Assembly: GCF_000712295.1 (NCBI RefSeq)
Contig: NZ_JMKI01000006.1
Span: forward strand, 1-64,000
Reading direction: 5' to 3'
DNA length: 64,000 nucleotides
Origin: Synergistes jonesii
GTDB taxonomy: Bacteria > Synergistota > Synergistia > Synergistales > Synergistaceae
Both the position numbers and the translations under genes were made by a program. Position 1 is the first letter of the stretch. The number at the start of each line of letters is the position of its first letter. Below, piece after piece: positions 1 to 64,000 of the stretch. A model generated the notes under the pieces. That model searched no databases and was not told the DNA's origin. It was given only the letters and a program-made list of their open reading frames with translations.

Positions 1-528
1 TCTCCGTCGACGGCTGACAGGCTTTGCAGATGAGATAAGCGCGTATATCCCAAGGCTGAAATCCAGCGCTGCATTGTCCATCAGATCCGTTACACGACAA
101 AATTCGTCTCTTACAAGGACATTAAGGCTTTTATGAATGATTTGAAGGGTGTCTATCAGGCTCCTACACTGGAGCAGGCCGAGGAAGGGCTTGACAGACT
201 TGAAGAGAAGTGGGGCTCGAAATACCCGTCTTCGGTAGCGAGCTGGCGGAACAACTGGCCTCAGTTATCCGCTTATTTCAAGTATCCCTATGAGCTGCGC
301 CGGATGATCTATACGACAAACCAGATCGAGAACTACAACCGGCAGCTCAGGAAAGTGACAAAAACACGTACGATCTTCCCCTCAGACGACGCCCTTCTCA
401 AGCTCCTTTATCTTGCGACGATGGACATCACTGAAAAGTGGACCGGCAGGGACAGGGACTGGAGTAAAATTCTGTCACAGCTGTGCATTTACTTTGAGGA
501 ACGCATAGAACCCGGAGATCTGGAATAG
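1..528 (+). pseudogene. IS256-family transposase, C-terminal part, frameshifted
   Basis: The open part from 133 encodes the conserved C-terminal half of an IS256/Mutator transposase, including the IYTTNQIENYNRQLRK stretch that carries the last catalytic Glu of the DDE triad. The family sequence continues upstream: AEIQRCIVHQIR is readable in the same frame from about base 43. A TGA at 31-33 breaks that frame. The preceding family motif is split, with VDG in frame 3 (6-14) and LTGFADEI in frame 2 (14-37). At least two frameshifts are therefore needed, so the copy is probably dead. The N-terminal part lies before the window. The alternative, sequencing error in the first 40 bases, cannot be excluded. 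Confidence 0.75.
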
Positions 529-652
529 CCCTAAACGCCTATAAGAAAAGTCCGGGCTGCAGTCCATTGACAGCCCGGATAGCGTATGTCATTATGGTGA
601 TACTGAAGCAGTAACGGTAACCCTTTGATGTCTTACATCGATCCAGGGGCAA

Positions 653-681
653 GGGGTTTACACAGAATAAGTTACACTACC
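653..681 (+). repeat. Right terminal inverted repeat of the IS256-type element
   Basis: About 29 bases starting ggggtttacacagaataa and ending actacc match the usual form of IS256-family ends. The partner repeat is outside the window, so the exact length cannot be fixed. Confidence 0.65.
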
Positions 682-895
682 TAGAAATCTTCCTCTAAGG
701 AATGGAAACCACTCTATATTTTCGTGGGTGCATATATTGCGCTCGTTAGAAATCTTCCTCTAAGGAATGGAAACATTTCTTGGGCGGATAGTAATTCAGG
801 CTGAACCCGGTTAGAAATCTTCCTCTAAGGAATGGAAACTCGAGTCTCCGAAGGCGAGGTACGTCCCCGAGCCCAGTTAGAAATCTTCCTCTAAG
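682..895 (+). CRISPR. Small CRISPR array, 4 repeats (2 complete), 3 spacers
   Basis: The repeat unit is 30 bases, starting GTTAGAAATC and ending GAATGGAAAC. Copies lie at 682-709 (first two bases lost at the IS junction), 745-774 (complete), 810-839 (complete) and 876-895 (only the first 20 bases, then unrelated sequence). Spacers are 710-744 (35), 775-809 (35) and 840-875 (36). A GAAAC 3' end and 30-base length fit type I-B/III-like repeats. The degenerate last repeat marks the right side as the trailer end, so the leader lay to the left and has been displaced by the insertion sequence. No cas gene is present in the window, and the array may be a relic. Confidence 0.9.
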
Positions 896-901
896 ACCCG
901 T

Positions 902-1288
902 TCAGTTCTTTGCAGCGCGTATCTTATCGAGAAATTCCCTGTCGGCCGGGCAGAATTCGTACTGAGGAATCTCTTCGGCCGTTATCCAGCGTATATCGCT
1001 GTGTTCGAGCTTTTGCGGCGTTCCCTCGGCTATCGCCGCGCTGAAGAGAGTCAGATGCACGGCTGTATCGGGGTATGCGTATTCTGCTTCGGCAAAGACG
1101 CTCCCGAGCAAGAGCGCGACGCCGAGTTCCTCACGGCATTCGCGGATAAGGGCCTCTTCCTTACTCTCGCCGGGCTCTACCTTGCCTCCGGCGAATTCCC
1201 ACAGCCTTCCGCGCGCCTTGTGCGCGGGCCTCCGGCAGATCATGAATTTATCTCCGCTGCGAATCAGCGCGGCTACGACTTCGATCAT
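902..1288 (-). CDS. Nudix hydrolase, MutT-like
   Basis: A 128-residue single-domain Nudix protein. The full Nudix box GX5EX7REUXEEXGU is present at residues 35-57 (GGKVEPGE, then REC REELGV), which binds the Mg2+ that activates water for nucleoside-diphosphate cleavage. The size and the WEFAGGK sequence fit 8-oxo-dGTP or CTP pyrophosphohydrolases of the MutT group that clean oxidised nucleotides. The start at 1288 is chosen because GGAGGG lies 5-6 bases upstream; an in-frame ATG 24 bases earlier has no better site. It begins just beyond the CRISPR trailer and is transcribed towards it. Substrate preference cannot be read from the sequence. Confidence 0.85.
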   Translation of the reverse strand: MIEVVAALIRSGDKFMICRRPAHKARGRLWEFAGGKVEPGESKEEALIRECREELGVALLLGSVFAEAEYAYPDTAVHLTLFSAAIAEGTPQKLEHSDIRWITAEEIPQYEFCPADREFLDKIRAAKN

Positions 1289-1356
1289 AAAAATCCCTCC
1301 GCTTTTCCGCATGGCGGCGAAAGCGCCGCCATGCGTCGGTAATCATAGCACAGCGC

Positions 1357-2172
1357 TTACGCTGAGGCGTGCCTGCCTCCGAAAAATACACTGCTCCTGA
1401 TTCCTTCCTGCGCGCATTTTCTCTTTATCTCCAAGCGCAGCACTTCCCAGAAATCTTTTTGACGGCGCAGATATATTTCTTCGTATAGCTCTTTCAGCTC
1501 AGGGTGAAGCGAGTTCACGAAGGATAAGATTTTTTCCGCGTTGCCGCGGCGCAGTTTCAGTGCGTCGAAGGTGATGTGCGAGGTTAAGGGCTTCACGGCG
1601 TTTATTATCGTGGCGCAGTCCGTTATCGCGGGGAAGAGAGGTGCACACATGACGTTCGTCTCTATCCCCGCACTTTGCAGAGCCGCCATCGCCGCTAGCT
1701 TCTTCTGAGGGCTCGACGCGTACGGCTCCGCCCTCTTCCTGAATTCGTCGTCAAGCGAGCTGAAGGAGAATGTCACGCAGGCGCTGGGAAATTCTTTGAG
1801 AATATCTATGTCGCGGACAACGAGCGCCGATTTGGTGATTATCGATATGGAAGGCTGGGCCGGAAGCAGCGCGCGGAGGATGCCACGGGTCGTGAGGGAG
1901 TGTTCTTCGTAAGGGTTGTAGGCGTCGGTCATCGAACTGAGCAGTATGCTTTTGCGGAATAGTTTCGCAAGGTCGAAGGGCGCGGAGGGGAGCTTCACGT
2001 CAAGGTACGACCCCCATGGCTCGGCGCGCCCGCGATGCGCGCGCATTATCTCGGCCGCGTAGCAGTAGACACAGCCGTGCGGGCAGCCGATATACGGGTT
2101 TATCACGAAATCGGAGCCCAGCTTCGTTGGGGAGAGCAGACTCTTTACCTTGACGCGCGCTACCGTTACCAT
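1357..2172 (-). CDS. Radical SAM protein, SPL / Rv2578c-like family
   Basis: A 271-residue radical SAM enzyme. The CX3CX2C cluster motif is C30-PHG-C34-VY-C37, followed by YAAE, typical of the spore-photoproduct-lyase-like family of short radical SAM proteins found in many non-sporulating bacteria. The remaining sequence shows the alternating strands and helices of the partial TIM barrel (for example SIITKSALVVRDIDIL and CVTFSFSSLDDEFRKRAEP). No C-terminal auxiliary-cluster cysteine set is evident. The start has a strong ribosome site (AGGAGGGG). True lyase activity on DNA photoproducts is not implied; members of this subfamily have no firmly known reaction. Confidence 0.85.
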   Translation of the reverse strand: MVTVARVKVKSLLSPTKLGSDFVINPYIGCPHGCVYCYAAEIMRAHRGRAEPWGSYLDVKLPSAPFDLAKLFRKSILLSSMTDAYNPYEEHSLTTRGILRALLPAQPSISIITKSALVVRDIDILKEFPSACVTFSFSSLDDEFRKRAEPYASSPQKKLAAMAALQSAGIETNVMCAPLFPAITDCATIINAVKPLTSHITFDALKLRRGNAEKILSFVNSLHPELKELYEEIYLRRQKDFWEVLRLEIKRKCAQEGIRSSVFFGGRHASA

Positions 2173-2182
2173 TTTTCCCCTC

Positions 2183-2611
2183 CTAATCCATCAGCGAAGT
2201 GCGGCTTTTGATTCCCTTCCCCTTGTCTACGTCTGCGATCTTTACCTCCACGCCGAAGAGGTAGCACAAATACGCTTCGGTGATCGCCGAAGCGGGAAGG
2301 GCCCACACATACACATGCACGCCTTTCAGCGGCGCGGCTGTGTTTCTCGCGAGGAAGGCGTGTTCCGGCGCGTGTGTAGCCATTATAATGCTTATCCCTT
2401 TTTCTTCGGCGAGAATTTTTATCGTTCTCAGCATTTTGATTTGGTTGCCGAGATCAAGGTGCGACGTCGGCTTATTTAGCAGCAGCTCCGTCTCCTGTAC
2501 TATCGCGGAGGCGAAGGGCGCCGTCTGCCGCTCGCCGCAAAAGCTCTTATAGAATTCCCGAACGGTCTTTTTGCCCCCTATTCCCAAATTGGCGGGCTTG
2601 TGTTTCGGCAT
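2183..2611 (-). pseudogene. Decayed FecE-like ABC transporter ATPase (iron/siderophore or cobalamin type)
   Basis: The readable 142 residues match the C-terminal half of a FecE/BtuD-type ATPase. The regions PANLGIGGKK, GERQTA (remnant of the LSGGERQ signature), AIVQETELLL, PTSHLDLGNQ (Walker B and D loop) and MATHAPEHAF are recognisable. The Walker B acidic pair is destroyed (LLLNKPTSHLD instead of LLLDEPTSHLD), residues are missing before GERQ, and the N-terminal half with Walker A is absent. The combination means the protein could not hydrolyse ATP. No permease or binding-protein gene remains beside it, so this is the residue of a lost iron-type uptake locus. Confidence 0.75.
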
Positions 2612-2729
2612 CGCGACGTCGGCAACTCAAGATGAAACGCTTGAAGTGGCTTTTACGCAGATTGCTCGAATATGATAATATTGGTAAACGAAAAATTCCG
2701 CGGCGTCGTGCGTGGGAGCGGGTGAGAGA

Positions 2730-3641
2730 ATGGCTTTGAGCGGGAATATGAGGAGGGGCGGGGTGCTATCCCTCTGTGCCGCTTTTTGCTGGGGGATCAT
2801 CAGCCCCGCGGCGAAGATCGTCTCCGCCGCTGAGATAGACCTGATGACGCTGATGATATTCCGCTCTTTATTTGCGCTTGCGGCGTCGGGGCTCTGCCTT
2901 TTTATCAGCGGACAGCGGGCGCGCCTGCACGTCGGCCGCGAAACGGCGCGCTTCTATTTCATATGCGGCGCTTTCTCCGTCGCCTTGGCGGGAGGAGGCT
3001 ATCTGAAATCCCTCGCCTATCTCACAGTCGCCCAGGCCATCGTCATACACTACACCTTCCCGTTGGCGACTCTAGCCGGCTCTATGTGGGTCACTCGCGA
3101 GAAGCCGACTCCGCTGCAGGTGGCGGCCGGCTTCATCATTGTCGCCGGCGTCGTCACGGGGATGGGTGGAAGCGCCGCGTCGTTTACCTCCATACCGGCC
3201 GCCGGATTTATATGGGCCGCTCTCGCCGTAATAGGCATATCGGGGCAGGCCCTTGTCGCGCGGCGTTTCTCGATATCTCACGAGACTGACGAACTCGCGA
3301 TGCTATTTTATTCGAATCTTTTCGGCTCCGCGCTGCTGATAGCGTACAAAACGCTCTTCGCCGGCTGGCGAGACGCGGCGCTCGTCACGCCGCGCCTCTT
3401 TGCTCTGATGAGCCTGGTGGCCTTTACCGGCAGCTTTCTCTCCTACGGCTTCTTCTACGCGGCGCTTAAATATATACCCGCCGCGGTCGTCAGCCTCTTC
3501 TGCACGTTTGAGATAGTCGTCGCGGTCGGGCTCACCGCTCTCTTCGTCGGGCAGGCCCCGTCGCCGCACGAGGCGGCCGGCTGCGCTCTGATACTGATAG
3601 CCATCTTCTGTGCGTCGGTAGCGCCTAAAGAAAAAAGATAA
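2730..3641 (+). CDS. EamA/DMT-superfamily permease
   Basis: A 303-residue inner-membrane protein with about ten hydrophobic segments in two repeats, as in the EamA (DUF6) drug/metabolite transporters. The first repeat contains CWGIISPAAKIV and the second the typical SLFCTFEIVVAVGLTALFVGQ stretch with the conserved E before the last helices. Family members export amino acids or other metabolites; the substrate cannot be told. The ATG at 2730 is chosen over a GTG at 2712 because GGGAG lies upstream at suitable distance. The gene stands alone and converges with modC across a hairpin. Confidence 0.85.
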   Translation: MALSGNMRRGGVLSLCAAFCWGIISPAAKIVSAAEIDLMTLMIFRSLFALAASGLCLFISGQRARLHVGRETARFYFICGAFSVALAGGGYLKSLAYLTVAQAIVIHYTFPLATLAGSMWVTREKPTPLQVAAGFIIVAGVVTGMGGSAASFTSIPAAGFIWAALAVIGISGQALVARRFSISHETDELAMLFYSNLFGSALLIAYKTLFAGWRDAALVTPRLFALMSLVAFTGSFLSYGFFYAALKYIPAAVVSLFCTFEIVVAVGLTALFVGQAPSPHEAAGCALILIAIFCASVAPKEKR

Positions 3642-3692
3642 TGATAACGTTTTTTGGCAAGGTCGTCAGAGCACATGTTCCGCGCGGCGCTT

Positions 3693-3726
3693 AAGCGGGC
3701 TCGAAAAGGGAGCCCCGTGCCCGCTT
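3693..3726. terminator. Hairpin between convergent EamA gene and modC
   Basis: An 8-bp stem (AAGCGGGC 3693-3700 with GCCCGCTT 3719-3726) encloses an alternative GGGCTC/GAGCCC stem at 3697-3702 and 3710-3715. It lies between two converging genes and overlaps the modC stop side. There is no long T-run, so termination strength is uncertain. Confidence 0.45.
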
Positions 3727-4800
3727 CTACGCGAGCAGAGGCATCACGTCGCCCTCCGCCACCTTCAGATATATCGTCTCTCCTTCGTGATAGCGGGCGG
3801 CGGTTTCCTTCGACGTTTCAACCCTTACCATGGAGAAATTGCTTTCCGAGTCAGCGCCACGCGGGCGCACGTTGATCACGCCGGAGAATACGTCGTCTTT
3901 AACTTCGAGTATCTCGGCTTCGATGGTGTTTTTGTCGCGTTCGCTTTCCGGCACCGGAATCAGATAATGCGCGCGCACGCCGACGTAGCGGATTTCTTTA
4001 GTCACCCCGCGCGCGCAGCTGAATTCCATATTCCAGTCCTTCGCGTGTATCGTATGCGCCCCCGAGGCTTCGGCGCGTGAGAAGTTCTTGCAGCCGGAAA
4101 GAATTGCGGCCGCCAGCGTCGGTGGGGCGCCGAAAAATTCAGCCACATCCTTAACTGGCTCGGAAACGCCTTGGTTTATCACGCAGACGCGGTCACATAG
4201 CCTGTAGACTTCGTCCCTGTTGTGCGATACGTAGAGGGTCGTGCCTCTGTATTGGCGTAGAACGCGCGCCAGCTTCTGTTCGAGCTGCCAGTGTAGGAAG
4301 CTGTCGAGCGCCGAGAGAGGCTCGTCGAGCATTATTACGGTCGGGTCGCTCGCCATGATGCGCGCCAGCGCGACGCGTTGCTGCTGCCCGCCGGAGAGCT
4401 GCGAGGGGTAGTGGTCTTCGAGCCCGGAAATGAAAAACCTCTCCGCTATCTCTTTGTAGCGCTCCTCTTTGTTCTCCCTGCGTCCCGCGCCGTGTTCGAA
4501 TACCGTCATTATGTTCTGGCGCGTCGTCATATTCGGGAAGAGCGCGTAATTTTGAAATAGCAGCCCGACGTGGCGCCGCTGCGGCTTGAGATTTATTTTA
4601 GCGGCCGAATCGTAGAAGGTCACGCCGTTGACTATTATGCGCCCCTCGTCCGGCGTCACGATGCCGGCGATGCATTTCAGCGTCATGCTCTTGCCGCAGC
4701 CGGAGCCGCCGAGCAGCGCGAGCACCTCTCCGCCGGCTTCGAAGCTTACGTCGAGAGAAAAGCTCCCGAGTTTTTTCCTGAATTCCACTATCGCCGACAT
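3727..4800 (-). CDS. modC: Molybdate ABC transporter ATP-binding protein ModC
   Basis: A 357-residue ABC ATPase. Walker A is GGSGCGKS (residues 31-38), the signature is LSGGQQQRVALAR and Walker B is VIMLDEPLSALD, all intact. A C-terminal region of roughly 120 residues (EIRYVGVRAHYLIPV, then EAEILEVKDDVFSGVINV) fits the TOBE/MOP regulatory domain that binds oxyanion in ModC proteins. It follows modB by 3 bases, so the two are co-translated. ModC energises molybdate (or tungstate) import. The role matches the molybdenum hydroxylase encoded at 16-20 kb. A tungstate or sulfate role is possible but less likely with this partner set. Confidence 0.9.
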   Translation of the reverse strand: MSAIVEFRKKLGSFSLDVSFEAGGEVLALLGGSGCGKSMTLKCIAGIVTPDEGRIIVNGVTFYDSAAKINLKPQRRHVGLLFQNYALFPNMTTRQNIMTVFEHGAGRRENKEERYKEIAERFFISGLEDHYPSQLSGGQQQRVALARIMASDPTVIMLDEPLSALDSFLHWQLEQKLARVLRQYRGTTLYVSHNRDEVYRLCDRVCVINQGVSEPVKDVAEFFGAPPTLAAAILSGCKNFSRAEASGAHTIHAKDWNMEFSCARGVTKEIRYVGVRAHYLIPVPESERDKNTIEAEILEVKDDVFSGVINVRPRGADSESNFSMVRVETSKETAARYHEGETIYLKVAEGDVMPLLA

Positions 4801-4803
4801 GGG

Positions 4804-5523
4804 CTACCTCCGCTCGAACTCTTCGGATAGAGTGTGGCTGACGGCTTTGCCCTTCGGCTGGCGATAGCTGTTTTCGAGCATGTTGACGGCTACTAAGACG
4901 ACGAATGATATAACGAGGTTCACAAAGACCCATTTGGACGCCGCGGCGTCGTTACCCTCGCGCCACAGCTGATAGACCGTCGTCGAAATCGTAGCGGTGC
5001 GCCCGGGGATGTAGCCCGTCACCATCGTCGTGGCGCCGTACTCGCCGATCGCGCGCGCGAAGGCGAGCACAGTCGCCGCTAAGATGCCGTCTTTGCAATT
5101 CGGCACCATCACGCGCCAAAAGATGTATGTATTCGAAAGGCCCAGCGTCTGAGCGCTGTAGGTCAGGTTGTGGTCGAAGGCGTCAAAGGCCCCGCGCACC
5201 GTGCGGTACATCAGAGGGAAGGTGACGACGCCTGTCGCGAATATCGCCGAGTACCACGTCATCGTCAGCTTAAAACCGAAAAAATCCAGAACGACGGAGC
5301 CTACCGGGCCGAGAGGCCCTATCGTCTTTAAGAGGAAGAAGCCTACGACCGTCGGAGGCAGGACCATCGGCAGCGTGAGCACGCAGTCTAGCACGCCCTT
5401 TATGAACTTAGGCAGCTTGGAAATGTAGTAGGCGGCGCAGATGCCGCTGAAAAACGTTATAAATGTGGAAATACCCGCTATGCGAAGCGAGTTATACAGT
5501 GGAAACCAGTCCAAAAGTATCAC
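4804..5523 (-). CDS. modB: Molybdate ABC transporter permease ModB
   Basis: A 239-residue membrane protein with five to six hydrophobic segments. The ABC-permease EAA-like loop is ARAIGEYGATTMVTG, characteristic of ModB/CysT permeases and the docking site for ModC. The sequence LPMVLPPTVVGFFLL is also typical of ModB. The apparent start is GTG at 5523, with a purine-rich GGAGA almost touching it, so the exact start is uncertain. It forms the membrane channel between ModA outside and ModC inside. It is separated from modA by about 150 bases containing a terminator-like hairpin. Confidence 0.9.
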   Translation of the reverse strand: MILLDWFPLYNSLRIAGISTFITFFSGICAAYYISKLPKFIKGVLDCVLTLPMVLPPTVVGFFLLKTIGPLGPVGSVVLDFFGFKLTMTWYSAIFATGVVTFPLMYRTVRGAFDAFDHNLTYSAQTLGLSNTYIFWRVMVPNCKDGILAATVLAFARAIGEYGATTMVTGYIPGRTATISTTVYQLWREGNDAAASKWVFVNLVISFVVLVAVNMLENSYRQPKGKAVSHTLSEEFERR

Positions 5524-5613
5524 TCTCCGTTATCATACGCGGCGGCCTGCGCTCTGCCGCGCTGGCAAACAGCGCCCGATCTTTTTTGAATGTCAAGTCC
5601 TTTTACTGATTAA

Positions 5614-5638
5614 AAAGGGCCGATCGTGTCGGCCCTTT
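5614..5638 (-). terminator. Intercistronic terminator between modA and modB
   Basis: A perfect 10-bp stem (5614-5623 with 5629-5638, loop 5 bases) is followed, on the minus strand, by TTTTTAAT. It lies after the modA stop and before modB. It would end a fraction of transcripts, giving more binding protein than permease. Confidence 0.75.
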
Positions 5639-5676
5639 ACACGAGGAGAGAGAAGAAATAATATTTGCCTGGAATA

Positions 5677-6447
5677 TTACTTCTTCGGAATCGAAAATCC
5701 TGTCTTTGTAAATACTGCCGAGCAAGGGTCGCTCTTGAGGTATTTCACGAACGCTTCGGCCTCGGCCTTATGCTTCGTATCCTTCATGATGGCCGCCGGG
5801 TAGATGATCGGCCTGTGCGTGCCCTTCGGCGCGAAGGAGATCACTTCGACGGCGTCCGAGGTGGCGGCGTCCGTGCTGTAGACCACGCCGCAGTTGACCG
5901 CCGCCGCAGCCGTCTGAGCGAGGACTTCCTTGACGTTGCTGGCGTAGGTGATCTTGTTTTCTTTCTTGAGCTTCTCCCAGATGCCCATGTTCTTGAATAT
6001 CTCTTCCGAATACTGTCCGACGGGGACGTCGGAGTTGCCGAGCGCGATCAGCTTGACCTTGTCGCTCGCCACGTCGCCGAAGCTGCGGATATTCGTCGGG
6101 TTCTGGCCCTTCGGGACGATAAGGACGACCCTGTTCGAAACGATGTCGAAGCGCGTATCGGGCATTACGAACTTGTCGTTGATCGCGTTCATCTGCTTCT
6201 GTCCGGCGGAGATAAAGATGTCGCACTCGGCTCCCTGCTCGATCTGCGTCTTGAGCGTGCCGCTTGAGTCGAAATTGTAGACTATTTTGACGTTCGGGTC
6301 GACTTTCTCATACATCTCGGCGATCTGGTTCATCGATTCCGTCATCGATGCCGCCGCAAAGACATAGAGCTCAGTAGCGGCAAACGCAGGGAGCGCGATC
6401 AGGAGTGCCGCGCAAAGCAGCGCCAAAAGCGAAAGTTTCTTCTTCAT
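5677..6447 (-). CDS. modA: Molybdate-binding periplasmic protein ModA
   Basis: A 256-residue substrate-binding protein. Residues 1-24 form a signal peptide (MKKKLSLLALLCAALLIALP, then AFA). The mature part starts ELYVFAAASMTESMNQIAE and contains VYNFDSSGTLKTQIEQGAECDIFISA; the two Ser-rich loops are the usual oxyanion contacts of ModA. The start at 6447 is chosen because AAGGAGAGG precedes it and it gives a clean signal peptide; the longer frame upstream does not. It captures molybdate in the periplasm for ModBC. Tungstate binding is equally possible from sequence alone. Confidence 0.9.
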   Translation of the reverse strand: MKKKLSLLALLCAALLIALPAFAATELYVFAAASMTESMNQIAEMYEKVDPNVKIVYNFDSSGTLKTQIEQGAECDIFISAGQKQMNAINDKFVMPDTRFDIVSNRVVLIVPKGQNPTNIRSFGDVASDKVKLIALGNSDVPVGQYSEEIFKNMGIWEKLKKENKITYASNVKEVLAQTAAAAVNCGVVYSTDAATSDAVEVISFAPKGTHRPIIYPAAIMKDTKHKAEAEAFVKYLKSDPCSAVFTKTGFSIPKK

Positions 6448-6736
6448 ATAGAACCTCTCCTTCAAGAATTTTTGCAAACCGCGGCGCGGCCGCAATAACG
6501 CAATGAAAATTATATAACGAGCTGCGATTTATTGCAATGCACTTGCGTTGCTGAAATTAAAAAACTTAAGGCTCCGAATAAATTTATGAGACGGCGTATG
6601 ACGCACGGACCGGCCGGCGTTTTTGCGCCGATTTCTCAACGTTCGTGCCGGCATCGCGAAAAAATGCGGGCTCGATTTGACTTAGATACTTTACGAAGGT
6701 ACAATGTCACCGAAATTTTATTTTGGGGGTATGTTA

Positions 6737-8089
6737 ATGCAGCTGGAGCGCTATAACGGCCACATAGAAGAGGCCGATTACCTCAATCTCCTTATGGTGG
6801 ATATCGCCGGCGACATCAGGAGCGTCGCCCTGCCCAAGGGCTACGTGTCGGAGAAGATATTGAAGGACGGCATCGGCTTCGACGCTTCGAATTACGGCTA
6901 CGCGAAGGTCAGCGACTCTGATATGGTCGCGGTCCCCGATATGTCCACCGCGTTTTTCGAGATTCGCGGCGATTACAAGATGCTCCACGTCCTCTGCGAC
7001 GTGGTATCGGCCGACCGCGAAACCTTTGATCAGTACCCGCGCAACGTTATAAAGAAAGCGCGCGATTTCCTCCGCGAGGAGGGCATCGCGGACACGGCGA
7101 AGCTCCTCGTCGAGCTTGAGTATTACGTCTTCGAAGAGGCGGAATACAAGAGCGGCGTGGAGGGCGCGTTCTACCGAGTTAAATCCTCCGAGGGCCTCGG
7201 CGAAGAGTTTGCAAGCAGCCCGAGGGTCTCCCTGCGGGGCGCCTATCACAGGATGCCGCCGGAGGACAGCTACATGGATTTCCGCAACGAAACGGTAAAG
7301 CTGATGGACGTCATCGGCATACCGGTGAAGTACCACCATCACGAAGTCGCTCTCTCGCAGCTCGAGATAGAGCTCGACTTCATGGACATGGCACAGGCCG
7401 CCGACATGGTCTCCCTCGCGAAATGGATAATCCGCCAGGTCGCCGCGGAGTGGGGCTTGCGCGTAACTTTCATGCCGAAGCCCCTCTATAAGATGCCCGG
7501 CAACGGCATGCACGTCCATCAGTTCCTTGAGAAAGGCGGCAGCTCGATTTTCCCCGGCGATGTGCTTTTCAACCTCTCCAACGAAGGGCTTTCCTACATA
7601 GCCGGGATGCTGTCGCACAGCCTGACTGGAAGTCTGCTCGCCTTCGCATGCCCGAGCACCAACAGCTACCGCCGCCTCGTGCACGGCTACGAGGCCCCGG
7701 TCTCAGCGACATTCGCGAAGGGCTCGCGCGCGGCCGCGGTGCGCATCCCCGGCTACGTCAAAAAGGATGAGACGCGCGTCGAATACCGAACCGGCGACGC
7801 GTCGTGCAACCTTTACTTCTTCCTCGCCGCGATGGTGCTCGCCGGAGCCGACGGTATACTAAGAGGGCTGAACCCGGTCGCGCTCGGCTATCAGAGCCGG
7901 GAGGCGAGGGAGGATCTGACCTTCCCGCTGAACCTCAACGCCGTGCTCGACGGCCTTGAGAAGGACGCGGATTACCTCGCTCCGGCCTTCCCCGACAAGC
8001 TGATAGAGCTTTGGATAAAGGCGAAGCGCGCCGAGGCGGAATACGTTTACAACGCGCCGACGCCGCAGGAATACGAGCTCTATTTTTAG
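6737..8089 (+). CDS. Glutamine synthetase family protein (GS type I-like)
   Basis: A 450-residue protein of the GlnA fold. The N-terminal beta-grasp region is followed by the catalytic domain with PKPLYKMPGNGMHVHQF (the KP...H.H ATP/metal motif), RRLVHGYEAPV (the NSYRRL...EAP region) and VEYRTGDASCNLYFFLAAM (the R.P...NPY-like motif, here with SCNLY). True glutamine synthetases carry RIP...ANPYL; the GDASCNLYF variant still fits. The adenylylation Tyr motif is not seen. The ATG at 6737 is chosen because GGGGGT lies 7 bases upstream. It may make glutamine, or be one of the gamma-glutamyl-amine ligase paralogues. A strong terminator follows. Confidence 0.8.
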   Translation: MQLERYNGHIEEADYLNLLMVDIAGDIRSVALPKGYVSEKILKDGIGFDASNYGYAKVSDSDMVAVPDMSTAFFEIRGDYKMLHVLCDVVSADRETFDQYPRNVIKKARDFLREEGIADTAKLLVELEYYVFEEAEYKSGVEGAFYRVKSSEGLGEEFASSPRVSLRGAYHRMPPEDSYMDFRNETVKLMDVIGIPVKYHHHEVALSQLEIELDFMDMAQAADMVSLAKWIIRQVAAEWGLRVTFMPKPLYKMPGNGMHVHQFLEKGGSSIFPGDVLFNLSNEGLSYIAGMLSHSLTGSLLAFACPSTNSYRRLVHGYEAPVSATFAKGSRAAAVRIPGYVKKDETRVEYRTGDASCNLYFFLAAMVLAGADGILRGLNPVALGYQSREAREDLTFPLNLNAVLDGLEKDADYLAPAFPDKLIELWIKAKRAEAEYVYNAPTPQEYELYF

Positions 8090-8122
8090 AGAAACGAAAA
8101 ATTTATGTATAAAAGCATTATA

Positions 8123-8147
8123 AAGGAGGGGCGCTCGGCCCCTCCTT
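8123..8147. terminator. Bidirectional terminator
   Basis: A perfect 10-bp GC-rich stem (8123-8132 with 8138-8147, 5-base loop) followed by GAATTTT sits between the converging glutamine-synthetase-like and deacylase genes. A-rich sequence on the left lets it serve both strands. Confidence 0.8.
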
Positions 8148-8170
8148 GAATTTTGCGCCTGAATTTGCGA

Positions 8171-9118
8171 TTATTTCCCGAAGCTCACGCCGATCGCCGC
8201 GACGAAGCCCTTTTCCCGGAGCGACGAGCTTTCCGTCATATAGAGCACCTTTCCCGTTACCGGCGCGATGAATTTTTCGATCACCGTGCCGAAATAGTCG
8301 GTGAGCAACCCGATCATCTGGCCGCGCTTCACCATGTCGCCGACGCGCACTCTTCTGTAATATATGCCGCGCTTAGACGCGCGCACCTTTTCCATGTTCT
8401 CGAATATCTGCGGTCTGCCGACCGGCTGCTGATTCCCGCGCAGCGAGCCGAGACGGCGCATCACGTTTTTGACTCCGTCTATGTGTATCCTCACGGCCTC
8501 AGCCGACGCGGCGTTCAACCCGCCAGTCTGGAAGAGGACCGACGGGATGCCGATGTTCTCGTAAACGCTCGAGTAGCAACAGCCCTTGTCGGACCAGCGC
8601 CCCTCCGTCTCCGTGATCATGATGTTCGGCATTCCGAAGTAATAGGCCATCTCGTGGGAACGGTCGTTGAGCTCGCCGCGCCTGCCCCTGTGATACGCCG
8701 CAAAGGGGACCGAGCGTTCCTGCGCGCCGCTGCCGTGCAGGTCTATATGGTAATCGGCGCCCTTTATCTCGTCGAATATCTTCGCGGCGAGGACGTCGTT
8801 GTAATTTCCTTTGATCTGGCCGGGGAAGCAGCGGTTGAGATTATTCTCGTCCGCGAATACCGGAGTGAAAGCGCCCGTTTCGAAGGCCGCCGTGTTGCAC
8901 ATCGTGATTATTTTGATGCTCCCCTTTACGTCGGCCGGCGTAAGCTCGTGCAGCAGCTTTATCGCGGCAAGCTCGCTGCAGAACTCCCCGGCGTGGATGC
9001 CGGCCGTTATGACGGCTTCGGGCCCCGGCTCGTCGCCTATTATCAAGCCGACCGGAAGTTCGATCGTTTGCCCGCCGTCCGTTGGAAATTGCAGAATTTC
9101 AGTTTTTTTCCCACCCAT
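8171..9118 (-). CDS. Succinylglutamate desuccinylase / aspartoacylase-family zinc hydrolase
   Basis: A 315-residue M14-like metallohydrolase. The zinc ligands are visible as HAGE (in AGIHAGEFCSE, the HxxE pair) and the His of DYHIDLHGSG. Near the middle, TETEGRWSDKG carries the likely catalytic Glu. The C-terminal 80 residues (KRGIYYRRVRVGDMVKRGQMIG and onward) resemble the small beta domain with biotinyl-lipoyl-like repeats found in this subgroup. Members remove acyl groups from N-acyl amino acids or amides. The neighbouring amino-acid genes fit such a role, but the substrate is unknown. Confidence 0.85.
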   Translation of the reverse strand: MGGKKTEILQFPTDGGQTIELPVGLIIGDEPGPEAVITAGIHAGEFCSELAAIKLLHELTPADVKGSIKIITMCNTAAFETGAFTPVFADENNLNRCFPGQIKGNYNDVLAAKIFDEIKGADYHIDLHGSGAQERSVPFAAYHRGRRGELNDRSHEMAYYFGMPNIMITETEGRWSDKGCCYSSVYENIGIPSVLFQTGGLNAASAEAVRIHIDGVKNVMRRLGSLRGNQQPVGRPQIFENMEKVRASKRGIYYRRVRVGDMVKRGQMIGLLTDYFGTVIEKFIAPVTGKVLYMTESSSLREKGFVAAIGVSFGK

Positions 9119-9481
9119 TTTGTCTCTCTACCTCGTGTAATTTATTTATGTTGCAGCCGTGTTTGTAAGCTTTAAAACAGCTAAAAATGTTGCCATTATT
9201 ATGGTATTTTGCCGGATGCCGCTTATAAATTATCCAAAAAATTTCCCCAGCTTCGGCGCCCGCCGAAGAAACAACTGAGATTGCAGCGTAAGCAGCCTAT
9301 CGAAGCCACGCTTAAACCATTGGTAGTATTATACAACAACTTTCAGATTTTAGTTAAAAAAAGCGTATAAATACGCCGGTAAAGCTCTTGATTCCTCCTC
9401 TCACGCCGACGCTTTTAATTTGTATTCGAACCGTCCCCATTCTTTTCGCAGCGAGGACTATTATTGATTATTTGTTTGATC
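9119..9481. other. Intergenic region between two minus-strand genes
   Basis: This 363-base AT-rich stretch has no convincing coding frame or RNA gene. It contains a short hairpin (CTTCGGC...GCCGAAG around 9251-9268). It must hold the promoter of the deacylase gene on the minus strand, but no clear pair of boxes stands out. Confidence 0.5.
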
Positions 9482-10456
9482 TCATCCGTTTTTCACAGAA
9501 TCATACGCCGCCGCGGCTATGGCTATATCGAGCACGCAGGAGCCGACGCTCTCATATATCGTTATCTCCGAATCGTCCCTGCGCGCCGCAAGCGACCCCG
9601 TGAGGGCCTCTCCGACGGAGCCCGCGACCTTCTCCTTTGAGATAAGCCCTTTATTGAAGGGAATCAGAATGTCGCCGGCCGCTTCCCACAGCCCGTCGAC
9701 GTGCTCAGTGATGATCCTGGCGGCTTTAATTACGGTTTCGTCTTCTATCTCCTGCATAAAGGGCGTGAAGGAGCCGATCGCGTTGATATGGGCGCCGGGC
9801 TTGAGCGACGAGGTGCGGAATACCGGCTTCCGCGACGTCGTGCATGTACAGACGATGTCGGAGCCGGAGACGCATTCCTCCGCGTCGGTGCATACGATGA
9901 TCTTATACGGCCCGTTCCGTTCCTTTTTTATTTTTTCGGCGAAGGCTTCGGCGCGCCCGCGGCTTACGTCGAAAAGGCGCAGCTCGCTCAGCCCGCGCAC
10001 CTCCTGAATCGCCAGCACCTGTGTGAAGGCCTGTATCCCGCTTCCGATCACGCCGAGCCTGCGCGCGTCTTTCCGCGCCATCAGCTCCGTCGCTATGCCG
10101 GCGCTGCCTCCGGTCTTCACCGCCGTCAGCCAGTTGGCCTCTATTATCGCGAGCGGCTCGCCCGTCTCCGCCGAGTAAAGGCTTATCTGCGAGAGGACGC
10201 TCGGCAGCCCCTTGGATGCGTTGCCGGGAAAGACCGACGAAAACTTGGCGCCGAAGATCGGCATATTCGTACAGACGGCGGCGAGCCACTGCCCGCAGTT
10301 TTCTTCGCCGCGCACCGGGGCCACGATGCGTCCGGCCGCGTACATTTCGCCCTTTGCACAGGCCCTGTAGGCTTCTCTAAATATCGGCAGGGCCATCTTC
10401 ATATTTACTACTTTTTTGACCTCTTCCTCAGTGATGATGAGAAAATCCTTTATCAT
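9482..10456 (-). CDS. Ornithine cyclodeaminase / mu-crystallin family protein
   Basis: A 324-residue NAD(P)-binding protein. The Rossmann motif is GVIGSGIQAFTQVLAI in the middle, and the family sequences FGAKFSSVFPGN, AIIEANWLTAVKTGGSAGIATE and GAHINAIGSFTPFMQEIE are all present. Relatives convert ornithine to proline with loss of ammonia, or reduce cyclic imines such as pyrroline-2-carboxylate, or act as alanine dehydrogenases; sequence alone does not separate these. The start at 10456 has a clear site (AAGGGGGG); 28 further residues upstream are probably not translated. A link to the proline-related genes at 28-35 kb is possible but unproven. Confidence 0.85.
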   Translation of the reverse strand: MIKDFLIITEEEVKKVVNMKMALPIFREAYRACAKGEMYAAGRIVAPVRGEENCGQWLAAVCTNMPIFGAKFSSVFPGNASKGLPSVLSQISLYSAETGEPLAIIEANWLTAVKTGGSAGIATELMARKDARRLGVIGSGIQAFTQVLAIQEVRGLSELRLFDVSRGRAEAFAEKIKKERNGPYKIIVCTDAEECVSGSDIVCTCTTSRKPVFRTSSLKPGAHINAIGSFTPFMQEIEDETVIKAARIITEHVDGLWEAAGDILIPFNKGLISKEKVAGSVGEALTGSLAARRDDSEITIYESVGSCVLDIAIAAAAYDSVKNG

Positions 10457-10764
10457 GACAAACGCCCCCCTTTGATATAGTTTTGTTTTTTTAACATAGC
10501 GTAAGATAGTTTTGCAACCGATGCGATTAAGATAAATCATGCGGGGCTTTTAGTCAAATATCAGCCAAACGCTTTAAGATGATTTTTTGCCGGAAGGCCG
10601 CGCGTAGCGGCCTGTATTTTCCGGCGCTCGAAAAAGGTGATAAAGCGCAAAAAAGTTGTATCGATTCGTACCGTTGATGTATCATATGCGCGTAAGGAAT
10701 CAAAGTCAAAATGCGGCGCGTCTCAGCCGCGTCTCATATCCAAGCATTTTTAGGAGGAATGGCG
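10457..10764. other. Divergent promoter region with nested hairpin
   Basis: The 308 bases between the diverging cyclodeaminase-like and M24 peptidase genes contain a nested inverted repeat: CCGG arms at 10590-10593 and 10621-10624 around GGCCGC/GCGGCC at 10596-10601 and 10607-10612. A possible plus-strand -10 box (TATCAT, about 10680-10685) lies about 17 bases after TTGTAT. No gene is seen. Confidence 0.4.
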
Positions 10765-11868
10765 ATGATCAAAAAAGAACGTCTGGCGCGCCTTGCCGAA
10801 GAGCTGAAAAATAGGGGGCTCGACGCGCTTTACATCGGGCCGTCGGCGGACCTTGAATATATCGGCGAGTTCCGCTCTTTCCCGGATGAGCGCGTGCGCG
10901 GGCTGATGGTCGGCAGCGACGGAAGATGCTTCGCGCTGACGCCGCTGCTTTACAGAGAGGAAATGATGGACGCTTTCGGCGACCTGCCCTTTTACTCTAT
11001 GTGGGACGATCACGAAGGTTTCGCCGGCGCTTTTAAGCGCGGATGCGAACATCTCGGCGTGAGTGGCGGCAAGGTGGCGTTCAACGACGGAGTGCGCGCG
11101 GTCGACCTCTTCGCCATGCTCGAAGCCGTAGACATTCAGCCGGCGAACGGGCAGGATCTGCTCGCAAACATGCGCTCGCGCAAGGACGGCGAAGAGCTCG
11201 ACAGACTGCGCCGGGCAGGCGCGATAATAGACGGCGTCGTCGAAAAGCTCTATACGTTTATAAAGCCCGGAATGAAAGAGCGCGACGTCATAAGGGCGAT
11301 CCCAGATTTTATCGAAGAGCTAGGCGGGGAGGGGGAGTCCTTCGCGCCTATAGTCGCGAGCGGCCCCAACGGCTCGATGCCGCACTACGGCGGCGACCGG
11401 CGCGTGATAGAGGAGCACGACTCCGTGATACTCGACCTCGGCTGCCGCTACAAGTCGTACTGCTCCGACACTACGAGGACCTTCTTCGTCGGCGAGCCGA
11501 CGCGGGAAATGCGCGAAGTATACGAGATAGTGCGCCGCGCGCAGGCCGCCGGCGAGGCCGCGGTAAAGCCCGGCGTCACGGCGGAGGAGGTCGACCGCGC
11601 GGCGAGGAGGGTGATCGTCGACGCCGGTTATGGGAAATATTTCTTCAACCGCGTAGGGCACGGCGTGGGCATAGCGGTGCACGAGACGCCGTTCATCATC
11701 GAAGGGAATAAAAAGCCGCTCGAGCCCGGCAACGTATTCAGCGTCGAGCCCGGCATATACATCCCCGGCAAATTCGGCGTGCGTATCGAAAACCTCGTCG
11801 CCGTCAAACCGGACGGTACGGCCGAAGCGCTGAACAAAACGACGAGAGAGATGAGAATCATAAAATAA
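10765..11868 (+). CDS. M24-family metallopeptidase (Xaa-Pro aminopeptidase-like)
   Basis: A 367-residue 'pita-bread' peptidase. The five metal ligands are all present: D224 (ILDLG), D235 (CSDTTRTFF), H299 (GHGVGI), E328 (SVEPGI) and E342 (RIENLV). The first 120 residues form the creatinase-like N-terminal domain. Such enzymes release the N-terminal residue before proline in cytoplasmic peptides. The ATG at 10765 lies 8 bases after GGAGG and is preferred to the ATG at 10759, which is too close. It is a single gene followed by a terminator. Confidence 0.9.
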   Translation: MIKKERLARLAEELKNRGLDALYIGPSADLEYIGEFRSFPDERVRGLMVGSDGRCFALTPLLYREEMMDAFGDLPFYSMWDDHEGFAGAFKRGCEHLGVSGGKVAFNDGVRAVDLFAMLEAVDIQPANGQDLLANMRSRKDGEELDRLRRAGAIIDGVVEKLYTFIKPGMKERDVIRAIPDFIEELGGEGESFAPIVASGPNGSMPHYGGDRRVIEEHDSVILDLGCRYKSYCSDTTRTFFVGEPTREMREVYEIVRRAQAAGEAAVKPGVTAEEVDRAARRVIVDAGYGKYFFNRVGHGVGIAVHETPFIIEGNKKPLEPGNVFSVEPGIYIPGKFGVRIENLVAVKPDGTAEALNKTTREMRIIK

Positions 11869-11896
11869 GCGTAACGCAAGCAGTGTGAAATGAATA

Positions 11897-11930
11897 CCGC
11901 CAGGCTCATTTAGCGCCGGGCGGCATTTTT
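11897..11930 (+). terminator. Rho-independent terminator after the M24 peptidase gene
   Basis: CCGCC (11897-11901) pairs with GGCGG (11919-11923), with an inner GGC/GCC pairing, followed by five T residues at 11926-11930. Confidence 0.6.
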
Positions 11931-12041
11931 GTACTGCGCTATATATTTTTGTACTTTAAAAGATAAAAAATTATAGCTTTTTGTTAAAATGGATACTAAA
12001 AAGTGTGAAAGTATGTTATCCTGTCTTCTGAGGTGAATTTT

Positions 12042-12677
12042 ATGGGAGAAAAGTCATCGCTGTCGGCGCAGGTATATGAAAGCATAAAAGAGGGGATAAT
12101 ATCGCTGAAATATCCGCCGGGATCGGTGCTTAAAGAGCGCGAGCTCTCCGAAAGCCTCGGCGTCAGCCGCACGCCTGTCCGCGAAGCGATACAGCGCCTT
12201 TCCCAGGAGTCATGGCTCGTACCGGGAGAGGGCAAAAGAATGCAGGTGCGCCCCGTCACTACGGCCGACATACATGAGATCATCCAGATCCGCAACCTTG
12301 TGGAATTCGCCGCGGTAGACGAGCTGATCATGCACGGAGAGCCGCGCGTCGTAGCAGGGCAGCTTGATTCCATATTAAACGAAATGAAGGGCGCGAAGGA
12401 AGAGTTCACACTTGTGACGCTCGACCTCAAATTCCATCACCTGCTGGTCGAAAGCATGAATAACGAAAGGCTTTTGAGATTCTGGGGCACCGTGCAGGAC
12501 GAAGTTAAGAGAATGGGGCTGTTGAGGCTCAGAGGAAACGACCGCTGGCACGAGGTGATAAACGAGCACGGGCGTATGGTGGAGACCCTTTGGGACAAAG
12601 ATCTGCAAAATACCAGGCTCGCGCTGAGGGAACATTTGGAACGCAGCTATGCCAATCTGATAAGCGAATCGGAATAA
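12042..12677 (+). CDS. GntR-family transcriptional regulator, FadR/FCD subfamily
   Basis: A 211-residue regulator. The N-terminal winged helix-turn-helix contains LKERELSESLGVSRTPVREAIQRL, the standard GntR recognition region. The C-terminal FCD domain is all-helical and carries likely metal-ligand positions (the D and H of LDLKFHHLL, H of NEHGRMVE, H of LREHLERS). FCD regulators sense small carboxylates and usually control the catabolic genes beside them. Here it lies immediately upstream of the DUF2848-XDH locus in the same direction, separated by a terminator and a good promoter, so it is probably that locus's regulator. ATG 12042 is preferred over GTG 12033 on spacing from GAGG. Confidence 0.9.
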   Translation: MGEKSSLSAQVYESIKEGIISLKYPPGSVLKERELSESLGVSRTPVREAIQRLSQESWLVPGEGKRMQVRPVTTADIHEIIQIRNLVEFAAVDELIMHGEPRVVAGQLDSILNEMKGAKEEFTLVTLDLKFHHLLVESMNNERLLRFWGTVQDEVKRMGLLRLRGNDRWHEVINEHGRMVETLWDKDLQNTRLALREHLERSYANLISESE

Positions 12678-12722
12678 CGGCGGGATAATAAAAAGAATAA
12701 TTTAAGCATTGCATTCTAATTG

Positions 12723-12761
12723 AAAAAAGAGAATCGAAAAAAGATTCTCTTTTTTGTTTTT
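12723..12761 (+). terminator. Rho-independent terminator after the GntR gene
   Basis: A perfect 13-bp stem (12723-12735 with 12743-12755, loop 7) runs straight into T-rich sequence. It isolates the regulator transcript from the catabolic operon. Confidence 0.9.
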
Positions 12762-12779
12762 ATAAGCCCGAGTATCCTC

Positions 12780-12808
12780 TTGACAAAATTGCATTCAAAA
12801 TAGATAAT
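12780..12808 (+). promoter_or_regulatory. Sigma-70-type promoter of the DUF2848-XDH operon
   Basis: TTGACA (12780-12785), 17-base spacer, GATAAT (12803-12808). TTGCAT-type motifs recur around it: GCATTC inside the spacer, TTGCAT at 12809-12814 and ATGCAA at 12832-12837 as an inverted pair. These are candidate GntR operator halves placed to block transcription. Confidence 0.75.
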
Positions 12809-12878
12809 TTGCATGCCAAGAAGTTAAGAGTATGCAATGTTATTGCGATTAAAGCTAAGTTAGAGAGGAGCAAGCAGT

Positions 12879-13580
12879 GTGAAATTTACTGTTTTAGAGA
12901 AAAACGGAAAAGAGAAAGTCATAGACTTTATTCCGAAGCATATCATCAATGCGGGCTACACAGGACGCGACCAGACGGCTGTGCAGGCCCACATCGACGA
13001 ACTGAAGGAAAAGGGCATTCCCGCGCCCGACAAGACGCCTGTCTATTTCGTCAAATTCGGCGACAGGCTGACTCAAGAGGAAAAGTTCGAGGTACTTGAT
13101 GAAACGGATCATTCCGGAGAGGCTGAATTCGCGCTCTTCTTCGACGGGGATGAGATATACGTAGGCGTCGGCAGCGACCACACCGACCGCAAGCTCGAAG
13201 AGGTAAACATTCCTAAAGCGAAGCAGATGTACCCCAACACAGTGAGCAGAAAGCTCTGGAAGCTGAGCGACGTCGTCGACCATTGGGACGATATAACGCT
13301 CCGCAGCTGGATAAAGGTAAACGGGAAGAAGACTCTCTTCCAGGAAGCAAAGCTGACGGCCATGCTGGATGCGGCGGATCTTATCAAAAGGACGAAAGAA
13401 CTTCTTCGCAGCCCCGAGGAAACTGACGGGCTCGTTCTCTACTCCGGGACCGTCGCATCCCTTTTCAGCGCGGACTACAGCCCGTATTTCGAGACGGAAC
13501 TCGAAGATCCGGTCCTCGGAAGGAAGCTTGGCGAATCCTACGAAATGACCTGCGTCTCGTCTTGGTATAAAGGCGATTGA
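12879..13580 (+). CDS. DUF2848 family protein
   Basis: A 233-residue cytoplasmic protein of the DUF2848 family. The family signature regions are visible: YTGRDQTAVQAHIDELKEKGIP, SGEAEFALFFDGDEIYVGVGSDHTDR, SRKLWKLSDVVDHWDDITLRSW and LEDPVLGRKLG. GSDHTDR and the acidic residues around EAE look like a metal or active site, reminiscent of fumarylacetoacetate-hydrolase-like folds, but this is inference. No reaction is established to my knowledge. It starts at GTG 12879 after AGAGGAG and heads the operon, so it probably encodes an enzyme of the pathway, perhaps the ring-opening or hydrolytic step. Confidence 0.85.
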   Translation: MKFTVLEKNGKEKVIDFIPKHIINAGYTGRDQTAVQAHIDELKEKGIPAPDKTPVYFVKFGDRLTQEEKFEVLDETDHSGEAEFALFFDGDEIYVGVGSDHTDRKLEEVNIPKAKQMYPNTVSRKLWKLSDVVDHWDDITLRSWIKVNGKKTLFQEAKLTAMLDAADLIKRTKELLRSPEETDGLVLYSGTVASLFSADYSPYFETELEDPVLGRKLGESYEMTCVSSWYKGD

Positions 13581-13617
13581 CTTTTACACAAATAAATCAT
13601 AAGGAGGAGCTTCTATC

Positions 13618-14019
13618 ATGGCAAAACAGGAATACGAAATTCGCGACGTCGATCTCAACGGCGAGTGGCGCCTTGTCGAAGGCGGCTACAACGGAACGAT
13701 GGAGAAAATCCTCTCCTACGACCCGGAGACCGGAAACTACACAAGGCTCCTTAAGTTCCCTCCACGTACGGAGATGCCCGAAGTGCTGACGCACGACTTC
13801 TGCGAGGAGATCTACGTCGTCGACGGATACCTTACCGACACGAAAAAGAATCTCACGATGGCCAAAGGTTACTATGGCTCGCGCCTTCCCGGCATGGAGC
13901 ACGGCCCCTACAGCATTCCTCTCGGCTGCATGACGATGGAGTTCCGCTATCAGGACCCCAACAAGCCTATCAGCAAGGACTGCTCGCTGCTCAAAAACAA
14001 GCTCGGCGCACCCAGATAA
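13618..14019 (+). CDS. Cupin-domain protein (ChrR-like cupin)
   Basis: A 133-residue small beta-barrel protein. The first cupin motif is represented by THDFCEEIYVVDGYL (His and Glu metal ligands), the second by PGMEHGPYSIPLGC (His). The layout LLKFPPRTEMPEVLTHD resembles the anti-sigma ChrR cupin domain and the small cupins found in catabolic operons. It follows DUF2848 by 37 bases with an AAGGAGGAG site, so it is in the same operon. It may be a metal-dependent isomerase or lyase, or an accessory protein; no function can be assigned. Confidence 0.8.
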   Translation: MAKQEYEIRDVDLNGEWRLVEGGYNGTMEKILSYDPETGNYTRLLKFPPRTEMPEVLTHDFCEEIYVVDGYLTDTKKNLTMAKGYYGSRLPGMEHGPYSIPLGCMTMEFRYQDPNKPISKDCSLLKNKLGAPR

Positions 14020-14110
14020 AACCTTCGCGGGTTTTATCGCCCCGAGGCGTTTATATGACGAGTAAGCGCCTCTATTTAAGGATTTTTCTTTATTTTTGGA
14101 GGATGAACAT

Positions 14111-15331
14111 ATGAAACCGAATCTTGCCGTGGAATACTGCGGCGTCAAATTCAAAAACCCGATGCTCATAGCTTCCGCTTCTCCCAGCAAAAACGCCGAA
14201 TACATGCGCAGATGCGCCGAGTCGGGGGCCGGCGGGGTCATCGCAAAGACGTACAGCCCGGAGCCGCTCGCGCAGCAGTATGTCTCGCCCCGTTTCACGG
14301 TCCTCAACAAAAAAGGCTGGCCGCACAGCTATTCGAACTATTCCTGCGAATTCCTCGCGACCTATGACACGGAAGGATGGATGCGCGAGATGAAAATCGC
14401 GAAGAAGGAGTGCGACGAAAGAAACTGCACTCTCGTAGGCAGCATCTCCGGCAATTCCAGGGAAAGCTGGGCCGACTTAGCGAAGCGCATGGAGGGGATC
14501 GGGCTTCCGATGCTCGAGCTCAACTTCGGCTGCCCGCACCCGAAGGACCTCGGCTACAAGAGCGGGCAGGAACTCGGCAACTCCCCCGACGCGGCGGCGG
14601 AAGTCACGAATATCGTATGCAATGCGGTAAAAATCCCCGTATTCGTCAAGCTGACGAGTGAAGCGGTCAATATCGTCGACGTTGCCGGACGCTGCAAGGA
14701 GGCCGGAGCTTCGGGCTTCACCGTGGTAAACCGCTTCTCGGCCCTCGACGTCGATATCGAGACGGGACGCCCTATACTGCACGGAGGCTACGCCGGAGTC
14801 GGCGGCCCCTGGATGCGCCCGATCACGCTGAAGTGGATAGCGAAGATCACCTCTGCCCACGGTATGCCTATCTCGGCGACGAACGGCATATTCGGCTGGG
14901 AAGACGTCATCAAGTGCATCATGTGCGGCGCGACGACGGTCCAGACCTGCACCGCCATTATGTACGGCAAAAAACAGTTCGCCGAAGTCAAAAACTTCCT
15001 CGGCGGAGTCGAAAAGTATCTCGTCGATTACAACATAGACGACATCAACAAACTCCGCGGGGTAACGCTGCCGCAGATCGTCACATGGGACAAGGTAGAC
15101 CGCGAGCACAAGGCGATAAGCAAAGTCGACAGGGAGAAGTGCGTCGGCTGCGGAATGTGCCCGAGCTGGTGTTTCTACGACGCGATAACGCTCATAGAGG
15201 ACGGCGGAAAGAAAAAGTCCTTCATCGATCCGAAAAAGTGCGACGGCTGCGGCCTCTGCGCCGCGCTCTGCCCAAAGGACGCGATAAAGATGGAATGTGA
15301 CGTGCCCATTTATATGGGAGATTTTAATTAG
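14111..15331 (+). CDS. PreA-like dihydropyrimidine dehydrogenase family flavoprotein with ferredoxin domain
   Basis: A 406-residue protein with an FMN TIM barrel like that of dihydroorotate/dihydropyrimidine dehydrogenase (PreA, C-terminal half of DPD), followed by a 2[4Fe-4S] ferredoxin domain from residue 340 (CVGCGMCPSWC and CDGCGLCAALCP). The active-site loop reads NFGCPHPKDLGYKSGQELG; in pyrimidine-reducing enzymes the general acid is a Cys in LACGQ, here replaced by S151. Ser at this position is typical of class 2 dihydroorotate dehydrogenases. No PreT-like FAD partner is adjacent, so electrons must come from another donor or pass to one. It probably reduces or oxidises a ring C=C bond in the pathway substrate. 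Confidence 0.8.
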   Translation: MKPNLAVEYCGVKFKNPMLIASASPSKNAEYMRRCAESGAGGVIAKTYSPEPLAQQYVSPRFTVLNKKGWPHSYSNYSCEFLATYDTEGWMREMKIAKKECDERNCTLVGSISGNSRESWADLAKRMEGIGLPMLELNFGCPHPKDLGYKSGQELGNSPDAAAEVTNIVCNAVKIPVFVKLTSEAVNIVDVAGRCKEAGASGFTVVNRFSALDVDIETGRPILHGGYAGVGGPWMRPITLKWIAKITSAHGMPISATNGIFGWEDVIKCIMCGATTVQTCTAIMYGKKQFAEVKNFLGGVEKYLVDYNIDDINKLRGVTLPQIVTWDKVDREHKAISKVDREKCVGCGMCPSWCFYDAITLIEDGGKKKSFIDPKKCDGCGLCAALCPKDAIKMECDVPIYMGDFN

Positions 15332-15341
15332 AAGATAGATT

Positions 15342-16127
15342 ATGTTGATTAACGGCAGACTGTCCATAGTTCGCGGCGGCGGCGACATCGCGACGGGAAT
15401 AATCTACAGGCTGTGGAAGTGCGGCTTCAAGGTGCTTGCGCTTGAGATCAGCAAGCCTCTTGTGGTTAGGCGTACCGTATCGGTGGCCTCTGCCGTCTTC
15501 AGTGGAAAATGTACAGTCGACGGAATGCCGGCGGCGCTTGTTTCTTCTCCGGAAGATGTTTTTTTAAGCAGCGGCGTCTCGGTTATTGTCGATCCGGAAG
15601 GAAAATCTATCGCTAAACTGCATCCACATGTGGTGGTGGACGCGATAATGGCGAAAAAAAACACGGGAACAACAATTGATATGGCGCCACTGGTCATAGG
15701 CGTAGGTCCGGGATTCACAGCAAACGTTGACGTTCATTATGTTGTCGAAACCAAAAGAGGGCATACCCTAGGCAGGGTGATTTCCGAAGGAGCGGCGATC
15801 CCAAACACAGGAATCCCGGGAACTGAAGGCGGCTATACTACTGAACGCTTGTTAAGGGCTCCGGCTGACGGATACCTGGCCCCTTGCAGAGAGATCGGCG
15901 ATCACGTTGAGCCCGGAGCGCTGATCGGTACAGTCGACGGCGTCGAAGTCCGCGCTCATATCCGCGGGATGCTCAGAGGGTTGATACATCCTTCTGTCTA
16001 TGTTACTAAGGGCATGAAGATAGGGGATGTGGACCCGCGCGATATACGCGAGCACTGTTTTACGATCTCAGATAAAGCGTTCGCCGTTGCAGGCGGTGTG
16101 CTGGAAGGCGTTTTAAGAGGAAGTTGA
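15342..16127 (+). CDS. yqeB: YqeB / EF2563-family selenium-dependent molybdenum hydroxylase accessory protein
   Basis: A 261-residue protein of the YqeB family, recognised by the N-terminal VRGGGDIATGIIYRLWKCGF, GKCTVDGM and the C-terminal lipoyl-like region (APADGYLAPCREIGDHVEPGALIG). This family co-occurs with molybdenum hydroxylases that need an inserted selenium atom, so it marks the next three genes as a likely selenium-dependent hydroxylase. It starts 11 bases after the PreA-like gene. Codon and base use become clearly more AT-rich from here, suggesting that this part of the operon has a different origin. The selenium role rests on family knowledge only. Confidence 0.85.
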   Translation: MLINGRLSIVRGGGDIATGIIYRLWKCGFKVLALEISKPLVVRRTVSVASAVFSGKCTVDGMPAALVSSPEDVFLSSGVSVIVDPEGKSIAKLHPHVVVDAIMAKKNTGTTIDMAPLVIGVGPGFTANVDVHYVVETKRGHTLGRVISEGAAIPNTGIPGTEGGYTTERLLRAPADGYLAPCREIGDHVEPGALIGTVDGVEVRAHIRGMLRGLIHPSVYVTKGMKIGDVDPRDIREHCFTISDKAFAVAGGVLEGVLRGS

Positions 16128-16161
16128 ATATACTCCGATTGGCAGGAGGTTTGTAGATATA

Positions 16162-16641
16162 ATGGAAGCGCGAGAACTCAATTTTACTGTGAACGGCAAA
16201 CCCCAGAAAATCGAAATACGCACAAATTGGACTCTTGCTCAAGTCCTGCGTGATAAACTCGGGCTTTTGGGGACAAAAATCGGATGCGGTGAAGGCGAAT
16301 GCGGAGCTTGTACCGTGTTTATGAATGGCAAGACCGTTACTTCGTGTTTGGTCCTCGCCGTACAGGCGGAAGGTTCCGAAATCATAACTATTGAAGGATT
16401 GTCAGACGGTAAAACGCTGCACCCTGTACAGCAGGCATTCGTGGATGTGGGCGCCATTCAGTGCGGCTATTGTACGCCGGGCATGGTAATGTCAACTGTC
16501 GCTTTGCTGCAGAGACACCCTGACCCGACTGATGAGCAGATTCGCTACGGCCTGACGGGGAATCTTTGCCGCTGCACTGGTTATCAGAAGATATTCGAAG
16601 CGGTAAAGCTCGCCTCAAAAAGAATCAGGGGGGCTGCATGA
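16162..16641 (+). CDS. Xanthine dehydrogenase-family 2Fe-2S subunit
   Basis: A 159-residue two-domain iron-sulfur protein. The plant-type ferredoxin domain binds one cluster with C42, C47, C50 and C62 (GCGEGECGACT). The helical second domain binds the other with CGYCTPGM and CRCTGYQKI. This is the standard small subunit that carries electrons from the molybdenum centre to FAD. The start is preceded by AGGAGG. Its last four bases overlap the start of the molybdenum subunit (ATGA), so translation is coupled. Confidence 0.92.
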   Translation: MEARELNFTVNGKPQKIEIRTNWTLAQVLRDKLGLLGTKIGCGEGECGACTVFMNGKTVTSCLVLAVQAEGSEIITIEGLSDGKTLHPVQQAFVDVGAIQCGYCTPGMVMSTVALLQRHPDPTDEQIRYGLTGNLCRCTGYQKIFEAVKLASKRIRGAA

Positions 16642-18977
16642 TGTCGGATGTTCATTTTGAAAAAGGCAATTTTACGGTAGTAGGTACAAAACAACCTTAC
16701 GTCGATGCTTTTGACAAAGTCACTGGCCGCACAACTTATATAACGGATTTTTCTCTTCCTGGGATGCTTCATGGAAAAGCTCTACGTAGCCCGTATCCTC
16801 ATGCGCGTATTCTTTCGATAGATACCTCAGCGGCTGAAAAAGTGCCTGGAATAAAATGTGTGATTACCGGCAAAAACATACGGCAAAATAAATGGGGACC
16901 TGTAACGAAAGACGAATATCTGCTCGCCGTCGACAAAGTAAATTTTGTTGGAGACGAGGTCGCGGCTGTGGCCGGCATTGATGAGGAAGCGTGTGAGGAA
17001 GCCCTTTCAAAGATCAAAGTGGAATATGAGCCTTTGCCGGCCATACTCACGATGCACGACGCGATGAAAGAAGGCGCTCCGGTCATACATGAAGCTTTCC
17101 CGCGCAATGTCAATCATCATTTCGATATTCCACGCGGCGATATAGAATCTGTTTTTAAAAACGCATATCTCGTACATGAAGGCGAATATGAGACACAGCT
17201 CGAATATCAGGCATATATAGAGCCTATGGGTGGTGTGTCGACATGGGACAGCAAGGGCAATCTGACAATTTATGCCGGAATACAGACGCCGACGTGGTCA
17301 AGAAATGACTATGCCGTTGCTCTTGATATGCCGGTTGAAAAAATAAGGATAGTGCAGCAGTATTTCGGAGGAGGGTTCGGAGCTAAACTTTCTCAGCAGG
17401 TTCACCCGCTGGGGGCGCTTATCGCCAAGTACGCCGGGCAGCCGGTAAGGTTTGTCTTAGACAGGTCAGAAGATTTTCAGTGCGGCTTGCCGAGGGTCCC
17501 GATGTATTTCAGAATCAAAACTGCCTGGGATAAAAATGGTAAATATCTTGGCAAATATACATACATACTTGCGGACAACGGCGCATACGCGTCTTACGGG
17601 GCTCCTATTGCGCTGACGGCAATGTATCGTATAGACATCATGTATCAAGTTCCGGTGCTGCGCTCTGTGTGCGATTTGGTTTATACAAATAAGGTCCCCA
17701 CGGGCTGCTTCAGAGGTTTTGGAAATACTCAGATGCACCTTGCGCACGAATCCCACATTGATGAAGTTGCTGAGATGCTCGGAATCAGTGCGCAGGAATT
17801 ACGCTATCGCAATCTTGCTGTTCCGGGCTATAAAAACCCGCATGGTTGGAAGACCAACAGCTGCGAAATCAGACAGTGCATTGAAAAAGCAGTTAAAAAG
17901 TCTGATTACGACAACAAACGCAAGGAGCTTGCCGAAGAGAACGAGAAGAATGATTCTATAAAAAGAGGCATCGGACTTGCCGGGGCCGTCCATGTTTCCG
18001 GTAATAGGTCGTTCATCAAGCCTTTCGAAGGCGCTGGCATAATCCTAAGAATGAATGAGCAGGGCCGTGTGTATGTCTACAGCAACGAACCTGATATGGG
18101 ACAGGGAATAAGGACTACGCTTAGCATTTGCGTCGCCGATGGCTTAAAGCTCGACTTTGATCGCATATGCGTTCCAGATCCTGATACGAACGTAGTTCCC
18201 TTTGGCCTGGGCTGCTTTGCCAGCAGAGGAACATATATGGCGACTGGCGCTTTGCATGTGGCCATAGAGGATATGAAGGGCAAGCTGCTTAACCTCGCTT
18301 CGGATCTGCTGTCACTTCCCAAGGAAGAGCTTGAGTTAGAAAATGGTTCCGTAGTATCGAAAAATGACAAATCAAAAAGAGCGACATATGCAGAGCTTGC
18401 ATGGAAACACGTGTGTGACTTCCCCGGACAGCACATACTCGGAATCGGACATTTCACACCCGCCGGGGTCGAATACCCCGACGCGACAAAATACAACAAT
18501 ATTTCCGGCGGATATGCCTTTGGCTGTGACGTTGCCGAGGTGGAAGTCAATACTAATACAGGGGAAATAAAGGTCTCGAATATCTGGGCGGTCCACGATG
18601 TCGGTCAGCCTATAAATCGCTTGGCCTTAGAAGGGCAACTTCAGGGAGGTATAGCTCAGGGGTACGGATGGGCCGTAATGGAGCATTTGAAATACAATCC
18701 TGATGGAAAGGCGGCAAATGCTTGCTTCCTCGATTATCAAATCCCTACTGCTGCCGATATACCTAATATAGATGTTGACTTTGCCGACAGCTTTGAGTGG
18801 ACGACGGGATTTGGAGCTAAATCGATAGGCGAGTGTGCAACAAATCCTGCTGCGCCTGCGATACTCAACGCCATATACAATGCCATAGGAATAAGATTTC
18901 ACAACCTTCCAATAACCGCAGAAAAAGTTTTTAGCGCGTTACGTGAAAAAGAAAAAGCGTCAAAGACGGTGGAATAG
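16638..18977 (+). CDS. Xanthine dehydrogenase-family molybdenum-binding subunit
   Basis: A 779-residue Mo-cofactor subunit. Key motifs are present: QQYFGGGFGAKL (cofactor binding), GCFRGFGNTQ (the substrate-facing Arg motif), GQGIRTTL, and the C-terminal GAKSIGECATNP whose Glu is the catalytic base that activates the Mo-bound water. It hydroxylates a carbon next to a ring nitrogen. The family includes xanthine, nicotinate and purine hydroxylases, which cannot be separated by motifs alone. The ATG at 16638 overlaps the upstream stop. The gene is more AT-rich than the genes before 15.3 kb. With YqeB upstream, a selenium-containing centre is likely. Confidence 0.9.
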   Translation: MMSDVHFEKGNFTVVGTKQPYVDAFDKVTGRTTYITDFSLPGMLHGKALRSPYPHARILSIDTSAAEKVPGIKCVITGKNIRQNKWGPVTKDEYLLAVDKVNFVGDEVAAVAGIDEEACEEALSKIKVEYEPLPAILTMHDAMKEGAPVIHEAFPRNVNHHFDIPRGDIESVFKNAYLVHEGEYETQLEYQAYIEPMGGVSTWDSKGNLTIYAGIQTPTWSRNDYAVALDMPVEKIRIVQQYFGGGFGAKLSQQVHPLGALIAKYAGQPVRFVLDRSEDFQCGLPRVPMYFRIKTAWDKNGKYLGKYTYILADNGAYASYGAPIALTAMYRIDIMYQVPVLRSVCDLVYTNKVPTGCFRGFGNTQMHLAHESHIDEVAEMLGISAQELRYRNLAVPGYKNPHGWKTNSCEIRQCIEKAVKKSDYDNKRKELAEENEKNDSIKRGIGLAGAVHVSGNRSFIKPFEGAGIILRMNEQGRVYVYSNEPDMGQGIRTTLSICVADGLKLDFDRICVPDPDTNVVPFGLGCFASRGTYMATGALHVAIEDMKGKLLNLASDLLSLPKEELELENGSVVSKNDKSKRATYAELAWKHVCDFPGQHILGIGHFTPAGVEYPDATKYNNISGGYAFGCDVAEVEVNTNTGEIKVSNIWAVHDVGQPINRLALEGQLQGGIAQGYGWAVMEHLKYNPDGKAANACFLDYQIPTAADIPNIDVDFADSFEWTTGFGAKSIGECATNPAAPAILNAIYNAIGIRFHNLPITAEKVFSALREKEKASKTVE

Positions 18978-18993
18978 GGGGGAGGCCCGGATC

Positions 18994-19845
18994 ATGTTTA
19001 ATATATCTTACATTGCTCCCGATAAGCAGGTGGATGCGCTCAATTATCTCTATGAACATAAATGCGCACGCGTATTGGCTGGGGGAACTGACCTTATCGC
19101 CAAATGGAAAAAGATCGGTCACCCTGATATGGAGCTGCTTGATATCCGCAATATAGAAGGCTTCAAAGAGATCTCAGCGTTTGAAGGATGGCTCTTTATA
19201 GGTACGGCTGTGACTATGGATATGGTGCAGTACAGCGACGTTATTCGCGAGAAGTATCCTATACTTGCGGAAGCTGCCGGAATGGTGGGCTCAGTACAGG
19301 TGAGGAACATGGCGACGATAGGCGGAAACAGCTGCAATGCAGCGCCGTCGGCAGATACCGTCTTGCCGTTGATTGTTTACGATGCCGAAGCCGTCATCGT
19401 TTCGAAAAATGCTGAAAGACGCCGTCCATTGAAAAAATTCTTTTTAGGTCCGGGCAAGACTATCCTGCAGCAGGGCGAACTGCTCAAAGGATTTATTCTT
19501 CCTCTGCCAGCGCCCGCGACATATGCCTCGTTTGTCAAGCACAGCCGCCGTGCGGGGATGGATCTAGCGACGGTCGGCACAGCGGTAAAGCTCAGCTTCG
19601 AAAAGGGCGTGATCGGCGATATTAAGATCGCTCTGGGCGCTGTAGGACCTGTACCTATCTTTATCGAAGCTCTTGAACAATTTATCGGCTTGAAGCTTGA
19701 CGGCGATGCGGTCGAACGCTTGGCGCGTATTTCAGAAGAGCAGGCAAGACCGATAACTGACGTCAGAGGAAGCAAGGAATACAGAAAAGATATGGTCTAC
19801 GAAGAGGTAAGATCCTCTCTGTTGAAAATTGCTGCTGCAATGTAA
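18994..19845 (+). CDS. Xanthine dehydrogenase-family FAD-binding subunit
   Basis: A 283-residue flavoprotein of the CO-dehydrogenase/XDH medium-subunit type. The FAD pyrophosphate motif is ARVLAGGTDLIAKWK near residue 30, and the second flavin motif is MATIGGNSCNAAPSADT near residue 110. Electrons from the 2Fe-2S subunit leave through FAD to NAD or another acceptor. The start at 18994 is selected because GGGGGGAGG precedes it; the longer frame reads back into the molybdenum subunit gene. Gene order small-large-FAD differs from many xdhABC operons. Confidence 0.9.
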   Translation: MFNISYIAPDKQVDALNYLYEHKCARVLAGGTDLIAKWKKIGHPDMELLDIRNIEGFKEISAFEGWLFIGTAVTMDMVQYSDVIREKYPILAEAAGMVGSVQVRNMATIGGNSCNAAPSADTVLPLIVYDAEAVIVSKNAERRRPLKKFFLGPGKTILQQGELLKGFILPLPAPATYASFVKHSRRAGMDLATVGTAVKLSFEKGVIGDIKIALGAVGPVPIFIEALEQFIGLKLDGDAVERLARISEEQARPITDVRGSKEYRKDMVYEEVRSSLLKIAAAM

Positions 19846-20000
19846 CAAGTAATACAATGCGGATTTGAATCGTCACTATCGAATCTTTCAGTACGCAGGC
19901 GTAGAAAAGCCGGCTTTTTGCCCTGCGCGCTGTTGGAGTAGTGCCTTAAACATGCTGTGCAACGCATTTCAAAAACTGAAGATAAAGGGGAGCTGCAAAT

Positions 20001-21233
20001 ATGGCAATATTTGAAAAAGGCCCTGGGTTCGCTGAAGGGTTGCGTTCTTTTTGGGGCGACCAGAACTTTGCAAACGTAAGCAACGGAATAATCGACGGAC
20101 TGGTATTTGGAATTATAGCTATTCCGCTTATACAGAAGGCCTGTTCCGTTGCGAACCTGCCGCCTGAGGTCGTCGAAAGCTGGCTTGTCACAGTCTATGT
20201 CGGCGGAGGCATCATAAGCTGCATAATGGCGCTTTATTACAAACTTCCCATAGTCGGCGCATGGTCTATCCCTGGCGCTATGGCCCTTGCGCAGGTACTC
20301 GGCAATTTCACTCTACCTGAAATTGTAGGAGGATTTCTGGTCGCCGGCCTCTTTGACCTGATTTTGGGGCTTACTGGCACAGTCAGACTGCTGGTTAGGA
20401 AGATACCGGGCGCCGTAATGATGGCGATGGTTGCGGGCACTCTGTTCGGGTGGGGTTCAAAATGCGTGACGTCATTTAAGACCGCTCCTGTAATATGCGC
20501 ATGCGGCGTAATCGGATTTGTGGTCTGTAAAAAATTCCTCAAAAAGATTCCCGCTGTCATGGGCACACTGATAGCAGTTTTCATAGCTTCTATAGCAATG
20601 GGTAAACTTACAGCGGTACCGCTTGATTTCTCAATCGCCAAACCGATGTTCGTCATGCCGGCGTTCAACTTTAAGGCGGCCCTTTCTATAGGAATCCCGC
20701 TTGGCCTTTTGGTCGTCTGCGCCGAGAATATGCAGGCGATAGGTGTTCAGGTTGCGATCGGCAAAAAACCTCCAGTCACGGCAATGACAGTTGTGAGCGG
20801 CATCGGCGGGATAGTGGCGCCATTCTTCTGCGGGCATAACTGCAACATCGCCGGTCCGATGACTGCGTGGGCCGGCAGCGACGACTGCGGGGACGTCGAT
20901 AAGCGCTATGTGGCGGCGGTTTGGTGCGGCGTCGCTTTCGCGCTTACTGGGATCTTTGCGAAATTCACGATGGGGCTGCTCGCGATGATACCGGCCGAAG
21001 CGCTCAACATGGTCGTCAGCCTGACGCTTATCGGCATGATAATCGGCGCTCTCGGAGATTCTTTCGGCTCCGGGAAATTTAAGTTTGGCAGCTTTGCCTC
21101 ATTCATCACGGCGGCGAGCGGCGTAACATTCTTCGGCATCGGTTCGGCGTTCTGGGCTCTCTTTGCCGGTACGATCATCACGCTTCTCCTTGAGAAGGGT
21201 GATTACGACGCGATGGTCTCGCCGCTTGATTAA
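20001..21233 (+). CDS. BenE-family (NCS2-fold-like) membrane transporter
   Basis: A 410-residue protein with about 12 to 14 hydrophobic segments. AWSIPGAMALAQVLG, the GIPLGLLVVCAENMQAIG segment and APFFCGHNCNIAGPMTAW match the BenE benzoate/H+ symporter layout, where the substrate site sits between half-helices. BenE proteins share the fold of nucleobase transporters, so an aromatic or heterocyclic acid is a reasonable cargo. The gene follows the hydroxylase subunits after 155 bases with its own good ribosome site (AAAGGGGAG). It is probably the uptake system of this locus. Confidence 0.75.
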   Translation: MAIFEKGPGFAEGLRSFWGDQNFANVSNGIIDGLVFGIIAIPLIQKACSVANLPPEVVESWLVTVYVGGGIISCIMALYYKLPIVGAWSIPGAMALAQVLGNFTLPEIVGGFLVAGLFDLILGLTGTVRLLVRKIPGAVMMAMVAGTLFGWGSKCVTSFKTAPVICACGVIGFVVCKKFLKKIPAVMGTLIAVFIASIAMGKLTAVPLDFSIAKPMFVMPAFNFKAALSIGIPLGLLVVCAENMQAIGVQVAIGKKPPVTAMTVVSGIGGIVAPFFCGHNCNIAGPMTAWAGSDDCGDVDKRYVAAVWCGVAFALTGIFAKFTMGLLAMIPAEALNMVVSLTLIGMIIGALGDSFGSGKFKFGSFASFITAASGVTFFGIGSAFWALFAGTIITLLLEKGDYDAMVSPLD

Positions 21234-21257
21234 CACAGATTAGGTATAATTCTCATA

Positions 21258-21296
21258 TGGCGTGGCGCAGCTCGGCCGCATCGCTGCGCCACGCCA
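21258..21296 (+). terminator. Long perfect hairpin between transporter and nitrilase genes
   Basis: A 14-bp perfect GC-rich stem (21258-21271 with 21283-21296, loop 11). No T-run follows, so it may act as a transcript-stabilising or partial termination structure rather than a full stop. Confidence 0.55.
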
Positions 21297-21327
21297 GATT
21301 AATTCATGGACAAGGAGTGGATGTATT

Positions 21328-22107
21328 TTGAAAGTTTCATCTATTCAGCTGGAAATCAAAAACTCGCGCAGCAAAGACGGGACCATTGACTACGTTCTCT
21401 CATTGATGGACAGGTGTGCCGGAGACGATCTGATCATTCTGCCTGAACTTTGGAACGTCGGCTTCTTCGGCTACGACGAATATAAGTCGTCGAGCGAGCC
21501 GATAAACGGCAAGACCGCTTCGGCGATATCGAAAAAGGCGAAGGAGCTCGGCGCGTACGTTTATTCGGGGAGCTTCGTGGAAAACAAAGACGGCAAATAT
21601 TACAACGCCAGCGTCCTCTTCGACCGCGAGGGGCGCGACATCCTCGAATACAGAAAAATGCATCTCTTCTCGTACAACTGTAAGGAGCCTGAGATACTCA
21701 CACCGGGCGAAGAGATTTCCGTAGCGTCCACCGAATTCGGACGCTTCGGGCTTGCGACCTGCTACGACCTGCGCTTCCCGGAGCTTTTCAGAAAGATGGC
21801 TGTCGAAAAGGGCGCCGAATTTTTCCTCGTGACGTCCGCTTGGCCCTTCCCGAGGGTCGAGGCCTGGAACGCGCTGAACCAGGTGCGCGCGCTTGAGAAT
21901 ACCTGCTATTTGATCTCCTGCAACGCGGTCGGTGTCGACCGCGGCGTCCGCCTCGCCGGCCACAGCCAGATCGTGGACCCGTGGGGCTACGTGTTGGCCG
22001 CGTCAGGCTACGAAGAGACGATCGTCAGAGCCGAGATACCGGCGGGCAGCGTTGCGAGAATACGAAAAGAGTTCCCCGTCCTGAAGGACAGGCGCCTGAC
22101 GGTTTAA
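21328..22107 (+). CDS. Carbon-nitrogen hydrolase (nitrilase superfamily, omega-amidase-like)
   Basis: A 259-residue CN-hydrolase with the full catalytic triad: E40 (ILPELWN), K110 (YRKMHLF) and C145 (ATCYDLRFPE). The RFPELFRKM sequence after the Cys fits the omega-amidase/NIT2-like branch; beta-ureidopropionase-like activity, common in pyrimidine breakdown, is an alternative. The start is TTG at 21328, 10 bases after AAGGAG; no ATG in this frame lies close. It would hydrolyse an amide or carbamoyl compound after ring opening. Base composition returns to GC-rich here. Confidence 0.85.
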   Translation: MKVSSIQLEIKNSRSKDGTIDYVLSLMDRCAGDDLIILPELWNVGFFGYDEYKSSSEPINGKTASAISKKAKELGAYVYSGSFVENKDGKYYNASVLFDREGRDILEYRKMHLFSYNCKEPEILTPGEEISVASTEFGRFGLATCYDLRFPELFRKMAVEKGAEFFLVTSAWPFPRVEAWNALNQVRALENTCYLISCNAVGVDRGVRLAGHSQIVDPWGYVLAASGYEETIVRAEIPAGSVARIRKEFPVLKDRRLTV

Positions 22108-22110
22108 GGT

Positions 22111-22341
22111 TGCAAAGGAAGAGATATCGCACAGCAGAGAAAATATGTTGCCGAAGAAGATGAAGAGATAATCAAGTACCTAGGCGAAAACGGTATGACC
22201 GTCTATAGGATGAACGCTAAGGAGTCTGGCGAGTTTGAAAAAGCGTTGCATCCTGTATACGAAGCTTTCAGCGATATGTCGCCGGGATGCAAGAGAACTA
22301 TTGACACGGTGCTTAACGCCAAAAAGGCGCCGAGTTATTAA
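22111..22341 (+). pseudogene. C-terminal remnant of a DctP-type TRAP receptor
   Basis: Directly after the nitrilase stop, the same frame encodes RKYVAEEDEEIIKYLGENGM, then HPVYEAFSDM, ending in a TAA at 22339-22341. This is the pattern of the last 70 residues of DctP-family binding proteins (long helix, GMTV, HPVYE.F). No start codon or N-terminal part is present. It differs from the DctP at 38 kb, so it is the tail of another lost transporter. A recombination event evidently joined it to the nitrilase gene end. Confidence 0.65.
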
Positions 22342-22574
22342 AATTGAAAGGCGTGATTCTCCCCGCCGCGGCGCTGACAACATGATATGAAATACTTTCC
22401 CACCGTGCTGGCATCTGAGATATCCTTTGAAACGTCGCCCCGGGTGGGAAAATTTGTATCTTTACATGCCAGTCACAGAAACGTAGAATATTAGAATAGA
22501 ATACTAAACTAAAATGAAAGGGCCGCAGTTTCCACTTTGGCTGCGGTATTTTCTCTATCGTTGAGGAGGAGCCA

Positions 22575-23810
22575 ATGGAAAAACGGGGTGGTATGGTCGT
22601 ATATATATCATATGCGCTGTTGATTTCAGCATATTTTTTATGTTGCCTGATAGGGACGTCCGGTGTGGTGGTTCTTCCGGTCCTTTCTTCCGCTATGGGG
22701 CTCTCCCCTGCCATAGTGGGACTTGTTTCCGGGATGTACTTTTACGGTTATACGATAACTCAGCCGTTTTGCGGAAAGATGTGCGACAGCAAGGGGCCGC
22801 TTTTCATGGAAAGCTGCGGCATCATAATCTTCGCTTTCGGGCTTGCGCTCTTTGCCGCGGCCGATAATGTTCTCATGCTCTGCACCGCGCGCTTTTTACT
22901 CGGAGTGGGGGCCGGCCCGACATTTTGCAGTCTGATGGTTTTCCAGGCGAAGGCTTTGCCCCGGCATCTGTTTTCGAAGTTTATGGGGTTGACGATAATG
23001 CTTGGGAATTTAGGCGGAGTAGTGTCAGTCGCCCCTCTTGGCTTCGCGATAGATAAGCTTGGCTACAGGAACGTGCATTATCTACTGGGCGCGGTTTCGT
23101 CCGTGTTGTTTGTACTGCTGCTTTCAATGCTTCGCAGGCTCCCGTTCGAAAAAGACGAAACCGCCGCTTCAGGTAAAGACGACGTTTTACGCGGGTTTGG
23201 CATCATGCTCGGAAGCCGGCAGCTTACGGTTATTGTTTTCGTATGGCTGATCGTGATGGTTCTACAAATGAACTTGATTGGGCTCTGGGGGGTCGAATGG
23301 CTGAGAAAAACATGCCTGTTGTCCGAGAATCTCGCAAGGGCTTGTATGTCTATGGGAGGCATCGGAGTCCTTGCCGGAGCTCTTGCGGTGGGAATCGCCG
23401 GCAATCTTTTTTCTAAATCGATCATCTTTTTAAGGGGCTTTTACATGCTGCTGATCGCAAGCCTCGCACTGTTGATTCTTAGCGTGAGCCGTTCATGCCA
23501 GTGGCAGCTTCTTGCCGGTATCACCTTTATCATCGGCATGACGCTCGGTATTATAAACGTTTTGTGCAATGTTTTCCTCTATAAGATAGTGGGGGCGGGC
23601 GTTGTAGGTACCGTAACGGGGGCGTGTAACCTCGTCCTCTTTTTAAGCGTTTTGCTGAGTCAATGGTTCTCAGGTGCATTTATTCAGAAGTGGGACGCGG
23701 CGGCATTTTTATCGGATTTTTCGTCCATATCGGCGTTTTTTGTCCTTATTGTGCTGCTTGCCTCTGCCGTGTTGTTCCTGTTCCTTTGCACGGATTACAA
23801 GGACGTTTAG
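22575..23810 (+). CDS. MFS transporter
   Basis: A 411-residue major-facilitator protein with 12 hydrophobic segments. The loop 2-3 signature appears as GKMCDSKGPLFME, a variant of GxLaDrxGrkxxl, and the helix 4 region is ARFLLGVGAGPTFC. GGAGGAG precedes the ATG. The base composition is lower in GC than in the next MFS gene, although both may belong to the same broad family (the helix 1-2 pattern is similar). No substrate can be inferred; the position beside a TRAP remnant and the heterocycle locus is not informative. Confidence 0.85.
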   Translation: MEKRGGMVVYISYALLISAYFLCCLIGTSGVVVLPVLSSAMGLSPAIVGLVSGMYFYGYTITQPFCGKMCDSKGPLFMESCGIIIFAFGLALFAAADNVLMLCTARFLLGVGAGPTFCSLMVFQAKALPRHLFSKFMGLTIMLGNLGGVVSVAPLGFAIDKLGYRNVHYLLGAVSSVLFVLLLSMLRRLPFEKDETAASGKDDVLRGFGIMLGSRQLTVIVFVWLIVMVLQMNLIGLWGVEWLRKTCLLSENLARACMSMGGIGVLAGALAVGIAGNLFSKSIIFLRGFYMLLIASLALLILSVSRSCQWQLLAGITFIIGMTLGIINVLCNVFLYKIVGAGVVGTVTGACNLVLFLSVLLSQWFSGAFIQKWDAAAFLSDFSSISAFFVLIVLLASAVLFLFLCTDYKDV

Positions 23811-24073
23811 TATCAAAGCCGCGAGGCCGCGAGGGAGAAAATGTAAAAGTGGCGGCGCGCGGTTTTGTTTACCGTGTTTGCCGCCGTTTATATTGCTATG
23901 GCGGACGATAAATGTCAAGGCGCGCGTTTGCTCAAGTACCGTATTTATGGTTAGCGTATGCTCTGCATGTAATTTTGTCGGCTTGCATATTTATTTTCGA
24001 TAATTTCGCGGCATTTCCCTTCCTGTGATATGTGATATATAATCCTCAATTATCAAACGAAACGTTGGGGGCG

Positions 24074-25330
24074 GTGGTTTTGGAGGGGAAGAACAGTTTT
24101 CTTTCGCCGGTTTTCGTGCGGCTCTTTCTGCCGTTCGGGCTGGGGTATTTTTTATCCGTTTTTCTCGGCTGCGCGAACGCGGTGATGTCGCCGCTGCTCG
24201 TTTCGGAGTTTTCGCTCTCTCCCGCGGATCTCGGCTTTATGAGTTCCGTTTATCTGATTTTTTTCGGTGTCGCGCAGTTTCCGATCGGGGTTTTTCTTGA
24301 CCGTTTCGGCGCGCGGCTGACGCTCGCTCCGTTTTTGATATTTGCGGTCGCCGGCGCCGCGCTTTTCGGCGCGGCCCGCGGCTTTGGCGCGCTCGTCCTT
24401 TCACGCGCGCTCGTCGGCGTCGGCCTTGCCGGCAGCCTTATGGCGGCTTTCAAGGCTTTTGCCGCCTGGCTTCCGGCCGAAAAGCTGCCGGTCGCTTACA
24501 GCGCGCTCTCTCTTATGGGCGGGCTCGGCGGGATGTTCGCGACGCGCCCCGTCGCGATGGCTTTCGACGCGATCGGCTGGCGCGCCGTTTTCTTTGTGCT
24601 TGCCGCCGCGACGCTCGCATACGCGGCGGCGGTATGGTTCGTGGCTCCGAAGGATGAGCCTGGCGGCTCGGCGGAGAAAGTGCCTCTGCTGCGTCTGCTT
24701 TCGCAGATGTTCGCCTTTTTAGGAGAGAGGCGTTTCCTCTGCGTCGCGGCTCCGGCGACGGCGGGGCAGGGCGTCTTTTTCGCGTATCTCTATTTGTGGA
24801 TCGGGCCGTGGATGTACGACGTGGCGGGCTTCGGCGAAGCGTCGGCCGGAGCCTGCATGATGGCGGCCTTCGGCGGCGCGGCCGCGGGCTTCTTCCTGAA
24901 CGGCGTGCTTGCCGAGTGGTTTGAGGATAGGGGTTGGCTCTCCTGGGAGCAGTTTTATCTGCTTTCAGGTGCGTTCGTAGCCGTTTTTCTCGCCGTGATA
25001 GCCGCCGTAAACGGCGCCGCGGCCGCGCCCCTCTGGTGTATCGTGATGTTTTTCGCGGCGATGGCGATGATATCTTTCCCGATAACGCGCCGGATGTATT
25101 CTGGCGGCGAGGTCGGGCGCGCTCTGTCGCTTTTGAATTTCATCATATTCCTCTTTTCGTTCCTTATTCAGTGGCTCGTCGGGATCGCTCTTGATTTTTA
25201 TCCCGTAGCCGGCGGGCATTTCTCGCCGGAAGGGCACAGGGTGTGCGTCCTTGCGGTCGCCCTCTTCAATCTTGCCTGCTGCGCTTACTTCGCCCTCGGA
25301 ATGAAGCTCGGCTGGCTGCGCCGAGGCTGA
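24074..25330 (+). CDS. MFS transporter
   Basis: A GC-rich MFS protein of about 418 residues with 12 hydrophobic segments; FPIGVFLDRFGARLTLAP is the loop 2-3 signature and LVGVGLAGSLMAAFKAFAAW the helix 4-5 region, as in the nitrate/oxalate-like MFS group. The start is unclear: GTG 24074 or TTG 24080 follow GGGGGCGG, while a GTG at 24032 would add 14 non-conserved residues. The high GC and codon choice contrast with the preceding MFS gene, so the two were probably acquired separately and are not a recent duplication. Confidence 0.8.
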   Translation: MVLEGKNSFLSPVFVRLFLPFGLGYFLSVFLGCANAVMSPLLVSEFSLSPADLGFMSSVYLIFFGVAQFPIGVFLDRFGARLTLAPFLIFAVAGAALFGAARGFGALVLSRALVGVGLAGSLMAAFKAFAAWLPAEKLPVAYSALSLMGGLGGMFATRPVAMAFDAIGWRAVFFVLAAATLAYAAAVWFVAPKDEPGGSAEKVPLLRLLSQMFAFLGERRFLCVAAPATAGQGVFFAYLYLWIGPWMYDVAGFGEASAGACMMAAFGGAAAGFFLNGVLAEWFEDRGWLSWEQFYLLSGAFVAVFLAVIAAVNGAAAAPLWCIVMFFAAMAMISFPITRRMYSGGEVGRALSLLNFIIFLFSFLIQWLVGIALDFYPVAGGHFSPEGHRVCVLAVALFNLACCAYFALGMKLGWLRRG

Positions 25331-25577
25331 TCTGCCAAGGTGCGAAGGGGAAATTTTTATACAGATTTTTCATTTGCATAGCAAGAATGTATATTTACAG
25401 CCGGCAATTCTTTGCGAGGGGCGCAGTGAAGGATGAAATTTTGCTTTCGCCGCTCTTTTTGTGAAAAAAGAAAGAGTATCGGCGTTCGCCGGTGAAAAGG
25501 TGTCGGGCGCGCCTTTAACATTTCACGCGCTCTCTGTTATCATTACGCTATGAAGTCATCCGCTTTGGAGGCGCGAA

Positions 25578-26450
25578 ATGAAGATATATAAAATCACAGC
25601 CGAGGAAATAGCCGAAAAGGTGCGCGATCTGGCCCTTGCCGCGAACATGTATCTGCCCGAGGACGTTAAGTCTTCGCTTGCCGCCGCGCGCGCCGCGGAA
25701 AAAATGCCGCAGGCGCGCGCCGTTTACGAGGAAATAATCAAAAATGCGGAGCTCGCCGCGGAAAAATATATGCCGATATGCCAGGACTGCGGGATGGCGG
25801 TCATCTTCGCGGAGTTCGGGCAGGATCTGTTCGTAGAGGGAGGCGGCGCCTCCGACGCGCTGAACGAAGGCGTCCGCAGGGCCTACGCGGACGGCTATCT
25901 GCGCAAATCCGTCGTCTCGGACCCGCTCTTCGCGCGCAAAAACAGCGGAGACAACACGCCGGCAGTGATACACTGGCGCATAGAGCCCGGACATTCTCTG
26001 AAAATCACGGTCGCGCCCAAGGGTATGGGCAGCGAGAACATGAGCCGCATATTCATGCTGAAGCCGGCGGACGGCGTGGAGGGCGTCGTGAACGCCGCTG
26101 TCGAAACGGTGCGCGCCGCGGGCTCGAACCCCTGCCCTCCGGTCGTGATAGGCGTAGGGATAGGCGGCAATTTCGAGACCGCTCCGCTCGCCGCGAAGGA
26201 AGCTCTGCTCGTCCCCTGCGGCAAGCGCAATCCCGTCGGCTTTTACGCGGAGATGGAGGAGCGCATCCTGAACGAGGCGAACAGGCTCGGAATAGGCCCG
26301 GCCGGCATAGGCGGAAGCGTGACGGCGCTCGACGCCCACATCGTAGCGCGCCCGACTCATATCGCCGGGATGCCGGTCGCCGTCAATCTCTGCTGCCACG
26401 CGCTGAGGCACGCTTCCGGGCGCATCGAGGGGAGGCCCTGCAATGAGTGA
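25578..26450 (+). CDS. Class I fumarate hydratase alpha subunit
   Basis: A 290-residue subunit of the oxygen-sensitive [4Fe-4S] fumarase/tartrate dehydratase family. Cluster-binding cysteines are in PICQDCGM and NPCPPVVIG, with a third in VNLCCHA near the C-terminus. KKNSGDNTPA-like (ARKNSGDNTPAVIHW) and GIGGNFE are conserved family sequences. It interconverts fumarate and malate with the beta subunit. Its last 8 bases overlap the beta gene. L-tartrate dehydratase is an alternative that motifs cannot exclude. Confidence 0.88.
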   Translation: MKIYKITAEEIAEKVRDLALAANMYLPEDVKSSLAAARAAEKMPQARAVYEEIIKNAELAAEKYMPICQDCGMAVIFAEFGQDLFVEGGGASDALNEGVRRAYADGYLRKSVVSDPLFARKNSGDNTPAVIHWRIEPGHSLKITVAPKGMGSENMSRIFMLKPADGVEGVVNAAVETVRAAGSNPCPPVVIGVGIGGNFETAPLAAKEALLVPCGKRNPVGFYAEMEERILNEANRLGIGPAGIGGSVTALDAHIVARPTHIAGMPVAVNLCCHALRHASGRIEGRPCNE

Positions 26451-27021
26451 GAGTAAATTCGTAACGCTGCCGCTCGACGATGAAGGCGCGAAGGCGCTTC
26501 ACGCCGGCGATATAGTGAGGCTCTCCGGAAAGATTCTCGTCGGGCGCGACGCGGCGCACAAGAGGATAGCCGACGCGATAAACGCGGGAGGAGAGCCGCC
26601 GTTTTCGATAGACAATGAAATCATCTATTATGCGGGGCCCGCCCCGACGCCGCCCGGCGCCGTGATAGGCCCGATAGGGCCGACGACGAGCGGGCGCATG
26701 GATCCCTACACGCCGCTTCTCCTCTCCAAAGGACTGCGCGGGATGATAGGCAAGGGCAAACGCGCGCCGGAGGTGCTCGCCGCGATAAGGGAGCATAACG
26801 CGGTATACTTCGGCGCGACCGGCGGCACCGCGGTGTTGCTCGCCGCCTGCGTCAAAAGCGCGGAGCGCGTCGCATACGAAGATCTCGGTCCCGAAGCCGT
26901 GCTGCGCCTGGAGGTGGAGGAGATGCCGCTCATAGTCCTCGCCGACTGCCACGGCGGCGACCTGTACGAAATCGGCCCCGCGGAGGCGAGAAGTCATCGA
27001 ACAACGTTGAAAAATTGCTGA
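26443..27021 (+). CDS. Class I fumarate hydratase beta subunit
   Basis: A 192-residue C-terminal-domain partner of the alpha subunit. GRDAAHKRIADA, GPIGPTTSGRMDPY and YFGATGGTAVLLA are conserved, and VLRLEVEEMPLIVLADCHGGDLYE is the usual C-terminal strand pair. The last residues (EARSHRTTLKNC) look unlike normal family ends. The final 198 bases of the gene lie inside a 215-bp repeat that recurs at 41.2 kb, so the end of this gene may have been altered by the recombination that created the repeat. The domain itself is complete enough to function. Confidence 0.85.
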   Translation: MSESKFVTLPLDDEGAKALHAGDIVRLSGKILVGRDAAHKRIADAINAGGEPPFSIDNEIIYYAGPAPTPPGAVIGPIGPTTSGRMDPYTPLLLSKGLRGMIGKGKRAPEVLAAIREHNAVYFGATGGTAVLLAACVKSAERVAYEDLGPEAVLRLEVEEMPLIVLADCHGGDLYEIGPAEARSHRTTLKNC

Positions 27022-27038
27022 AAGCCGTGCGTCCGCCG
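26824..27038 (+). repeat. 215-bp direct repeat, left copy (3' end of fumarase beta gene)
   Basis: These 215 bases recur at 41237-41451 in the same orientation with one difference (C at 26868, T at 41281). The copy starts inside the fumarase beta gene (GGCACCGCGG) and ends 17 bases past its stop (CGTCCGCCG). Together with the right copy it brackets 14.2 kb of catabolic and transport genes. Confidence 0.97.
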
Positions 27039-27133
27039 GGTGATGTTTATATCCGAGCCATAAATAAGACTAACGTCAATAAACTTCAGGCACTGTGCAC
27101 GGAAATAGTTTTTCCTGTTTTAACGGCCCCGTC

Positions 27134-27742
27134 TTAATGCTGAGTGGGATCGTCCTCGGAGAAGCATGGCGGGGAGATGTAGCTCCACAAGCTCCGGCAG
27201 GGTTTGTCTCCGTGGCATTTGAGAGCGTGTTTTTCTCCCGCGTATACGTAATAGGAGTCGCCGGGCCTGAGCAGATTCTGGGTCGTTTTGCCGTACTTGT
27301 CTAACGTCACGAGAATCATTTCGCCCTCTAATATGAATGCCAGCTCGTCAGTCGTATGCGGCTGAGCCACCCTGGCGAAGTTCTTGCTGTTGTTGTCAGG
27401 CCATAGCGTGACTATGAGTCCCTTTAATTTCTTCAAATGCCCGTTTGTAACGAGTTCATACTTGATTATGCCTTCCTTATTCAGGATGACTTTGCGCTCG
27501 TCCCTGCGGACGAGAAGTTTGTCTTTGCCGAAGTCCATGCGGAGGAATTCGATGATGTCCATGTCGAAGGCAGAGCATATTTTTGCTACCGCGTCTATCG
27601 TGATGCTGCCCTGATTGCGTTCGATCTTGCTGAGGTATGATATGGAAAACCCGGTGGCCTCGGCGACGTCTGCCAGAGTCATGTTTTTCTGCTTTCGCAA
27701 CAGCTTTATTCCGCTTCCTATCATTTCGACCTTGTTCATCAT
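27134..27742 (-). CDS. XRE-family regulator with C-terminal cupin
   Basis: A 202-residue regulator. The N-terminal helix-turn-helix reads MTLADVAEATGFSISYLSKIE with NQGSITIDAVAKIC, typical of XRE/Cro regulators. The C-terminal cupin (AQPHTTDELAFILEGEMIL, then GDSYYVYAGEKHALKC) probably binds a small ligand or metal. Such XRE-cupin proteins often control amine or amino-acid catabolism (the PuuR type). It is divergent from the opine-dehydrogenase/GRE operon, so it is the likely regulator. The start is at MMNK, after AAGAAAGGGG; upstream codons lie in the promoter region. Confidence 0.9.
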   Translation of the reverse strand: MMNKVEMIGSGIKLLRKQKNMTLADVAEATGFSISYLSKIERNQGSITIDAVAKICSAFDMDIIEFLRMDFGKDKLLVRRDERKVILNKEGIIKYELVTNGHLKKLKGLIVTLWPDNNSKNFARVAQPHTTDELAFILEGEMILVTLDKYGKTTQNLLRPGDSYYVYAGEKHALKCHGDKPCRSLWSYISPPCFSEDDPTQH

Positions 27743-27904
27743 TTTATCCCCTTTCTTAATATCACTTTTTTTCAAATTATGCTGGTCAAAGGTAAAACGG
27801 TCAAGTGTGCATCTGTCGATTTGTGCGACATTTCGCGTCAAGAAACCGTAATTTCTATAACGAGAAAATAACTCTTCTTGTTTGGATAAAAGAGGTCTTT
27901 TGGC

Positions 27905-27932
27905 TTGAAAGGCTAAAAATGGCAGATATAAT
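27905..27932 (+). promoter_or_regulatory. Promoter of the glycyl radical enzyme operon
   Basis: TTGAAA (27905-27910), 16-base spacer, TATAAT (27927-27932), about 80 bases before the opine-dehydrogenase start and in the region shared with the divergent XRE-cupin regulator. Confidence 0.7.
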
Positions 27933-28010
27933 CACCATTAGAAGAAGCTGCTTTCACTTAACGTACGCAAGATTTTAGATATGGAAGAGTAAATTTAGGG
28001 GGAATGTAAA

Positions 28011-29258
28011 ATGGCTGCAAAGAGTATGGAGTATCTGAAGAATATGCCGATCGCGGTCCTTGGCGGCGGAGCCGTTGGCAAAACCTGCGCCGCCGATATG
28101 AAACTTGCCGGCAGGGAAGTTCGTCTGTTCGACATGATGCCGTTCGCGGAAAGCACCCTTGCCAACGTAGAGAAGACCGGCATCCTGCTTGACGGCGTTC
28201 AGCACAACCTGTACTGCTTCGAGCGTTCAGGGCGCGCGCATTTCGACATGGTTACGAGCAATATGGGGCAAGCCATGAAGGGGGCGGGGCTCATCGTCAT
28301 AGCCGCGCCTGCGTTTGCGCACGAACCGTTCTTCAAGGCACTTATCCCTCTCCTTGAGGATGGGCAGGTCATCCACATATTCACCGACAACTACGCTACG
28401 CTCCTCCTCCGCAAAATGATGAGGGAGATGAACTGCACGAAGAAGGTCGTCGTTGGCGGCTGGTCGTCGGCTCCTTATGGAACGAGGCTTGAATCCATTG
28501 GCGCGTTCGTCTTCCCGCATGTAGGGGTCAAGTACCGCGCAATTACGCTCCGCGGCGCGGCTCTGCCGATGACCGACAACGACGCCTTCATGGAATCCGC
28601 GGCGTACCTGCCCTGCCTTGACGCAGTCAACCAGGGCGACGGAGTCGTAGCCGGTAATACGGTGCTTGACACAGGTTTCGCGAACATCAACCCCGTCATC
28701 CACGTTCCAGCCACAATCCTCGGCGTCTCCACGATGGAAAATTGGGGGAAGATATTCGGCGACTTCGACAAAACCGGCTATTCAATGTACAAGCATGCCC
28801 TCTGCCCGTCGATCTGCGAAGTCCAATATCAGTTCTACGAAGAAGAGAAGGCTATCGCTAAGGCGATCGGCGTAGGCACGCCGTCCTACTCCTACGAATC
28901 CTTCTTCTCGCGGCGCAGCATTTTGACTCAGGAATACATGGGGCTTAACAAGGAAGGCAAGGACAACGTGCTCTTCCCGCTCGACCAGCCCTCCAACGAA
29001 GGCAACACGGGCCCAAACAGCATCAACCACCGCTACCTCACGGAGGACGTCCCCGTCGGCTGCAAGATTTACCACGATCTTGGCGTTCAGTACGGGGTCC
29101 CGACTCCGATTATTGATTCGATGATCGTTCTTGCAGGCGCGATGCACAAGAAGAGCTTCTTCGCAACCAGCAAGTATAACCTCGCCTACCTCGGCATCGA
29201 CGACATGCCGAAGGAGGAGCTGCTCGACTACCTAAACAACGGGGTCTACAAGCGCTAA
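28011..29258 (+). CDS. NAD/NADP octopine/nopaline dehydrogenase-family protein
   Basis: A 415-residue two-domain dehydrogenase. The N-terminal Rossmann domain begins IAVLGGGAVGKTCAADM. The C-terminal helical opine-dehydrogenase domain includes NPVIHVPATILG and, near residue 340, NHRYLTEDVPVGC, both typical of the family (the His/Asp catalytic pair lies here). Enzymes of this type form or oxidise secondary amine dicarboxylates (opines) or reduce imines. As first gene of an operon with a glycyl radical enzyme and pyrroline-5-carboxylate dehydrogenase, it may process a proline-like imine or an N-substituted amino acid. RBS TTAGGGGG is good. Confidence 0.85.
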   Translation: MAAKSMEYLKNMPIAVLGGGAVGKTCAADMKLAGREVRLFDMMPFAESTLANVEKTGILLDGVQHNLYCFERSGRAHFDMVTSNMGQAMKGAGLIVIAAPAFAHEPFFKALIPLLEDGQVIHIFTDNYATLLLRKMMREMNCTKKVVVGGWSSAPYGTRLESIGAFVFPHVGVKYRAITLRGAALPMTDNDAFMESAAYLPCLDAVNQGDGVVAGNTVLDTGFANINPVIHVPATILGVSTMENWGKIFGDFDKTGYSMYKHALCPSICEVQYQFYEEEKAIAKAIGVGTPSYSYESFFSRRSILTQEYMGLNKEGKDNVLFPLDQPSNEGNTGPNSINHRYLTEDVPVGCKIYHDLGVQYGVPTPIIDSMIVLAGAMHKKSFFATSKYNLAYLGIDDMPKEELLDYLNNGVYKR

Positions 29259-29333
29259 TAAGTTTCAGTGAACATCGCCGCCGGTGCGGCCGAAAGGCGC
29301 GCTGGTCAATACAGAAAGAAAGGGAGTGTCGTT

Positions 29334-31724
29334 ATGGCTAATTATATGGACCGTATAGAGGCGCTTCGCGCACAGTATTTGGCGACACGCGTGGAGATGG
29401 ATGTCTACAATGCCAAGTATCTCACCGAAGGATTTAAGGAGTATGAAGGGCAACCCTGGATACTGCGGAAGGCCAACGGCTTCCGCAATCAATGCCGCAA
29501 AAAGGACATTTACATCCTTGATCATGAGCTTCTGGTCGGAGGCTCTGGCTTCAAGCCCCGCTGCGGTATACTCTGCGCCGACAGCTCGTGCTCCATCATA
29601 GATAAGGAGCTCGACACCATCAGCACTAGAAAGTTCGATCCGTTCTTCCTCAGCGAAGAGGGGAAGAAAGTCTTTAAAGAAGAAGTCTCAGAGTACTGGA
29701 AGAACAAGTGCCTCCTCGACAGGTGGCGCGCCATGGCTCCGGAGGATATGGAGACGCTGCGCAACAATGGGATGATTTTTATCGACCGCAAGGCCGTCCG
29801 CGGTTACGGCGAAACCACGCCGGGCTGGCAGCGTCTGCTGAAGCTGGGAATCTCCGGTATTCGCAAGGAAGCTGAAGAGGCCCTTGCCAAGCTCGACGAC
29901 TCGCACGTCGGAGACCTTGAGAAGATGTTCTTCTACAAAGCGGAGATAATGGCCTGCGAAGGTATTATTGAGTTGGCCCACCGTCACGCGGACCTTGCCG
30001 AGAAAATGGCCGCAGAGTGCGACGATCCTCTCCGCAGGGCCGAGCTCCTCAAGATAGCGCAGGTCTGCCGCAGAGTCCCCGAGTTCCCGGCGGAGACCTA
30101 TTACGAAGCTCTCCAGAGCATACTCTCCTATGAGTACGCAATCTACATGGAGCAGAACGCTTCCTCCTACAACCTCGGCCGCATCGACCAATACCTTTAT
30201 CCATACTACAAGGCGGATATCGAAGCCGGCAGGCTCACCAAGGACGAGGCTCAGGAGCTTCTCGACTGCATGTGGATCAAGATCGCGGAGCTCAGCCTGT
30301 TCCAAGACGCAGTAACCGCAGAGTACGCGGCCGGCTACTGCATAACCGTACAAGTCACGCCGGGCGGCATCGACCAATACGGCAACGACGCGGTCAATGA
30401 GCTCTCTTATATGGTCATCCAGGCTACGATGGACGTGCGCTTCAAGGAACCTAACATGTCCATCCGCTATAACATCTCGAAGAACCCGGATTCTTTCCTC
30501 CGCAAGGCCGCGGAAGCCATTCGTCTCGGACTCAGTATGCCTGCGGTCTACCATGACGACGCCGGTATCCGTATGCTCCTCAACAAGGGCGTGCCTCTGA
30601 GCGAAGCTTGGGACTGGAACCCCTGCGGCTGCGTAGAAACGAACCTCAGCGGCCGTATGAAGCAGTACACCGACATGGCCGACCTCAGCATGGGCGGGGT
30701 CGTCGAAATGGCGATGAACGACGGCGTGAGCCGCACCACGGGCAAGCGCGTTTCCATCTCTACGGGCGATCCAGCGGACTTCAAGACGTTTGAAGATTTC
30801 TTCAACGCTGTCAAGAAACACATCAGCTACTTCGTGGATGTAATCGTATCCGGCAACCAGCTCCTCGATTACCTCAGCATGAACTATCGCCCGGTCCCCG
30901 CCCTTTCACTTACCTATGGCGACTGTATGGCGAAGGGCATGGACTATAGCTTAGGCGGCGCTAAGTACAACTGCGGCGGAGGGGTTATAACCGTCGGGCA
31001 AGCTGACGTCGTCAACTCGCTCGCGGCTGTCAAGTACCTCGTATACGACGAGAAGAAGATTTCCATGACCGACCTCTGCAAAGCGCTCGCCGCCGACTTC
31101 GAAGGTTATGAGGACGTACGGAAAATGTGTCTCGAAGCTCCGAAGTACGGAAACGACGACGAACGCGCGGACTTCGTGGTAGGCGAAGTATTCACCTACG
31201 TCATAGACCAGTTTGAAAAGTACGATACAAAGTTCGGCAAGATGACCACAGGAATGCTCCCTGTTTCCGGCAATACGCCCATAGGCAAATGGGTCGGAGC
31301 TCTTCCTTCCGGACGCAAGGCCGGCACCCCGCTCACCGACGGTATAGGAGCCACAGGCGGCACGGATGTCAACGGACCGACGGCGCTTCTCAAATCTGTG
31401 AGCCGTATTCCGCATGCCCGCTATACTCAGGGCACCCAGCTCAACATGAAAATGGATCCCGCCATGGTGGCCGGAGAAAAAGGGCTCGTTCAGATGATGA
31501 ACCTGCTAAAGACGCTCTGTACCCTCGACATTTATCACGTTCAGTTCAACATCGTCGACCGCGCCACGCTTATAGATGCGCAACAGCATCCCGATAAGCA
31601 CAGGGACCTTCTGGTACGCGTGGCCGGCTACAGCGCCTTCTTTGTCGAACTCGGCAAAGAGGTCCAGGACGAAATAATCGGCCGTACGGAGATAAGCGAC
31701 TGGGGCGGAGGCTGCGGCTGCTGA
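29334..31724 (+). CDS. Glycyl radical enzyme, possibly hydroxyproline dehydratase-like (HypD-type)
   Basis: A 796-residue glycyl radical enzyme. The thiyl-radical Cys and base are C433 and E435 in NPCGCVETN. The C-terminal glycyl loop is RVAGYSAFF with the radical at G765, followed by an unusual Cys-Gly tail (GGGCGC). GCVE rather than two adjacent cysteines excludes pyruvate formate-lyase and points to eliminases (dehydratases, C-N or C-S lyases). The neighbouring ALDH4A1-type pyrroline-5-carboxylate dehydrogenase suggests that the product is pyrroline-5-carboxylate, the product of HypD from trans-4-hydroxyproline. The BCCT transporter raises a methylated (betaine) substrate instead. The start at 29334 has GGGAG 7 bases upstream; 22 more residues in frame are not used. 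Specific substrate is inference. Confidence 0.9.
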   Translation: MANYMDRIEALRAQYLATRVEMDVYNAKYLTEGFKEYEGQPWILRKANGFRNQCRKKDIYILDHELLVGGSGFKPRCGILCADSSCSIIDKELDTISTRKFDPFFLSEEGKKVFKEEVSEYWKNKCLLDRWRAMAPEDMETLRNNGMIFIDRKAVRGYGETTPGWQRLLKLGISGIRKEAEEALAKLDDSHVGDLEKMFFYKAEIMACEGIIELAHRHADLAEKMAAECDDPLRRAELLKIAQVCRRVPEFPAETYYEALQSILSYEYAIYMEQNASSYNLGRIDQYLYPYYKADIEAGRLTKDEAQELLDCMWIKIAELSLFQDAVTAEYAAGYCITVQVTPGGIDQYGNDAVNELSYMVIQATMDVRFKEPNMSIRYNISKNPDSFLRKAAEAIRLGLSMPAVYHDDAGIRMLLNKGVPLSEAWDWNPCGCVETNLSGRMKQYTDMADLSMGGVVEMAMNDGVSRTTGKRVSISTGDPADFKTFEDFFNAVKKHISYFVDVIVSGNQLLDYLSMNYRPVPALSLTYGDCMAKGMDYSLGGAKYNCGGGVITVGQADVVNSLAAVKYLVYDEKKISMTDLCKALAADFEGYEDVRKMCLEAPKYGNDDERADFVVGEVFTYVIDQFEKYDTKFGKMTTGMLPVSGNTPIGKWVGALPSGRKAGTPLTDGIGATGGTDVNGPTALLKSVSRIPHARYTQGTQLNMKMDPAMVAGEKGLVQMMNLLKTLCTLDIYHVQFNIVDRATLIDAQQHPDKHRDLLVRVAGYSAFFVELGKEVQDEIIGRTEISDWGGGCGC

Positions 31725-31788
31725 ATCACATTTCATCCTCGGCGTACCCGGACGCCGGGGAATATTCAAAACGAAGGGACGGACGCTG

Positions 31789-32592
31789 TTGACGACGATG
31801 AACGAAACTAATGAGAAAGAGCTTCTGGGTATGGTCCTGCGCATCGAGCGCAGCTCTATTTACGACGGCGAAGGGTTTCGCACGGTAGTCTTCCTCAAGG
31901 GTTGTCCATTGCGTTGCCAATGGTGCTCTACTCCTGAAAGCCAGTCCTTCCAAATCGAAACCACGGCTGAAAGCGTCTACGGCAAACAGATGACGGTAGA
32001 ACAGGTCATGATCGAGGTTCGGAAGGACAGCGCTTTCTTCTTCCATTCCGGCGGCGGAATGACGATTTCGGGCGGAGAGTTGCTCGCCCAGCCGGATTTC
32101 AGCAGAGCTTTGCTCCGCATGAGCTGGAACGAATGCATCGACACCGCGATAGAGACCTCCTTCTTCTCGACCTGGGAGATAGTAAGCTCCATTCTTCCCT
32201 ATGTGAACACCGCCTTCGTTGACCTCAAAATATTTGACGACGAGATGCACAGGAAATACTGCGGCGGCGGCAACAAACAGATACTTGAAAATCTGCTCCG
32301 CACGAACGAAATTAAAAAATCCGACAGCGAGCCGCCGTTCAGGCTCGTGGTCCGCACCCCGATAATCCCGGGAATCAACGATAGGGCGGAAGAGCTCGAA
32401 CAGATAGGGCGCTTCTGTTCAGAGCTCAGGTACCTTGATCATGTTCAGCTTCTTCCGTACCACAGGCTCGGCACGGACACCTACAGAAAACTCGGCAGAC
32501 GCTACGCTTTCCCGGATCTTGAATCCCCGTCCGCCGAACGCATGGCGGAATGCCGGGCGTACGTACAAAAATATATCCCGCAAGTTACTTAG
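31789..32592 (+). CDS. Glycyl radical enzyme activating enzyme (radical SAM), short form
   Basis: A 267-residue radical SAM activase. The cluster motif is C39-PLR-C43-QW-C46 and the SAM-binding GGE motif is GMTISGGELLAQPDF. It makes the glycyl radical on the enzyme encoded just upstream (64-base gap). Most activases of eliminase-type glycyl radical enzymes carry an inserted ferredoxin-like domain with two extra clusters between these motifs. Here the stretch is about 45 residues with no Cys, as in pyruvate formate-lyase activase. The start is TTG 31789 after GAAGGGA, or ATG 31798. Confidence 0.88.
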   Translation: MTTMNETNEKELLGMVLRIERSSIYDGEGFRTVVFLKGCPLRCQWCSTPESQSFQIETTAESVYGKQMTVEQVMIEVRKDSAFFFHSGGGMTISGGELLAQPDFSRALLRMSWNECIDTAIETSFFSTWEIVSSILPYVNTAFVDLKIFDDEMHRKYCGGGNKQILENLLRTNEIKKSDSEPPFRLVVRTPIIPGINDRAEELEQIGRFCSELRYLDHVQLLPYHRLGTDTYRKLGRRYAFPDLESPSAERMAECRAYVQKYIPQVT

Positions 32593-32655
32593 CCGTCGTT
32601 ATTTTAGCGACGGCTGTTTAAAACGGAAATAAAAACACAAAGGAGCGTACAAACG

Positions 32656-33570
32656 ATGAAATACTCAGAACGTCCCATCAAGCTTGGAATGCACACCTAC
32701 ACTCTCCATCTAAGCGGCCTGGGCGAGAGCTGGGGTTTTGCGGGCGCCTATGCGTTCGAGAAATACATAGACCTCATGCAGCTCATGGACCTTTCTGTCG
32801 AATGGGGGCTCGATGGACTGCACGTCACGAACGTCGACCTTGAATCGCTCGCCCCATCACGCCTAATGGAGGTCAAAGCCGCGGCGGAGGCTCACGACCT
32901 CTACCTCGAATACAACGTCTCCTTCAACGCTCCCAGCGACCCGCGCGTAAATTCCACAGTCAGGGATGCGCTGCTCAACGGAAAGGCCATCGGAGCGGAA
33001 CTCGTAAAGTTCAGCCTTGACATCGAGCGCCCCCACCCGGTCTACGGAAGCTGTATGCACCCGGTAGTGATGCGCCAGCTTGCGGCCCGTTACGACGAGT
33101 TCAAGGCCAACCTGTCGCTCATGGACGAACTCGGACTCCAGATCGCGATAGAGAACCACTGCGACACCTACGCCGACGAAGTCATCTGGCTCATCAAACA
33201 ACTCAACCATCCGAAAGTCGGAGCCTGCCTCGACACAATCAATTCGTTCGTAGTGATGGAAGGGCCGGAGGCCTGCGTGGAAAAGATGGCTCCGTACGCG
33301 ACCTGCTGCCACTTCTGCGATAACAAAATAGTAGTCGACCCGGACGGTACTCACTCTATCGGAGTTGCCATCGGACAGGGCGACATCGACTGCGTGAGGG
33401 TCATGAACCTGCTTAGGGAGAAAGCCCCTCTTGACCGCATCACGTTCGAAGTCGAATACGAAATAGGCCGTGATTCGCTCGAGGTGGCGCGGGAGAAGGA
33501 GATTCAGGCCTGTAAGGACAGTATCGCGTACCTCCGCAACGTACTCAAACTCGGAGTTCGCGGAAGATAA
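32656..33570 (+). CDS. Sugar phosphate isomerase/epimerase-like TIM-barrel protein
   Basis: A 304-residue AP-endonuclease-2-type barrel (xylose isomerase-like). Metal-ligand positions fit IAIENH (Glu), ACLDTIN (Asp), CHFCDNK (His/Asp) and TFEVEYE (Glu). Family members isomerise or epimerise sugars, keto acids or hydroxy acids with a divalent metal. In this operon it may interconvert stereoisomers of the substrate (for example epimers of a hydroxyproline) or handle a sugar-like moiety. No direct evidence for either. It has an AAAGGAG site and is spaced 63 bases after the activase gene. Confidence 0.8.
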   Translation: MKYSERPIKLGMHTYTLHLSGLGESWGFAGAYAFEKYIDLMQLMDLSVEWGLDGLHVTNVDLESLAPSRLMEVKAAAEAHDLYLEYNVSFNAPSDPRVNSTVRDALLNGKAIGAELVKFSLDIERPHPVYGSCMHPVVMRQLAARYDEFKANLSLMDELGLQIAIENHCDTYADEVIWLIKQLNHPKVGACLDTINSFVVMEGPEACVEKMAPYATCCHFCDNKIVVDPDGTHSIGVAIGQGDIDCVRVMNLLREKAPLDRITFEVEYEIGRDSLEVAREKEIQACKDSIAYLRNVLKLGVRGR

Positions 33571-33635
33571 TCGTCTGGAATGCTGTAACTCAGCTTTTAG
33601 AGATAAATCAACGTATATTTGGGAGGAGCGTTGTT

Positions 33636-35261
33636 ATGAATTCGAATTTCCACGTCTTATCGCCTGACAATGTTCCGGCATGCCCGATGGCGCCAGGCAT
33701 GCCGGAACGTGAAGCTCTCAAAAAGGAGCTCGAGCGTCAGAGCCAAACCCCCGTCGTTATCCCAGCGATCATCAACGGCAAAGAATTCTTCACAGATGAC
33801 AGGTACACGCTCGCAGCCCCGCACAAGCACTCGCTGAAGCTTGCTGAATGTTGCCGCTGCGACGAAAAGCTCATCAAAATGTCCATCGAGGCCGCAATTG
33901 CGGCGAAGAAGGACTGGGAGGCCCTGCCGAAGGAGCACCGTTTTGCGATATTTGAAAAAGCGGCGGAGCTCATCGAAAAGAAATACCGTTACGTCATCAC
34001 CGCCGCTGTGATGCTCGGACAGAGCAAGACCGCGTGGGAGGCCGAGTGCGACTCGCCTGATGAAGTCTGCGACCTCATGCGCTACGGGATCCACTTTGCG
34101 GACGAGCTTTACAGCATGCAGCCTAAGTGCACGTCGGGCGTGTTCAACAGAGTAATATACCGCCCGCTCGAAGGCTTCGTATGCGCGGTAACGCCGTTCA
34201 ACTTTGCCTCCATCAACTCCAACCTTCCCTCAGCACCGGCCATCATGGGCAACGTAGTTGTATGGAAGCCGGCGACGAATGCCATCCTTGGCGCCTACTA
34301 CATAATGAAAGCGTTCGTCGAAGCCGGGGTCCCGGCCGGAGTCATCAACTTCGTCCCGTGCCGCGGCTCGGACGTCAGCAAATATATCCTCACCGATCCA
34401 CGCCTCGCCGGCTTCCACTTCACGGGCTCGACCGAAGTGTTCAAGAGCGCCTGGAAGCTTATCGGAGAAAACATAGACAGATATCGCAGCTATCCGCGCC
34501 TGGTCGGGGAGACCGGTGGAAAGGACTACATCTTCGCGACGGAGTCTGCAAACGTAAACGCGCTGGTCACGGCCATGATCAGAGGTGCTTACGACTATTC
34601 GGGGCAGAAATGCTCCGCCACGTCGCGCTGCTACATCCCCGCCAAAATCTGGCCGCAGGTCAAGAAAAAGCTGCTGGAAGACATTGCGACAATCAAAGTA
34701 GGAGATATAGCGGACTTCACCAATTTCACAGGGGCCGTCATCGACAAGGCCGCCTTCGATGAAGTCGCGAAGTATATAGACGAGGCGAAAGACTCGCCGG
34801 ACGCCGAGGTCCTCTGCGGCGGCTACGACGGAAGCGAGGGTTGGTTCGTCTATCCGACGCTCATACGAGCGAAATCTCCGAACTACGTCACCATGCTTAA
34901 GGAGCTCTTCGGGCCCGTTATGACAGTCTACGTCTACGGAGAGGACGAATACGATGCAATGGTCGACCACTGTGCCAACTCCTCTCTCTACGCACTTACG
35001 GGTGCGCTCTTCTGCAACGACCGCAAGCAGATTACGGACCTTGAGGAACGCCTGCGCCACTCGGCGGGCAACTTCTGCATCAACGACAGACCGTCCGGAG
35101 CTCTCTGCGGGCAGCAGCCATTCGGCGGGGCCCGCGGCTCGGGAACGAACGACAAAGCAGGAAGCATCTTCAATATGATTCGCTGGGTCAGCACCCAGAC
35201 AGTGAAAGATACTTTCTGCCCGGACGAGGATTACCGTTATCCGTATATGGAAGAAGAGTAG
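33636..35261 (+). CDS. pruA: L-glutamate gamma-semialdehyde (pyrroline-5-carboxylate) dehydrogenase, ALDH4A1 type
   Basis: A 541-residue aldehyde dehydrogenase. Catalytic residues are N189 (TPFNFAS), E292 (VGETGGKD) and C326 (GQKCSATSR). The strings FTGSTEVFKSAWK, CSATSRCYIPAKIWPQ and GQQPFGGARGSGTND follow the ALDH4A1 (P5C dehydrogenase) pattern closely over most of the length. It oxidises glutamate semialdehyde, formed by hydrolysis of pyrroline-5-carboxylate, to glutamate with NAD(P). It is monofunctional, with no PutA-like proline dehydrogenase domain. As the last enzyme before a terminator, it gives the operon its metabolic exit. This is the best-supported functional call in the cluster. 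Confidence 0.88.
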   Translation: MNSNFHVLSPDNVPACPMAPGMPEREALKKELERQSQTPVVIPAIINGKEFFTDDRYTLAAPHKHSLKLAECCRCDEKLIKMSIEAAIAAKKDWEALPKEHRFAIFEKAAELIEKKYRYVITAAVMLGQSKTAWEAECDSPDEVCDLMRYGIHFADELYSMQPKCTSGVFNRVIYRPLEGFVCAVTPFNFASINSNLPSAPAIMGNVVVWKPATNAILGAYYIMKAFVEAGVPAGVINFVPCRGSDVSKYILTDPRLAGFHFTGSTEVFKSAWKLIGENIDRYRSYPRLVGETGGKDYIFATESANVNALVTAMIRGAYDYSGQKCSATSRCYIPAKIWPQVKKKLLEDIATIKVGDIADFTNFTGAVIDKAAFDEVAKYIDEAKDSPDAEVLCGGYDGSEGWFVYPTLIRAKSPNYVTMLKELFGPVMTVYVYGEDEYDAMVDHCANSSLYALTGALFCNDRKQITDLEERLRHSAGNFCINDRPSGALCGQQPFGGARGSGTNDKAGSIFNMIRWVSTQTVKDTFCPDEDYRYPYMEEE

Positions 35262-35314
35262 GCCGCAGTTTGCCCAAAAGATTTATGGCTGTTCAGCGTG
35301 ATTTGTTTTTCCCT

Positions 35315-35350
35315 AAAACGAACTTCCGTCATATGGCGGAAGTTCGTTTT
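35315..35350. terminator. Terminator after the pyrroline-5-carboxylate dehydrogenase gene
   Basis: A perfect 14-bp stem (35315-35328 with 35337-35350) around an 8-base loop, with A-runs and T-runs at the ends so that it can act on both strands. Confidence 0.85.
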
Positions 35351-35423
35351 ATGAGAACAGAGTTTTCCGAACTGCGGCGATGGTCGGGAAGTCAATAACG
35401 GAGCGCGCCCCTTCGCAGAAAAC
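35349..35423 (-). pseudogene. Short possible C-terminal gene remnant, unidentified
   Basis: On the minus strand a frame ending in TAA at 35349-35351 encodes TDDVFCEGARSVIDFPTIAA, then VRKTLFS. It looks like the C-terminus of a globular protein. A TGA stops the frame immediately upstream (about 35432). Beyond it, codons for HPAPETDTSP and, in another frame, LLRPAENIEKEISS continue for about 90 bases before coding character fades. I do not recognise the family. It may be the tail of a gene lost by recombination; chance is possible. Confidence 0.3.
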
Positions 35424-35432
35424 ATCGTCCGT

Positions 35433-35946
35433 TCAAGGAGATGTATCAGTCTCAGGAGCTGGATGAAATCTCTTTTTCAATGTTCTCCGCAGGCCTCAGG
35501 AGACTAAGGCGAACGTGCGGGCAAAATTATAAATATGTCGCTTAAAAACGCAGGGGATGCGCGTGTGAATCAGATTCTCCCAAGCGACGCCTATGCCCCT
35601 TTATTAAAATGAGGCATTACGCAATTTTTCAAGTAGAAAAGATATCTGCTCATTTGTGAAAAATGTCGTCGCTAACTTGATATATCAGCGCCCATGAAAT
35701 ATAGTGGGATCAGTCAGATCAGAACTGACAAGCGCTGAATTTAGCCGAATACATGTTTTTATATCGAAAAAATAGTTTAAAGGCCGATCGTATGTGCAAA
35801 ACATACTATAGCTGTGCTTTGTTTATTTATCGATAAGTACGGCGGGCAGTCGTGGACGCCTATACGTTTAAGGAGAGGGGGTTTGCAGTAAGCTTTCGAA
35901 CGGCGGCGGGGCTTTACTTTTATGATGAAAGAAGGGGAATTGCCTA
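35433..35946. other. Intergenic region before the BCCT gene
   Basis: About 510 AT-rich bases with no gene. A loosely paired structure can be drawn between AGGGGATGCGC (about 35551) and GCCTATGCCCCT (about 35590-35601). The promoter of the BCCT gene must be here; boxes are not clear. A long purine-rich site (AAGGAGAGGGGG, about 35869-35880) lies too far upstream to be the start site of the BCCT gene. Confidence 0.4.
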
Positions 35947-37569
35947 ATGAAAGAACAGAAATCCAAACTCAAGCTACAAGTTATGTCGGTAACTACAATT
36001 TTATTCATTGTAATGCTCGGGCTGGTCTTGTATGACAAGGAACGTTTCTATTACGTCCTGAACAACCTCGTAATGAACTTCCTGATGACGAACGTGGGCT
36101 GGGCCGTCAGCTTAGTCATGCTATTCTGCGTGTTCATATGTGTGTTTATCATAGTCACGCCTCTTGGAAATATCAAGCTCGGCGGGCCGAACGCACAGCC
36201 TAAATTCAGCTATATGCAGTGGTTCGGTATTTCGCTCTGTACAGGCATCGGAGCCGGAGTCGTCTTCTGGGGAGCGGCGGAGCCTCTTCTCTTCGCTATG
36301 GAGCCAGCGCCGAGCACCGGCTTTGCCGCAGGAAGCAACGAAGCCGTTCTCTGGAGCATGTTGCACTGCTTCCTGCAGTGGGGCTTCACTCCTTACGCCA
36401 GCTGCGTCGTTATGGGGGTTATATTGAGCTACGCCATACTTAACATGAACGCCCCGTTCAAAGCCAGCTCCTGCCTAGTCCCGATGTTTGGCAGGGAAGT
36501 GGTAAACAGCCGCTGGTGCGACGCGTTCGACGCCATCTCCGCCTTTGCGCTCACTGGAGCGGTTGCCGGAGGTCTCGGTTACGGGGCCATGCAGCTCTCC
36601 GCCGGAGTCAAGGCTTTTGCCGGCATTCAGCCGAATATGACGATCTACGCATGCGTCATAATCTTCATGTTTCTGTGCTACAACGCTTCGGCTTTAAGCG
36701 GTCTGCGCCGCGGCATCACCTGGCTGTCGAACAACAATACGCAGCTGTTCTTCCTTATGCTGCTCTTCGTGCTTATCTTTGGCCCTACGGGCTACATCTT
36801 CAACCTCTTCACTGAAAGTCTCGGCGAGTATATGAACTCGTTCTTCTCGGCCAGCCTTTTCACCGCCCCGTACCCCGACAGTGGTCTGTGGCCGCAGAAC
36901 TGGGACATGTATTGGTGGGTCGACTGGATGGCCTACGCCCCTCTGCTCGGCCTATTCATGGTGCGCGTTGCCTACGGCCGTACGCTGCGCGAGTTCGTCC
37001 TCATCGAATGGTTGTTCCCCGCCCTGTTCGGTATAGTGTGGTTCTCGGTCTTCGGCGGGACGATCCTGCATGCTCAGCTATTCGACCATGTGGATTTCTA
37101 CAGCCTTTACAAATCTGACGGCGCGGAAGCGCTGACGCTGTCGATGTTCAATGTTCTACCTCTGACGAAAATGGGGAAGATCATAATGCTCGCCGTCATC
37201 ACTATATCGCTAGTCACGCAGTGCGACTCCATGACGGTCACTCTTGCTTCCATGAGCTGGGAGGGCAGCGATGCAAAATCCGAAGCTCCTGTTTTCCTCA
37301 AGCTCTTCTGGGGTATCCTCTTCGCGGTCATAGCGCTGATCTTCACGGTGCTCGGAGGCATTAACGGAGTCAAGACGATCAAGTCGTTCTGCGGAATACC
37401 TCTCACGTTCCTTTGCCTGTTCACGATGATCGGTTTCCTACGCTATATGACGAAGCGCCCGCGCGAGGTCAATAGAGACTTCGTCTACGAAGCGGAGGTT
37501 GCTACAGCTCCGGACAACGGCGAGCCCGTGGCTCCCAAGAGCCGGTTCCTCGGCAGGTTTGGCTGGTAG
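35947..37569 (+). CDS. BCCT-family betaine/carnitine/choline-type transporter
   Basis: A 540-residue membrane protein with about 12 hydrophobic segments. MQWFGISLCTGIGAGVVFWG, followed by AAEPL, is the glycine-rich helix 3 region, and YWWVDWMAYAPLLGLFMVR followed by VAYGRTLREF is the aromatic helix 8 box of BCCT proteins, where quaternary ammonium groups are held by Trp residues. The second region keeps the Trp pattern (WW..W). BCCTs import betaines, carnitine or choline, or exchange substrate for product. The gene has its own transcription unit between two terminators. Its presence suggests a methylated ammonium compound may be the true substrate of the cluster. Confidence 0.88.
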   Translation: MKEQKSKLKLQVMSVTTILFIVMLGLVLYDKERFYYVLNNLVMNFLMTNVGWAVSLVMLFCVFICVFIIVTPLGNIKLGGPNAQPKFSYMQWFGISLCTGIGAGVVFWGAAEPLLFAMEPAPSTGFAAGSNEAVLWSMLHCFLQWGFTPYASCVVMGVILSYAILNMNAPFKASSCLVPMFGREVVNSRWCDAFDAISAFALTGAVAGGLGYGAMQLSAGVKAFAGIQPNMTIYACVIIFMFLCYNASALSGLRRGITWLSNNNTQLFFLMLLFVLIFGPTGYIFNLFTESLGEYMNSFFSASLFTAPYPDSGLWPQNWDMYWWVDWMAYAPLLGLFMVRVAYGRTLREFVLIEWLFPALFGIVWFSVFGGTILHAQLFDHVDFYSLYKSDGAEALTLSMFNVLPLTKMGKIIMLAVITISLVTQCDSMTVTLASMSWEGSDAKSEAPVFLKLFWGILFAVIALIFTVLGGINGVKTIKSFCGIPLTFLCLFTMIGFLRYMTKRPREVNRDFVYEAEVATAPDNGEPVAPKSRFLGRFGW

Positions 37570-37621
37570 AACGCGTTGATTTCAGAAAAGCTCGGTCCAA
37601 CAGGCAGAAGAGCGATATACG

Positions 37622-37652
37622 GGAGGCCGGATATCCGGCCTCCTATTTTTTG
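37622..37652 (+). terminator. Terminator after the BCCT gene
   Basis: A perfect 9-bp GC-rich stem (37622-37630 with 37635-37643, loop ATAT) followed by TATTTTTTG. Confidence 0.9.
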
Positions 37653-38126
37653 TGCGAAGCAATTCGCAGCGAGGGCATAATTTGATTCCTAACTGAAAAC
37701 GATTTTTATCGTAATCAATATACGTAAAGCTCCGTGGAAAGTCTACGTGTCCGTAGAATCCACGATTGGAAAAAATTTTTTCAGTATTGGAAAAAACGGC
37801 CTTAAGCCTTGCAGTTCGGCGGCTTTATATATATATTTTAAGTAAGACGAAAATCGAGCGCGTCAGAAAACAGTATTTCATGCATCAAATAGTTCTGAAT
37901 TTAAATATGGCTTATTAATTTAATAGGCTAAGCTTTGCTTTGTTCGAAATCCACCATAGGATATGCCGAGGGGAGGTAGTGAAAAGCAAAACGGACGACG
38001 GCAGCAGGGCTTCAGGTGCCGCACGGCAGTGCAGAGTCGGGATCGGCAAAGAGTATCCGATTAAAGCGCCTTCGGTTTTAGTTCTTATTTTTTTAGCAAT
38101 AAAAAAAATAGAAAGAGGTGTAATTC
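37653..38126. other. Regulatory region before the TRAP operon
   Basis: About 470 bases without a convincing gene. It contains the dyad at 37733-37764 and two copies of ATTGGAAAAAA (about 37765 and 37786). A/T-rich stretches near 37820-37920 may hold the promoter. No RNA gene is recognised. Confidence 0.45.
37733..37764. promoter_or_regulatory. Two-part inverted repeat, candidate operator
   Basis: CGTGGA (37733-37738) pairs with TCCACG (37759-37764), and CTACG (37743-37747) pairs with CGTAG (37752-37756). The symmetry suits a dimeric regulator or an RNA hairpin with an internal loop. It lies about 360 bases before dctP. Confidence 0.45.
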
Positions 38127-39140
38127 ATGAAAAAGTGTAACGTATTCTTTATGGTAATCGCAATCTGTCTCGCAGCTGTCTTCGCCCTCAACGGCGCGGC
38201 TGAAGCTACGACCTACAGGCTCGCCTCCCACTATCAGGCCGGCTATTTCGTCAACAACGGCTTCCGCCGCATGGCCGAGCGCATCAAAAAGGACACTAAC
38301 GGAAAGGTCGACATCCAACTTTACGAATCCGGCCAGCTTGGAGGTTACGAGCAGGTCTTTCAGGAAGTAATGCGCGGGACCATCGACATGCAGGCAAACT
38401 TCGCCACCTCGCGTTTCAACAAAAAGTTTGAAATCGGTTTCACCCCTGGACTCGCCAGCGGCTACGACCAGATCGAAAAGCTCCTCAACAGGAATTCCCC
38501 GTTCTGTAAGTTCATGGAGTCCGCTTATAAGGAATGCGACGGAGTCGTTTACATAGGTTCATTCCTGGACACCATCGCCGGCTGCTCTATAGCCAAGGGC
38601 ACGAACATCAAAAATCCGTTCGATACGAGCAACAAGAACTGCCAGCTCCGCGTTGTCTCAATCAACTCGGCCAGGAAGTATTATTCAGCGCTGGGGTATC
38701 AGCTCGTCACTATCCCCTACGCCGAAGTCTTCACCTCCATGCAGACGGGCATCCTCGGCGGCGACAGCGGCTCGGGCCCCGAGGGAGTCTACCTTACGTT
38801 CAAGGACGTAGTCGGTTCCTATATTGAATATCAGAACCTGTTCTTCACGCTTGACTTCGTAATCAGCAAGAATGTCTGGGACACGTTCGACGATAAGACA
38901 AAGAAAATCATCTACAATGCATTCGACGCTGAAGCAATCAATGTCGCGAAGGACTCAAGAACCAGCTATAAGGAGTACATCGACCTTATGAAGAAGGCCA
39001 ACATAAAGATCGTCACCCCGAACAAAGAGCAGCTTGCGTTCATGGATGGCGTGGCGCGCAAAGAAGCCTGGCCGGTCTGCGAGAAATACACTGGAAAGAA
39101 AATATTCGAAGACATATCCGAGTACCTCAGCAAAAAGTAG
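38127..39140 (+). CDS. dctP: TRAP transporter substrate-binding protein (DctP family)
   Basis: A 337-residue periplasmic receptor. Residues 1-27 form a signal peptide ending AAEA. The mature part starts TTYRLASHYQAGYFVNNGFR and contains QLRVVSINSARKYYSALGYQ, the conserved region with the carboxylate-binding Arg of DctP proteins. Ligands of the family are usually carboxylates. It is the first gene of a dctPQM set and lies inside the repeat-bracketed region with the hydroxyproline-like genes, so it may bring in a related acid. A hairpin follows that may raise its expression over the permease genes. Confidence 0.9.
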   Translation: MKKCNVFFMVIAICLAAVFALNGAAEATTYRLASHYQAGYFVNNGFRRMAERIKKDTNGKVDIQLYESGQLGGYEQVFQEVMRGTIDMQANFATSRFNKKFEIGFTPGLASGYDQIEKLLNRNSPFCKFMESAYKECDGVVYIGSFLDTIAGCSIAKGTNIKNPFDTSNKNCQLRVVSINSARKYYSALGYQLVTIPYAEVFTSMQTGILGGDSGSGPEGVYLTFKDVVGSYIEYQNLFFTLDFVISKNVWDTFDDKTKKIIYNAFDAEAINVAKDSRTSYKEYIDLMKKANIKIVTPNKEQLAFMDGVARKEAWPVCEKYTGKKIFEDISEYLSKK

Positions 39141-39156
39141 CAAGTTCACAGTTGTC

Positions 39157-39186
39157 GGTCAGGCGGAGCGTAGGCTCCGCCTGACC
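39157..39186 (+). terminator. Hairpin between dctP and dctQ
   Basis: A perfect 13-bp stem (39157-39169 with 39174-39186, loop GTAG) with no T-run. It is positioned to stabilise the dctP transcript or reduce read-through to the permease genes. Confidence 0.6.
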
Positions 39187-39220
39187 GTGGCTCTAAAGCT
39201 TATTGAGAGGATGAGAGCAT

Positions 39221-39754
39221 GTGAAAAACGTTATTGATAAACTGACGGAGAGCCATTTCTGGAATATTTTGCAGCGAATAGAAAAGTTTTTTTTGATAAT
39301 ATCCTCATTGACAGTCGTTATCACTCTTTGTCTGGTAGTCTTTGGACGTCACGTTTTGCATTACGGCTTTTTAGGCTACACTGAGATACTGGTTTTGGCT
39401 GCCTTCTGGATGTATTTCATCGGAGCGTCCTATGGATCCTACGAAGAATCTCATATCACTGCGGACATACTGAGCCAGTTTGTCGGCGAAAAAGCGCAAC
39501 TGAAGCTGGCGATTTTCTCTAAATGCGTTCAGGCCGTCGTTGGCCTCCCGCTTATCTATCTTTCGTTCGAAATGCTCCAGTACGACATAAAAACGCAGCA
39601 GGCCACAGTGGACCTTGAAATACCTATGCTCTGGTCTCAGGCCCCGATATTTATCGGTTTTACGCTGATGACGTTTTACGCGTTGGTCTATATCGTACGA
39701 GACGTCTACAAGCTTAAGCATTTTGCAGAGATGAAAGAAGCGGAAACAGAGTAA
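39221..39754 (+). CDS. dctQ: TRAP transporter small permease (DctQ family)
   Basis: A 177-residue membrane protein with four hydrophobic segments, as usual for DctQ. The segment FGRHVLHYGFLGYTEILVLAA followed by FWMYFIGASYGSYEESHI carries the conserved E of the second helix and the ...HI/V.D pattern after helix 3. It pairs with the large subunit DctM. The start is GTG 39221, a few bases after GAGAGGATGAGAG. Confidence 0.88.
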   Translation: MKNVIDKLTESHFWNILQRIEKFFLIISSLTVVITLCLVVFGRHVLHYGFLGYTEILVLAAFWMYFIGASYGSYEESHITADILSQFVGEKAQLKLAIFSKCVQAVVGLPLIYLSFEMLQYDIKTQQATVDLEIPMLWSQAPIFIGFTLMTFYALVYIVRDVYKLKHFAEMKEAETE

Positions 39755-39783
39755 CAGAGAATATTTAGGAAGGAGGTCTCGGA

Positions 39784-41088
39784 ATGCTCTTAATTGGAAT
39801 GGCAATGGCCATAGTAGTATTCATGATAATAGCGAGCGTGCCGATAATATTCTCGTTCATGACAGCCACCCTTTTCCTTGTATTTAAGCTTAATTATGAC
39901 CCGAGCTTCCTAATGACGTACGGCTACGATGTAACGAGCGCCATAGTGCTGCTCTGTGTGCCGCTTTATGTCTGCGTAGGGAGTATTATGGAGAAAAGCG
40001 AGATAGGGCGTTCCCTCATAGATTTCGTAAACGTCTTCGTCGGAAGAATCAAGGGGGGACTCGGAATAGTCGGAGTCGTTTCCTCCGCGGTTTTCGGTTC
40101 AATCTCTGGGAGCTCCACCGCCACGCTTACCTGCATCGGCGGTATAATCCTGCCCAGAATGTATGAAAAAGGTTATCCGCGTGGACACGCGGCCGCTCTT
40201 CTCACAAACGCCTGTCCTCTGGGACTTCTTATTCCGCCAAGTTCTTCGATGATTATTTACGCATGGGTGTCCAGACAGTCCATCCTTGCCTGCTTCCTAG
40301 CCACCGTAATCCCGGGAATAATCCTCGCTGCCTGCCTTTCGATAAGCAACGTATTGATGCTTAGAGGCGCGACGGGAATGGATGTTGAGGATAAAATCAC
40401 TACAAAAGAACTGTTCCACCGTATGCGCGTCGAAGGCGTCGAAGCTCTGCCCGCGCTGTGCATGCCGGTCATCATACTCGGCGGTACTTACAGCGGCGTG
40501 TTCACGCCTACTGAATCAGCGGCCATCGCGGTCCTCTATGCAATCCCGGTCGGCTTCTGGATATACAAGAAACTTACGCTCAAAAAGTTATGGGTTACGT
40601 TCATCGAAGCCGGCACAACAACCGGAGTAGTAATGGTAATGGTCTTCTGCATGATGACCTTGAGCCGTATACTCGTCATGATGAACCTGCCGGAGCTCAT
40701 CATAGCCTTCCTGTCCGGCATATCAAACAACCCAAAGGTAATACTGCTCTTCATCAACATAATGCTTCTGGGCCTTGGAATGATTATGGACGATACGAGC
40801 GCGATGCTTCTTACGGTCCCCATACTTATCCCTATAGTAACTAAATTCGGAATCAGCCCCATTCACCTTGCGGCTATCGTAGGAGTCAACCTTGGGCTCG
40901 GCATCATCACGCCTCCGTGCGCGCCGATGCTTTACCTGGGCGCCCGCGTCGGAAAAGTTCCGATGCTGGAGATGCTCGTGCCTACGCTGAAATTTATAAT
41001 ATTCGCTTGGTTTCCGACGCTGATTTTTGTAACGTACTTTCCTGAGCTTTCCCTCTGGCTCCCGAGGATGATCCTGGGCAACATCTGA
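39784..41088 (+). CDS. dctM: TRAP transporter large permease (DctM family)
   Basis: A 434-residue membrane protein with about 12 hydrophobic segments. FGSISGSSTATLTCIGGIILP and LLIPPSSSMIIYAWVSRQSI are the conserved substrate/Na+ loops of DctM, and LGLGIITPPCAPMLYLGARV the matching second-half motif. It forms the ion-coupled import channel with DctQ and takes substrate from DctP. AAGGAGG precedes the ATG. The operon ends here; the sequence right after it is scrambled by the repeat junction. Confidence 0.92.
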   Translation: MLLIGMAMAIVVFMIIASVPIIFSFMTATLFLVFKLNYDPSFLMTYGYDVTSAIVLLCVPLYVCVGSIMEKSEIGRSLIDFVNVFVGRIKGGLGIVGVVSSAVFGSISGSSTATLTCIGGIILPRMYEKGYPRGHAAALLTNACPLGLLIPPSSSMIIYAWVSRQSILACFLATVIPGIILAACLSISNVLMLRGATGMDVEDKITTKELFHRMRVEGVEALPALCMPVIILGGTYSGVFTPTESAAIAVLYAIPVGFWIYKKLTLKKLWVTFIEAGTTTGVVMVMVFCMMTLSRILVMMNLPELIIAFLSGISNNPKVILLFINIMLLGLGMIMDDTSAMLLTVPILIPIVTKFGISPIHLAAIVGVNLGLGIITPPCAPMLYLGARVGKVPMLEMLVPTLKFIIFAWFPTLIFVTYFPELSLWLPRMILGNI

Positions 41089-41160
41089 TTCGCGGGGGGC
41101 TTCGTCCGTGCCGTTGACTAAACAAAAATGTTGGCGGCACGAATTTTTTATAAACCTTGA

Positions 41161-41236
41161 CCGTTCGTCAAGGACATAAAGATACCCCTTCACCCGGAAC
41201 CGTGAAGTATTATAAGGAAATAGGAGCCGTGAAACA
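41161..41236 (+). pseudogene. C-terminal remnant of a TAXI-family receptor gene
   Basis: The bases encode FVKDIKIPLHP, then after a frame change GTVKYYKEIGAVK, which matches the ends of the two intact TAXI receptors at 42.7 kb and 44.1 kb (KDIKIPLHAGAARYYKEIG and HPGAEKYYKEIGAVK). A base is lost near 41195. The fragment is only about 76 bases and runs directly into the right copy of the 215-bp repeat. It marks a recombination joint. Confidence 0.8.
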
Positions 41237-41451
41237 GGCACCGCGGTGTTGCTCGCCGCCTGCGTCAAAAGCGCGGAGCGTGTCGCATACGAAGATCTCG
41301 GTCCCGAAGCCGTGCTGCGCCTGGAGGTGGAGGAGATGCCGCTCATAGTCCTCGCCGACTGCCACGGCGGCGACCTGTACGAAATCGGCCCCGCGGAGGC
41401 GAGAAGTCATCGAACAACGTTGAAAAATTGCTGAAAGCCGTGCGTCCGCCG
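41237..41451 (+). repeat. 215-bp direct repeat, right copy (fumarase beta 3' end)
   Basis: This is the second copy of 26824-27038, with one mismatch. It contains the last ~65 codons of the fumarase beta gene without the rest of the gene, so it is not functional as a coding region. Near identity implies recent duplication or ongoing gene conversion. Confidence 0.97.
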
Positions 41452-41497
41452 AGAAAAAGATGTATCCGCGGGCTTTTTATTTTTGTGAATTTGCACA

Positions 41498-41525
41498 TTG
41501 ACTTAAAACAACGCCAGGCTATAAT
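41498..41525 (+). promoter_or_regulatory. Promoter with overlapping operator-like dyad
   Basis: TTGACT (41498-41503), 16-base spacer, TATAAT (41520-41525). An inverted repeat CAACGCC (41509-41515) / GGCGTTG (41530-41536) surrounds the -10 box, so a repressor could sit there. It reads towards the TAXI receptor gene at 41854. Confidence 0.65.
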
Positions 41526-41536
41526 CAACGGCGTTG

Positions 41537-41853
41537 CTTAATTGATTTTCAAGGGGGTGTCCGCGTGTTTCCTGCAGGTCTCTGACGGGCCGTAGATCCT
41601 TTGGCGCACGGCGTGTGCCGGAATGACTGCGGCTGCGAACGCGGGGAAACGTGCGGTACTATGCCTCCCTTTTCCCTTTTGTAGTTTAATATTCTAATAT
41701 CGTTTAGGCCGCTTCTTTATTTCGTTCTGCCGAATAAAAAAAATGGATCTTGCGGATGCCGCTGTGCCTGCGCAAAAATAATCATATTCTTTTTCAAGGG
41801 TTTTTGCTGCTATCTGGATTTTAATTTTGAGCGAATATCAGGAGGAGAATTTT
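41537..41853. other. Leader region before the first TAXI gene
   Basis: About 320 bases with no convincing gene. Near 41552 an AAGGGGGTG site is followed by a seven-codon frame starting GTG and ending TGA (about 41565-41585), perhaps the start of a gene truncated by the nearby recombination. The rest is AT-rich untranslated leader. Confidence 0.4.
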
Positions 41854-42807
41854 ATGAACGGAACGGTAAAAAATATTTTTTCAGCATGCGTCGCTTTTGC
41901 GATGGTCGTCGCGGCACTTCAGGCTGACGCGGCGCAGTTTGTGAACATCGGGACGGGACCGACCGGCGGGACGTATTATCCGGTAGGCGCGGGCATCGCA
42001 AAGATTTGGAACGAAAGCATTCCCGGGATGAGGGCAAGCGCTCAGGCGAGCGGCGGCACACGCAACAACATTCAGCTGATGCAGAGCGGAGAAGCCCAGG
42101 CCATCTTCGCCGACGGGCTGCACTACGATGCTTATAACGGGCTTGACAGCTACAAGGGGGCACCGAAGAAATTCATGCGCGCGATGGCCCCCCTTTACCC
42201 TGAGGCCGTGCACATCGTCGCGCGCAAGGATGCCGGCATAAAGACTCTTATGGACCTTAACGGAAAAAGAATCTCTGTAGGAGCGGTCGGCGGCAGCGTT
42301 GAGTTTACGGCCGACAGCCTTTTTAAGAACTCTGGCATCGACGTGTCGGGTATAAAGAAGGAATATCTTGGACACAGCGAATCCGTAGCCGCGCTTCAGG
42401 ACAAGCAAATAGACGCGGCGATCACGGTGGGCGCTATCGGCATATCGAGCGTCGTCGAGCCGATGACGCTTGGGATTGTCGAACTCATAGACATTCCCGA
42501 CGACGTCGTTAAAAAGATGATAAAAGCGACGCCGTACTTCGCACCTCTTACGATACCCGCCGGAAGCTACAGGGGACAAACGCGAGACGTCAGAACTTTC
42601 AGCAGTCCGAACATCCTTGCCGTAGATGAGAAGCTGGATGAGGAGACCGTGTACAGAATGACGAAAGCGCTTTTCGAGCACAAGAAAGAACTTGTCACGA
42701 TAAGCGCGAGAATGTCGATGATGGACCCGAAGTTCGTCAAGGACATAAAGATACCTCTCCACGCGGGTGCTGCGAGGTATTATAAGGAGATAGGCGCCGC
42801 GAAATAG
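41854..42807 (+). CDS. TAXI-family TRAP receptor (first copy)
   Basis: A 317-residue periplasmic binding protein. Residues 1-26 form a signal peptide ending ADA. The mature start AQFVNIGTGPTGGTYYPVGA is the TAXI signature (TGGTYYPVG). GEAQAIFADGLHYDAY and GKRISVGAVGG are further family features. It is about half identical by eye to the next TAXI gene, so the two are paralogues. The start at 41854 follows AGGAGGAG. Glutamate-like and other carboxylates are known TAXI ligands, but the ligand here is unknown. Confidence 0.9.
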   Translation: MNGTVKNIFSACVAFAMVVAALQADAAQFVNIGTGPTGGTYYPVGAGIAKIWNESIPGMRASAQASGGTRNNIQLMQSGEAQAIFADGLHYDAYNGLDSYKGAPKKFMRAMAPLYPEAVHIVARKDAGIKTLMDLNGKRISVGAVGGSVEFTADSLFKNSGIDVSGIKKEYLGHSESVAALQDKQIDAAITVGAIGISSVVEPMTLGIVELIDIPDDVVKKMIKATPYFAPLTIPAGSYRGQTRDVRTFSSPNILAVDEKLDEETVYRMTKALFEHKKELVTISARMSMMDPKFVKDIKIPLHAGAARYYKEIGAAK

Positions 42808-42840
42808 ACGCGTGACGGCGAGGGACAAAAACCGACGATA

Positions 42841-42873
42841 AAAAGAGCGTGCATTTTAGCCGCACGCTCTTTT
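42841..42873 (+). terminator. Terminator after the first TAXI gene
   Basis: A perfect 12-bp stem (42841-42852 with 42862-42873, loop 9) rich in A at the left and T at the right. Confidence 0.85.
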
Positions 42874-43181
42874 ACTATGTTACCTGTACAGAATATATCA
42901 TATATAAAGAGAACATTATACTATAAAGGTTTGAATTTATAACCGTCAATGTCAATAAAAAAGAGATTGATTTTTCGGCCATCGTTGATATTTTTAAACT
43001 AATTTGTCTGTTATAATAGAATGAAACAGCGCAGAAACATAAAGTTTGCGCGAAAAAAGCAGCGATTCCGTGCAAACCTTTTGTGAAAAGCTGAAAAAAG
43101 GGAGGGATTCCAAGTTTTATCAGAGGACGGGTTTTACTGGCGAAGCTGCTGCTTTACAAGAATTTAACAAGGATAAGGGAG
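42874..43181. other. Intergenic region between the two TAXI genes
   Basis: About 310 AT-rich bases. A promoter for the second TAXI gene is expected; a plausible -10-like TATAAT occurs at about 43013-43018 without a strong -35. No gene or RNA is seen. Confidence 0.4.
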
Positions 43182-44141
43182 ATGCTTTATTTAATGAAGA
43201 GGTTTGTCAAGTTTGCATTCGTAACGGCTGTAATTTTTTCGTTCGCGGCGGCTGCGTCCGCGGCGACATTTATCAACATCGGCACAGGCTCGACCGGCGG
43301 AACTTATTATCCCGTCGGCGCTGCGATGGCCAAGGTCTGGAACAGCAGCATCCCCGGCATGAAGGCGAACGCTCAGTCGACCGGCGGCACGGCGCAGAAC
43401 CTTACGCTGCTCGCGAAGGGCGATGCTGAAGTCGGCTTCGCGGACGGACTTTACTATTTCGCCTATGAAGGTAAGGGACAGTTTGACGGAAAGCCGATGA
43501 AAAACATCCGCGGGCTAGTTCCCCTTTACGCCGAGCCTATACATTTCCTCGTTGCCAAGGGAAGCGGCATCAAATCGCTGAAAGACCTTAAGGGCAAGCG
43601 CGTCTCCGTCGGAGCCGTCGGAAGTGGAACGGAAGTCACTGTCCGCACGCTTCTTAAAGTAAACGGCATCGACCCCGACAAGGATATCAAGGCCGAGAAC
43701 CTCGGGCTCTCCGACACCGCCACCGCCTTTGCCGATAAAAATATAGATGCAGGACTCACGGTCGGCGCTCTCGGCATTGCCGGTGTAGTTGAGATCACGA
43801 CGATCGGAACGGCCGAGCTCATCGACTTCGAACCGGATGCGATCAAGAATCTCTGCAAAGAGCTCCCGTACTATCTGCCCTTCGATATTCCCGCGAATAC
43901 CTATAAAGGCCAGACGAAGCCCGTCAAGGCGATGGCGAGCTGGAACATCCTCGTCGTAAAGGACGATCTCGACAAGGATCTGGCCTACAATATGACGAAA
44001 GCCCTCTTTGAGAAGAAGAAAGACATTCTCAACGTCTCAACGAGGCTCGCGTCAATGGCGCCTGAAAACCTGAAATACATCCAGGTCCCGCTTCACCCCG
44101 GCGCGGAGAAGTACTACAAGGAGATCGGCGCCGTAAAGTAG
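43182..44141 (+). CDS. TAXI-family TRAP receptor (second copy)
   Basis: A 319-residue periplasmic binding protein with signal peptide to about residue 27 (ASA). INIGTGSTGGTYYPVGAAMA is the TAXI signature; GDAEVGFADGLYYFAY and GKRVSVGAVGSGTEV follow the same layout as the first copy. It is directly upstream of the fused permease gene, so it is the dedicated receptor of that system; the first copy may widen its substrate range. The start is ATG 43182 (AAGGA 8 bases upstream), or ATG 43194. Confidence 0.9.
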   Translation: MLYLMKRFVKFAFVTAVIFSFAAAASAATFINIGTGSTGGTYYPVGAAMAKVWNSSIPGMKANAQSTGGTAQNLTLLAKGDAEVGFADGLYYFAYEGKGQFDGKPMKNIRGLVPLYAEPIHFLVAKGSGIKSLKDLKGKRVSVGAVGSGTEVTVRTLLKVNGIDPDKDIKAENLGLSDTATAFADKNIDAGLTVGALGIAGVVEITTIGTAELIDFEPDAIKNLCKELPYYLPFDIPANTYKGQTKPVKAMASWNILVVKDDLDKDLAYNMTKALFEKKKDILNVSTRLASMAPENLKYIQVPLHPGAEKYYKEIGAVK

Positions 44142-44167
44142 CAATACCTGGAGTTTCTGAAACAAAA

Positions 44168-44206
44168 AGCGGCGCGTTTTGACCCGCGCCGCTCTTTTCT
44201 GTTTTT
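44168..44206 (+). terminator. Terminator between TAXI receptor and permease genes
   Basis: A 9-bp GC-rich stem (44168-44176 with 44185-44193) followed by CTTTTCTGTTTTT. It should limit permease expression relative to the receptor, as at modA-modB. Confidence 0.8.
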
Positions 44207-44222
44207 ATCTGGAGGAAAAAAT

Positions 44223-46196
44223 ATGGACGAAAAAGAATCAAAGAACGAATCTCTGCTTGATAAAGTCAGCATGGACGAGGCTCAAGTAAGCAGTCTTGTC
44301 GAAAAGTACGACGCTGAGAGCCGCTACCGCAGGCTGACCGGATGGCAGGGCATCTTTATCTCGCTCTGGCTGGCGGCGATGTCGCTCTTCCACCTCTACA
44401 CGGCGGGCATCGCGACGCTGCCTATAACGATACAGCGCGCCGTGCACCTTACGTTCGCGGTAGTCGCGGTCTACATCCTCTTCCCGGCTTCGCAGCGGGC
44501 GAACAAGCGCTCGACGCCGTGGTACGACTGGATACTTGCGATCGCGGCCGGCTGCGTCACCGGATATATAATTTTCTTCTTCAACGAGATAGCCCGCCGT
44601 GGCGCGGAGCCGAAGGAGTATGAAATTTATCTCGGCATCGCCGCGATCATCCTCGTCCTTGAGGCGGGACGCCGTGTCGTGGGGAACGTTCTCCCCTGCA
44701 TGAGCGTTCTCTTCCTGCTCTACTGCTACTTCGGAAATTATGTGCCTGGCATATTCCAGATTCGCGGTTATCCTATCAGCCGTATCATCCAGCATATGTA
44801 CCTGACGCCGGAGGGCATCTTCGGGCTCGCGCTCGGAGTTTCGGCGACCTTCGTCATAGTGTTCATAATATTCGGCGCGTACCTTTCGCAGAGCGGCGGA
44901 GCGAAGTTCTTCAACGAGCTCGCGCTTGCGCTCGCGGGCAACAAACCGGGCGGCCCCGCCAAGGTCGCGGTCGTCGCCTCCGGACTTCTCGGCACGATCA
45001 ACGGCTCCTCGGTCGCGAACGTCGCTACGACTGGGACCTTTACGATTCCCCTTATGAAGAAGGTTGGCTATCCGCCCTACTACGCCGGAGCGGTAGAGGC
45101 CTGCGCCTCTACGGGCGGTCAGCTGATGCCCCCTATCATGGGCGCCGGCGCATTCATAATGAGCGAATTCCTGAATATACCCTATCTTTCGATTGCGGCG
45201 GCGGCGATAATCCCGGCGATGATCTATTACACCGCGATATTCACGAACGTCCACATCCGCGCCCGCAAGCAGAGGCTGAGCGGAATCCCGAAGGAAGAGC
45301 TGCCGAGCGTCAAGGGCGTAATGAAATCTGACGGACACCTTATTATTCCGGTCATCGTCATCATCGTTACGCTGCTTATGAAGTACACGCCCCTCCGAGC
45401 CGGCTTCATCGGCGTCGTGTCCGTCATACTCGTGAGCTCGCTCAAAAAGAATACGAGAATGTCGCTGAAGGACAACTTCAACGCGCTCGTCGAAGGCGCG
45501 CGCGGCGGCCTCGGGGTCGCGCTGGCGTGCGCGCTCGTGGGCTTCATAGTAGGCACGTCGTCGCTGACGTCGCTCGGCCTCACGATCTCGAACAACATAA
45601 TCGACATCTCCGGCGGAAAGCTGCTGCTGACGCTCGTCATGGCGATGGTCGCGTGCCTCGTGCTCGGCATGGGTCTTCCGACGACGGCGAACTACATCGT
45701 CTGCAGCACGATAATCGCGCCGGCGCTCGTCGGCATGAACGTAATACCGATAGCGGCGCATCTGTTCGTCTTCTACTTCGGCATCATGGCTGACCTGACG
45801 CCGCCAGTCTGCCTCGCGGCCTTTACCGGGGCCGGCATAGCGGGCGCGAGTCCGGCGAAGACTGGCGTTACGGCGACGCGGATCGCTCTTGCGTCGTACC
45901 TGCTGCCGTACTGCTTCGTCTATAATCCGATGCTGCTGTTGCAGCACGTAGAGCCCGTGGAGCTCGCGGTGCTTGTGGTATCCGCGCTTCTCGGCGTAGT
46001 TGCGCTCGCAGGTTCGTTCGAGGGCTGGTTCTACCGCGACATGAAGCCCTATGAGAGGATAGCCTTCGGTGTGCTCGCGCTCGCTTCTATCCACCACAAC
46101 TTCACGGTCAGCGTCGTTTCGATAATCGGGATAGTGGTAGTGATTATTTATCTCAAAAAGACGACGAAGAAAACCGATGCCGCGGCGGCGGCGTAG
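44223..46196 (+). CDS. Fused TRAP transporter permease (DctQM type, TAXI-associated)
   Basis: A 657-residue membrane protein that joins the small and large TRAP permease parts. The first ~180 residues hold four to five hydrophobic segments; the DctM part follows with GLLGTINGSSVANVATTGTF and STGGQLMPPIMGAGAFIMSE, and later MGLPTTANYIVCSTIIAPAL and ADLTPPVCLAAFTGAG. This fused architecture is typical of TAXI-TRAP systems. The N-terminal ~45 residues are polar and cytoplasmic. GGAGG precedes the ATG. It imports the ligand of the receptors just upstream with ion coupling. Confidence 0.93.
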   Translation: MDEKESKNESLLDKVSMDEAQVSSLVEKYDAESRYRRLTGWQGIFISLWLAAMSLFHLYTAGIATLPITIQRAVHLTFAVVAVYILFPASQRANKRSTPWYDWILAIAAGCVTGYIIFFFNEIARRGAEPKEYEIYLGIAAIILVLEAGRRVVGNVLPCMSVLFLLYCYFGNYVPGIFQIRGYPISRIIQHMYLTPEGIFGLALGVSATFVIVFIIFGAYLSQSGGAKFFNELALALAGNKPGGPAKVAVVASGLLGTINGSSVANVATTGTFTIPLMKKVGYPPYYAGAVEACASTGGQLMPPIMGAGAFIMSEFLNIPYLSIAAAAIIPAMIYYTAIFTNVHIRARKQRLSGIPKEELPSVKGVMKSDGHLIIPVIVIIVTLLMKYTPLRAGFIGVVSVILVSSLKKNTRMSLKDNFNALVEGARGGLGVALACALVGFIVGTSSLTSLGLTISNNIIDISGGKLLLTLVMAMVACLVLGMGLPTTANYIVCSTIIAPALVGMNVIPIAAHLFVFYFGIMADLTPPVCLAAFTGAGIAGASPAKTGVTATRIALASYLLPYCFVYNPMLLLQHVEPVELAVLVVSALLGVVALAGSFEGWFYRDMKPYERIAFGVLALASIHHNFTVSVVSIIGIVVVIIYLKKTTKKTDAAAAA

Positions 46197-46232
46197 AAGC
46201 AAATCAGCGTATTTGCCCTAAAACGTAGGCGG

Positions 46233-46261
46233 CGCCCTCCCATTCTATTTTCGGGAGGGCG
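46233..46261 (+). terminator. Hairpin after the TRAP permease gene
   Basis: A 9-bp stem (46233-46241 with 46253-46261) without a T-run. Termination is probable but weak by sequence. Confidence 0.5.
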
Positions 46262-46450
46262 TTGCCGGTTATTTATGATCTGTGATAAAGCGTATATTGG
46301 CGAGCAAATGTTGATAATGACTTATTACAGAGTAGTTAAGTAAAGACTGGCAACGCCTCCAAGGCTATTCCTGCGTTGTGCGAAATCCGCTCTCTTGTCG
46401 AAAGGGCCGGTCTTTTATTGTATAATCTACCAGCGGGAGGTGCGGCCAGA

Positions 46451-46945
46451 ATGTCGTCGCAGTTTTACACTATACTCGCGGTCGTTGCGGGAAGCGCCGC
46501 AGGCTACAAAATGAATTTTCCCGCGGGGGCGATGGTCGGAGGGCTTCTTGCAGGGCTCGCGGTCAAGGCGGTGCTCACTCTCGGCCTTGAACCTAAGCTC
46601 GACTGGCTTTCTTTTCTTTCTCAGACGCTCGTCGCGATCGTGCTGGTGCGCGGCAGCGATTTCTCTTCTCTGAGGGATCTGCCGAAATATCTTCCGGCCG
46701 CTTTTGCCTACAGTATGATGTTGCTTGTCTTTACGCTCGGCATGGCGTGGCTTTTCTCGCATCTCTGCAAAATGGATTTCCTGACCTCGTTATTTGCTAC
46801 GACGCCCGGCGGACTGACGGGCATCGCGGTCGTAGCGGTCGATATCGGCGCGGATCCTGCTATTTCGGTGCTTTTTAACATCTGCCGCATCGTCACAGTG
46901 CTCATCGCGGTGCCCATACTCGCTAATCTGATCGTTAAGCATTGA
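46451..46945 (+). CDS. AbrB-family membrane protein, single-repeat form
   Basis: A 164-residue hydrophobic protein with about five membrane segments. It resembles one half of the AbrB/COG3180 membrane family, whose usual members are about twice this size through internal duplication. FPAGAMVGGLLAGLAVK and TTPGGLTGIAVVAVDIGAD, typical of the family's glycine-rich loops, are present. The start at 46451 follows GGGAGG; an upstream in-frame start is unlikely. Half-size members may act as dimers. The role is unknown; some relatives are annotated as amine monooxygenase-related or regulators without proof. Confidence 0.7.
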   Translation: MSSQFYTILAVVAGSAAGYKMNFPAGAMVGGLLAGLAVKAVLTLGLEPKLDWLSFLSQTLVAIVLVRGSDFSSLRDLPKYLPAAFAYSMMLLVFTLGMAWLFSHLCKMDFLTSLFATTPGGLTGIAVVAVDIGADPAISVLFNICRIVTVLIAVPILANLIVKH

Positions 46946-46952
46946 GGATATT

Positions 46953-47855
46953 ATGCATAAGGGACAGCCTCTCATCTGGCATTCGCTCAGCGCCTTCAAG
47001 ACGATCGTCCGCGCGCTGCCGCACGAAAAAGCGGTGGCCTTGGGCGGCGCGCTCGGCGCTTTAGTCGCGAAGCTGACGCCGAAAAAATTCCGCGAAGCCT
47101 GCGCACGCTGCGAAAAAGTTCTCGGCGTCTCTCAGGAGCGCGCGGAGGAGATAGTTAGAGGCGCGTACCGCCACTTCGGCAGCGCGGCGGCGGAGTTCGC
47201 GCGCATGCCCCTTGTGGCTGGCAATATCGATTCTCTCGTGTCTTGCAGCGGGCTCAAATACGTGCGCTACGCGGTGGAGTCGAAGCGCGGCGCTATACTT
47301 GCGACGGCCCACATTGGCAACTGGGAGTACGGCGCGGCGTGGCTCGCGCATCAGGGGCTGCCGGTGAACGCGCTCGGCGCGGACCAGCGCGACGATAGGA
47401 TCACAGAGCTGATAAGGGAGCTGCGTCAGGCCGGCGGGACTAAGGCGCTTGGCAAAGCCGAGGACCTTAAGGCGATGATAGGCGCGCTGAAGAGGGGCGA
47501 GGTCATAGCTGTACCGATAGACCAGGACGCAAAGGAGTTCGGCGTCGTTTCGCCGTTCCTTGGCTTTCCCGCTAGCACGCCGACGGGTCCCGAGAAGCTC
47601 GCCGCGCGCCTCGGCTGCGACGTGATACCCAGCTTCTGCATAAGGCGCCCTGACGGAGTGACGTTCGAAATGAAATTTTATCCGCCGATGAAGGGCAAAA
47701 ACGGCGCGCCCTTCGGCAGAGAAACGCAGAGCGACGCCGACGACCTCAACGCGGTGATCTCCAGGGAGATAGCGCTTCATCCGGAGCAGTGGATGTGGAT
47801 GTATCCGCGCTGGGAGTCCGTGGAGCGTGGTATCTTCGATGATCGCGGGAATTGA
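46953..47855 (+). CDS. Lysophospholipid/lipid A acyltransferase family protein (LpxL/HtrB-like)
   Basis: A 300-residue acyltransferase. The HX4D/E catalytic motif is H in AHIGNWEYGAAW (HIGNWE), and IPIDQDAKEFG-like (VPIDQDAKEFGVVSPF) is the second block of the family, with FYPPMKG near the end. It begins only 7 bases after the AbrB-like gene. LpxL/HtrB enzymes add secondary acyl chains to lipid A on the inner membrane; this suggests an outer membrane with lipid A. A related role in other lipids is possible. Residues near 280 (HPEQWMWMYPRWE) match the family C-terminal motif. Confidence 0.9.
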   Translation: MHKGQPLIWHSLSAFKTIVRALPHEKAVALGGALGALVAKLTPKKFREACARCEKVLGVSQERAEEIVRGAYRHFGSAAAEFARMPLVAGNIDSLVSCSGLKYVRYAVESKRGAILATAHIGNWEYGAAWLAHQGLPVNALGADQRDDRITELIRELRQAGGTKALGKAEDLKAMIGALKRGEVIAVPIDQDAKEFGVVSPFLGFPASTPTGPEKLAARLGCDVIPSFCIRRPDGVTFEMKFYPPMKGKNGAPFGRETQSDADDLNAVISREIALHPEQWMWMYPRWESVERGIFDDRGN

Positions 47856-48270
47856 CCCTGGGCGCTGGAAGACGGGCGTCGCCTTCGCCGAAGGCGGCGG
47901 CGAATTGCTCTTTTCCGCGATAGTGCCCTCTGAGAAAGCGGAGGTCCTCGTCTCGGCGTTCAAAAGCGGCGAGTGGGGCGCGCTCGATCGGTGGGGGCTT
48001 GAGGGCGAAATCAAAAATATCGCGGGACTTACCGCGGAAAAAATTTATGTCGGCGGCGGCACGTCGTCGAAAGAGTTCACGAAGAACTTTCCTCTTGAAT
48101 ATATAACAGTGGACGAATACGGGACGACGCTCGCCGCGCGGAAAATATACTGGCGGCTGCACAGGCCGCGCGGTATCATGAAGCTCATACCGACGTCGCT
48201 GCGCACGCCGCCGAGAAACGTAGACGACCTCGCCGCCTACGCGATAATATTAAAGGCCTGCGCCGATTAA
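47839..48270 (+). CDS. RNase H-fold (RuvC-like) protein
   Basis: A 143-residue protein starting MIAGIDPGRWKTGVAF, the first strand and Asp of an RNase H-fold nuclease or resolvase. Further on, YITVDEYGTTLAARKIYW and VDDLAAYAIIL resemble the later acidic residues (E and D/D) of YqgF/RuvC families. It overlaps the acyltransferase end by 17 bases, so it is co-translated with it. It is shorter than RuvC and lacks the usual YqgF arrangement, so I only call the fold. Holliday-junction or RNA processing is possible. Confidence 0.6.
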   Translation: MIAGIDPGRWKTGVAFAEGGGELLFSAIVPSEKAEVLVSAFKSGEWGALDRWGLEGEIKNIAGLTAEKIYVGGGTSSKEFTKNFPLEYITVDEYGTTLAARKIYWRLHRPRGIMKLIPTSLRTPPRNVDDLAAYAIILKACAD

Positions 48271-48792
48271 TCTGACGTTCACGCCGCAGCCGACGAGCTC
48301 TTCGCCGAGGCTTTCGGCGGCGGCCCGCGTCGCGGCGCGGTAAATGCGCGAGATGCAGTTTTCCTCTTCGTGCGGCAGCGCTATGATTATTTCCGCATCC
48401 CCGCGCCCGAGCATATATGGCAGCGCGCAGCCGCAGAGCGCGAAAAGCGCGTTTATCGCCGCGGTATGCTCCGTCAGTTCGTCATATGAAAGGTCGAGCA
48501 GCAGACGCCCGTGAGCCGAAAGCCCGGGCGCGAAGACGAGCCTGTCTATGCCGCCCAAAGCTTCTGCACAGGCGACGACGGCGGGCGCGATCGCTTCGAG
48601 CGTAAAAGCGACGGCGACGCATTTCCCCACGCAGCTGAAAGCGCCGCCGGGCGCGCCCTCAAGCGCGCCGCTTCCTTCTTCCCTTTCCGTGAAAAAGATA
48701 TCCCCGCCCTCCAGCAGGGGCAAGAGCCTGGAAATGTCCCGCGGGGCGAAGGGCAGGAATATTTTTTTATTTCTTCTTCTTTGCTGCTGCAT
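48250..48792 (-). CDS. SDR-like protein (degenerate short-chain dehydrogenase fold)
   Basis: A 180-residue protein whose second half fits the SDR fold: EALGGIDRLVFAPGLSAHG (strand 4, with NAG replaced by APG), DLSYDELTEHTAAINALFAL (helix 4-5 pattern) and EIIIALPHEEE, then ATRAAAESLGEELVGCGVNV with VRLIGAG. The N-terminal nucleotide-binding glycine motif (TGxxxGxG) is absent and the catalytic Tyr/Lys pair is not intact, so it is unlikely to be an active dehydrogenase. It overlaps YerC by 26 bases and the RNase H-fold gene by 21 bases at its 3' end. Start is uncertain. Confidence 0.55.
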   Translation of the reverse strand: MQQQRRRNKKIFLPFAPRDISRLLPLLEGGDIFFTEREEGSGALEGAPGGAFSCVGKCVAVAFTLEAIAPAVVACAEALGGIDRLVFAPGLSAHGRLLLDLSYDELTEHTAAINALFALCGCALPYMLGRGDAEIIIALPHEEENCISRIYRAATRAAAESLGEELVGCGVNVRLIGAGL

Positions 48793-49105
48793 TATCCGGC
48801 GCCGGCAGTGCCTCTTCTTTATCCTTCAGCTTGCGCAGCACGTCGCGGTAGCCGTCGGAGCCGTATTCGACGAATTTTTTGACTCTGCTGATCGTCGCCG
48901 TGCTCGCGCCGGTCGCCTGTACGATCTGCGGGTAGGAAAGACCCTTTAGCAGCAGGTTGGCGACCTGGAGCCTCTGCGAGAACGCCTTGATCTCGGAAAA
49001 TGTGGCCACGTCTTCGAGAAAACGATATGCCTCGTCCCTGTCGGTTATCGCGACTATAGAGTCGCATAGCTGATCGGTAAACTCATCTTTCCATTTGTTC
49101 GACAT
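48767..49105 (-). CDS. YerC/YecD-family TrpR-like DNA-binding protein
   Basis: A 112-residue protein of the YerC/YecD family related to TrpR. The helix-turn-helix is LSYPQIVQATGASTATISRVKKF. The N-terminal part (DEFTDQLCDSIVAITDRDEAYRFLEDVATFSEIKAFSQRL) fits the family exactly. The C-terminal tail is Lys-rich (AAAKKKK), perhaps for nucleic acid contact. It may regulate a small set of genes; targets are unknown. AGGAGGGG precedes the ATG and a good promoter lies about 50 bases upstream. Confidence 0.9.
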   Translation of the reverse strand: MSNKWKDEFTDQLCDSIVAITDRDEAYRFLEDVATFSEIKAFSQRLQVANLLLKGLSYPQIVQATGASTATISRVKKFVEYGSDGYRDVLRKLKDKEEALPAPDNAAAKKKK

Positions 49106-49155
49106 GATTTCCCCTCCTACGATAATTTAAGACTTTATCCTTAGACTATATTAAA

Positions 49156-49183
49156 ATAATATCCTAATTTTTAAAAAAGTCAA
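49156..49183 (-). promoter_or_regulatory. Promoter of the YerC gene
   Basis: Read on the minus strand: TTGACT (49183-49178), 16-base AT-rich spacer, TATTAT (49161-49156). Confidence 0.65.
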
Positions 49184-49275
49184 GTCAGTTTAACATGATG
49201 TCTGTGGATCATGAAAGATACGGAAAAGGCGAATTGAAATAGAAAGGAGCGCTTCGCAGCATAAAACGTTCAAAG

Positions 49276-49286
49276 AGTGGTACAAT
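49276..49286 (+). promoter_or_regulatory. Extended -10 promoter of proS
   Basis: TGGTACAAT gives a TGn extension plus TACAAT (49281-49286), about 50 bases before the proS start. No good -35 is seen, as expected for an extended -10 promoter. Confidence 0.45.
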
Positions 49287-49335
49287 ACAACGCAACTGTT
49301 AATTGCGGAAGAGAAAATTTGACGGAGGAATATAA

Positions 49336-50778
49336 ATGGCAAAGAACATCACCCCCAAAGAAAAAGATTACTCGCAGTGGTACCTCGACGTCATACGCGC
49401 CGCGGAGATGGCCGACTACGCGCCTGTGCGCGGCTGCATGGTGATGCGCCCGACGGGCTACGCGATATGGGAAATGGTGCAGAAATATTTTGACGACGCG
49501 TTCAAGGAGACGGGGCACGTCAACGCGGCCTTTCCGCTCCTTATCCCACAGTCCTTCCTTTCGAAGGAGGCCGAGCACGTCGAAGGCTTTGCGCCGGAAT
49601 GCGCGGTCGTGACTCACGCGGGCGGCGAGGAGCTCGAAGAGCCGCTGATCATCCGGCCGACCTCCGAGACCGTGATCGGCCACATGTACAGTAAATGGGT
49701 GCAGTCGTGGCGCGACCTGCCCATCCTCATCAACCAATGGTGCAACGTGATGCGCTGGGAGAAGCGCCCGCGCCTCTTCCTCCGTACGTCGGAATTCCTC
49801 TGGCAGGAGGGGCATACTGCGCACGCGACGAAGGAAGAGGCCGTCGAAGAGACGCTCCGCATGCTCGAGGTCTACCGCCAGGTGATGACCGACGATTTAG
49901 CGCTGCCCGTAATTAAGGGCGAAAAGAGCGAGGGCGAGCGCTTCCCCGGCGCCGACAACACCTACACCTGCGAAACGATGATGAGCGATAAAAAAGCGCT
50001 TCAGGCCGGCACGAGCCACTTCCTAGGGCAGAACTTCGCGAAGGCCTTCGATATACAGTTCCAGGACAAGGACGGCTCGATGCAGTACGCCTACACGACG
50101 AGCTGGGGCGTATCGACGCGTCTCATCGGCGCGATCATCATGACGCACTCCGACAACGACGGTCTCGTGTTGCCGCCGCGCATCGCGCCGCAGAAGGCGG
50201 TCATCGTTCCGATCTCTACGAGCGGCGAGAAGCTTGAAAAAGAGATAATGCCGAAAGCTGCGGAGCTCAAAGCGTCGCTCTGCGCGTCGCTCGGCGGGCG
50301 CTTCACAACTATCGACACGAATTTCCATATGAGGCCGGGCGACAGATTCTTCTCGCATCTGCAGAAGGGCGTGCCTCTGCGCCTCGAGCTCGGAGAAAAG
50401 GAATTCGCCGCGGAAAGGCTCCGTGCTGTGCGCCGCGACACTGGCGGAAGGATAGATATAGCGTGGAGCGACGCGGCGACGGCGGTCCCGGCGCTGCTCG
50501 ACGAGATACAGAAAAATCTCTGCGGCCGCGCGCTCGAATTCCGCAGGGCCAATACGCATAGGGCCGAAAGCTTTGAAGAGTTCAAGGAAATCCTCGAAAA
50601 AGAGGGCGGCTTCGTAGAGGCCTTCTTCGGCGGTTCGAAAGAGGAGGAGAGGGCGATAAAGGAAGTGACGGGCGCCACGCCGAGATGCTATCCTTTCGAG
50701 AACGAAGGCGAGCGCGGCAAATGCTTCTACACCGGCAGAGAGGGCGCGAGAAAGGCGATATTCGCTAAGGCGTATTAA
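49336..50778 (+). CDS. proS: Prolyl-tRNA synthetase, archaeal/eukaryal type (ProS type 3)
   Basis: A 480-residue class II synthetase. Motif 2 lies in NVMRWEKRPRLFLRTSEFLWQEGHTAHAT and motif 3 in SWGVSTRLIGAIIMTHSD. It lacks the insertion domain of bacterial-type ProS and has the C-terminal extension (YPFENEGERGKCFYTGREG) of the archaeal type, found also in some bacteria. It charges tRNA-Pro with proline in the cytoplasm. GACGGAGG precedes the ATG. It is a single gene. Confidence 0.93.
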   Translation: MAKNITPKEKDYSQWYLDVIRAAEMADYAPVRGCMVMRPTGYAIWEMVQKYFDDAFKETGHVNAAFPLLIPQSFLSKEAEHVEGFAPECAVVTHAGGEELEEPLIIRPTSETVIGHMYSKWVQSWRDLPILINQWCNVMRWEKRPRLFLRTSEFLWQEGHTAHATKEEAVEETLRMLEVYRQVMTDDLALPVIKGEKSEGERFPGADNTYTCETMMSDKKALQAGTSHFLGQNFAKAFDIQFQDKDGSMQYAYTTSWGVSTRLIGAIIMTHSDNDGLVLPPRIAPQKAVIVPISTSGEKLEKEIMPKAAELKASLCASLGGRFTTIDTNFHMRPGDRFFSHLQKGVPLRLELGEKEFAAERLRAVRRDTGGRIDIAWSDAATAVPALLDEIQKNLCGRALEFRRANTHRAESFEEFKEILEKEGGFVEAFFGGSKEEERAIKEVTGATPRCYPFENEGERGKCFYTGREGARKAIFAKAY

Positions 50779-50959
50779 TAAATAGGGGAATAGAATCGAT
50801 CAGGGCGGCGGGCGCGCGAAGGGTTTTAAGTGCGTACGCCGCTTTTATCCCGCGCCTTTTCGCGTTCGATAAACGTCGAAACGGCCCAGAACACAGCGCT
50901 GCGAGGCATGTGAATTTTACAGCGGCGCGTCGGCAGATGGGCGTTGTGGGAGAGGTTTT

Positions 50960-52078
50960 ATGAAACCTTTGATAAAGTGGCCGGGCGGGAAGTCCGGCGA
51001 GATCGAAAAAGTAAAAGATTACGTTCCGAAGTTCGAAAGGTATTTCGAACCTTTTTTCGGCGGAGGCGCGATGTTCTTTTTTCTCGAGCCGCCGCGCGCG
51101 GCCGTGAACGACGCCTCTCCGCTGCTGATGGAGTATTACGGGTTGGTCAAGGCGCGCGACGCGCTGCTTCGCGAGCTGCTGCTGGGCTACGACGAAGGCT
51201 TTGTCTCGCTCTACCGCATCTGCTCAGAGCGCTATGCGGATATATACGCGCTGTACGATGAATTTTCGTCGCGGCGGTTGGACGGCGAAGCGCTGAATGC
51301 CGGGCTGCTCGCCTTCGCCTCCACCCTTTCCGAAATGCTGGCAAAGGGCGCGGCGGCAGGGCTCGTCCTCGACGAAGAAATTTTCGCGGGCTCGCTCGCG
51401 GCGTCGGCGGCCGACAAAATCAAAAGGACGGCGACGAACGACGCGAAAAAAACTTTCCCCGCCGAGGATTTGAAGGAGAATCTTCTGACCGGCTTCATGA
51501 GCGGTTTTTACCGCTACTTCCGCGGCGTCTGCAACGGGATGAAGCTCGGGAAGACACCCGTCCCGTCGGCGCAGTACAGGGCCGCGAATTTTTACTTTAT
51601 CCGCGAATACTGCTACGGTTCGATGTTCCGCTACAACTCCGGCGGGGAATTCAACATCCCGTACGGCGGGATCTCGTACAACGCGAAGAATTTCAGAGCC
51701 AAGATAGATAATATGTTCAGTGAAAGGACAGCCGACGTCTTAGCCGGCGCCGATATATCGTGCTGTGATTTCGAAGATTTCCTCGACGACGCGGAGCCGT
51801 CGAAGAATGATTTCATATTCCTAGACCCTCCCTACGACACGGATTTTTCGGATTACAGCGGCAGAAAATTCGGGCGCGGCGACCAGCGGAGGCTCGCGTC
51901 GCTGCTGAAAGAGGCGCGCGCCAAAATAATGCTCGTCATCAAGAGGACCGATTTTATTCTGGATCTCTATAAAGAAGGCTTTTATATATCGTCGTTTGGC
52001 AGCCGCTACAGATATAACGTCAGGAGCAGAAACGAACGCAGCGCCGAACACCTCGTGATAACGAACTTCCCGCTTTGA
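50960..52078 (+). CDS. Dam-family adenine-N6 DNA methyltransferase (solitary)
   Basis: A 372-residue methyltransferase. The N-terminal SAM region reads KWPGGKSG (6-13) and FEPFFGGGAMFF, and the catalytic motif IV is DPPY (289-292). This is the alpha-type Dam/DpnM arrangement. The length is above the typical 270-300 residues of Dam because the target-recognition region between the two motifs is enlarged. No restriction endonuclease lies beside it: neighbours are proS and mnmE. It may be an orphan methyltransferase with regulatory or mismatch-repair roles, or a leftover of a restriction system. The recognised site is probably GATC-like but unverified. Confidence 0.9.
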   Translation: MKPLIKWPGGKSGEIEKVKDYVPKFERYFEPFFGGGAMFFFLEPPRAAVNDASPLLMEYYGLVKARDALLRELLLGYDEGFVSLYRICSERYADIYALYDEFSSRRLDGEALNAGLLAFASTLSEMLAKGAAAGLVLDEEIFAGSLAASAADKIKRTATNDAKKTFPAEDLKENLLTGFMSGFYRYFRGVCNGMKLGKTPVPSAQYRAANFYFIREYCYGSMFRYNSGGEFNIPYGGISYNAKNFRAKIDNMFSERTADVLAGADISCCDFEDFLDDAEPSKNDFIFLDPPYDTDFSDYSGRKFGRGDQRRLASLLKEARAKIMLVIKRTDFILDLYKEGFYISSFGSRYRYNVRSRNERSAEHLVITNFPL

Positions 52079-52090
52079 CCGGGCGCCGCC

Positions 52091-53452
52091 CTATTTTCCG
52101 ACGCAGAAGGCGCTGAAGATTTTATCGAGCAGCTCCTCCCCGGCGTCGAGCCCGAGCAGAGAAGCGAGCTGGGCCGCTCCCTCTGAAACGCAGGAGAGCG
52201 CGGCGTCCTCTCCCGCCGCCGACTTAAGCGCTTCCGCCGCCGCGTCCACCGCCTCTTTCGCGCGCGCAAGGCATTCGAGCTGCCTTGCGCTGACGGAGTA
52301 GCTCTGAGATACGTCGCAGCCCGCCGCGGCCGTCTGCAATATGAGTTCCTTCAATTCGGCTATGCCGCCGCCCTCTTTTGCCGAGACGCAAAGCACCGCC
52401 GAGCCGGGAAAGTGCGCCTCCGCCTCCTCCTTCGTGATTCTCTGCGGCAGGTCGCTCTTGTTTATGACTATTATCTGAGGCTTGTCGGTCCGCGGCAAAA
52501 CGGCCGCGCCCTCTTCTTCCGCGCCGTCGAGCACGCGCAGGACGATGTCTGCCTCTTCCATCGACCTCAGCGAGCGGCCGACCCCTATCGCCTCGACTTC
52601 GTCTTCCGTGTCGCGTATGCCGGCCGTGTCGATTATCCGCACCGGCAGGCCGCCGCATATGAATGTCTCTTCTATGCTGTCGCGCGTCGTGCCCGGGACG
52701 GCCGTCACGATTGCCCGCTCACGTGCGAGCAGCGCGTTCAGCAGAGAAGACTTGCCGACGTTCGGTGCGCCGATTATCGCCGCGCGAAGGCCGTCGCGCA
52801 GCAGCATCCCGCAGCGGCAGCGCGAGCAGAGCTCCGCGCACTCGCGAGAGAGCTCTTCAAGCCTCGCGGCGCTTTCCTCCTTCGCGAGGAAGCCCTCCCC
52901 CTCCTCGGGGAAGTCCAGATCGACTTCGAGCGCGGCGTAGAGCTCGGTCAACCGCGCCGTCAGCTTTTTTATCTCCGCGGTGAACTCTCCCTGCAGCGCG
53001 CGCGCAGACGCGGAAAGGGCCTCGTCGCTTTGCGCCTTTATTATGCCGGCGACGGCCTCCGCCTGCGCTAAGTCTATGCGGCCGTTTACGAAAGCGCGGC
53101 GGGTGAATTCGCCGGGCAGCGCGAGGCGCGCGCCGTTCCTGCACAGCTCCGCGACGCAGCGCTGCGCCGCGGCCAAGCCGCCGTGGCAGTGCAGCTCGGC
53201 AGCCTCCTCGCCGGTGTAGCTCTTCCCGCGTTCGAAGCGCACCGCCAGGACTTCGTCGAAGGGCTCGCCGTTCGGCGCGCGCAGCGTGCCGAGCGCCATA
53301 TAGCGCGCCGGCTCCTCCGAGAGTTTTTTATGCGTTTTCGAAGTGTAAATTTTGTCCGCCGCCGCGACGCAGCCCTCGCCTGAGAGCCGGACGATCGCTA
53401 TGCCCCCGTATCCCCACGCGGTGGCCGCCGCCGTGATTATCTCTTCAGACAT
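52091..53452 (-). CDS. mnmE: tRNA modification GTPase MnmE
   Basis: A 453-residue GTPase. The N-terminal folate-binding domain is followed by a helical domain with the G domain inserted near residue 220 (GAPNVGKSSLLNAL, DTAG, NKSD). The C-terminus ends DKIFSAFCVGK, the FC[IV]GK motif with the Cys needed for tRNA wobble-U modification. It works with MnmG to make the 5-carboxymethylaminomethyl group on wobble uridine. The start at 53452 follows GGGAGGCGGG. It converges with the methyltransferase gene with a 12-base gap. Confidence 0.95.
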   Translation of the reverse strand: MSEEIITAAATAWGYGGIAIVRLSGEGCVAAADKIYTSKTHKKLSEEPARYMALGTLRAPNGEPFDEVLAVRFERGKSYTGEEAAELHCHGGLAAAQRCVAELCRNGARLALPGEFTRRAFVNGRIDLAQAEAVAGIIKAQSDEALSASARALQGEFTAEIKKLTARLTELYAALEVDLDFPEEGEGFLAKEESAARLEELSRECAELCSRCRCGMLLRDGLRAAIIGAPNVGKSSLLNALLARERAIVTAVPGTTRDSIEETFICGGLPVRIIDTAGIRDTEDEVEAIGVGRSLRSMEEADIVLRVLDGAEEEGAAVLPRTDKPQIIVINKSDLPQRITKEEAEAHFPGSAVLCVSAKEGGGIAELKELILQTAAAGCDVSQSYSVSARQLECLARAKEAVDAAAEALKSAAGEDAALSCVSEGAAQLASLLGLDAGEELLDKIFSAFCVGK

Positions 53453-53504
53453 TTGTCCCGCCTCCCGCTCCATATGAAAGTCTAACATCCGGCGTCGGCG
53501 CTGT

Positions 53505-53537
53505 AAATAAAAAAGGCCGGAGCTTTCGCCTCCGGCC
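53505..53537 (-). terminator. Terminator after the aminotransferase gene
   Basis: On the minus strand, an 8-bp GC-rich stem (53530-53537 with 53515-53522) is followed by TTTTTTATTT. It separates the aminotransferase gene from mnmE on the same strand. Confidence 0.85.
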
Positions 53538-53561
53538 GAATAGCGCGCAGAAATCGCAGCT

Positions 53562-54767
53562 TTACAGCTCTTTGATCGCCGCCGCGAGCCTCTTCGCGCC
53601 CTCGTCGATTTCGTCCGGCTGACAGAAGGTGAAGCAGGTGCGCATGTAGTCGGCGCCCTTGCCGGCTTCCGGATAGAAGGAGGGGCCGGTTACGAAGGCG
53701 ACGCCCTTTTCTATCGCCTTCATGAAGAGTTTCGTTGAGTCTACGCCGGGCACCTGGAGCCAGAAGAAGAAGCCGCCGTCCGGCGTGTGATAGATCGTAT
53801 TCGACGGCAGGTATTTCTTGAAGGCCTTGTCCATCGCGTCGCGCTTCTTCGCGTAGTGGGCGACGATCTTCGGCAGGAAGCCGTCTAAGTGCCCGAGGCG
53901 GCAGTACTCGTAGACGAGGGCCTGGGCCACAACGCTCGTGCAGAGGTTCGTGCCCTGCTTGATCATGACCATCTTCTGGATGATCTCGGGCGCGCCGACT
54001 ATCCACGCGACGCGCGTACCGGGGGCGAGTATCTTAGAGAAGGAGCAGGCGTAGACGACGCGGCCGCCCTTGTCCATCGAGAATATCGTCGGCTTCTGCT
54101 CGCCGCTGTAGCGGAGATGTCCGTAAGGGTCGTCCTCGAAGACGATGAGGTCGTATTTTCCCGCGATCTCCAGCAGTTTCGCGCGGCGCTCCGTCGAGAG
54201 CGTGGCGCCCGACGGGTTCTGAAAGTTGACTATCGTGTAGATGAATTTGATTTTATGTCCGTTCCTGCGTCCCTCTTCGATTATTCCGGGCAGCTGGTCG
54301 ACGCAGAGGCCGTCTTTGTCGCAGGGGACGGAGAGGAATCTTGCGCCGCGGTTGCGCATTGCGTGCAGCGCGCCCGGGTAGGTCGGCCCCTCGACGACGA
54401 TCGTGTCGCCGTCGTTGAGCAGAACGGAGCAGAGAAGGTCCATGCCCTCCTGCGAGCCGGTGGTGATGAGCATTTCGTCCAGCTTCGTCTCGCGTCCCAT
54501 GCGCGCGGCCATCCACTTCGAGATGTACTGCTTGAGCGGGTCGTAACCTTGGGTGGCGCCGTACTGCAGCACGTCCCTGCCTTCGCGCTTCAGAATCTGA
54601 GCCGCCTCGGAGAATTCGGCGACGGGAAACACCGCGGGATCCGGGTTCCCGCCGGCGAAGGAGATGACGCCGGGCGTTTTTGTGTACTTGAGAAGCGCGC
54701 GGATCGGCGACGGCTTCACATTCAGCGCTATATCCGAAAATCTTGCGTCCCAATTTACTGTGCTCAT
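53562..54767 (-). CDS. PLP-dependent aminotransferase (2-aminoadipate / MocR-like class)
   Basis: A 401-residue fold-type I aminotransferase. The PLP Lys is in VVYACSFSKILAPGTRVAW, and the aspartate that contacts the pyridine N is in FEDDPYGHLRYSG. GSQEGMDLL and VNFQNPSGAT are typical of the 2-aminoadipate/aromatic aminotransferase (LysN-, KAT-like) branch. There is no N-terminal helix-turn-helix, so it is an enzyme, not a MocR regulator. It transfers amino groups between 2-oxoglutarate and a large amino acid. GGAGGG precedes the ATG. Confidence 0.92.
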   Translation of the reverse strand: MSTVNWDARFSDIALNVKPSPIRALLKYTKTPGVISFAGGNPDPAVFPVAEFSEAAQILKREGRDVLQYGATQGYDPLKQYISKWMAARMGRETKLDEMLITTGSQEGMDLLCSVLLNDGDTIVVEGPTYPGALHAMRNRGARFLSVPCDKDGLCVDQLPGIIEEGRRNGHKIKFIYTIVNFQNPSGATLSTERRAKLLEIAGKYDLIVFEDDPYGHLRYSGEQKPTIFSMDKGGRVVYACSFSKILAPGTRVAWIVGAPEIIQKMVMIKQGTNLCTSVVAQALVYEYCRLGHLDGFLPKIVAHYAKKRDAMDKAFKKYLPSNTIYHTPDGGFFFWLQVPGVDSTKLFMKAIEKGVAFVTGPSFYPEAGKGADYMRTCFTFCQPDEIDEGAKRLAAAIKEL

Positions 54768-55038
54768 TAAAATCCCTCCAGATGAATTGCTTTAACCGTA
54801 TTATACACGCTCCGCAAAAAAATATATGTACGGACCGCTGATGTTTTAATTGTCCGCAGCGCGTTAGCCCCTGTTCAAAACGCCGGAAGGTCGAAGCGCC
54901 TGTTATTCGAAAAATTTTTTTGCAAAGTCGCTGTGCGCCGCCGCGCGTCCTTCGCGCGGCAAAAATTTTTACGGCAACGTTGAAAAGATGATATTATAAT
55001 CCCATATGAAAACTGTACCGACGGAAGGAAGTTTTTGC

Positions 55039-56052
55039 ATGGCGGAGAACATCGTTATAAACAGCCAGGAGATAAGAAAGTTGCCGGCGGGAAGCGCCTA
55101 CAAAGCGTTTTTTGTGATGAGCGCGGTCTCGCAGAAGAGCGATAAAAACGGGAAGCCCTATTACGACGTGAGCGTCGCGGATTCCTTCGGGAGCCTCGAA
55201 GCGAAGGTGTGGTCGGACGCGCAGTGGCTCGATAAATCCCAGGCGGCTCCGGCGAGCGACGACGACCATCTGCCGCCCGAAAAAATTTCCGCCCTCGTGG
55301 GGAAGACGATCGGCGTCAACGGGAAGGTCTCTGACTTCCGTGGGCAGCTTCAGTACAGCTTCGGCAAAATCACGCTGCTCAATCAAGAAAAATTTCCGCC
55401 TTCGGGCTATCTGCCTCACTCGCCGATTTCCATAGATGAGCTGTCGGAGCGCTTCAATGTGCTTGCGTCCGGCTGCGGCGGCGAGGCCGGCGAATTCGTC
55501 AGAAAAGTGTTCGCCGGCGAATTCCTGCATAAATTCCGCGACTGGCCGGCCGCGGTGAGCCACCACCACGCTTACGCGAACGGCTTGCTCGAACACACCC
55601 TTTCAGTCGCCGCATGCGCCAAGTCGATGGCGGAGCGGATGAGGGATTCCGGCTACGACGTCGACGTCGACATCGTCGTCGCCGGAGCGCTGCTTCACGA
55701 TATAGGCAAGCTCGACTCTTACAGCATGACGACCGTGCCGAACATGACCGTCGAAGGCGCTCTGCTCGACCACGTCGCGCAAGGCTACGCGAGATTCTGC
55801 GAGCTTGCGGAGAAACACGGCCTCGGCGAAAAGACGAGGGTGCATCTCGGACATATCATACTCTCGCACCACGGCCTGCGCGAATACGGCTCGCCGGTCG
55901 TTCCCGCGACGCCGGAGGCCCTTATCGTCTCCTCGGCCGACGAGCTCGACTTCAAAATTTTCTGCTGGAACGATTCGGTGAAAAATCTGACCGACGAGCA
56001 GCCGATCTCTCCGTGGAACAGCTCGGCGCAGCGCCGCTTCTGGAAAAAATAA
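55039..56052 (+). CDS. YhaM-family 3'-5' exoribonuclease (OB fold plus HD domain)
   Basis: A 337-residue protein. The first ~110 residues form an OB fold (PYYDVSVADSFGSLEAKVW). The HD phosphohydrolase domain has HHHAYANGLLEHTLSVA and GALLHDIGKL, with H220 and D221 as metal ligands. This domain order is that of YhaM, which degrades RNA and single-stranded DNA from the 3' end. The ATG at 55039 follows GAAGGAAG; an ATG at 55006 has no good site. It leads a three-gene set with tight spacing. Confidence 0.9.
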   Translation: MAENIVINSQEIRKLPAGSAYKAFFVMSAVSQKSDKNGKPYYDVSVADSFGSLEAKVWSDAQWLDKSQAAPASDDDHLPPEKISALVGKTIGVNGKVSDFRGQLQYSFGKITLLNQEKFPPSGYLPHSPISIDELSERFNVLASGCGGEAGEFVRKVFAGEFLHKFRDWPAAVSHHHAYANGLLEHTLSVAACAKSMAERMRDSGYDVDVDIVVAGALLHDIGKLDSYSMTTVPNMTVEGALLDHVAQGYARFCELAEKHGLGEKTRVHLGHIILSHHGLREYGSPVVPATPEALIVSSADELDFKIFCWNDSVKNLTDEQPISPWNSSAQRRFWKK

Positions 56053-56055
56053 TAA

Positions 56056-56961
56056 ATGGGAGCGGAATTTAAGATTTCGGCCGACAACGATGGCCGCCGC
56101 GTCGACCGCCTGCTGCGCACCAAGTGGCGGGAGGTCCCGCTCGGTGTGATCATGAGGGCGATACGCACCGGCGACGTGCGGCTCGACGGCAGAAAAACGA
56201 GGCCCGACGCGCGCCTAGCAGAGGGGCAGACCCTTTACGTGCCGTGGGAGAGGCGCGAGGAGGCGTCGGCCGAAAAGCTGCGAAAAGCGCAAAAAAAATT
56301 CCCGCCGCTCGACACCCTCTATAAAGACGATTTCCTCTGGATAGTCAATAAACCGGCCGGCCTGCTCGTGCAGCCCGACGAGAAGGGGGGGGACTCCCTC
56401 GTCTCGCGCGCCTTGGCGGAGCTCGGCTGGGAGCGCTCCGACTACCGCCCCGCCGCGCTCCAGCGCCTCGACCGGAACACCAGCGGCGCCGTGATCATCG
56501 CGCTCGCAGGCGCCGCGCAGCGCCGCCTGGCGGAGCTGATAAGGAAGCGGAAAATAAAAAAGGTATACCACGCCGTCGTCGAAGGTCTGACCGAAGAGCT
56601 GGGGCGCATCGACGTTCCGTTGAAAAAGGACGCCGCGGCGAATCGCGTGAGCCCGGACAAAGAGGGGCAAGAGGCGATCACCCTTTATAGACGTCTTGCG
56701 GAGTACGAGACGAAGAGCCTCGTCGAGCTGTTGCTGGTCACGGGACGGCCTCATCAGGCGCGCGTACACCTGGCGTCGATCGGGCACCCCGTCGTCGGCG
56801 ACTCGAAATACGGAAGCGGACGCGGCGCGCGGCGCCCTCTGCTTCACGCCAGAGAGTTGATTTTCCCCGACGACGCCGACCTGCCCGAGAAGCTTCGCGG
56901 GCTGAGCGTGCTCGCGCCGCTGCCTGAGGACATGAAAGAGTACGAGAGGGAGGAAAAATAA
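56056..56961 (+). CDS. RluA-family rRNA/tRNA pseudouridine synthase
   Basis: A 301-residue enzyme with an S4 RNA-binding region in the first ~70 residues (RRVDRLLRTKWREVPLG) and the RluA catalytic domain with RLDRNTSG (D139 catalytic). GRPHQARVHLASIGHPVVGD is the conserved C-terminal block. It isomerises uridines in structured RNA; RluC- or RluD-like specificity cannot be told. It begins 3 bases after the YhaM stop, so the two are in one operon. Confidence 0.93.
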   Translation: MGAEFKISADNDGRRVDRLLRTKWREVPLGVIMRAIRTGDVRLDGRKTRPDARLAEGQTLYVPWERREEASAEKLRKAQKKFPPLDTLYKDDFLWIVNKPAGLLVQPDEKGGDSLVSRALAELGWERSDYRPAALQRLDRNTSGAVIIALAGAAQRRLAELIRKRKIKKVYHAVVEGLTEELGRIDVPLKKDAAANRVSPDKEGQEAITLYRRLAEYETKSLVELLLVTGRPHQARVHLASIGHPVVGDSKYGSGRGARRPLLHARELIFPDDADLPEKLRGLSVLAPLPEDMKEYEREEK

Positions 56962-57569
56962 TGAGATGCGATCTATGCGCCAAAAAGCCGTGCCGCGAAG
57001 GCAACGCTTGTTCGTCGTGCGACGCGGCGGCGCTCTACGCCGACGCCGAGGACCGTCGCATGATGCGCGCGGCTTCTGAGGTCGAGGCGGAATACTACGG
57101 AGAAGTCAACCGGATAGAGGAGATAATCCTTTTCTCGCAGAAAATGGGCTATAAAAAGCTTGGGCTGTCCTTCTGCTCCGGCCTGGCCGAAGAAGCGTCG
57201 AAGATAGCCCATATCCTGGAAAATTATTTTGAGATCGAATCCGTGAACTGCAAAGTCTGTGGCGTCCCCAAGAGCGAGATGGGTGCGATGGAAAGCGATA
57301 AAGTCGGGAAAATTTCCTGCAACCCGATAGAGCAGGCGGAGATGCTAAACAAAGCCGGTACGGAGCTGAATCTTCTGCTCGGCCTCTGCGTGGGGCACGA
57401 CGCGATTTTCATAAAGCACTCGCAAGCGCCCGTCGTCCCGCTCGCCGCTAAGGACCGCGTGCTCGCGCACAATCCGCTCGGCGCGGTCTACTGCTCGGCG
57501 ATATACAAGAGGATGCTGAAGGAGGCCGAAGAAGCCCGCGCCGAGAAGGAGGGCGCCCAGGAAAAATAA
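56961..57569 (+). CDS. DUF1847 family metal-binding protein
   Basis: A 202-residue protein with many cysteines. The N-terminus has MRCDLCAKKPC and CSSCDA, likely zinc or Fe-S ligands. Later motifs VNCKVCGVPKSEMG, CNPIEQAEMLNKAGTELNLL and GLCVGHDAIFIKHSQAPVV with VPLAAKDRVLAHNPLGAVYC are the DUF1847 signature. The function is unknown; the conserved Cys set suggests a metal cluster or redox role. Its start overlaps the stop of the upstream gene (TAATG), so it is co-translated. Confidence 0.9.
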   Translation: MRCDLCAKKPCREGNACSSCDAAALYADAEDRRMMRAASEVEAEYYGEVNRIEEIILFSQKMGYKKLGLSFCSGLAEEASKIAHILENYFEIESVNCKVCGVPKSEMGAMESDKVGKISCNPIEQAEMLNKAGTELNLLLGLCVGHDAIFIKHSQAPVVPLAAKDRVLAHNPLGAVYCSAIYKRMLKEAEEARAEKEGAQEK

Positions 57570-57653
57570 AAGCGCCCGCCGGACGCGGCAAAAAATTTTC
57601 AGCGCGCCCGCCATTTATCTTTTGAGCGTATAGCTGATACGGATCCAAATTGC

Positions 57654-57683
57654 TTGACAAAAGCCGGCGTTGTGGTACATAAT
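57654..57683 (+). promoter_or_regulatory. Upstream promoter of rpoB
   Basis: TTGACA (57654-57659) followed after 16 to 18 bases by TACATA/CATAAT (57676-57683). Confidence 0.55.
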
Positions 57684-57730
57684 AAAGACAGCGGGCTACC
57701 GCGTCAAACGAATATCCCTATAAGTTGAAA

Positions 57731-57776
57731 ACAGGCGATGTCTGTCTATTGACAGTTGTCGCTTTTTTGCTATAAT
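57731..57776 (+). promoter_or_regulatory. Consensus promoter of rpoB overlapping an attenuator-like hairpin
   Basis: TTGACA (57749-57754), 16-base spacer, TATAAT (57771-57776). The same bases take part in an imperfect hairpin (about 57735-57747 with 57751-57762) followed by a T-run at 57763-57768. Transcripts from the upstream promoter would pass this terminator-like structure, while the second promoter restarts beyond it. Confidence 0.65.
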
Positions 57777-57831
57777 GTCCATTTGTACGACTGTACAATT
57801 TTATTAATTCTCAACTGGGGAGGTTGCTCCC

Positions 57832-60800
57832 GTGCACGTAAAAGAGACTTCGGGCAAGGCATTTGAGCGGCGCAGGGTTTTTGGCAGAGAGAAAAATCTT
57901 ATCGCGCTGCCGGACCTGGTAGAGGTGCAGCGCAACTCTTACCAGTGGTTTTTTCAGGCTGACAGAGAACCCGCCAGCCGCGAATCACAGGGGTTGCAGG
58001 AGCTTTTCGACGAAGTTTTCCCTATCGAGAGCTTCGACGGCAAGTTCGTCCTCGAATTTGTAAAATATTACGTCGATTCCGTTCAGGTCAGCCTGGATGA
58101 GGCACGCAGCAGGGACCTTACATGGTCGAGACCGCTTCGTGCGACGATCCGCCTGATCAATAAAACGACCGGCGAAATTAAGGAAGAAGAAATCTATCTC
58201 GGCGATTTCCCCGCAATGACGGAGAGGGGGACCTTTATAATCAACGGGACGGAGCGCGTCGTCGTGAACCAGCTGGCGCGCTCGGCAGGCGTCTACTACA
58301 GCGCCGACCTTGGCATCCCCGGCCAGGAGAGCTTCCTCGCGAAGCTCATACCGGACCGCGGCGCGTGGATAGAATTCGACCTGGCTCCTGGGAACGTCGT
58401 ATCCGTAAAGATAGACAACCGCAAAAAGATTCCCGTGACGATGATGCTCCGGGCGTTCGGAGTGCGCTCTACCGACGAGATCATCTCCCTCTTCGACGGC
58501 AGGGAAGAGGAGATGGATCTGATCGACGACGACGTGACCGGTATGCTGATAGCCGAGGACGTCGCAGCTAACGACGGCTCGAACGCTATACGCATACGCA
58601 GGAATACGCGCCTCACTAAGGAGCATATGGAAGAGCTCTGGAATCAGGGGCGCACAAAGGTCCGCATGTGGAACATAGACCCGGCGATAGCTGCGACGGT
58701 AGAAGGCGACAAGACCGATTCCGCCGAGACGGCGCGCCTTGAGATATTCCGCAAGCTGAAGCCGAACGAACCGGCGCGTATGGAGAACGCGAACGAATAT
58801 TTCGAAAGCATTTTCCTCGACCCGCGCAGATACAACCTTGGGCGCGTCGGCCGCTATAAGATCAACCGCCGCCTGCAGCTCGACATAGCGCAGTCCGAGC
58901 GCCTGCTCACGGTAACGGACATAGTCGCGATAATAAAGGGGCTTATCCGCCTTCGCGACGGCAACGAGCATATAGACGACATAGACCACCTCGGCAACCG
59001 CCGTGTCCGCGCGGTAGGCGAGTTGCTGCAAAATCAGGTGCGCATCGGGCTGCTGCGCATGGAGCGCATCGCGCGCGAGCGCATGACGACGACGCAGGAT
59101 CTTTCGACCGCTATGGCGAAGGACCTTATCAACGTGCGCCCGATATCTGCGGCTCTGCGCGAGTTCTTCGGCTCGGGGCAGCTTTCGCAGTTCATGGACC
59201 AGACGAACCCGCTCGCCGAGCTCACGCACAGGCGCCGCCTCTCCGCGCTCGGCCCGGGCGGCCTATCCCGCGAGCGCGCGGGGTTTGAAGCGCGCGACGT
59301 GCACCATACGCACTACGGCCGCGTCTGTCCGATCGAAACGCCCGAAGGCCCCAACATAGGGCTCGTAACGTCGCTCGCATCCTTCGCGCGCATCAACGAG
59401 TACGGATTCCTCGTCTGCCCGCGCAGAAAGGTCGTGAACGGCAAGGCGACGGACGAGATAGTCTACCTATCCGCCGACGAAGAGGACGAATACTACGTCG
59501 GGCGCGCCGATCTGCCGATGGACGGTGAGGGCAACGTGCTTCCGTCCGCGACGGGCGGCATCTATGTCCGCCACCAGGACAACACGATAGAGATCGATCC
59601 GAAGGATCTGGATTACCTCGACATATCGCCGAAGCAGATCGTTTCGATCTCGACGGCGCTCATCCCCTTCCTCGAACACGACGACGCGAACCGCGCGCTC
59701 ATGGGCTCCAACATGCAGCGTCAGGCCGTCCCGCTCGTCTTCCCAGACTCGCCGATCGTGGGCACGGGCATAGAGCACCGCATCGCGAAGGACTCGGGCT
59801 CCTGCGTCGTTTCGCGCAGCGGTGGCACCGTGGCCTACGTCGATGCGGACAGCATCGTCATCGACGCCGAGGACGGCGCGCGCGACGAATACCGTATGCC
59901 GAAGTTCAGGCGTTCCAACCAGGGGACCGTCATACACCAGCGCCCGATCGTACGCACCGGGCAGCACGTCGACGCGGGCGAGATCATAGGCGACGGACAG
60001 GCGTGCAATGAAGGCGAGCTCGCGCTCGGGCGCAACGTCCTCGTGGCGTTCGTCTCGTGGGAGGGCTACAACTTCGAAGACGCTATACTGCTTTCGCAGA
60101 GGCTCGTAAAAGAAGATTTCTACACGTCGATACATATAGAAGAATATGAGGTCGAGTCGCGCGACACGAAGCTCGGCCCCGAGGAAATTTCCCGCGATAT
60201 ACCGAACGTCGGCGAAGACGCGCTGAAGCAGCTCGACGACGACGGGATCGTCCGCGTCGGCGCAGAGGTCAAGGCCGGCGACATCTTGGTCGGAAAGGTC
60301 ACGCCTAAGGGCGAGTCCGATCAGTCTCCGGAAGAAAGGCTGCTGCGCGCGATATTTGGCGAGAAGGCGCGCGAGGTGCGCGACACTTCGCTGCGCGTGC
60401 CGCACGGCGAAGGCGGGACGGTGGTCGAGATAAAGCGTCTCAGCCGCAAGACCAACAGTGAGGACTTAAGCCCCGGCGTGAACGAAGTGGTAAAGGTATA
60501 CGTCGCCCAGTTCCGCAAGATCACCGAAGGCGACAAAATGGCGGGACGCCACGGAAACAAGGGCGTCGTCTCCCGCATAATGGCGGAGGAGGATATGCCC
60601 TTCCTTTCGGACGGAACGCCGGTCGACGTCGTCCTCAACCCGCTGGGCGTCCCCAGCCGGATGAATCTCGGGCAGGTCCTTGAGACGGTGCTCGGCTTCG
60701 TCGCTATGCAGAGAGGATACAAGGTCGTAACGCCTGTATTCGATTCAGCGACCGCCGAGGATATAACGCCGGACATCAAATGGATTCAGGAGACCAAATA

Positions 60801-61503
60801 TCCCGAGATGCGCGACGACTGCAAGATCACCGTTTACGACGGCCGCACGGGCGAGCCTATGGCGAACAAGGTCATGGTGGGCGTCATGTACATGCTCAAG
60901 CTGATACACCTTGTCGACGACAAGATTCACGCGCGTTCGATAGGGCCGTACAGCCTCATCACGCAGCAGCCTCTTGGAGGAAAGACGCAGTTCGGCGGCC
61001 AGCGCTTCGGAGAGATGGAAGTCTGGGCCCTCGAAGGCTACGGCGCGGCCCATATGCTCCAGGAGATGCTGACCGTTAAGTCGGACGACATCAGGGGACG
61101 CTTGAAGACCTACGAGCGCATAGTGAAGGGCGAAAACCTCGCGAAGCCCGGCGTACCGGAATCATTCCGTGTCCTCATCAAGGAGCTGCAGGGACTGGCG
61201 CTCGACGTGGAGATCAAGTACGCCGACGGCACCTTCGGCGAGCTCGTCCTGAACGACGACGACGACGAGAAGGGGCAGCGCCACCTCTCCTTCAAGCCGG
61301 ATTCGACGGTCGACGACCTTGACGCCGACTTCAGCAACGGCGGCGGACAGAAGCCGGCGGAGGCCGACGACCTCTTCCGCGAGGGCTCGGTCGAATACAG
61401 CGGCCTCGAGCTGCACGAGACGGACGAAGAGCGGGATGCCGCTATGCTGAGCGACGATCTCTTTGAGAACGAGCCGAAGAGCGATGATCAGGGGGATGAA
61501 TAA
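57832..61503 (+). CDS. rpoB: RNA polymerase beta subunit RpoB
   Basis: A 1223-residue beta subunit starting at GTG after a GGGGAGG site. The rifampicin region reads [20 protein letters not shown], then [11 protein letters not shown], with the positions that mutate to resistance carrying the sensitive-type D, H and [15 protein letters not shown] and [13 protein letters not shown] are further conserved blocks. The acidic C-terminus (residues 1165-1223, rich in D/E) is longer than usual. It is followed by rpoC after 3 bases. The upstream neighbour is the DUF1847 gene, not rplL, so the ribosomal-protein genes usual here are not directly linked. Confidence 0.98.
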
Positions 61504-61506
61504 TTG

Positions 61507-64000
61507 ATGGCGAATACTGCACATGAAATTGCCGGCGTAAGGATGAAGCTCTCTTCTCCGGAAAGGGTCAGAGAGCTTTCAAGCGGAGAAGTCAAAAAGC
61601 CGGAGACTATAAATTACAGGTCGCTCCGCCCGGAGAAGGACGGTCTTTTCTGCGAACGCATATTCGGGCCGATCAGGAGCTACGAGTGCGCCTGCGGCAA
61701 ATATAAGCGCAGCGGTCCGAAGTTCCGCGGCGTGGTGTGCGAGCGCTGCGGAGTCGAGGTCACCGACAACCGCGTCCGCCGCGAGAGGATGGGGCATATA
61801 GAGCTCGCTGCGCCGGTCGTGCATATATGGTATCTGCGCGGCATCCCGAGCCGTCTCAGCCTGCTGCTCGGCGCGTCGACGAAGGACCTTGAAAAGGTCG
61901 TCTACTTCGCGCCCACCCGCCGCCGCGAAAGGGTGTATAAGGCCGTGAACGACGGCCGCAGGTTCGACATGGTGCGCAAAGGCGTGCTGCTGACGTCCTC
62001 GGAGGAGCGCATCCACCGCTTCTACGACCCGGACAAGTTCAAGGCCGAAGAGGCTTTCCGCATCGTCAAGGCCGACGAGGTGCCGGTGCAGGAGGGAGAT
62101 ATCATAACCTCCCAGCAGTTCTCGCGCCTAAAGAACGACTACGGTGACGGCTTATTCGAAGCCGAGCCGGCTTACCGCATTACAGAGGAGGGGGCGTCCG
62201 AAGCCGACGAGGCTAAGATAGTCTCGGAGAGCGAAAAGAACGCGAAGCTGAAACAGAATCCCGACGCCGAATGCAGGCGCGCCGTTATAAACAACCAGGA
62301 AGCCTACATTATAACGAGCGTGAAGCCGCTCCCTTTTAAAAAGAACGACGTCATCTCGAAGGGCGAGGAAGAGCTCTGGTCGCAGAAGTTCCCGAAGCGC
62401 ATGCAGACCGTCGAAGAAGTAGATATGATAGAGGATCCTTGCTATATAGTAATAGACGGCGGAGCCTCTCCCTTCGCGCGGGGCGACATCGTGCTCGAGC
62501 GCGAGGCTCAGATATGCGCGGCGTACGATAAGGAATTCCACGCAGGAATCGGAGCGGAAGGCGTCTATGCGCTGCTTTGCCAGATAAACATCGACACGCT
62601 CGTCGAATCGCTGCGCGAGGAGATAGCTGAGAGCTCAGGACAGAAAAAGCGCAAATTAGTCAAGCGCCTCCAGGTCGCGGAGGATTTCCGCAAGAGCGAT
62701 TCGCGCCCCGAATGGATGGTGCTTTCGGTCCTGCCTGTCATCCCGCCCGACCTTCGCCCGATGGTGCAGCTTGACGGCGGACGCTTCGCCACATCCGACC
62801 TCAACGACCTTTACCGCCGCGTGATAAACCGCAACAACCGCCTGCGCAAGTTGCAGGAGTTGAAGGCGCCGGAAATTATCATCCGCAACGAGAAGAGGAT
62901 GCTGCAGGAATCCGTAGACGCCCTAATAGACAACGGACGCCGCGGCAAGGCCGTGCTCGGAGCCGGCAATAGGCCGCTGAAGAGCCTCACCGACCTCCTG
63001 CGCGGTAAAAAAGGACGCTTCCGCCAGAATCTGCTCGGCAAGCGCGTCGACTACTCGGGGCGTTCCGTCATCGTCATCGGGCCGCACCTCAAGATATACC
63101 AGTGCGGCGTCCCGAAGCAGATGGCGCTTGAGCTCTTCAAGCCCTTCGTCATGCACAAGCTCGTCGAGAGCGGACTTGCGCCGAACGTGAAGAGCGCGCG
63201 CCGCTTCATAGAGCGCGGGCGCGACGAAGTATGGGGGATACTCGAGGAGATAATAAAGGACCATCCCGTCATGCTGAACCGCGCGCCTACTCTGCACCGC
63301 TTGGGCATTCAGGCCTTTGAGCCGGTGCTCATAGAAGGCAAGGCGATACGCCTGCATCCGCTCGTTTGCACCGCCTTCAACGCCGACTTCGATGGAGACC
63401 AGATGGCCATACACGTACCGCTGTCGCTCGAAGCGCAGACGGAAGCGCGCGTTCTGATGCTTTCATCGAACAACCTGCTCTCCCCCGCGAGCGGAAAGCC
63501 CGTAGTCACCCCCACTCAAGATATCATACTCGGCGTCTACTACCTGACGAACGTGATGGAGGGCTGCAAGGGCGAGGGGCTGCGCTTCCGCGATATGGAC
63601 GATGTCCTTTCGGCGCTCGACCACGAGCTCGTCCACGTCAACTCCAAGATATACCTTAAGAAAGATCCGGCGTGGAAATGCGACGCGATCGACGGCAAGT
63701 GGATCGAGACCTGCCCGGGGCGCGTGCTCTTCAACTGCGCGCTGCATCCGAGCTTCCGCTATAAAAACGAGCTTATAAATAAGAAGGAAATGGGCAAGCT
63801 GCTCGACGACGCCTACGACAGGGTCGGACAGACGGGCATGGTCGATATGCTCGACGCGATAAAGGCCCTCGGCTACCGCTGGTCTACGATCAGCGGGATC
63901 AGCCTCGGCGTCGGCGATATAGTAGTCCCGCCGGAGAAGAAGGAGATACTCGGCATCACGCTCGTTCAGGAAGAAGACCTGACGGGCCAATACGAGATGG
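61507..64000 (+). CDS. rpoC: RNA polymerase beta' subunit RpoC (5' part)
   Basis: The gene runs off the window end after about 831 codons. The N-terminal zinc ribbon is CACGKYK...[10 protein letters not shown]. The catalytic [14 protein letters not shown] motif, which holds the Mg2+ for phosphodiester formation, is present near codons 625-635, and [12 protein letters not shown] (the bridge-region approach) precedes it. A region of ~170 residues between the zinc ribbon and the conserved core (codons 170-340) contains the usual bacterial insertion. Start ATG 61507 follows the rpoB stop by 3 bases. Confidence 0.98.

What the first reader, a model, noticed from the sequence alone, without database searches (positions are those of the whole stretch)
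14111..15331. PreA-like enzyme with Ser in place of the catalytic Cys and no PreT partner
The loop NFGCPHPKDLGYKSGQELG has S151 where dihydropyrimidine dehydrogenases have the proton-donating Cys (LACGQ). Ser is used by membrane-type dihydroorotate dehydrogenases. The gene lacks the FAD subunit PreT beside it. Both suggest a different substrate or direction from uracil reduction.
Basis: partly seen in the sequence, partly recalled or inferred. Interest (0 to 1): 0.5.

Follow-up and report, generated by a model that had tools for sequence, protein, structure and literature searches.

The report
Ring-reducing enzyme in Synergistes catabolic cluster
This gene encodes an iron-sulfur flavoenzyme with the usual catalytic cysteine intact that, judged by its neighbours, probably helps a gut bacterium break down a nitrogen-containing ring compound other than uracil.

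Summary
The gene at 14111-15331 is real and PreA-like (DHO_dh FMN barrel, one C-terminal 2x[4Fe-4S] domain). The headline claim is wrong: DPD's catalytic Cys671 lies in NLSCPHG and is kept here as Cys141 (NFGCPHP), Cys in 34 of 34 aligned rows. Class 2 PyrD has its Ser in the Cys141 column. Absence of PreT is confirmed, but ferredoxin/viologen-driven relatives without it are known (PydAc, UacX). "Different substrate" still looks right for other reasons: Thr737 is Arg208 in all 11 subfamily rows, a separate clade, and the gene sits in a Synergistaceae cluster whose core is FAH-fold DUF2848, cupin, this enzyme and a Mo hydroxylase, with variable YqeB, transporter and nitrilase-type amidase, and no pyrimidine-pathway genes among the ten scanned. 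Best reading: a ferredoxin-dependent reductive dearomatase for an oxidised N-heteroaromatic; exact substrate unknown. The host is genus Synergistes, probably S. jonesii; genes of its pyridinediol pathway were not found in print, and a link is possible but untested.

The parts
12033..12677 (+). GntR/FCD transcription regulator
   Evidence: Pfam FCD and GntR; 64-80% homologues at the head of the related clusters G134, G072, G076, G051, G182 and 42% in G180
12879..13580 (+). DUF2848 protein (PF11010), predicted FAH fold
   Evidence: Pfam; AlphaFold model from 5 sequences, pLDDT 71.6; the 11 Foldseek hits with E <= 0.001 are Cg1458, HpcE, 2-keto-3-deoxy-sugar-acid dehydratases and a diketo-acid hydrolase, which I recall as FAH-family enzymes
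13618..14019 (+). small cupin (Cupin_7)
   Evidence: Pfam; 74-96% homologues in related clusters; 32-34% homologues with DUF2848 in Caballeronia and Thioclava plasmids
14111..15331 (+). PreA-like FMN/2x[4Fe-4S] reductase; catalytic Cys141, Arg208 in place of DPD Thr737
15342..16127 (+). YqeB, selenium-dependent Mo-cofactor protein
   Evidence: TIGR03309 344 bits, cut-off 220
16162..16641 (+). Mo hydroxylase small (2x[2Fe-2S]) subunit
   Evidence: Pfam Fer2, Fer2_2
16638..18977 (+). Mo hydroxylase large (molybdopterin) subunit
   Evidence: Pfam MoCoBD_1/2; closest solved structure 4-hydroxybenzoyl-CoA reductase alpha
18988..19845 (+). Mo hydroxylase FAD subunit
   Evidence: Pfam FAD_binding_5, CO_deh_flav_C
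20001..21233 (+). BenE-family transporter
   Evidence: Pfam BenE; TIGR00843 188.3 bits, below its cut-off of 203.4
21298..22107 (+). nitrilase-superfamily amidase, Nit2-like
   Evidence: Pfam CN_hydrolase; best solved match 'nitrilase homolog 2' 2w1v, E 1.7e-37; its omega-amidase role is recalled

Best explanation
The protein is a one-subunit, PreT-less member of the DPD/DHOD-B family that works as a ferredoxin-dependent reductive dearomatase on an N-heterocycle other than uracil. Shown by sequence: FMN-type DHO_dh barrel, conserved lysines, asparagines and catalytic Cys141, eight Cys for two [4Fe-4S] clusters, and Arg208 where DPD and DHOD have Thr/Ser. Inferred: low-potential electrons (ferredoxin) pass through the C-terminal clusters to FMN, which gives a hydride to the beta carbon of an alpha,beta-unsaturated lactam while Cys141 protonates the alpha carbon, as in DPD. 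Inferred pathway: a BenE-type carrier imports an aromatic acid; the Mo hydroxylase (probably selenium-dependent) puts an oxo group next to the ring nitrogen; this enzyme reduces the ring, with Arg208 binding an acidic group; the FAH-fold DUF2848 protein and the cupin help open or tautomerise the ring to the omega-amide of a 2-oxo acid; the Nit2-like amidase releases ammonia. One concrete guess that uses every gene (about 1 in 5): picolinate -> 6-hydroxypicolinate -> tetrahydro-6-oxopicolinate -> 2-oxoadipamate -> 2-oxoadipate.
For: Catalytic Cys, FMN-site Lys574/Lys709 and Asn668/Asn736 equivalents all present. Thr737 column: Arg in 12 of 34 rows (11 of 11 subfamily rows plus distant L014), Ser in 1, Thr in 21. 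The subfamily is one clade, 100/98 support. Subfamily found in 10 of 185 Synergistota genomes; a Mo hydroxylase lies beside it in 9 of 10, and in the tenth (G182) the contig ends at the gene. In G134 the hydroxylase is a different one (large subunit 40% identical), so the pairing survives a swap. In G088 a similar set (nitrilase, DUF2848, cupin, Mo hydroxylase) carries an FrhB-family Fe-S protein where the PreA-like gene would be. YqeC and SelD are encoded in the genome. Precedent: C. difficile UacX, a PydA homologue without FAD domain in a cluster with Mo hydroxylase XdhD, converts yanthine in a coupled assay with SsnA, and was assayed with reduced methyl viologen (PMC12507026, passages); PydAc uses ferredoxin (PMC7332683, abstract and part 1 of 4 of the text, passages).
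Against: No activity, expression or ligand data. The electron donor is unproved: unlike PydAc, the protein has only one Fdx domain, and none of the ten cluster genes is a separate ferredoxin (gaps between them are at most about 200 bases). The later genes of the proposed pathway are not constant: an orthologue of the amidase (73-83%) stands in G134, G051 and locus L027 only, while G072, G076, G179 and G180 have a different nitrilase (about 27%) nearby; BenE is missing beside the G134 and G076 copies; YqeB is missing between the genes in G051, G168 and G010. The second G134 copy has no DUF2848 directly before it. The AlphaFold model is poor (pLDDT 49.6), so the place of Arg208 in the pocket is inferred from alignment only. 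The substrate is not fixed by any test here. Whether DPD Asn609 is kept depends on the alignment (Asn76; Ser78 in the HMMER alignment).
Confidence: 0.68

Rival explanations
1. One reading: a PreA-like enzyme whose catalytic Cys is replaced by Ser151, as in membrane-type DHODs.
For: S151 lies in the same loop and is the same in all 6 rows of the subfamily alignment.
Confidence: 0.02
2. It is a ferredoxin-dependent uracil/thymine reductase (PydAc-like) that merely sits in this cluster.
For: Same family; PydAc lacks PreT and FAD (PMC7332683); uracil-type catalytic residues kept.
Against: Thr737->Arg in all 11 subfamily rows; no dihydropyrimidinase or ureidopropionase among the ten cluster genes; pairing with a Mo hydroxylase; lacks the second Fdx domain of PydAc. 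Genes that look by eye like an amidohydrolase and an M20-type hydrolase lie elsewhere, at C10, so a dispersed pathway is not excluded.
Confidence: 0.08
3. It is the ring reductase for pyridinediols (2,3-DHP or 3,4-DHP, the Leucaena toxins) in S. jonesii.
For: The genome is genus Synergistes: G182 is listed as the same genus and its contig C75 has the length and match coordinates of L025, titled Synergistes sp. Tb.RUG.71. Its size and contig number (2,741,240 bp, 60 contigs) are near the S. jonesii 78-1 draft (2,747,397 bp, 61; PMC4153494). S. jonesii isomerises 3,4-DHP to 2,3-DHP and cleaves the ring (PMC12366334, section 5 part 1 of 2). The toolkit fits. Only one member of this reductase subfamily is in the genome.
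Against: The cluster is also in relatives from other genera for which no DHP degradation is known to me; a table in the Cloacibacillus porcorum paper gives DHP degradation for S. jonesii only (PMC3709534, passages; that G072 and G134 are Cloacibacillus is a guess from genome size). The genome holds about 11 Mo hydroxylase large subunits and other candidate clusters. DHP carries no carboxylate for Arg208 or a BenE carrier.
Confidence: 0.12
4. It is a UacX-type purine (yanthine) reductase of the reductive uric acid pathway.
For: Same family, FAD-less, next to a Mo hydroxylase, as in C. difficile (PMC12507026, passages).
Against: None of the ten cluster genes is of the amidohydrolase, M20, OTCace or PALP families named for that pathway; DUF2848, cupin and Nit2-like amidase instead.
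Confidence: 0.06

Closest known systems
PreA / PydA2, FMN subunit of NAD-dependent dihydropyrimidine dehydrogenase
   Same: FMN barrel plus one C-terminal 2x[4Fe-4S] domain, catalytic Cys, Asn668 and Asn736 equivalents
   Different: no PreT, Thr737->Arg, 29% identity to E. coli PreA, 252.6 bits against the NCBIfam cut-off of 335
PydAc, ferredoxin-dependent DPD of Clostridium (PMC7332683)
   Same: no FAD/NADPH domain
   Different: PydAc has two Fdx domains and sits in a Pyd cluster; this protein has one Fdx domain and no Pyd genes among the ten cluster genes; I held no PydAc sequence, so no direct alignment
UacX of C. difficile (PMC12507026)
   Same: DHO_dh-family reductase without FAD domain, with a Mo hydroxylase, acting on a non-uracil ring
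   Different: different downstream genes; UacX is said to resemble PydAc in architecture; I held no UacX sequence, so no direct alignment
Dihydroorotate dehydrogenase B (PyrDB)
   Same: barrel and N-x-x-C-P motif with the catalytic Cys
   Different: extra Fe-S domain; no pyr genes among the neighbours scanned; 178.7 bits against the TIGR01037 cut-off of 270

Membership tests
PreA (NAD-dependent DPD subunit) | catalytic Cys in the N-x-[SG]-C-P motif | tested here: met
   Cys141; 34 of 34 rows Cys
PreA (NAD-dependent DPD subunit) | FMN barrel plus C-terminal 2x[4Fe-4S] | tested here: met
   Pfam, eight Cys 344-387, Foldseek top hits DPD although from a poor model
PreA (NAD-dependent DPD subunit) | PreT partner | tested here: not met
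   none in the window; genome-wide a GltA-type subunit, an OYE-GltD fusion and one partial hit not scanned
PreA (NAD-dependent DPD subunit) | Thr737 of the substrate pocket | tested here: not met
   Arg208; that Thr737 contacts the pyrimidine is recalled
PreA (NAD-dependent DPD subunit) | score above the NCBIfam PRK08318 cut-off | tested here: not met
   252.6 against 335 bits
PydAc / UacX | FMN domain without FAD/NADPH domain | tested here: met
   406 aa, no FAD domain in the Pfam scan
PydAc / UacX | two Fdx domains of eight Cys each (stated for PydAc) | tested here: not met
   only one, Cys 344-387
PydAc / UacX | activity with reduced ferredoxin or viologen | not testable with these tools
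   needs an assay
Class 2 DHOD | Ser at the catalytic base position | tested here: not met
   Cys141 in the column where E. coli PyrD has Ser
Dihydroorotate dehydrogenase B | score above TIGR01037 and pyr gene neighbours | tested here: not met
   178.7 against 270 bits; no pyr genes among the neighbours scanned
Selenium-dependent Mo hydroxylase system | YqeB beside the enzyme, YqeC and SelD in the genome | tested here: met
   (SelD match has one in-frame TGA); marker role from PMC2276186, passages
Selenium-dependent Mo hydroxylase system | selenium in the enzyme | not testable with these tools
   needs metal/selenium analysis

The most novel reading that the evidence does not exclude
The cluster at 12033-22107 is the reductive pathway (or part of it) by which Synergistes jonesii opens the ring of the Leucaena toxins 3,4-DHP/2,3-DHP, with this Arg208 enzyme as the dearomatising step: a further biochemical use of the DPD family, after pyrimidines and purines.
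Probability: 0.12. Interest if true: 0.78.

Novelty: new variant of a known kind. Interest (0 to 1): 0.42.

Why it matters
If the reading is right, the DPD family is used by gut Synergistaceae to dearomatise a further N-heterocycle, and a whole cluster, including the unnamed family DUF2848 with a predicted FAH fold, gains a testable role. If the substrate proved to be a pyridinediol, it would give gene markers for a rumen detoxification used in livestock for decades; the abstract of a 2025 review (PMC12366334) recommends work on the pathways of toxin degradation. The correction itself matters too: it stops a conserved Cys enzyme from being filed as a Ser variant.

Tried and rejected
Ser-for-Cys reading: rejected by three alignments. 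PreT elsewhere: the best genome matches are GltA-type (574.5 bits to TIGR01316, cut-off 471.75) and an OYE-GltD fusion, rejected as PreT; the third, partial hit in C36 was not scanned. Structure-based check: the AlphaFold model of the enzyme was too poor (pLDDT 49.6) to place residues; its Foldseek hits (DPD first, DHOD-B next) are only supportive. Classical nicotinate pathway: a second cluster on the same contig (C6:113-131 kb, L066) with an amidohydrolase, methylaspartate ammonia-lyase, a 507-aa 4Fe-4S protein and a Mo hydroxylase looks more like it; this assignment is from recall of Eubacterium barkeri and was not tested. Pyrrole-2-carboxylate was considered because DUF2848 and the cupin occur with a two-component monooxygenase and an amidase in aerobes; the literature search gave nothing decisive (listing only). 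Of 55 plasmid records with DUF2848 I looked at 4; the Pantoea one has DUF2848 and an amidase but no cupin or monooxygenase in the stretch shown. DUF2848 in print: 0 papers in the library. Searches for genes of the DHP pathway listed none that I recognised as naming genes in S. jonesii; I saw the listings, part of PMC12366334, passages of PMC3709534 and the whole of PMC4153494, and subscription papers are not held. The search for anaerobic picolinate genes gave one irrelevant paper. The wider search for the subfamily used two peptide patterns only, so absence outside Synergistota is not shown; one of its loci (L027) is labelled Caldisericia, perhaps a mis-binned contig.

Rows dropped before counts: the G010 copy (173 aa at a contig end) is not in the 34-row panel, and L028 and L053 were left out as duplicates of L012 and L026. 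Panel rows other than the window, E. coli PreA, PyrDB and pig are tblastn-aligned segments, not full ORFs; row L052 has one in-frame stop. 'Canonical' PreA rows L090, L091, L093-L095 were chosen because a gene annotated NAD(P)-dependent oxidoreductase, which I take for PreT, lies directly upstream.

Full report
What is there. The ORF at 14111-15331 (+) encodes 406 aa, preceded by GGAGG (a TTG start 15 bases upstream is also open). Pfam finds a DHO_dh domain (5-293) and a C-terminal 4Fe-4S dicluster. NCBIfam ranks PreA first, but at 252.6 bits against a cut-off of 335. The best solved relative by sequence is pig dihydropyrimidine dehydrogenase (E 6.6e-40).

The catalytic Cys is present. In pig DPD the catalytic Cys671 lies in the motif LNLSCPHG. 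The HMMER alignments show this directly: the wild type reads 'lscph', the sequence of 1h7x and 7m32 reads 'lsaph', and that of 7m31 reads 'lssph'; the PDB titles call these C671A and C671S mutants. That column holds Cys141 of the window protein (NFGCPHP). In a 34-row MAFFT panel, window and pig included, the Cys671 column is Cys in 34 of 34 rows. S151 aligns with Met in pig and E. coli. E. coli class 2 PyrD carries its Ser (NISSPN) in the Cys141 column, so the membrane-type comparison also points to Cys141, not S151.

No PreT. The matches to E. coli PreT in the genome are C26:120515 (38%; TIGR01316 GltA over its cut-off), C6:129214 (33%; an Oxidored_FMN-GltD fusion) and a partial hit in C36 (29%, not scanned). 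None lies in the window. This is not strong evidence on substrate. PydAc of Clostridium chromiireducens lacks the FAD domain and reduces uracil with ferredoxin (PMC7332683; abstract, part 1 of 4 of the text and passages). In C. difficile, UacX, a PydA homologue without FAD domain, acts on the purine yanthine in a coupled assay with SsnA, in a cluster with the Mo hydroxylase XdhD; reduced methyl viologen was the donor in the assay (PMC12507026; passages). Of seven other Synergistota PreA-like loci with the usual Thr that I inspected, one has a PreT-like gene directly beside it and one has one about 6 kb away. PydAc has two Fdx domains; this protein has one, Cys 344, 347, 350, 354, 377, 380, 383 and 387.

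What does differ. The column of DPD Thr737 (recalled as a pyrimidine contact) is Arg in 12 of 34 rows: the 11 subfamily rows and the distant L014. It is Thr in 21 and Ser in 1. Lys574, Asn668, Asn736 and Lys709 equivalents are kept in the window protein. Asn609 is either kept as Asn76 or replaced by Ser78 (alignment). In a maximum-likelihood tree the subfamily is one clade (100/98), apart from the PreT-linked PreA clade and from the other Synergistota PreA-like proteins except L014; the program warns of long branches, and deep forks are weak.

Neighbourhood. Genes on the same strand form a run from 12033 to 22107: GntR regulator, DUF2848, small cupin, this enzyme, YqeB, three Mo hydroxylase subunits, BenE-type transporter, Nit2-like amidase. 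A two-hairpin stretch lies between cupin and this gene (z -2.9), so one transcript is not proved. Subfamily members (67-89% identity) occur in 10 of 185 Synergistota genomes searched. A Mo hydroxylase lies beside the gene in 9 of 10; in the tenth (G182) the contig ends at the gene. DUF2848 lies upstream in 8 of the 8 genomes whose contig extends that way, and the cupin was seen in 7 of these 8 (in G179 my ORF choice may hide it). The rest of the run varies: YqeB is not between the genes in G051, G168 and G010; BenE is absent beside the G134 and G076 copies; an orthologue of the amidase (73-83%) stands in G134, G051 and locus L027, while G072, G076, G179 and G180 have a different nitrilase (about 27%) nearby. 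In G134 the hydroxylase is a different one (large subunit 40%), and a second copy of the reductase (67%) has no DUF2848 directly before it. In G088 a similar set carries an FrhB-family Fe-S protein in place of the PreA-like enzyme. DUF2848 occurs in 38 of 185 genomes. Of 11 loci without the subfamily that I inspected, it sits with a GntR gene and a nitrilase in 6 (G048, G024, G044, G017, G067, G098), with a nitrilase in 2 more (G112, G088), and without one in 3 (G002, G082, G005); transporter-like genes near it were judged by eye. In two proteobacterial plasmids (Caballeronia, Thioclava) DUF2848 and the cupin sit with an HpaB-type monooxygenase (domain shown by Pfam for Caballeronia, by annotation for Thioclava), a flavin reductase and an amidase; in Priestia DUF2848 sits with a GntR gene and a nitrilase that has a weak Cupin_7 match, below the cut-off; in Pantoea with a GntR gene and an amidase. 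These are 4 of 55 plasmid records. The DUF2848 model (pLDDT 71.6, from 5 sequences) matches enzymes of 2-oxo acids that I recall as FAH-family. YqeC and SelD are encoded in the genome, as expected for selenium-dependent Mo hydroxylases (PMC2276186, passages).

Host. G182 is listed as the same genus as the window; its contig C75 (4,516 bases, match 3267-4484) has the length and match coordinates of L025, titled Synergistes sp. isolate Tb.RUG.71. The window's assembly (2,741,240 bp, 60 contigs; window GC 55.2%) is close to the S. jonesii 78-1 draft (2,747,397 bp, 61 contigs, GC 56%; PMC4153494, whole text).

Mechanism. Shown: residues, domains, neighbours. Inferred: ferredoxin -> [4Fe-4S] -> FMN -> hydride to the beta carbon of an oxo-N-heterocycle, proton from Cys141; Mo hydroxylase before it; FAH-fold protein, cupin and omega-amidase after it. 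Arg208 and the BenE carrier suggest an acidic ring substrate. The picolinate route in the explanation is chemical reasoning, not a result.

Verdict. A new variant of a known kind. The named observation is wrong at its core, one half (no PreT) is right, and the conclusion of another substrate survives on different evidence. Interest rests on the uncharacterised cluster and on the possible, untested link to pyridinediol breakdown.

Noticed in passing
L025:4080-4082 (G182:C75): The orthologue in Synergistes sp. Tb.RUG.71 has TGA at codon 272 where the window and two other relatives have TGC (Cys); it could be a sequencing error, a broken gene or selenocysteine.
   Followed up: partly
window 14005-14072: Two consecutive hairpins between the cupin and the PreA-like gene (stretch 14005-14125 folds with z -2.9), possibly an attenuator or processing site.
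   Followed up: no
window 3727-6495: A molybdate-type ABC transporter (labelled modABC by eye from the sequence) lies 5.5 kb upstream of the cluster; a homologous set (56-79% identity) lies next to the cluster in L030.
   Followed up: partly
L066 (G000:C6:113000-132900): A second candidate N-heterocycle cluster on the same contig: amidohydrolase, methylaspartate ammonia-lyase, 507-aa 4Fe-4S protein, Mo hydroxylase, OYE-GltD fusion, YqeB.
   Followed up: partly
whole genome G000: About 11 Mo hydroxylase large subunits in a 2.7-Mb genome (17 matching stretches), three outside the window with YqeB nearby.
   Followed up: partly
L017:5726-6970 (G134): A second, 67% identical copy of the reductase about 9.5 kb from the first, with the same Arg208.
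   Followed up: partly
L024 (G107:C102): A distant relative (36%) that also has Arg at the Thr737 column, but Ala at the Asn736 column, sits with a fumarate-reductase-like flavoprotein, an RraA-like protein and a gene that looks by eye like UbiD.
   Followed up: no
window 6704-9118: A glutamine synthetase-like protein and an AstE/AspA-type deacylase upstream of the cluster; relation unknown.
   Followed up: no
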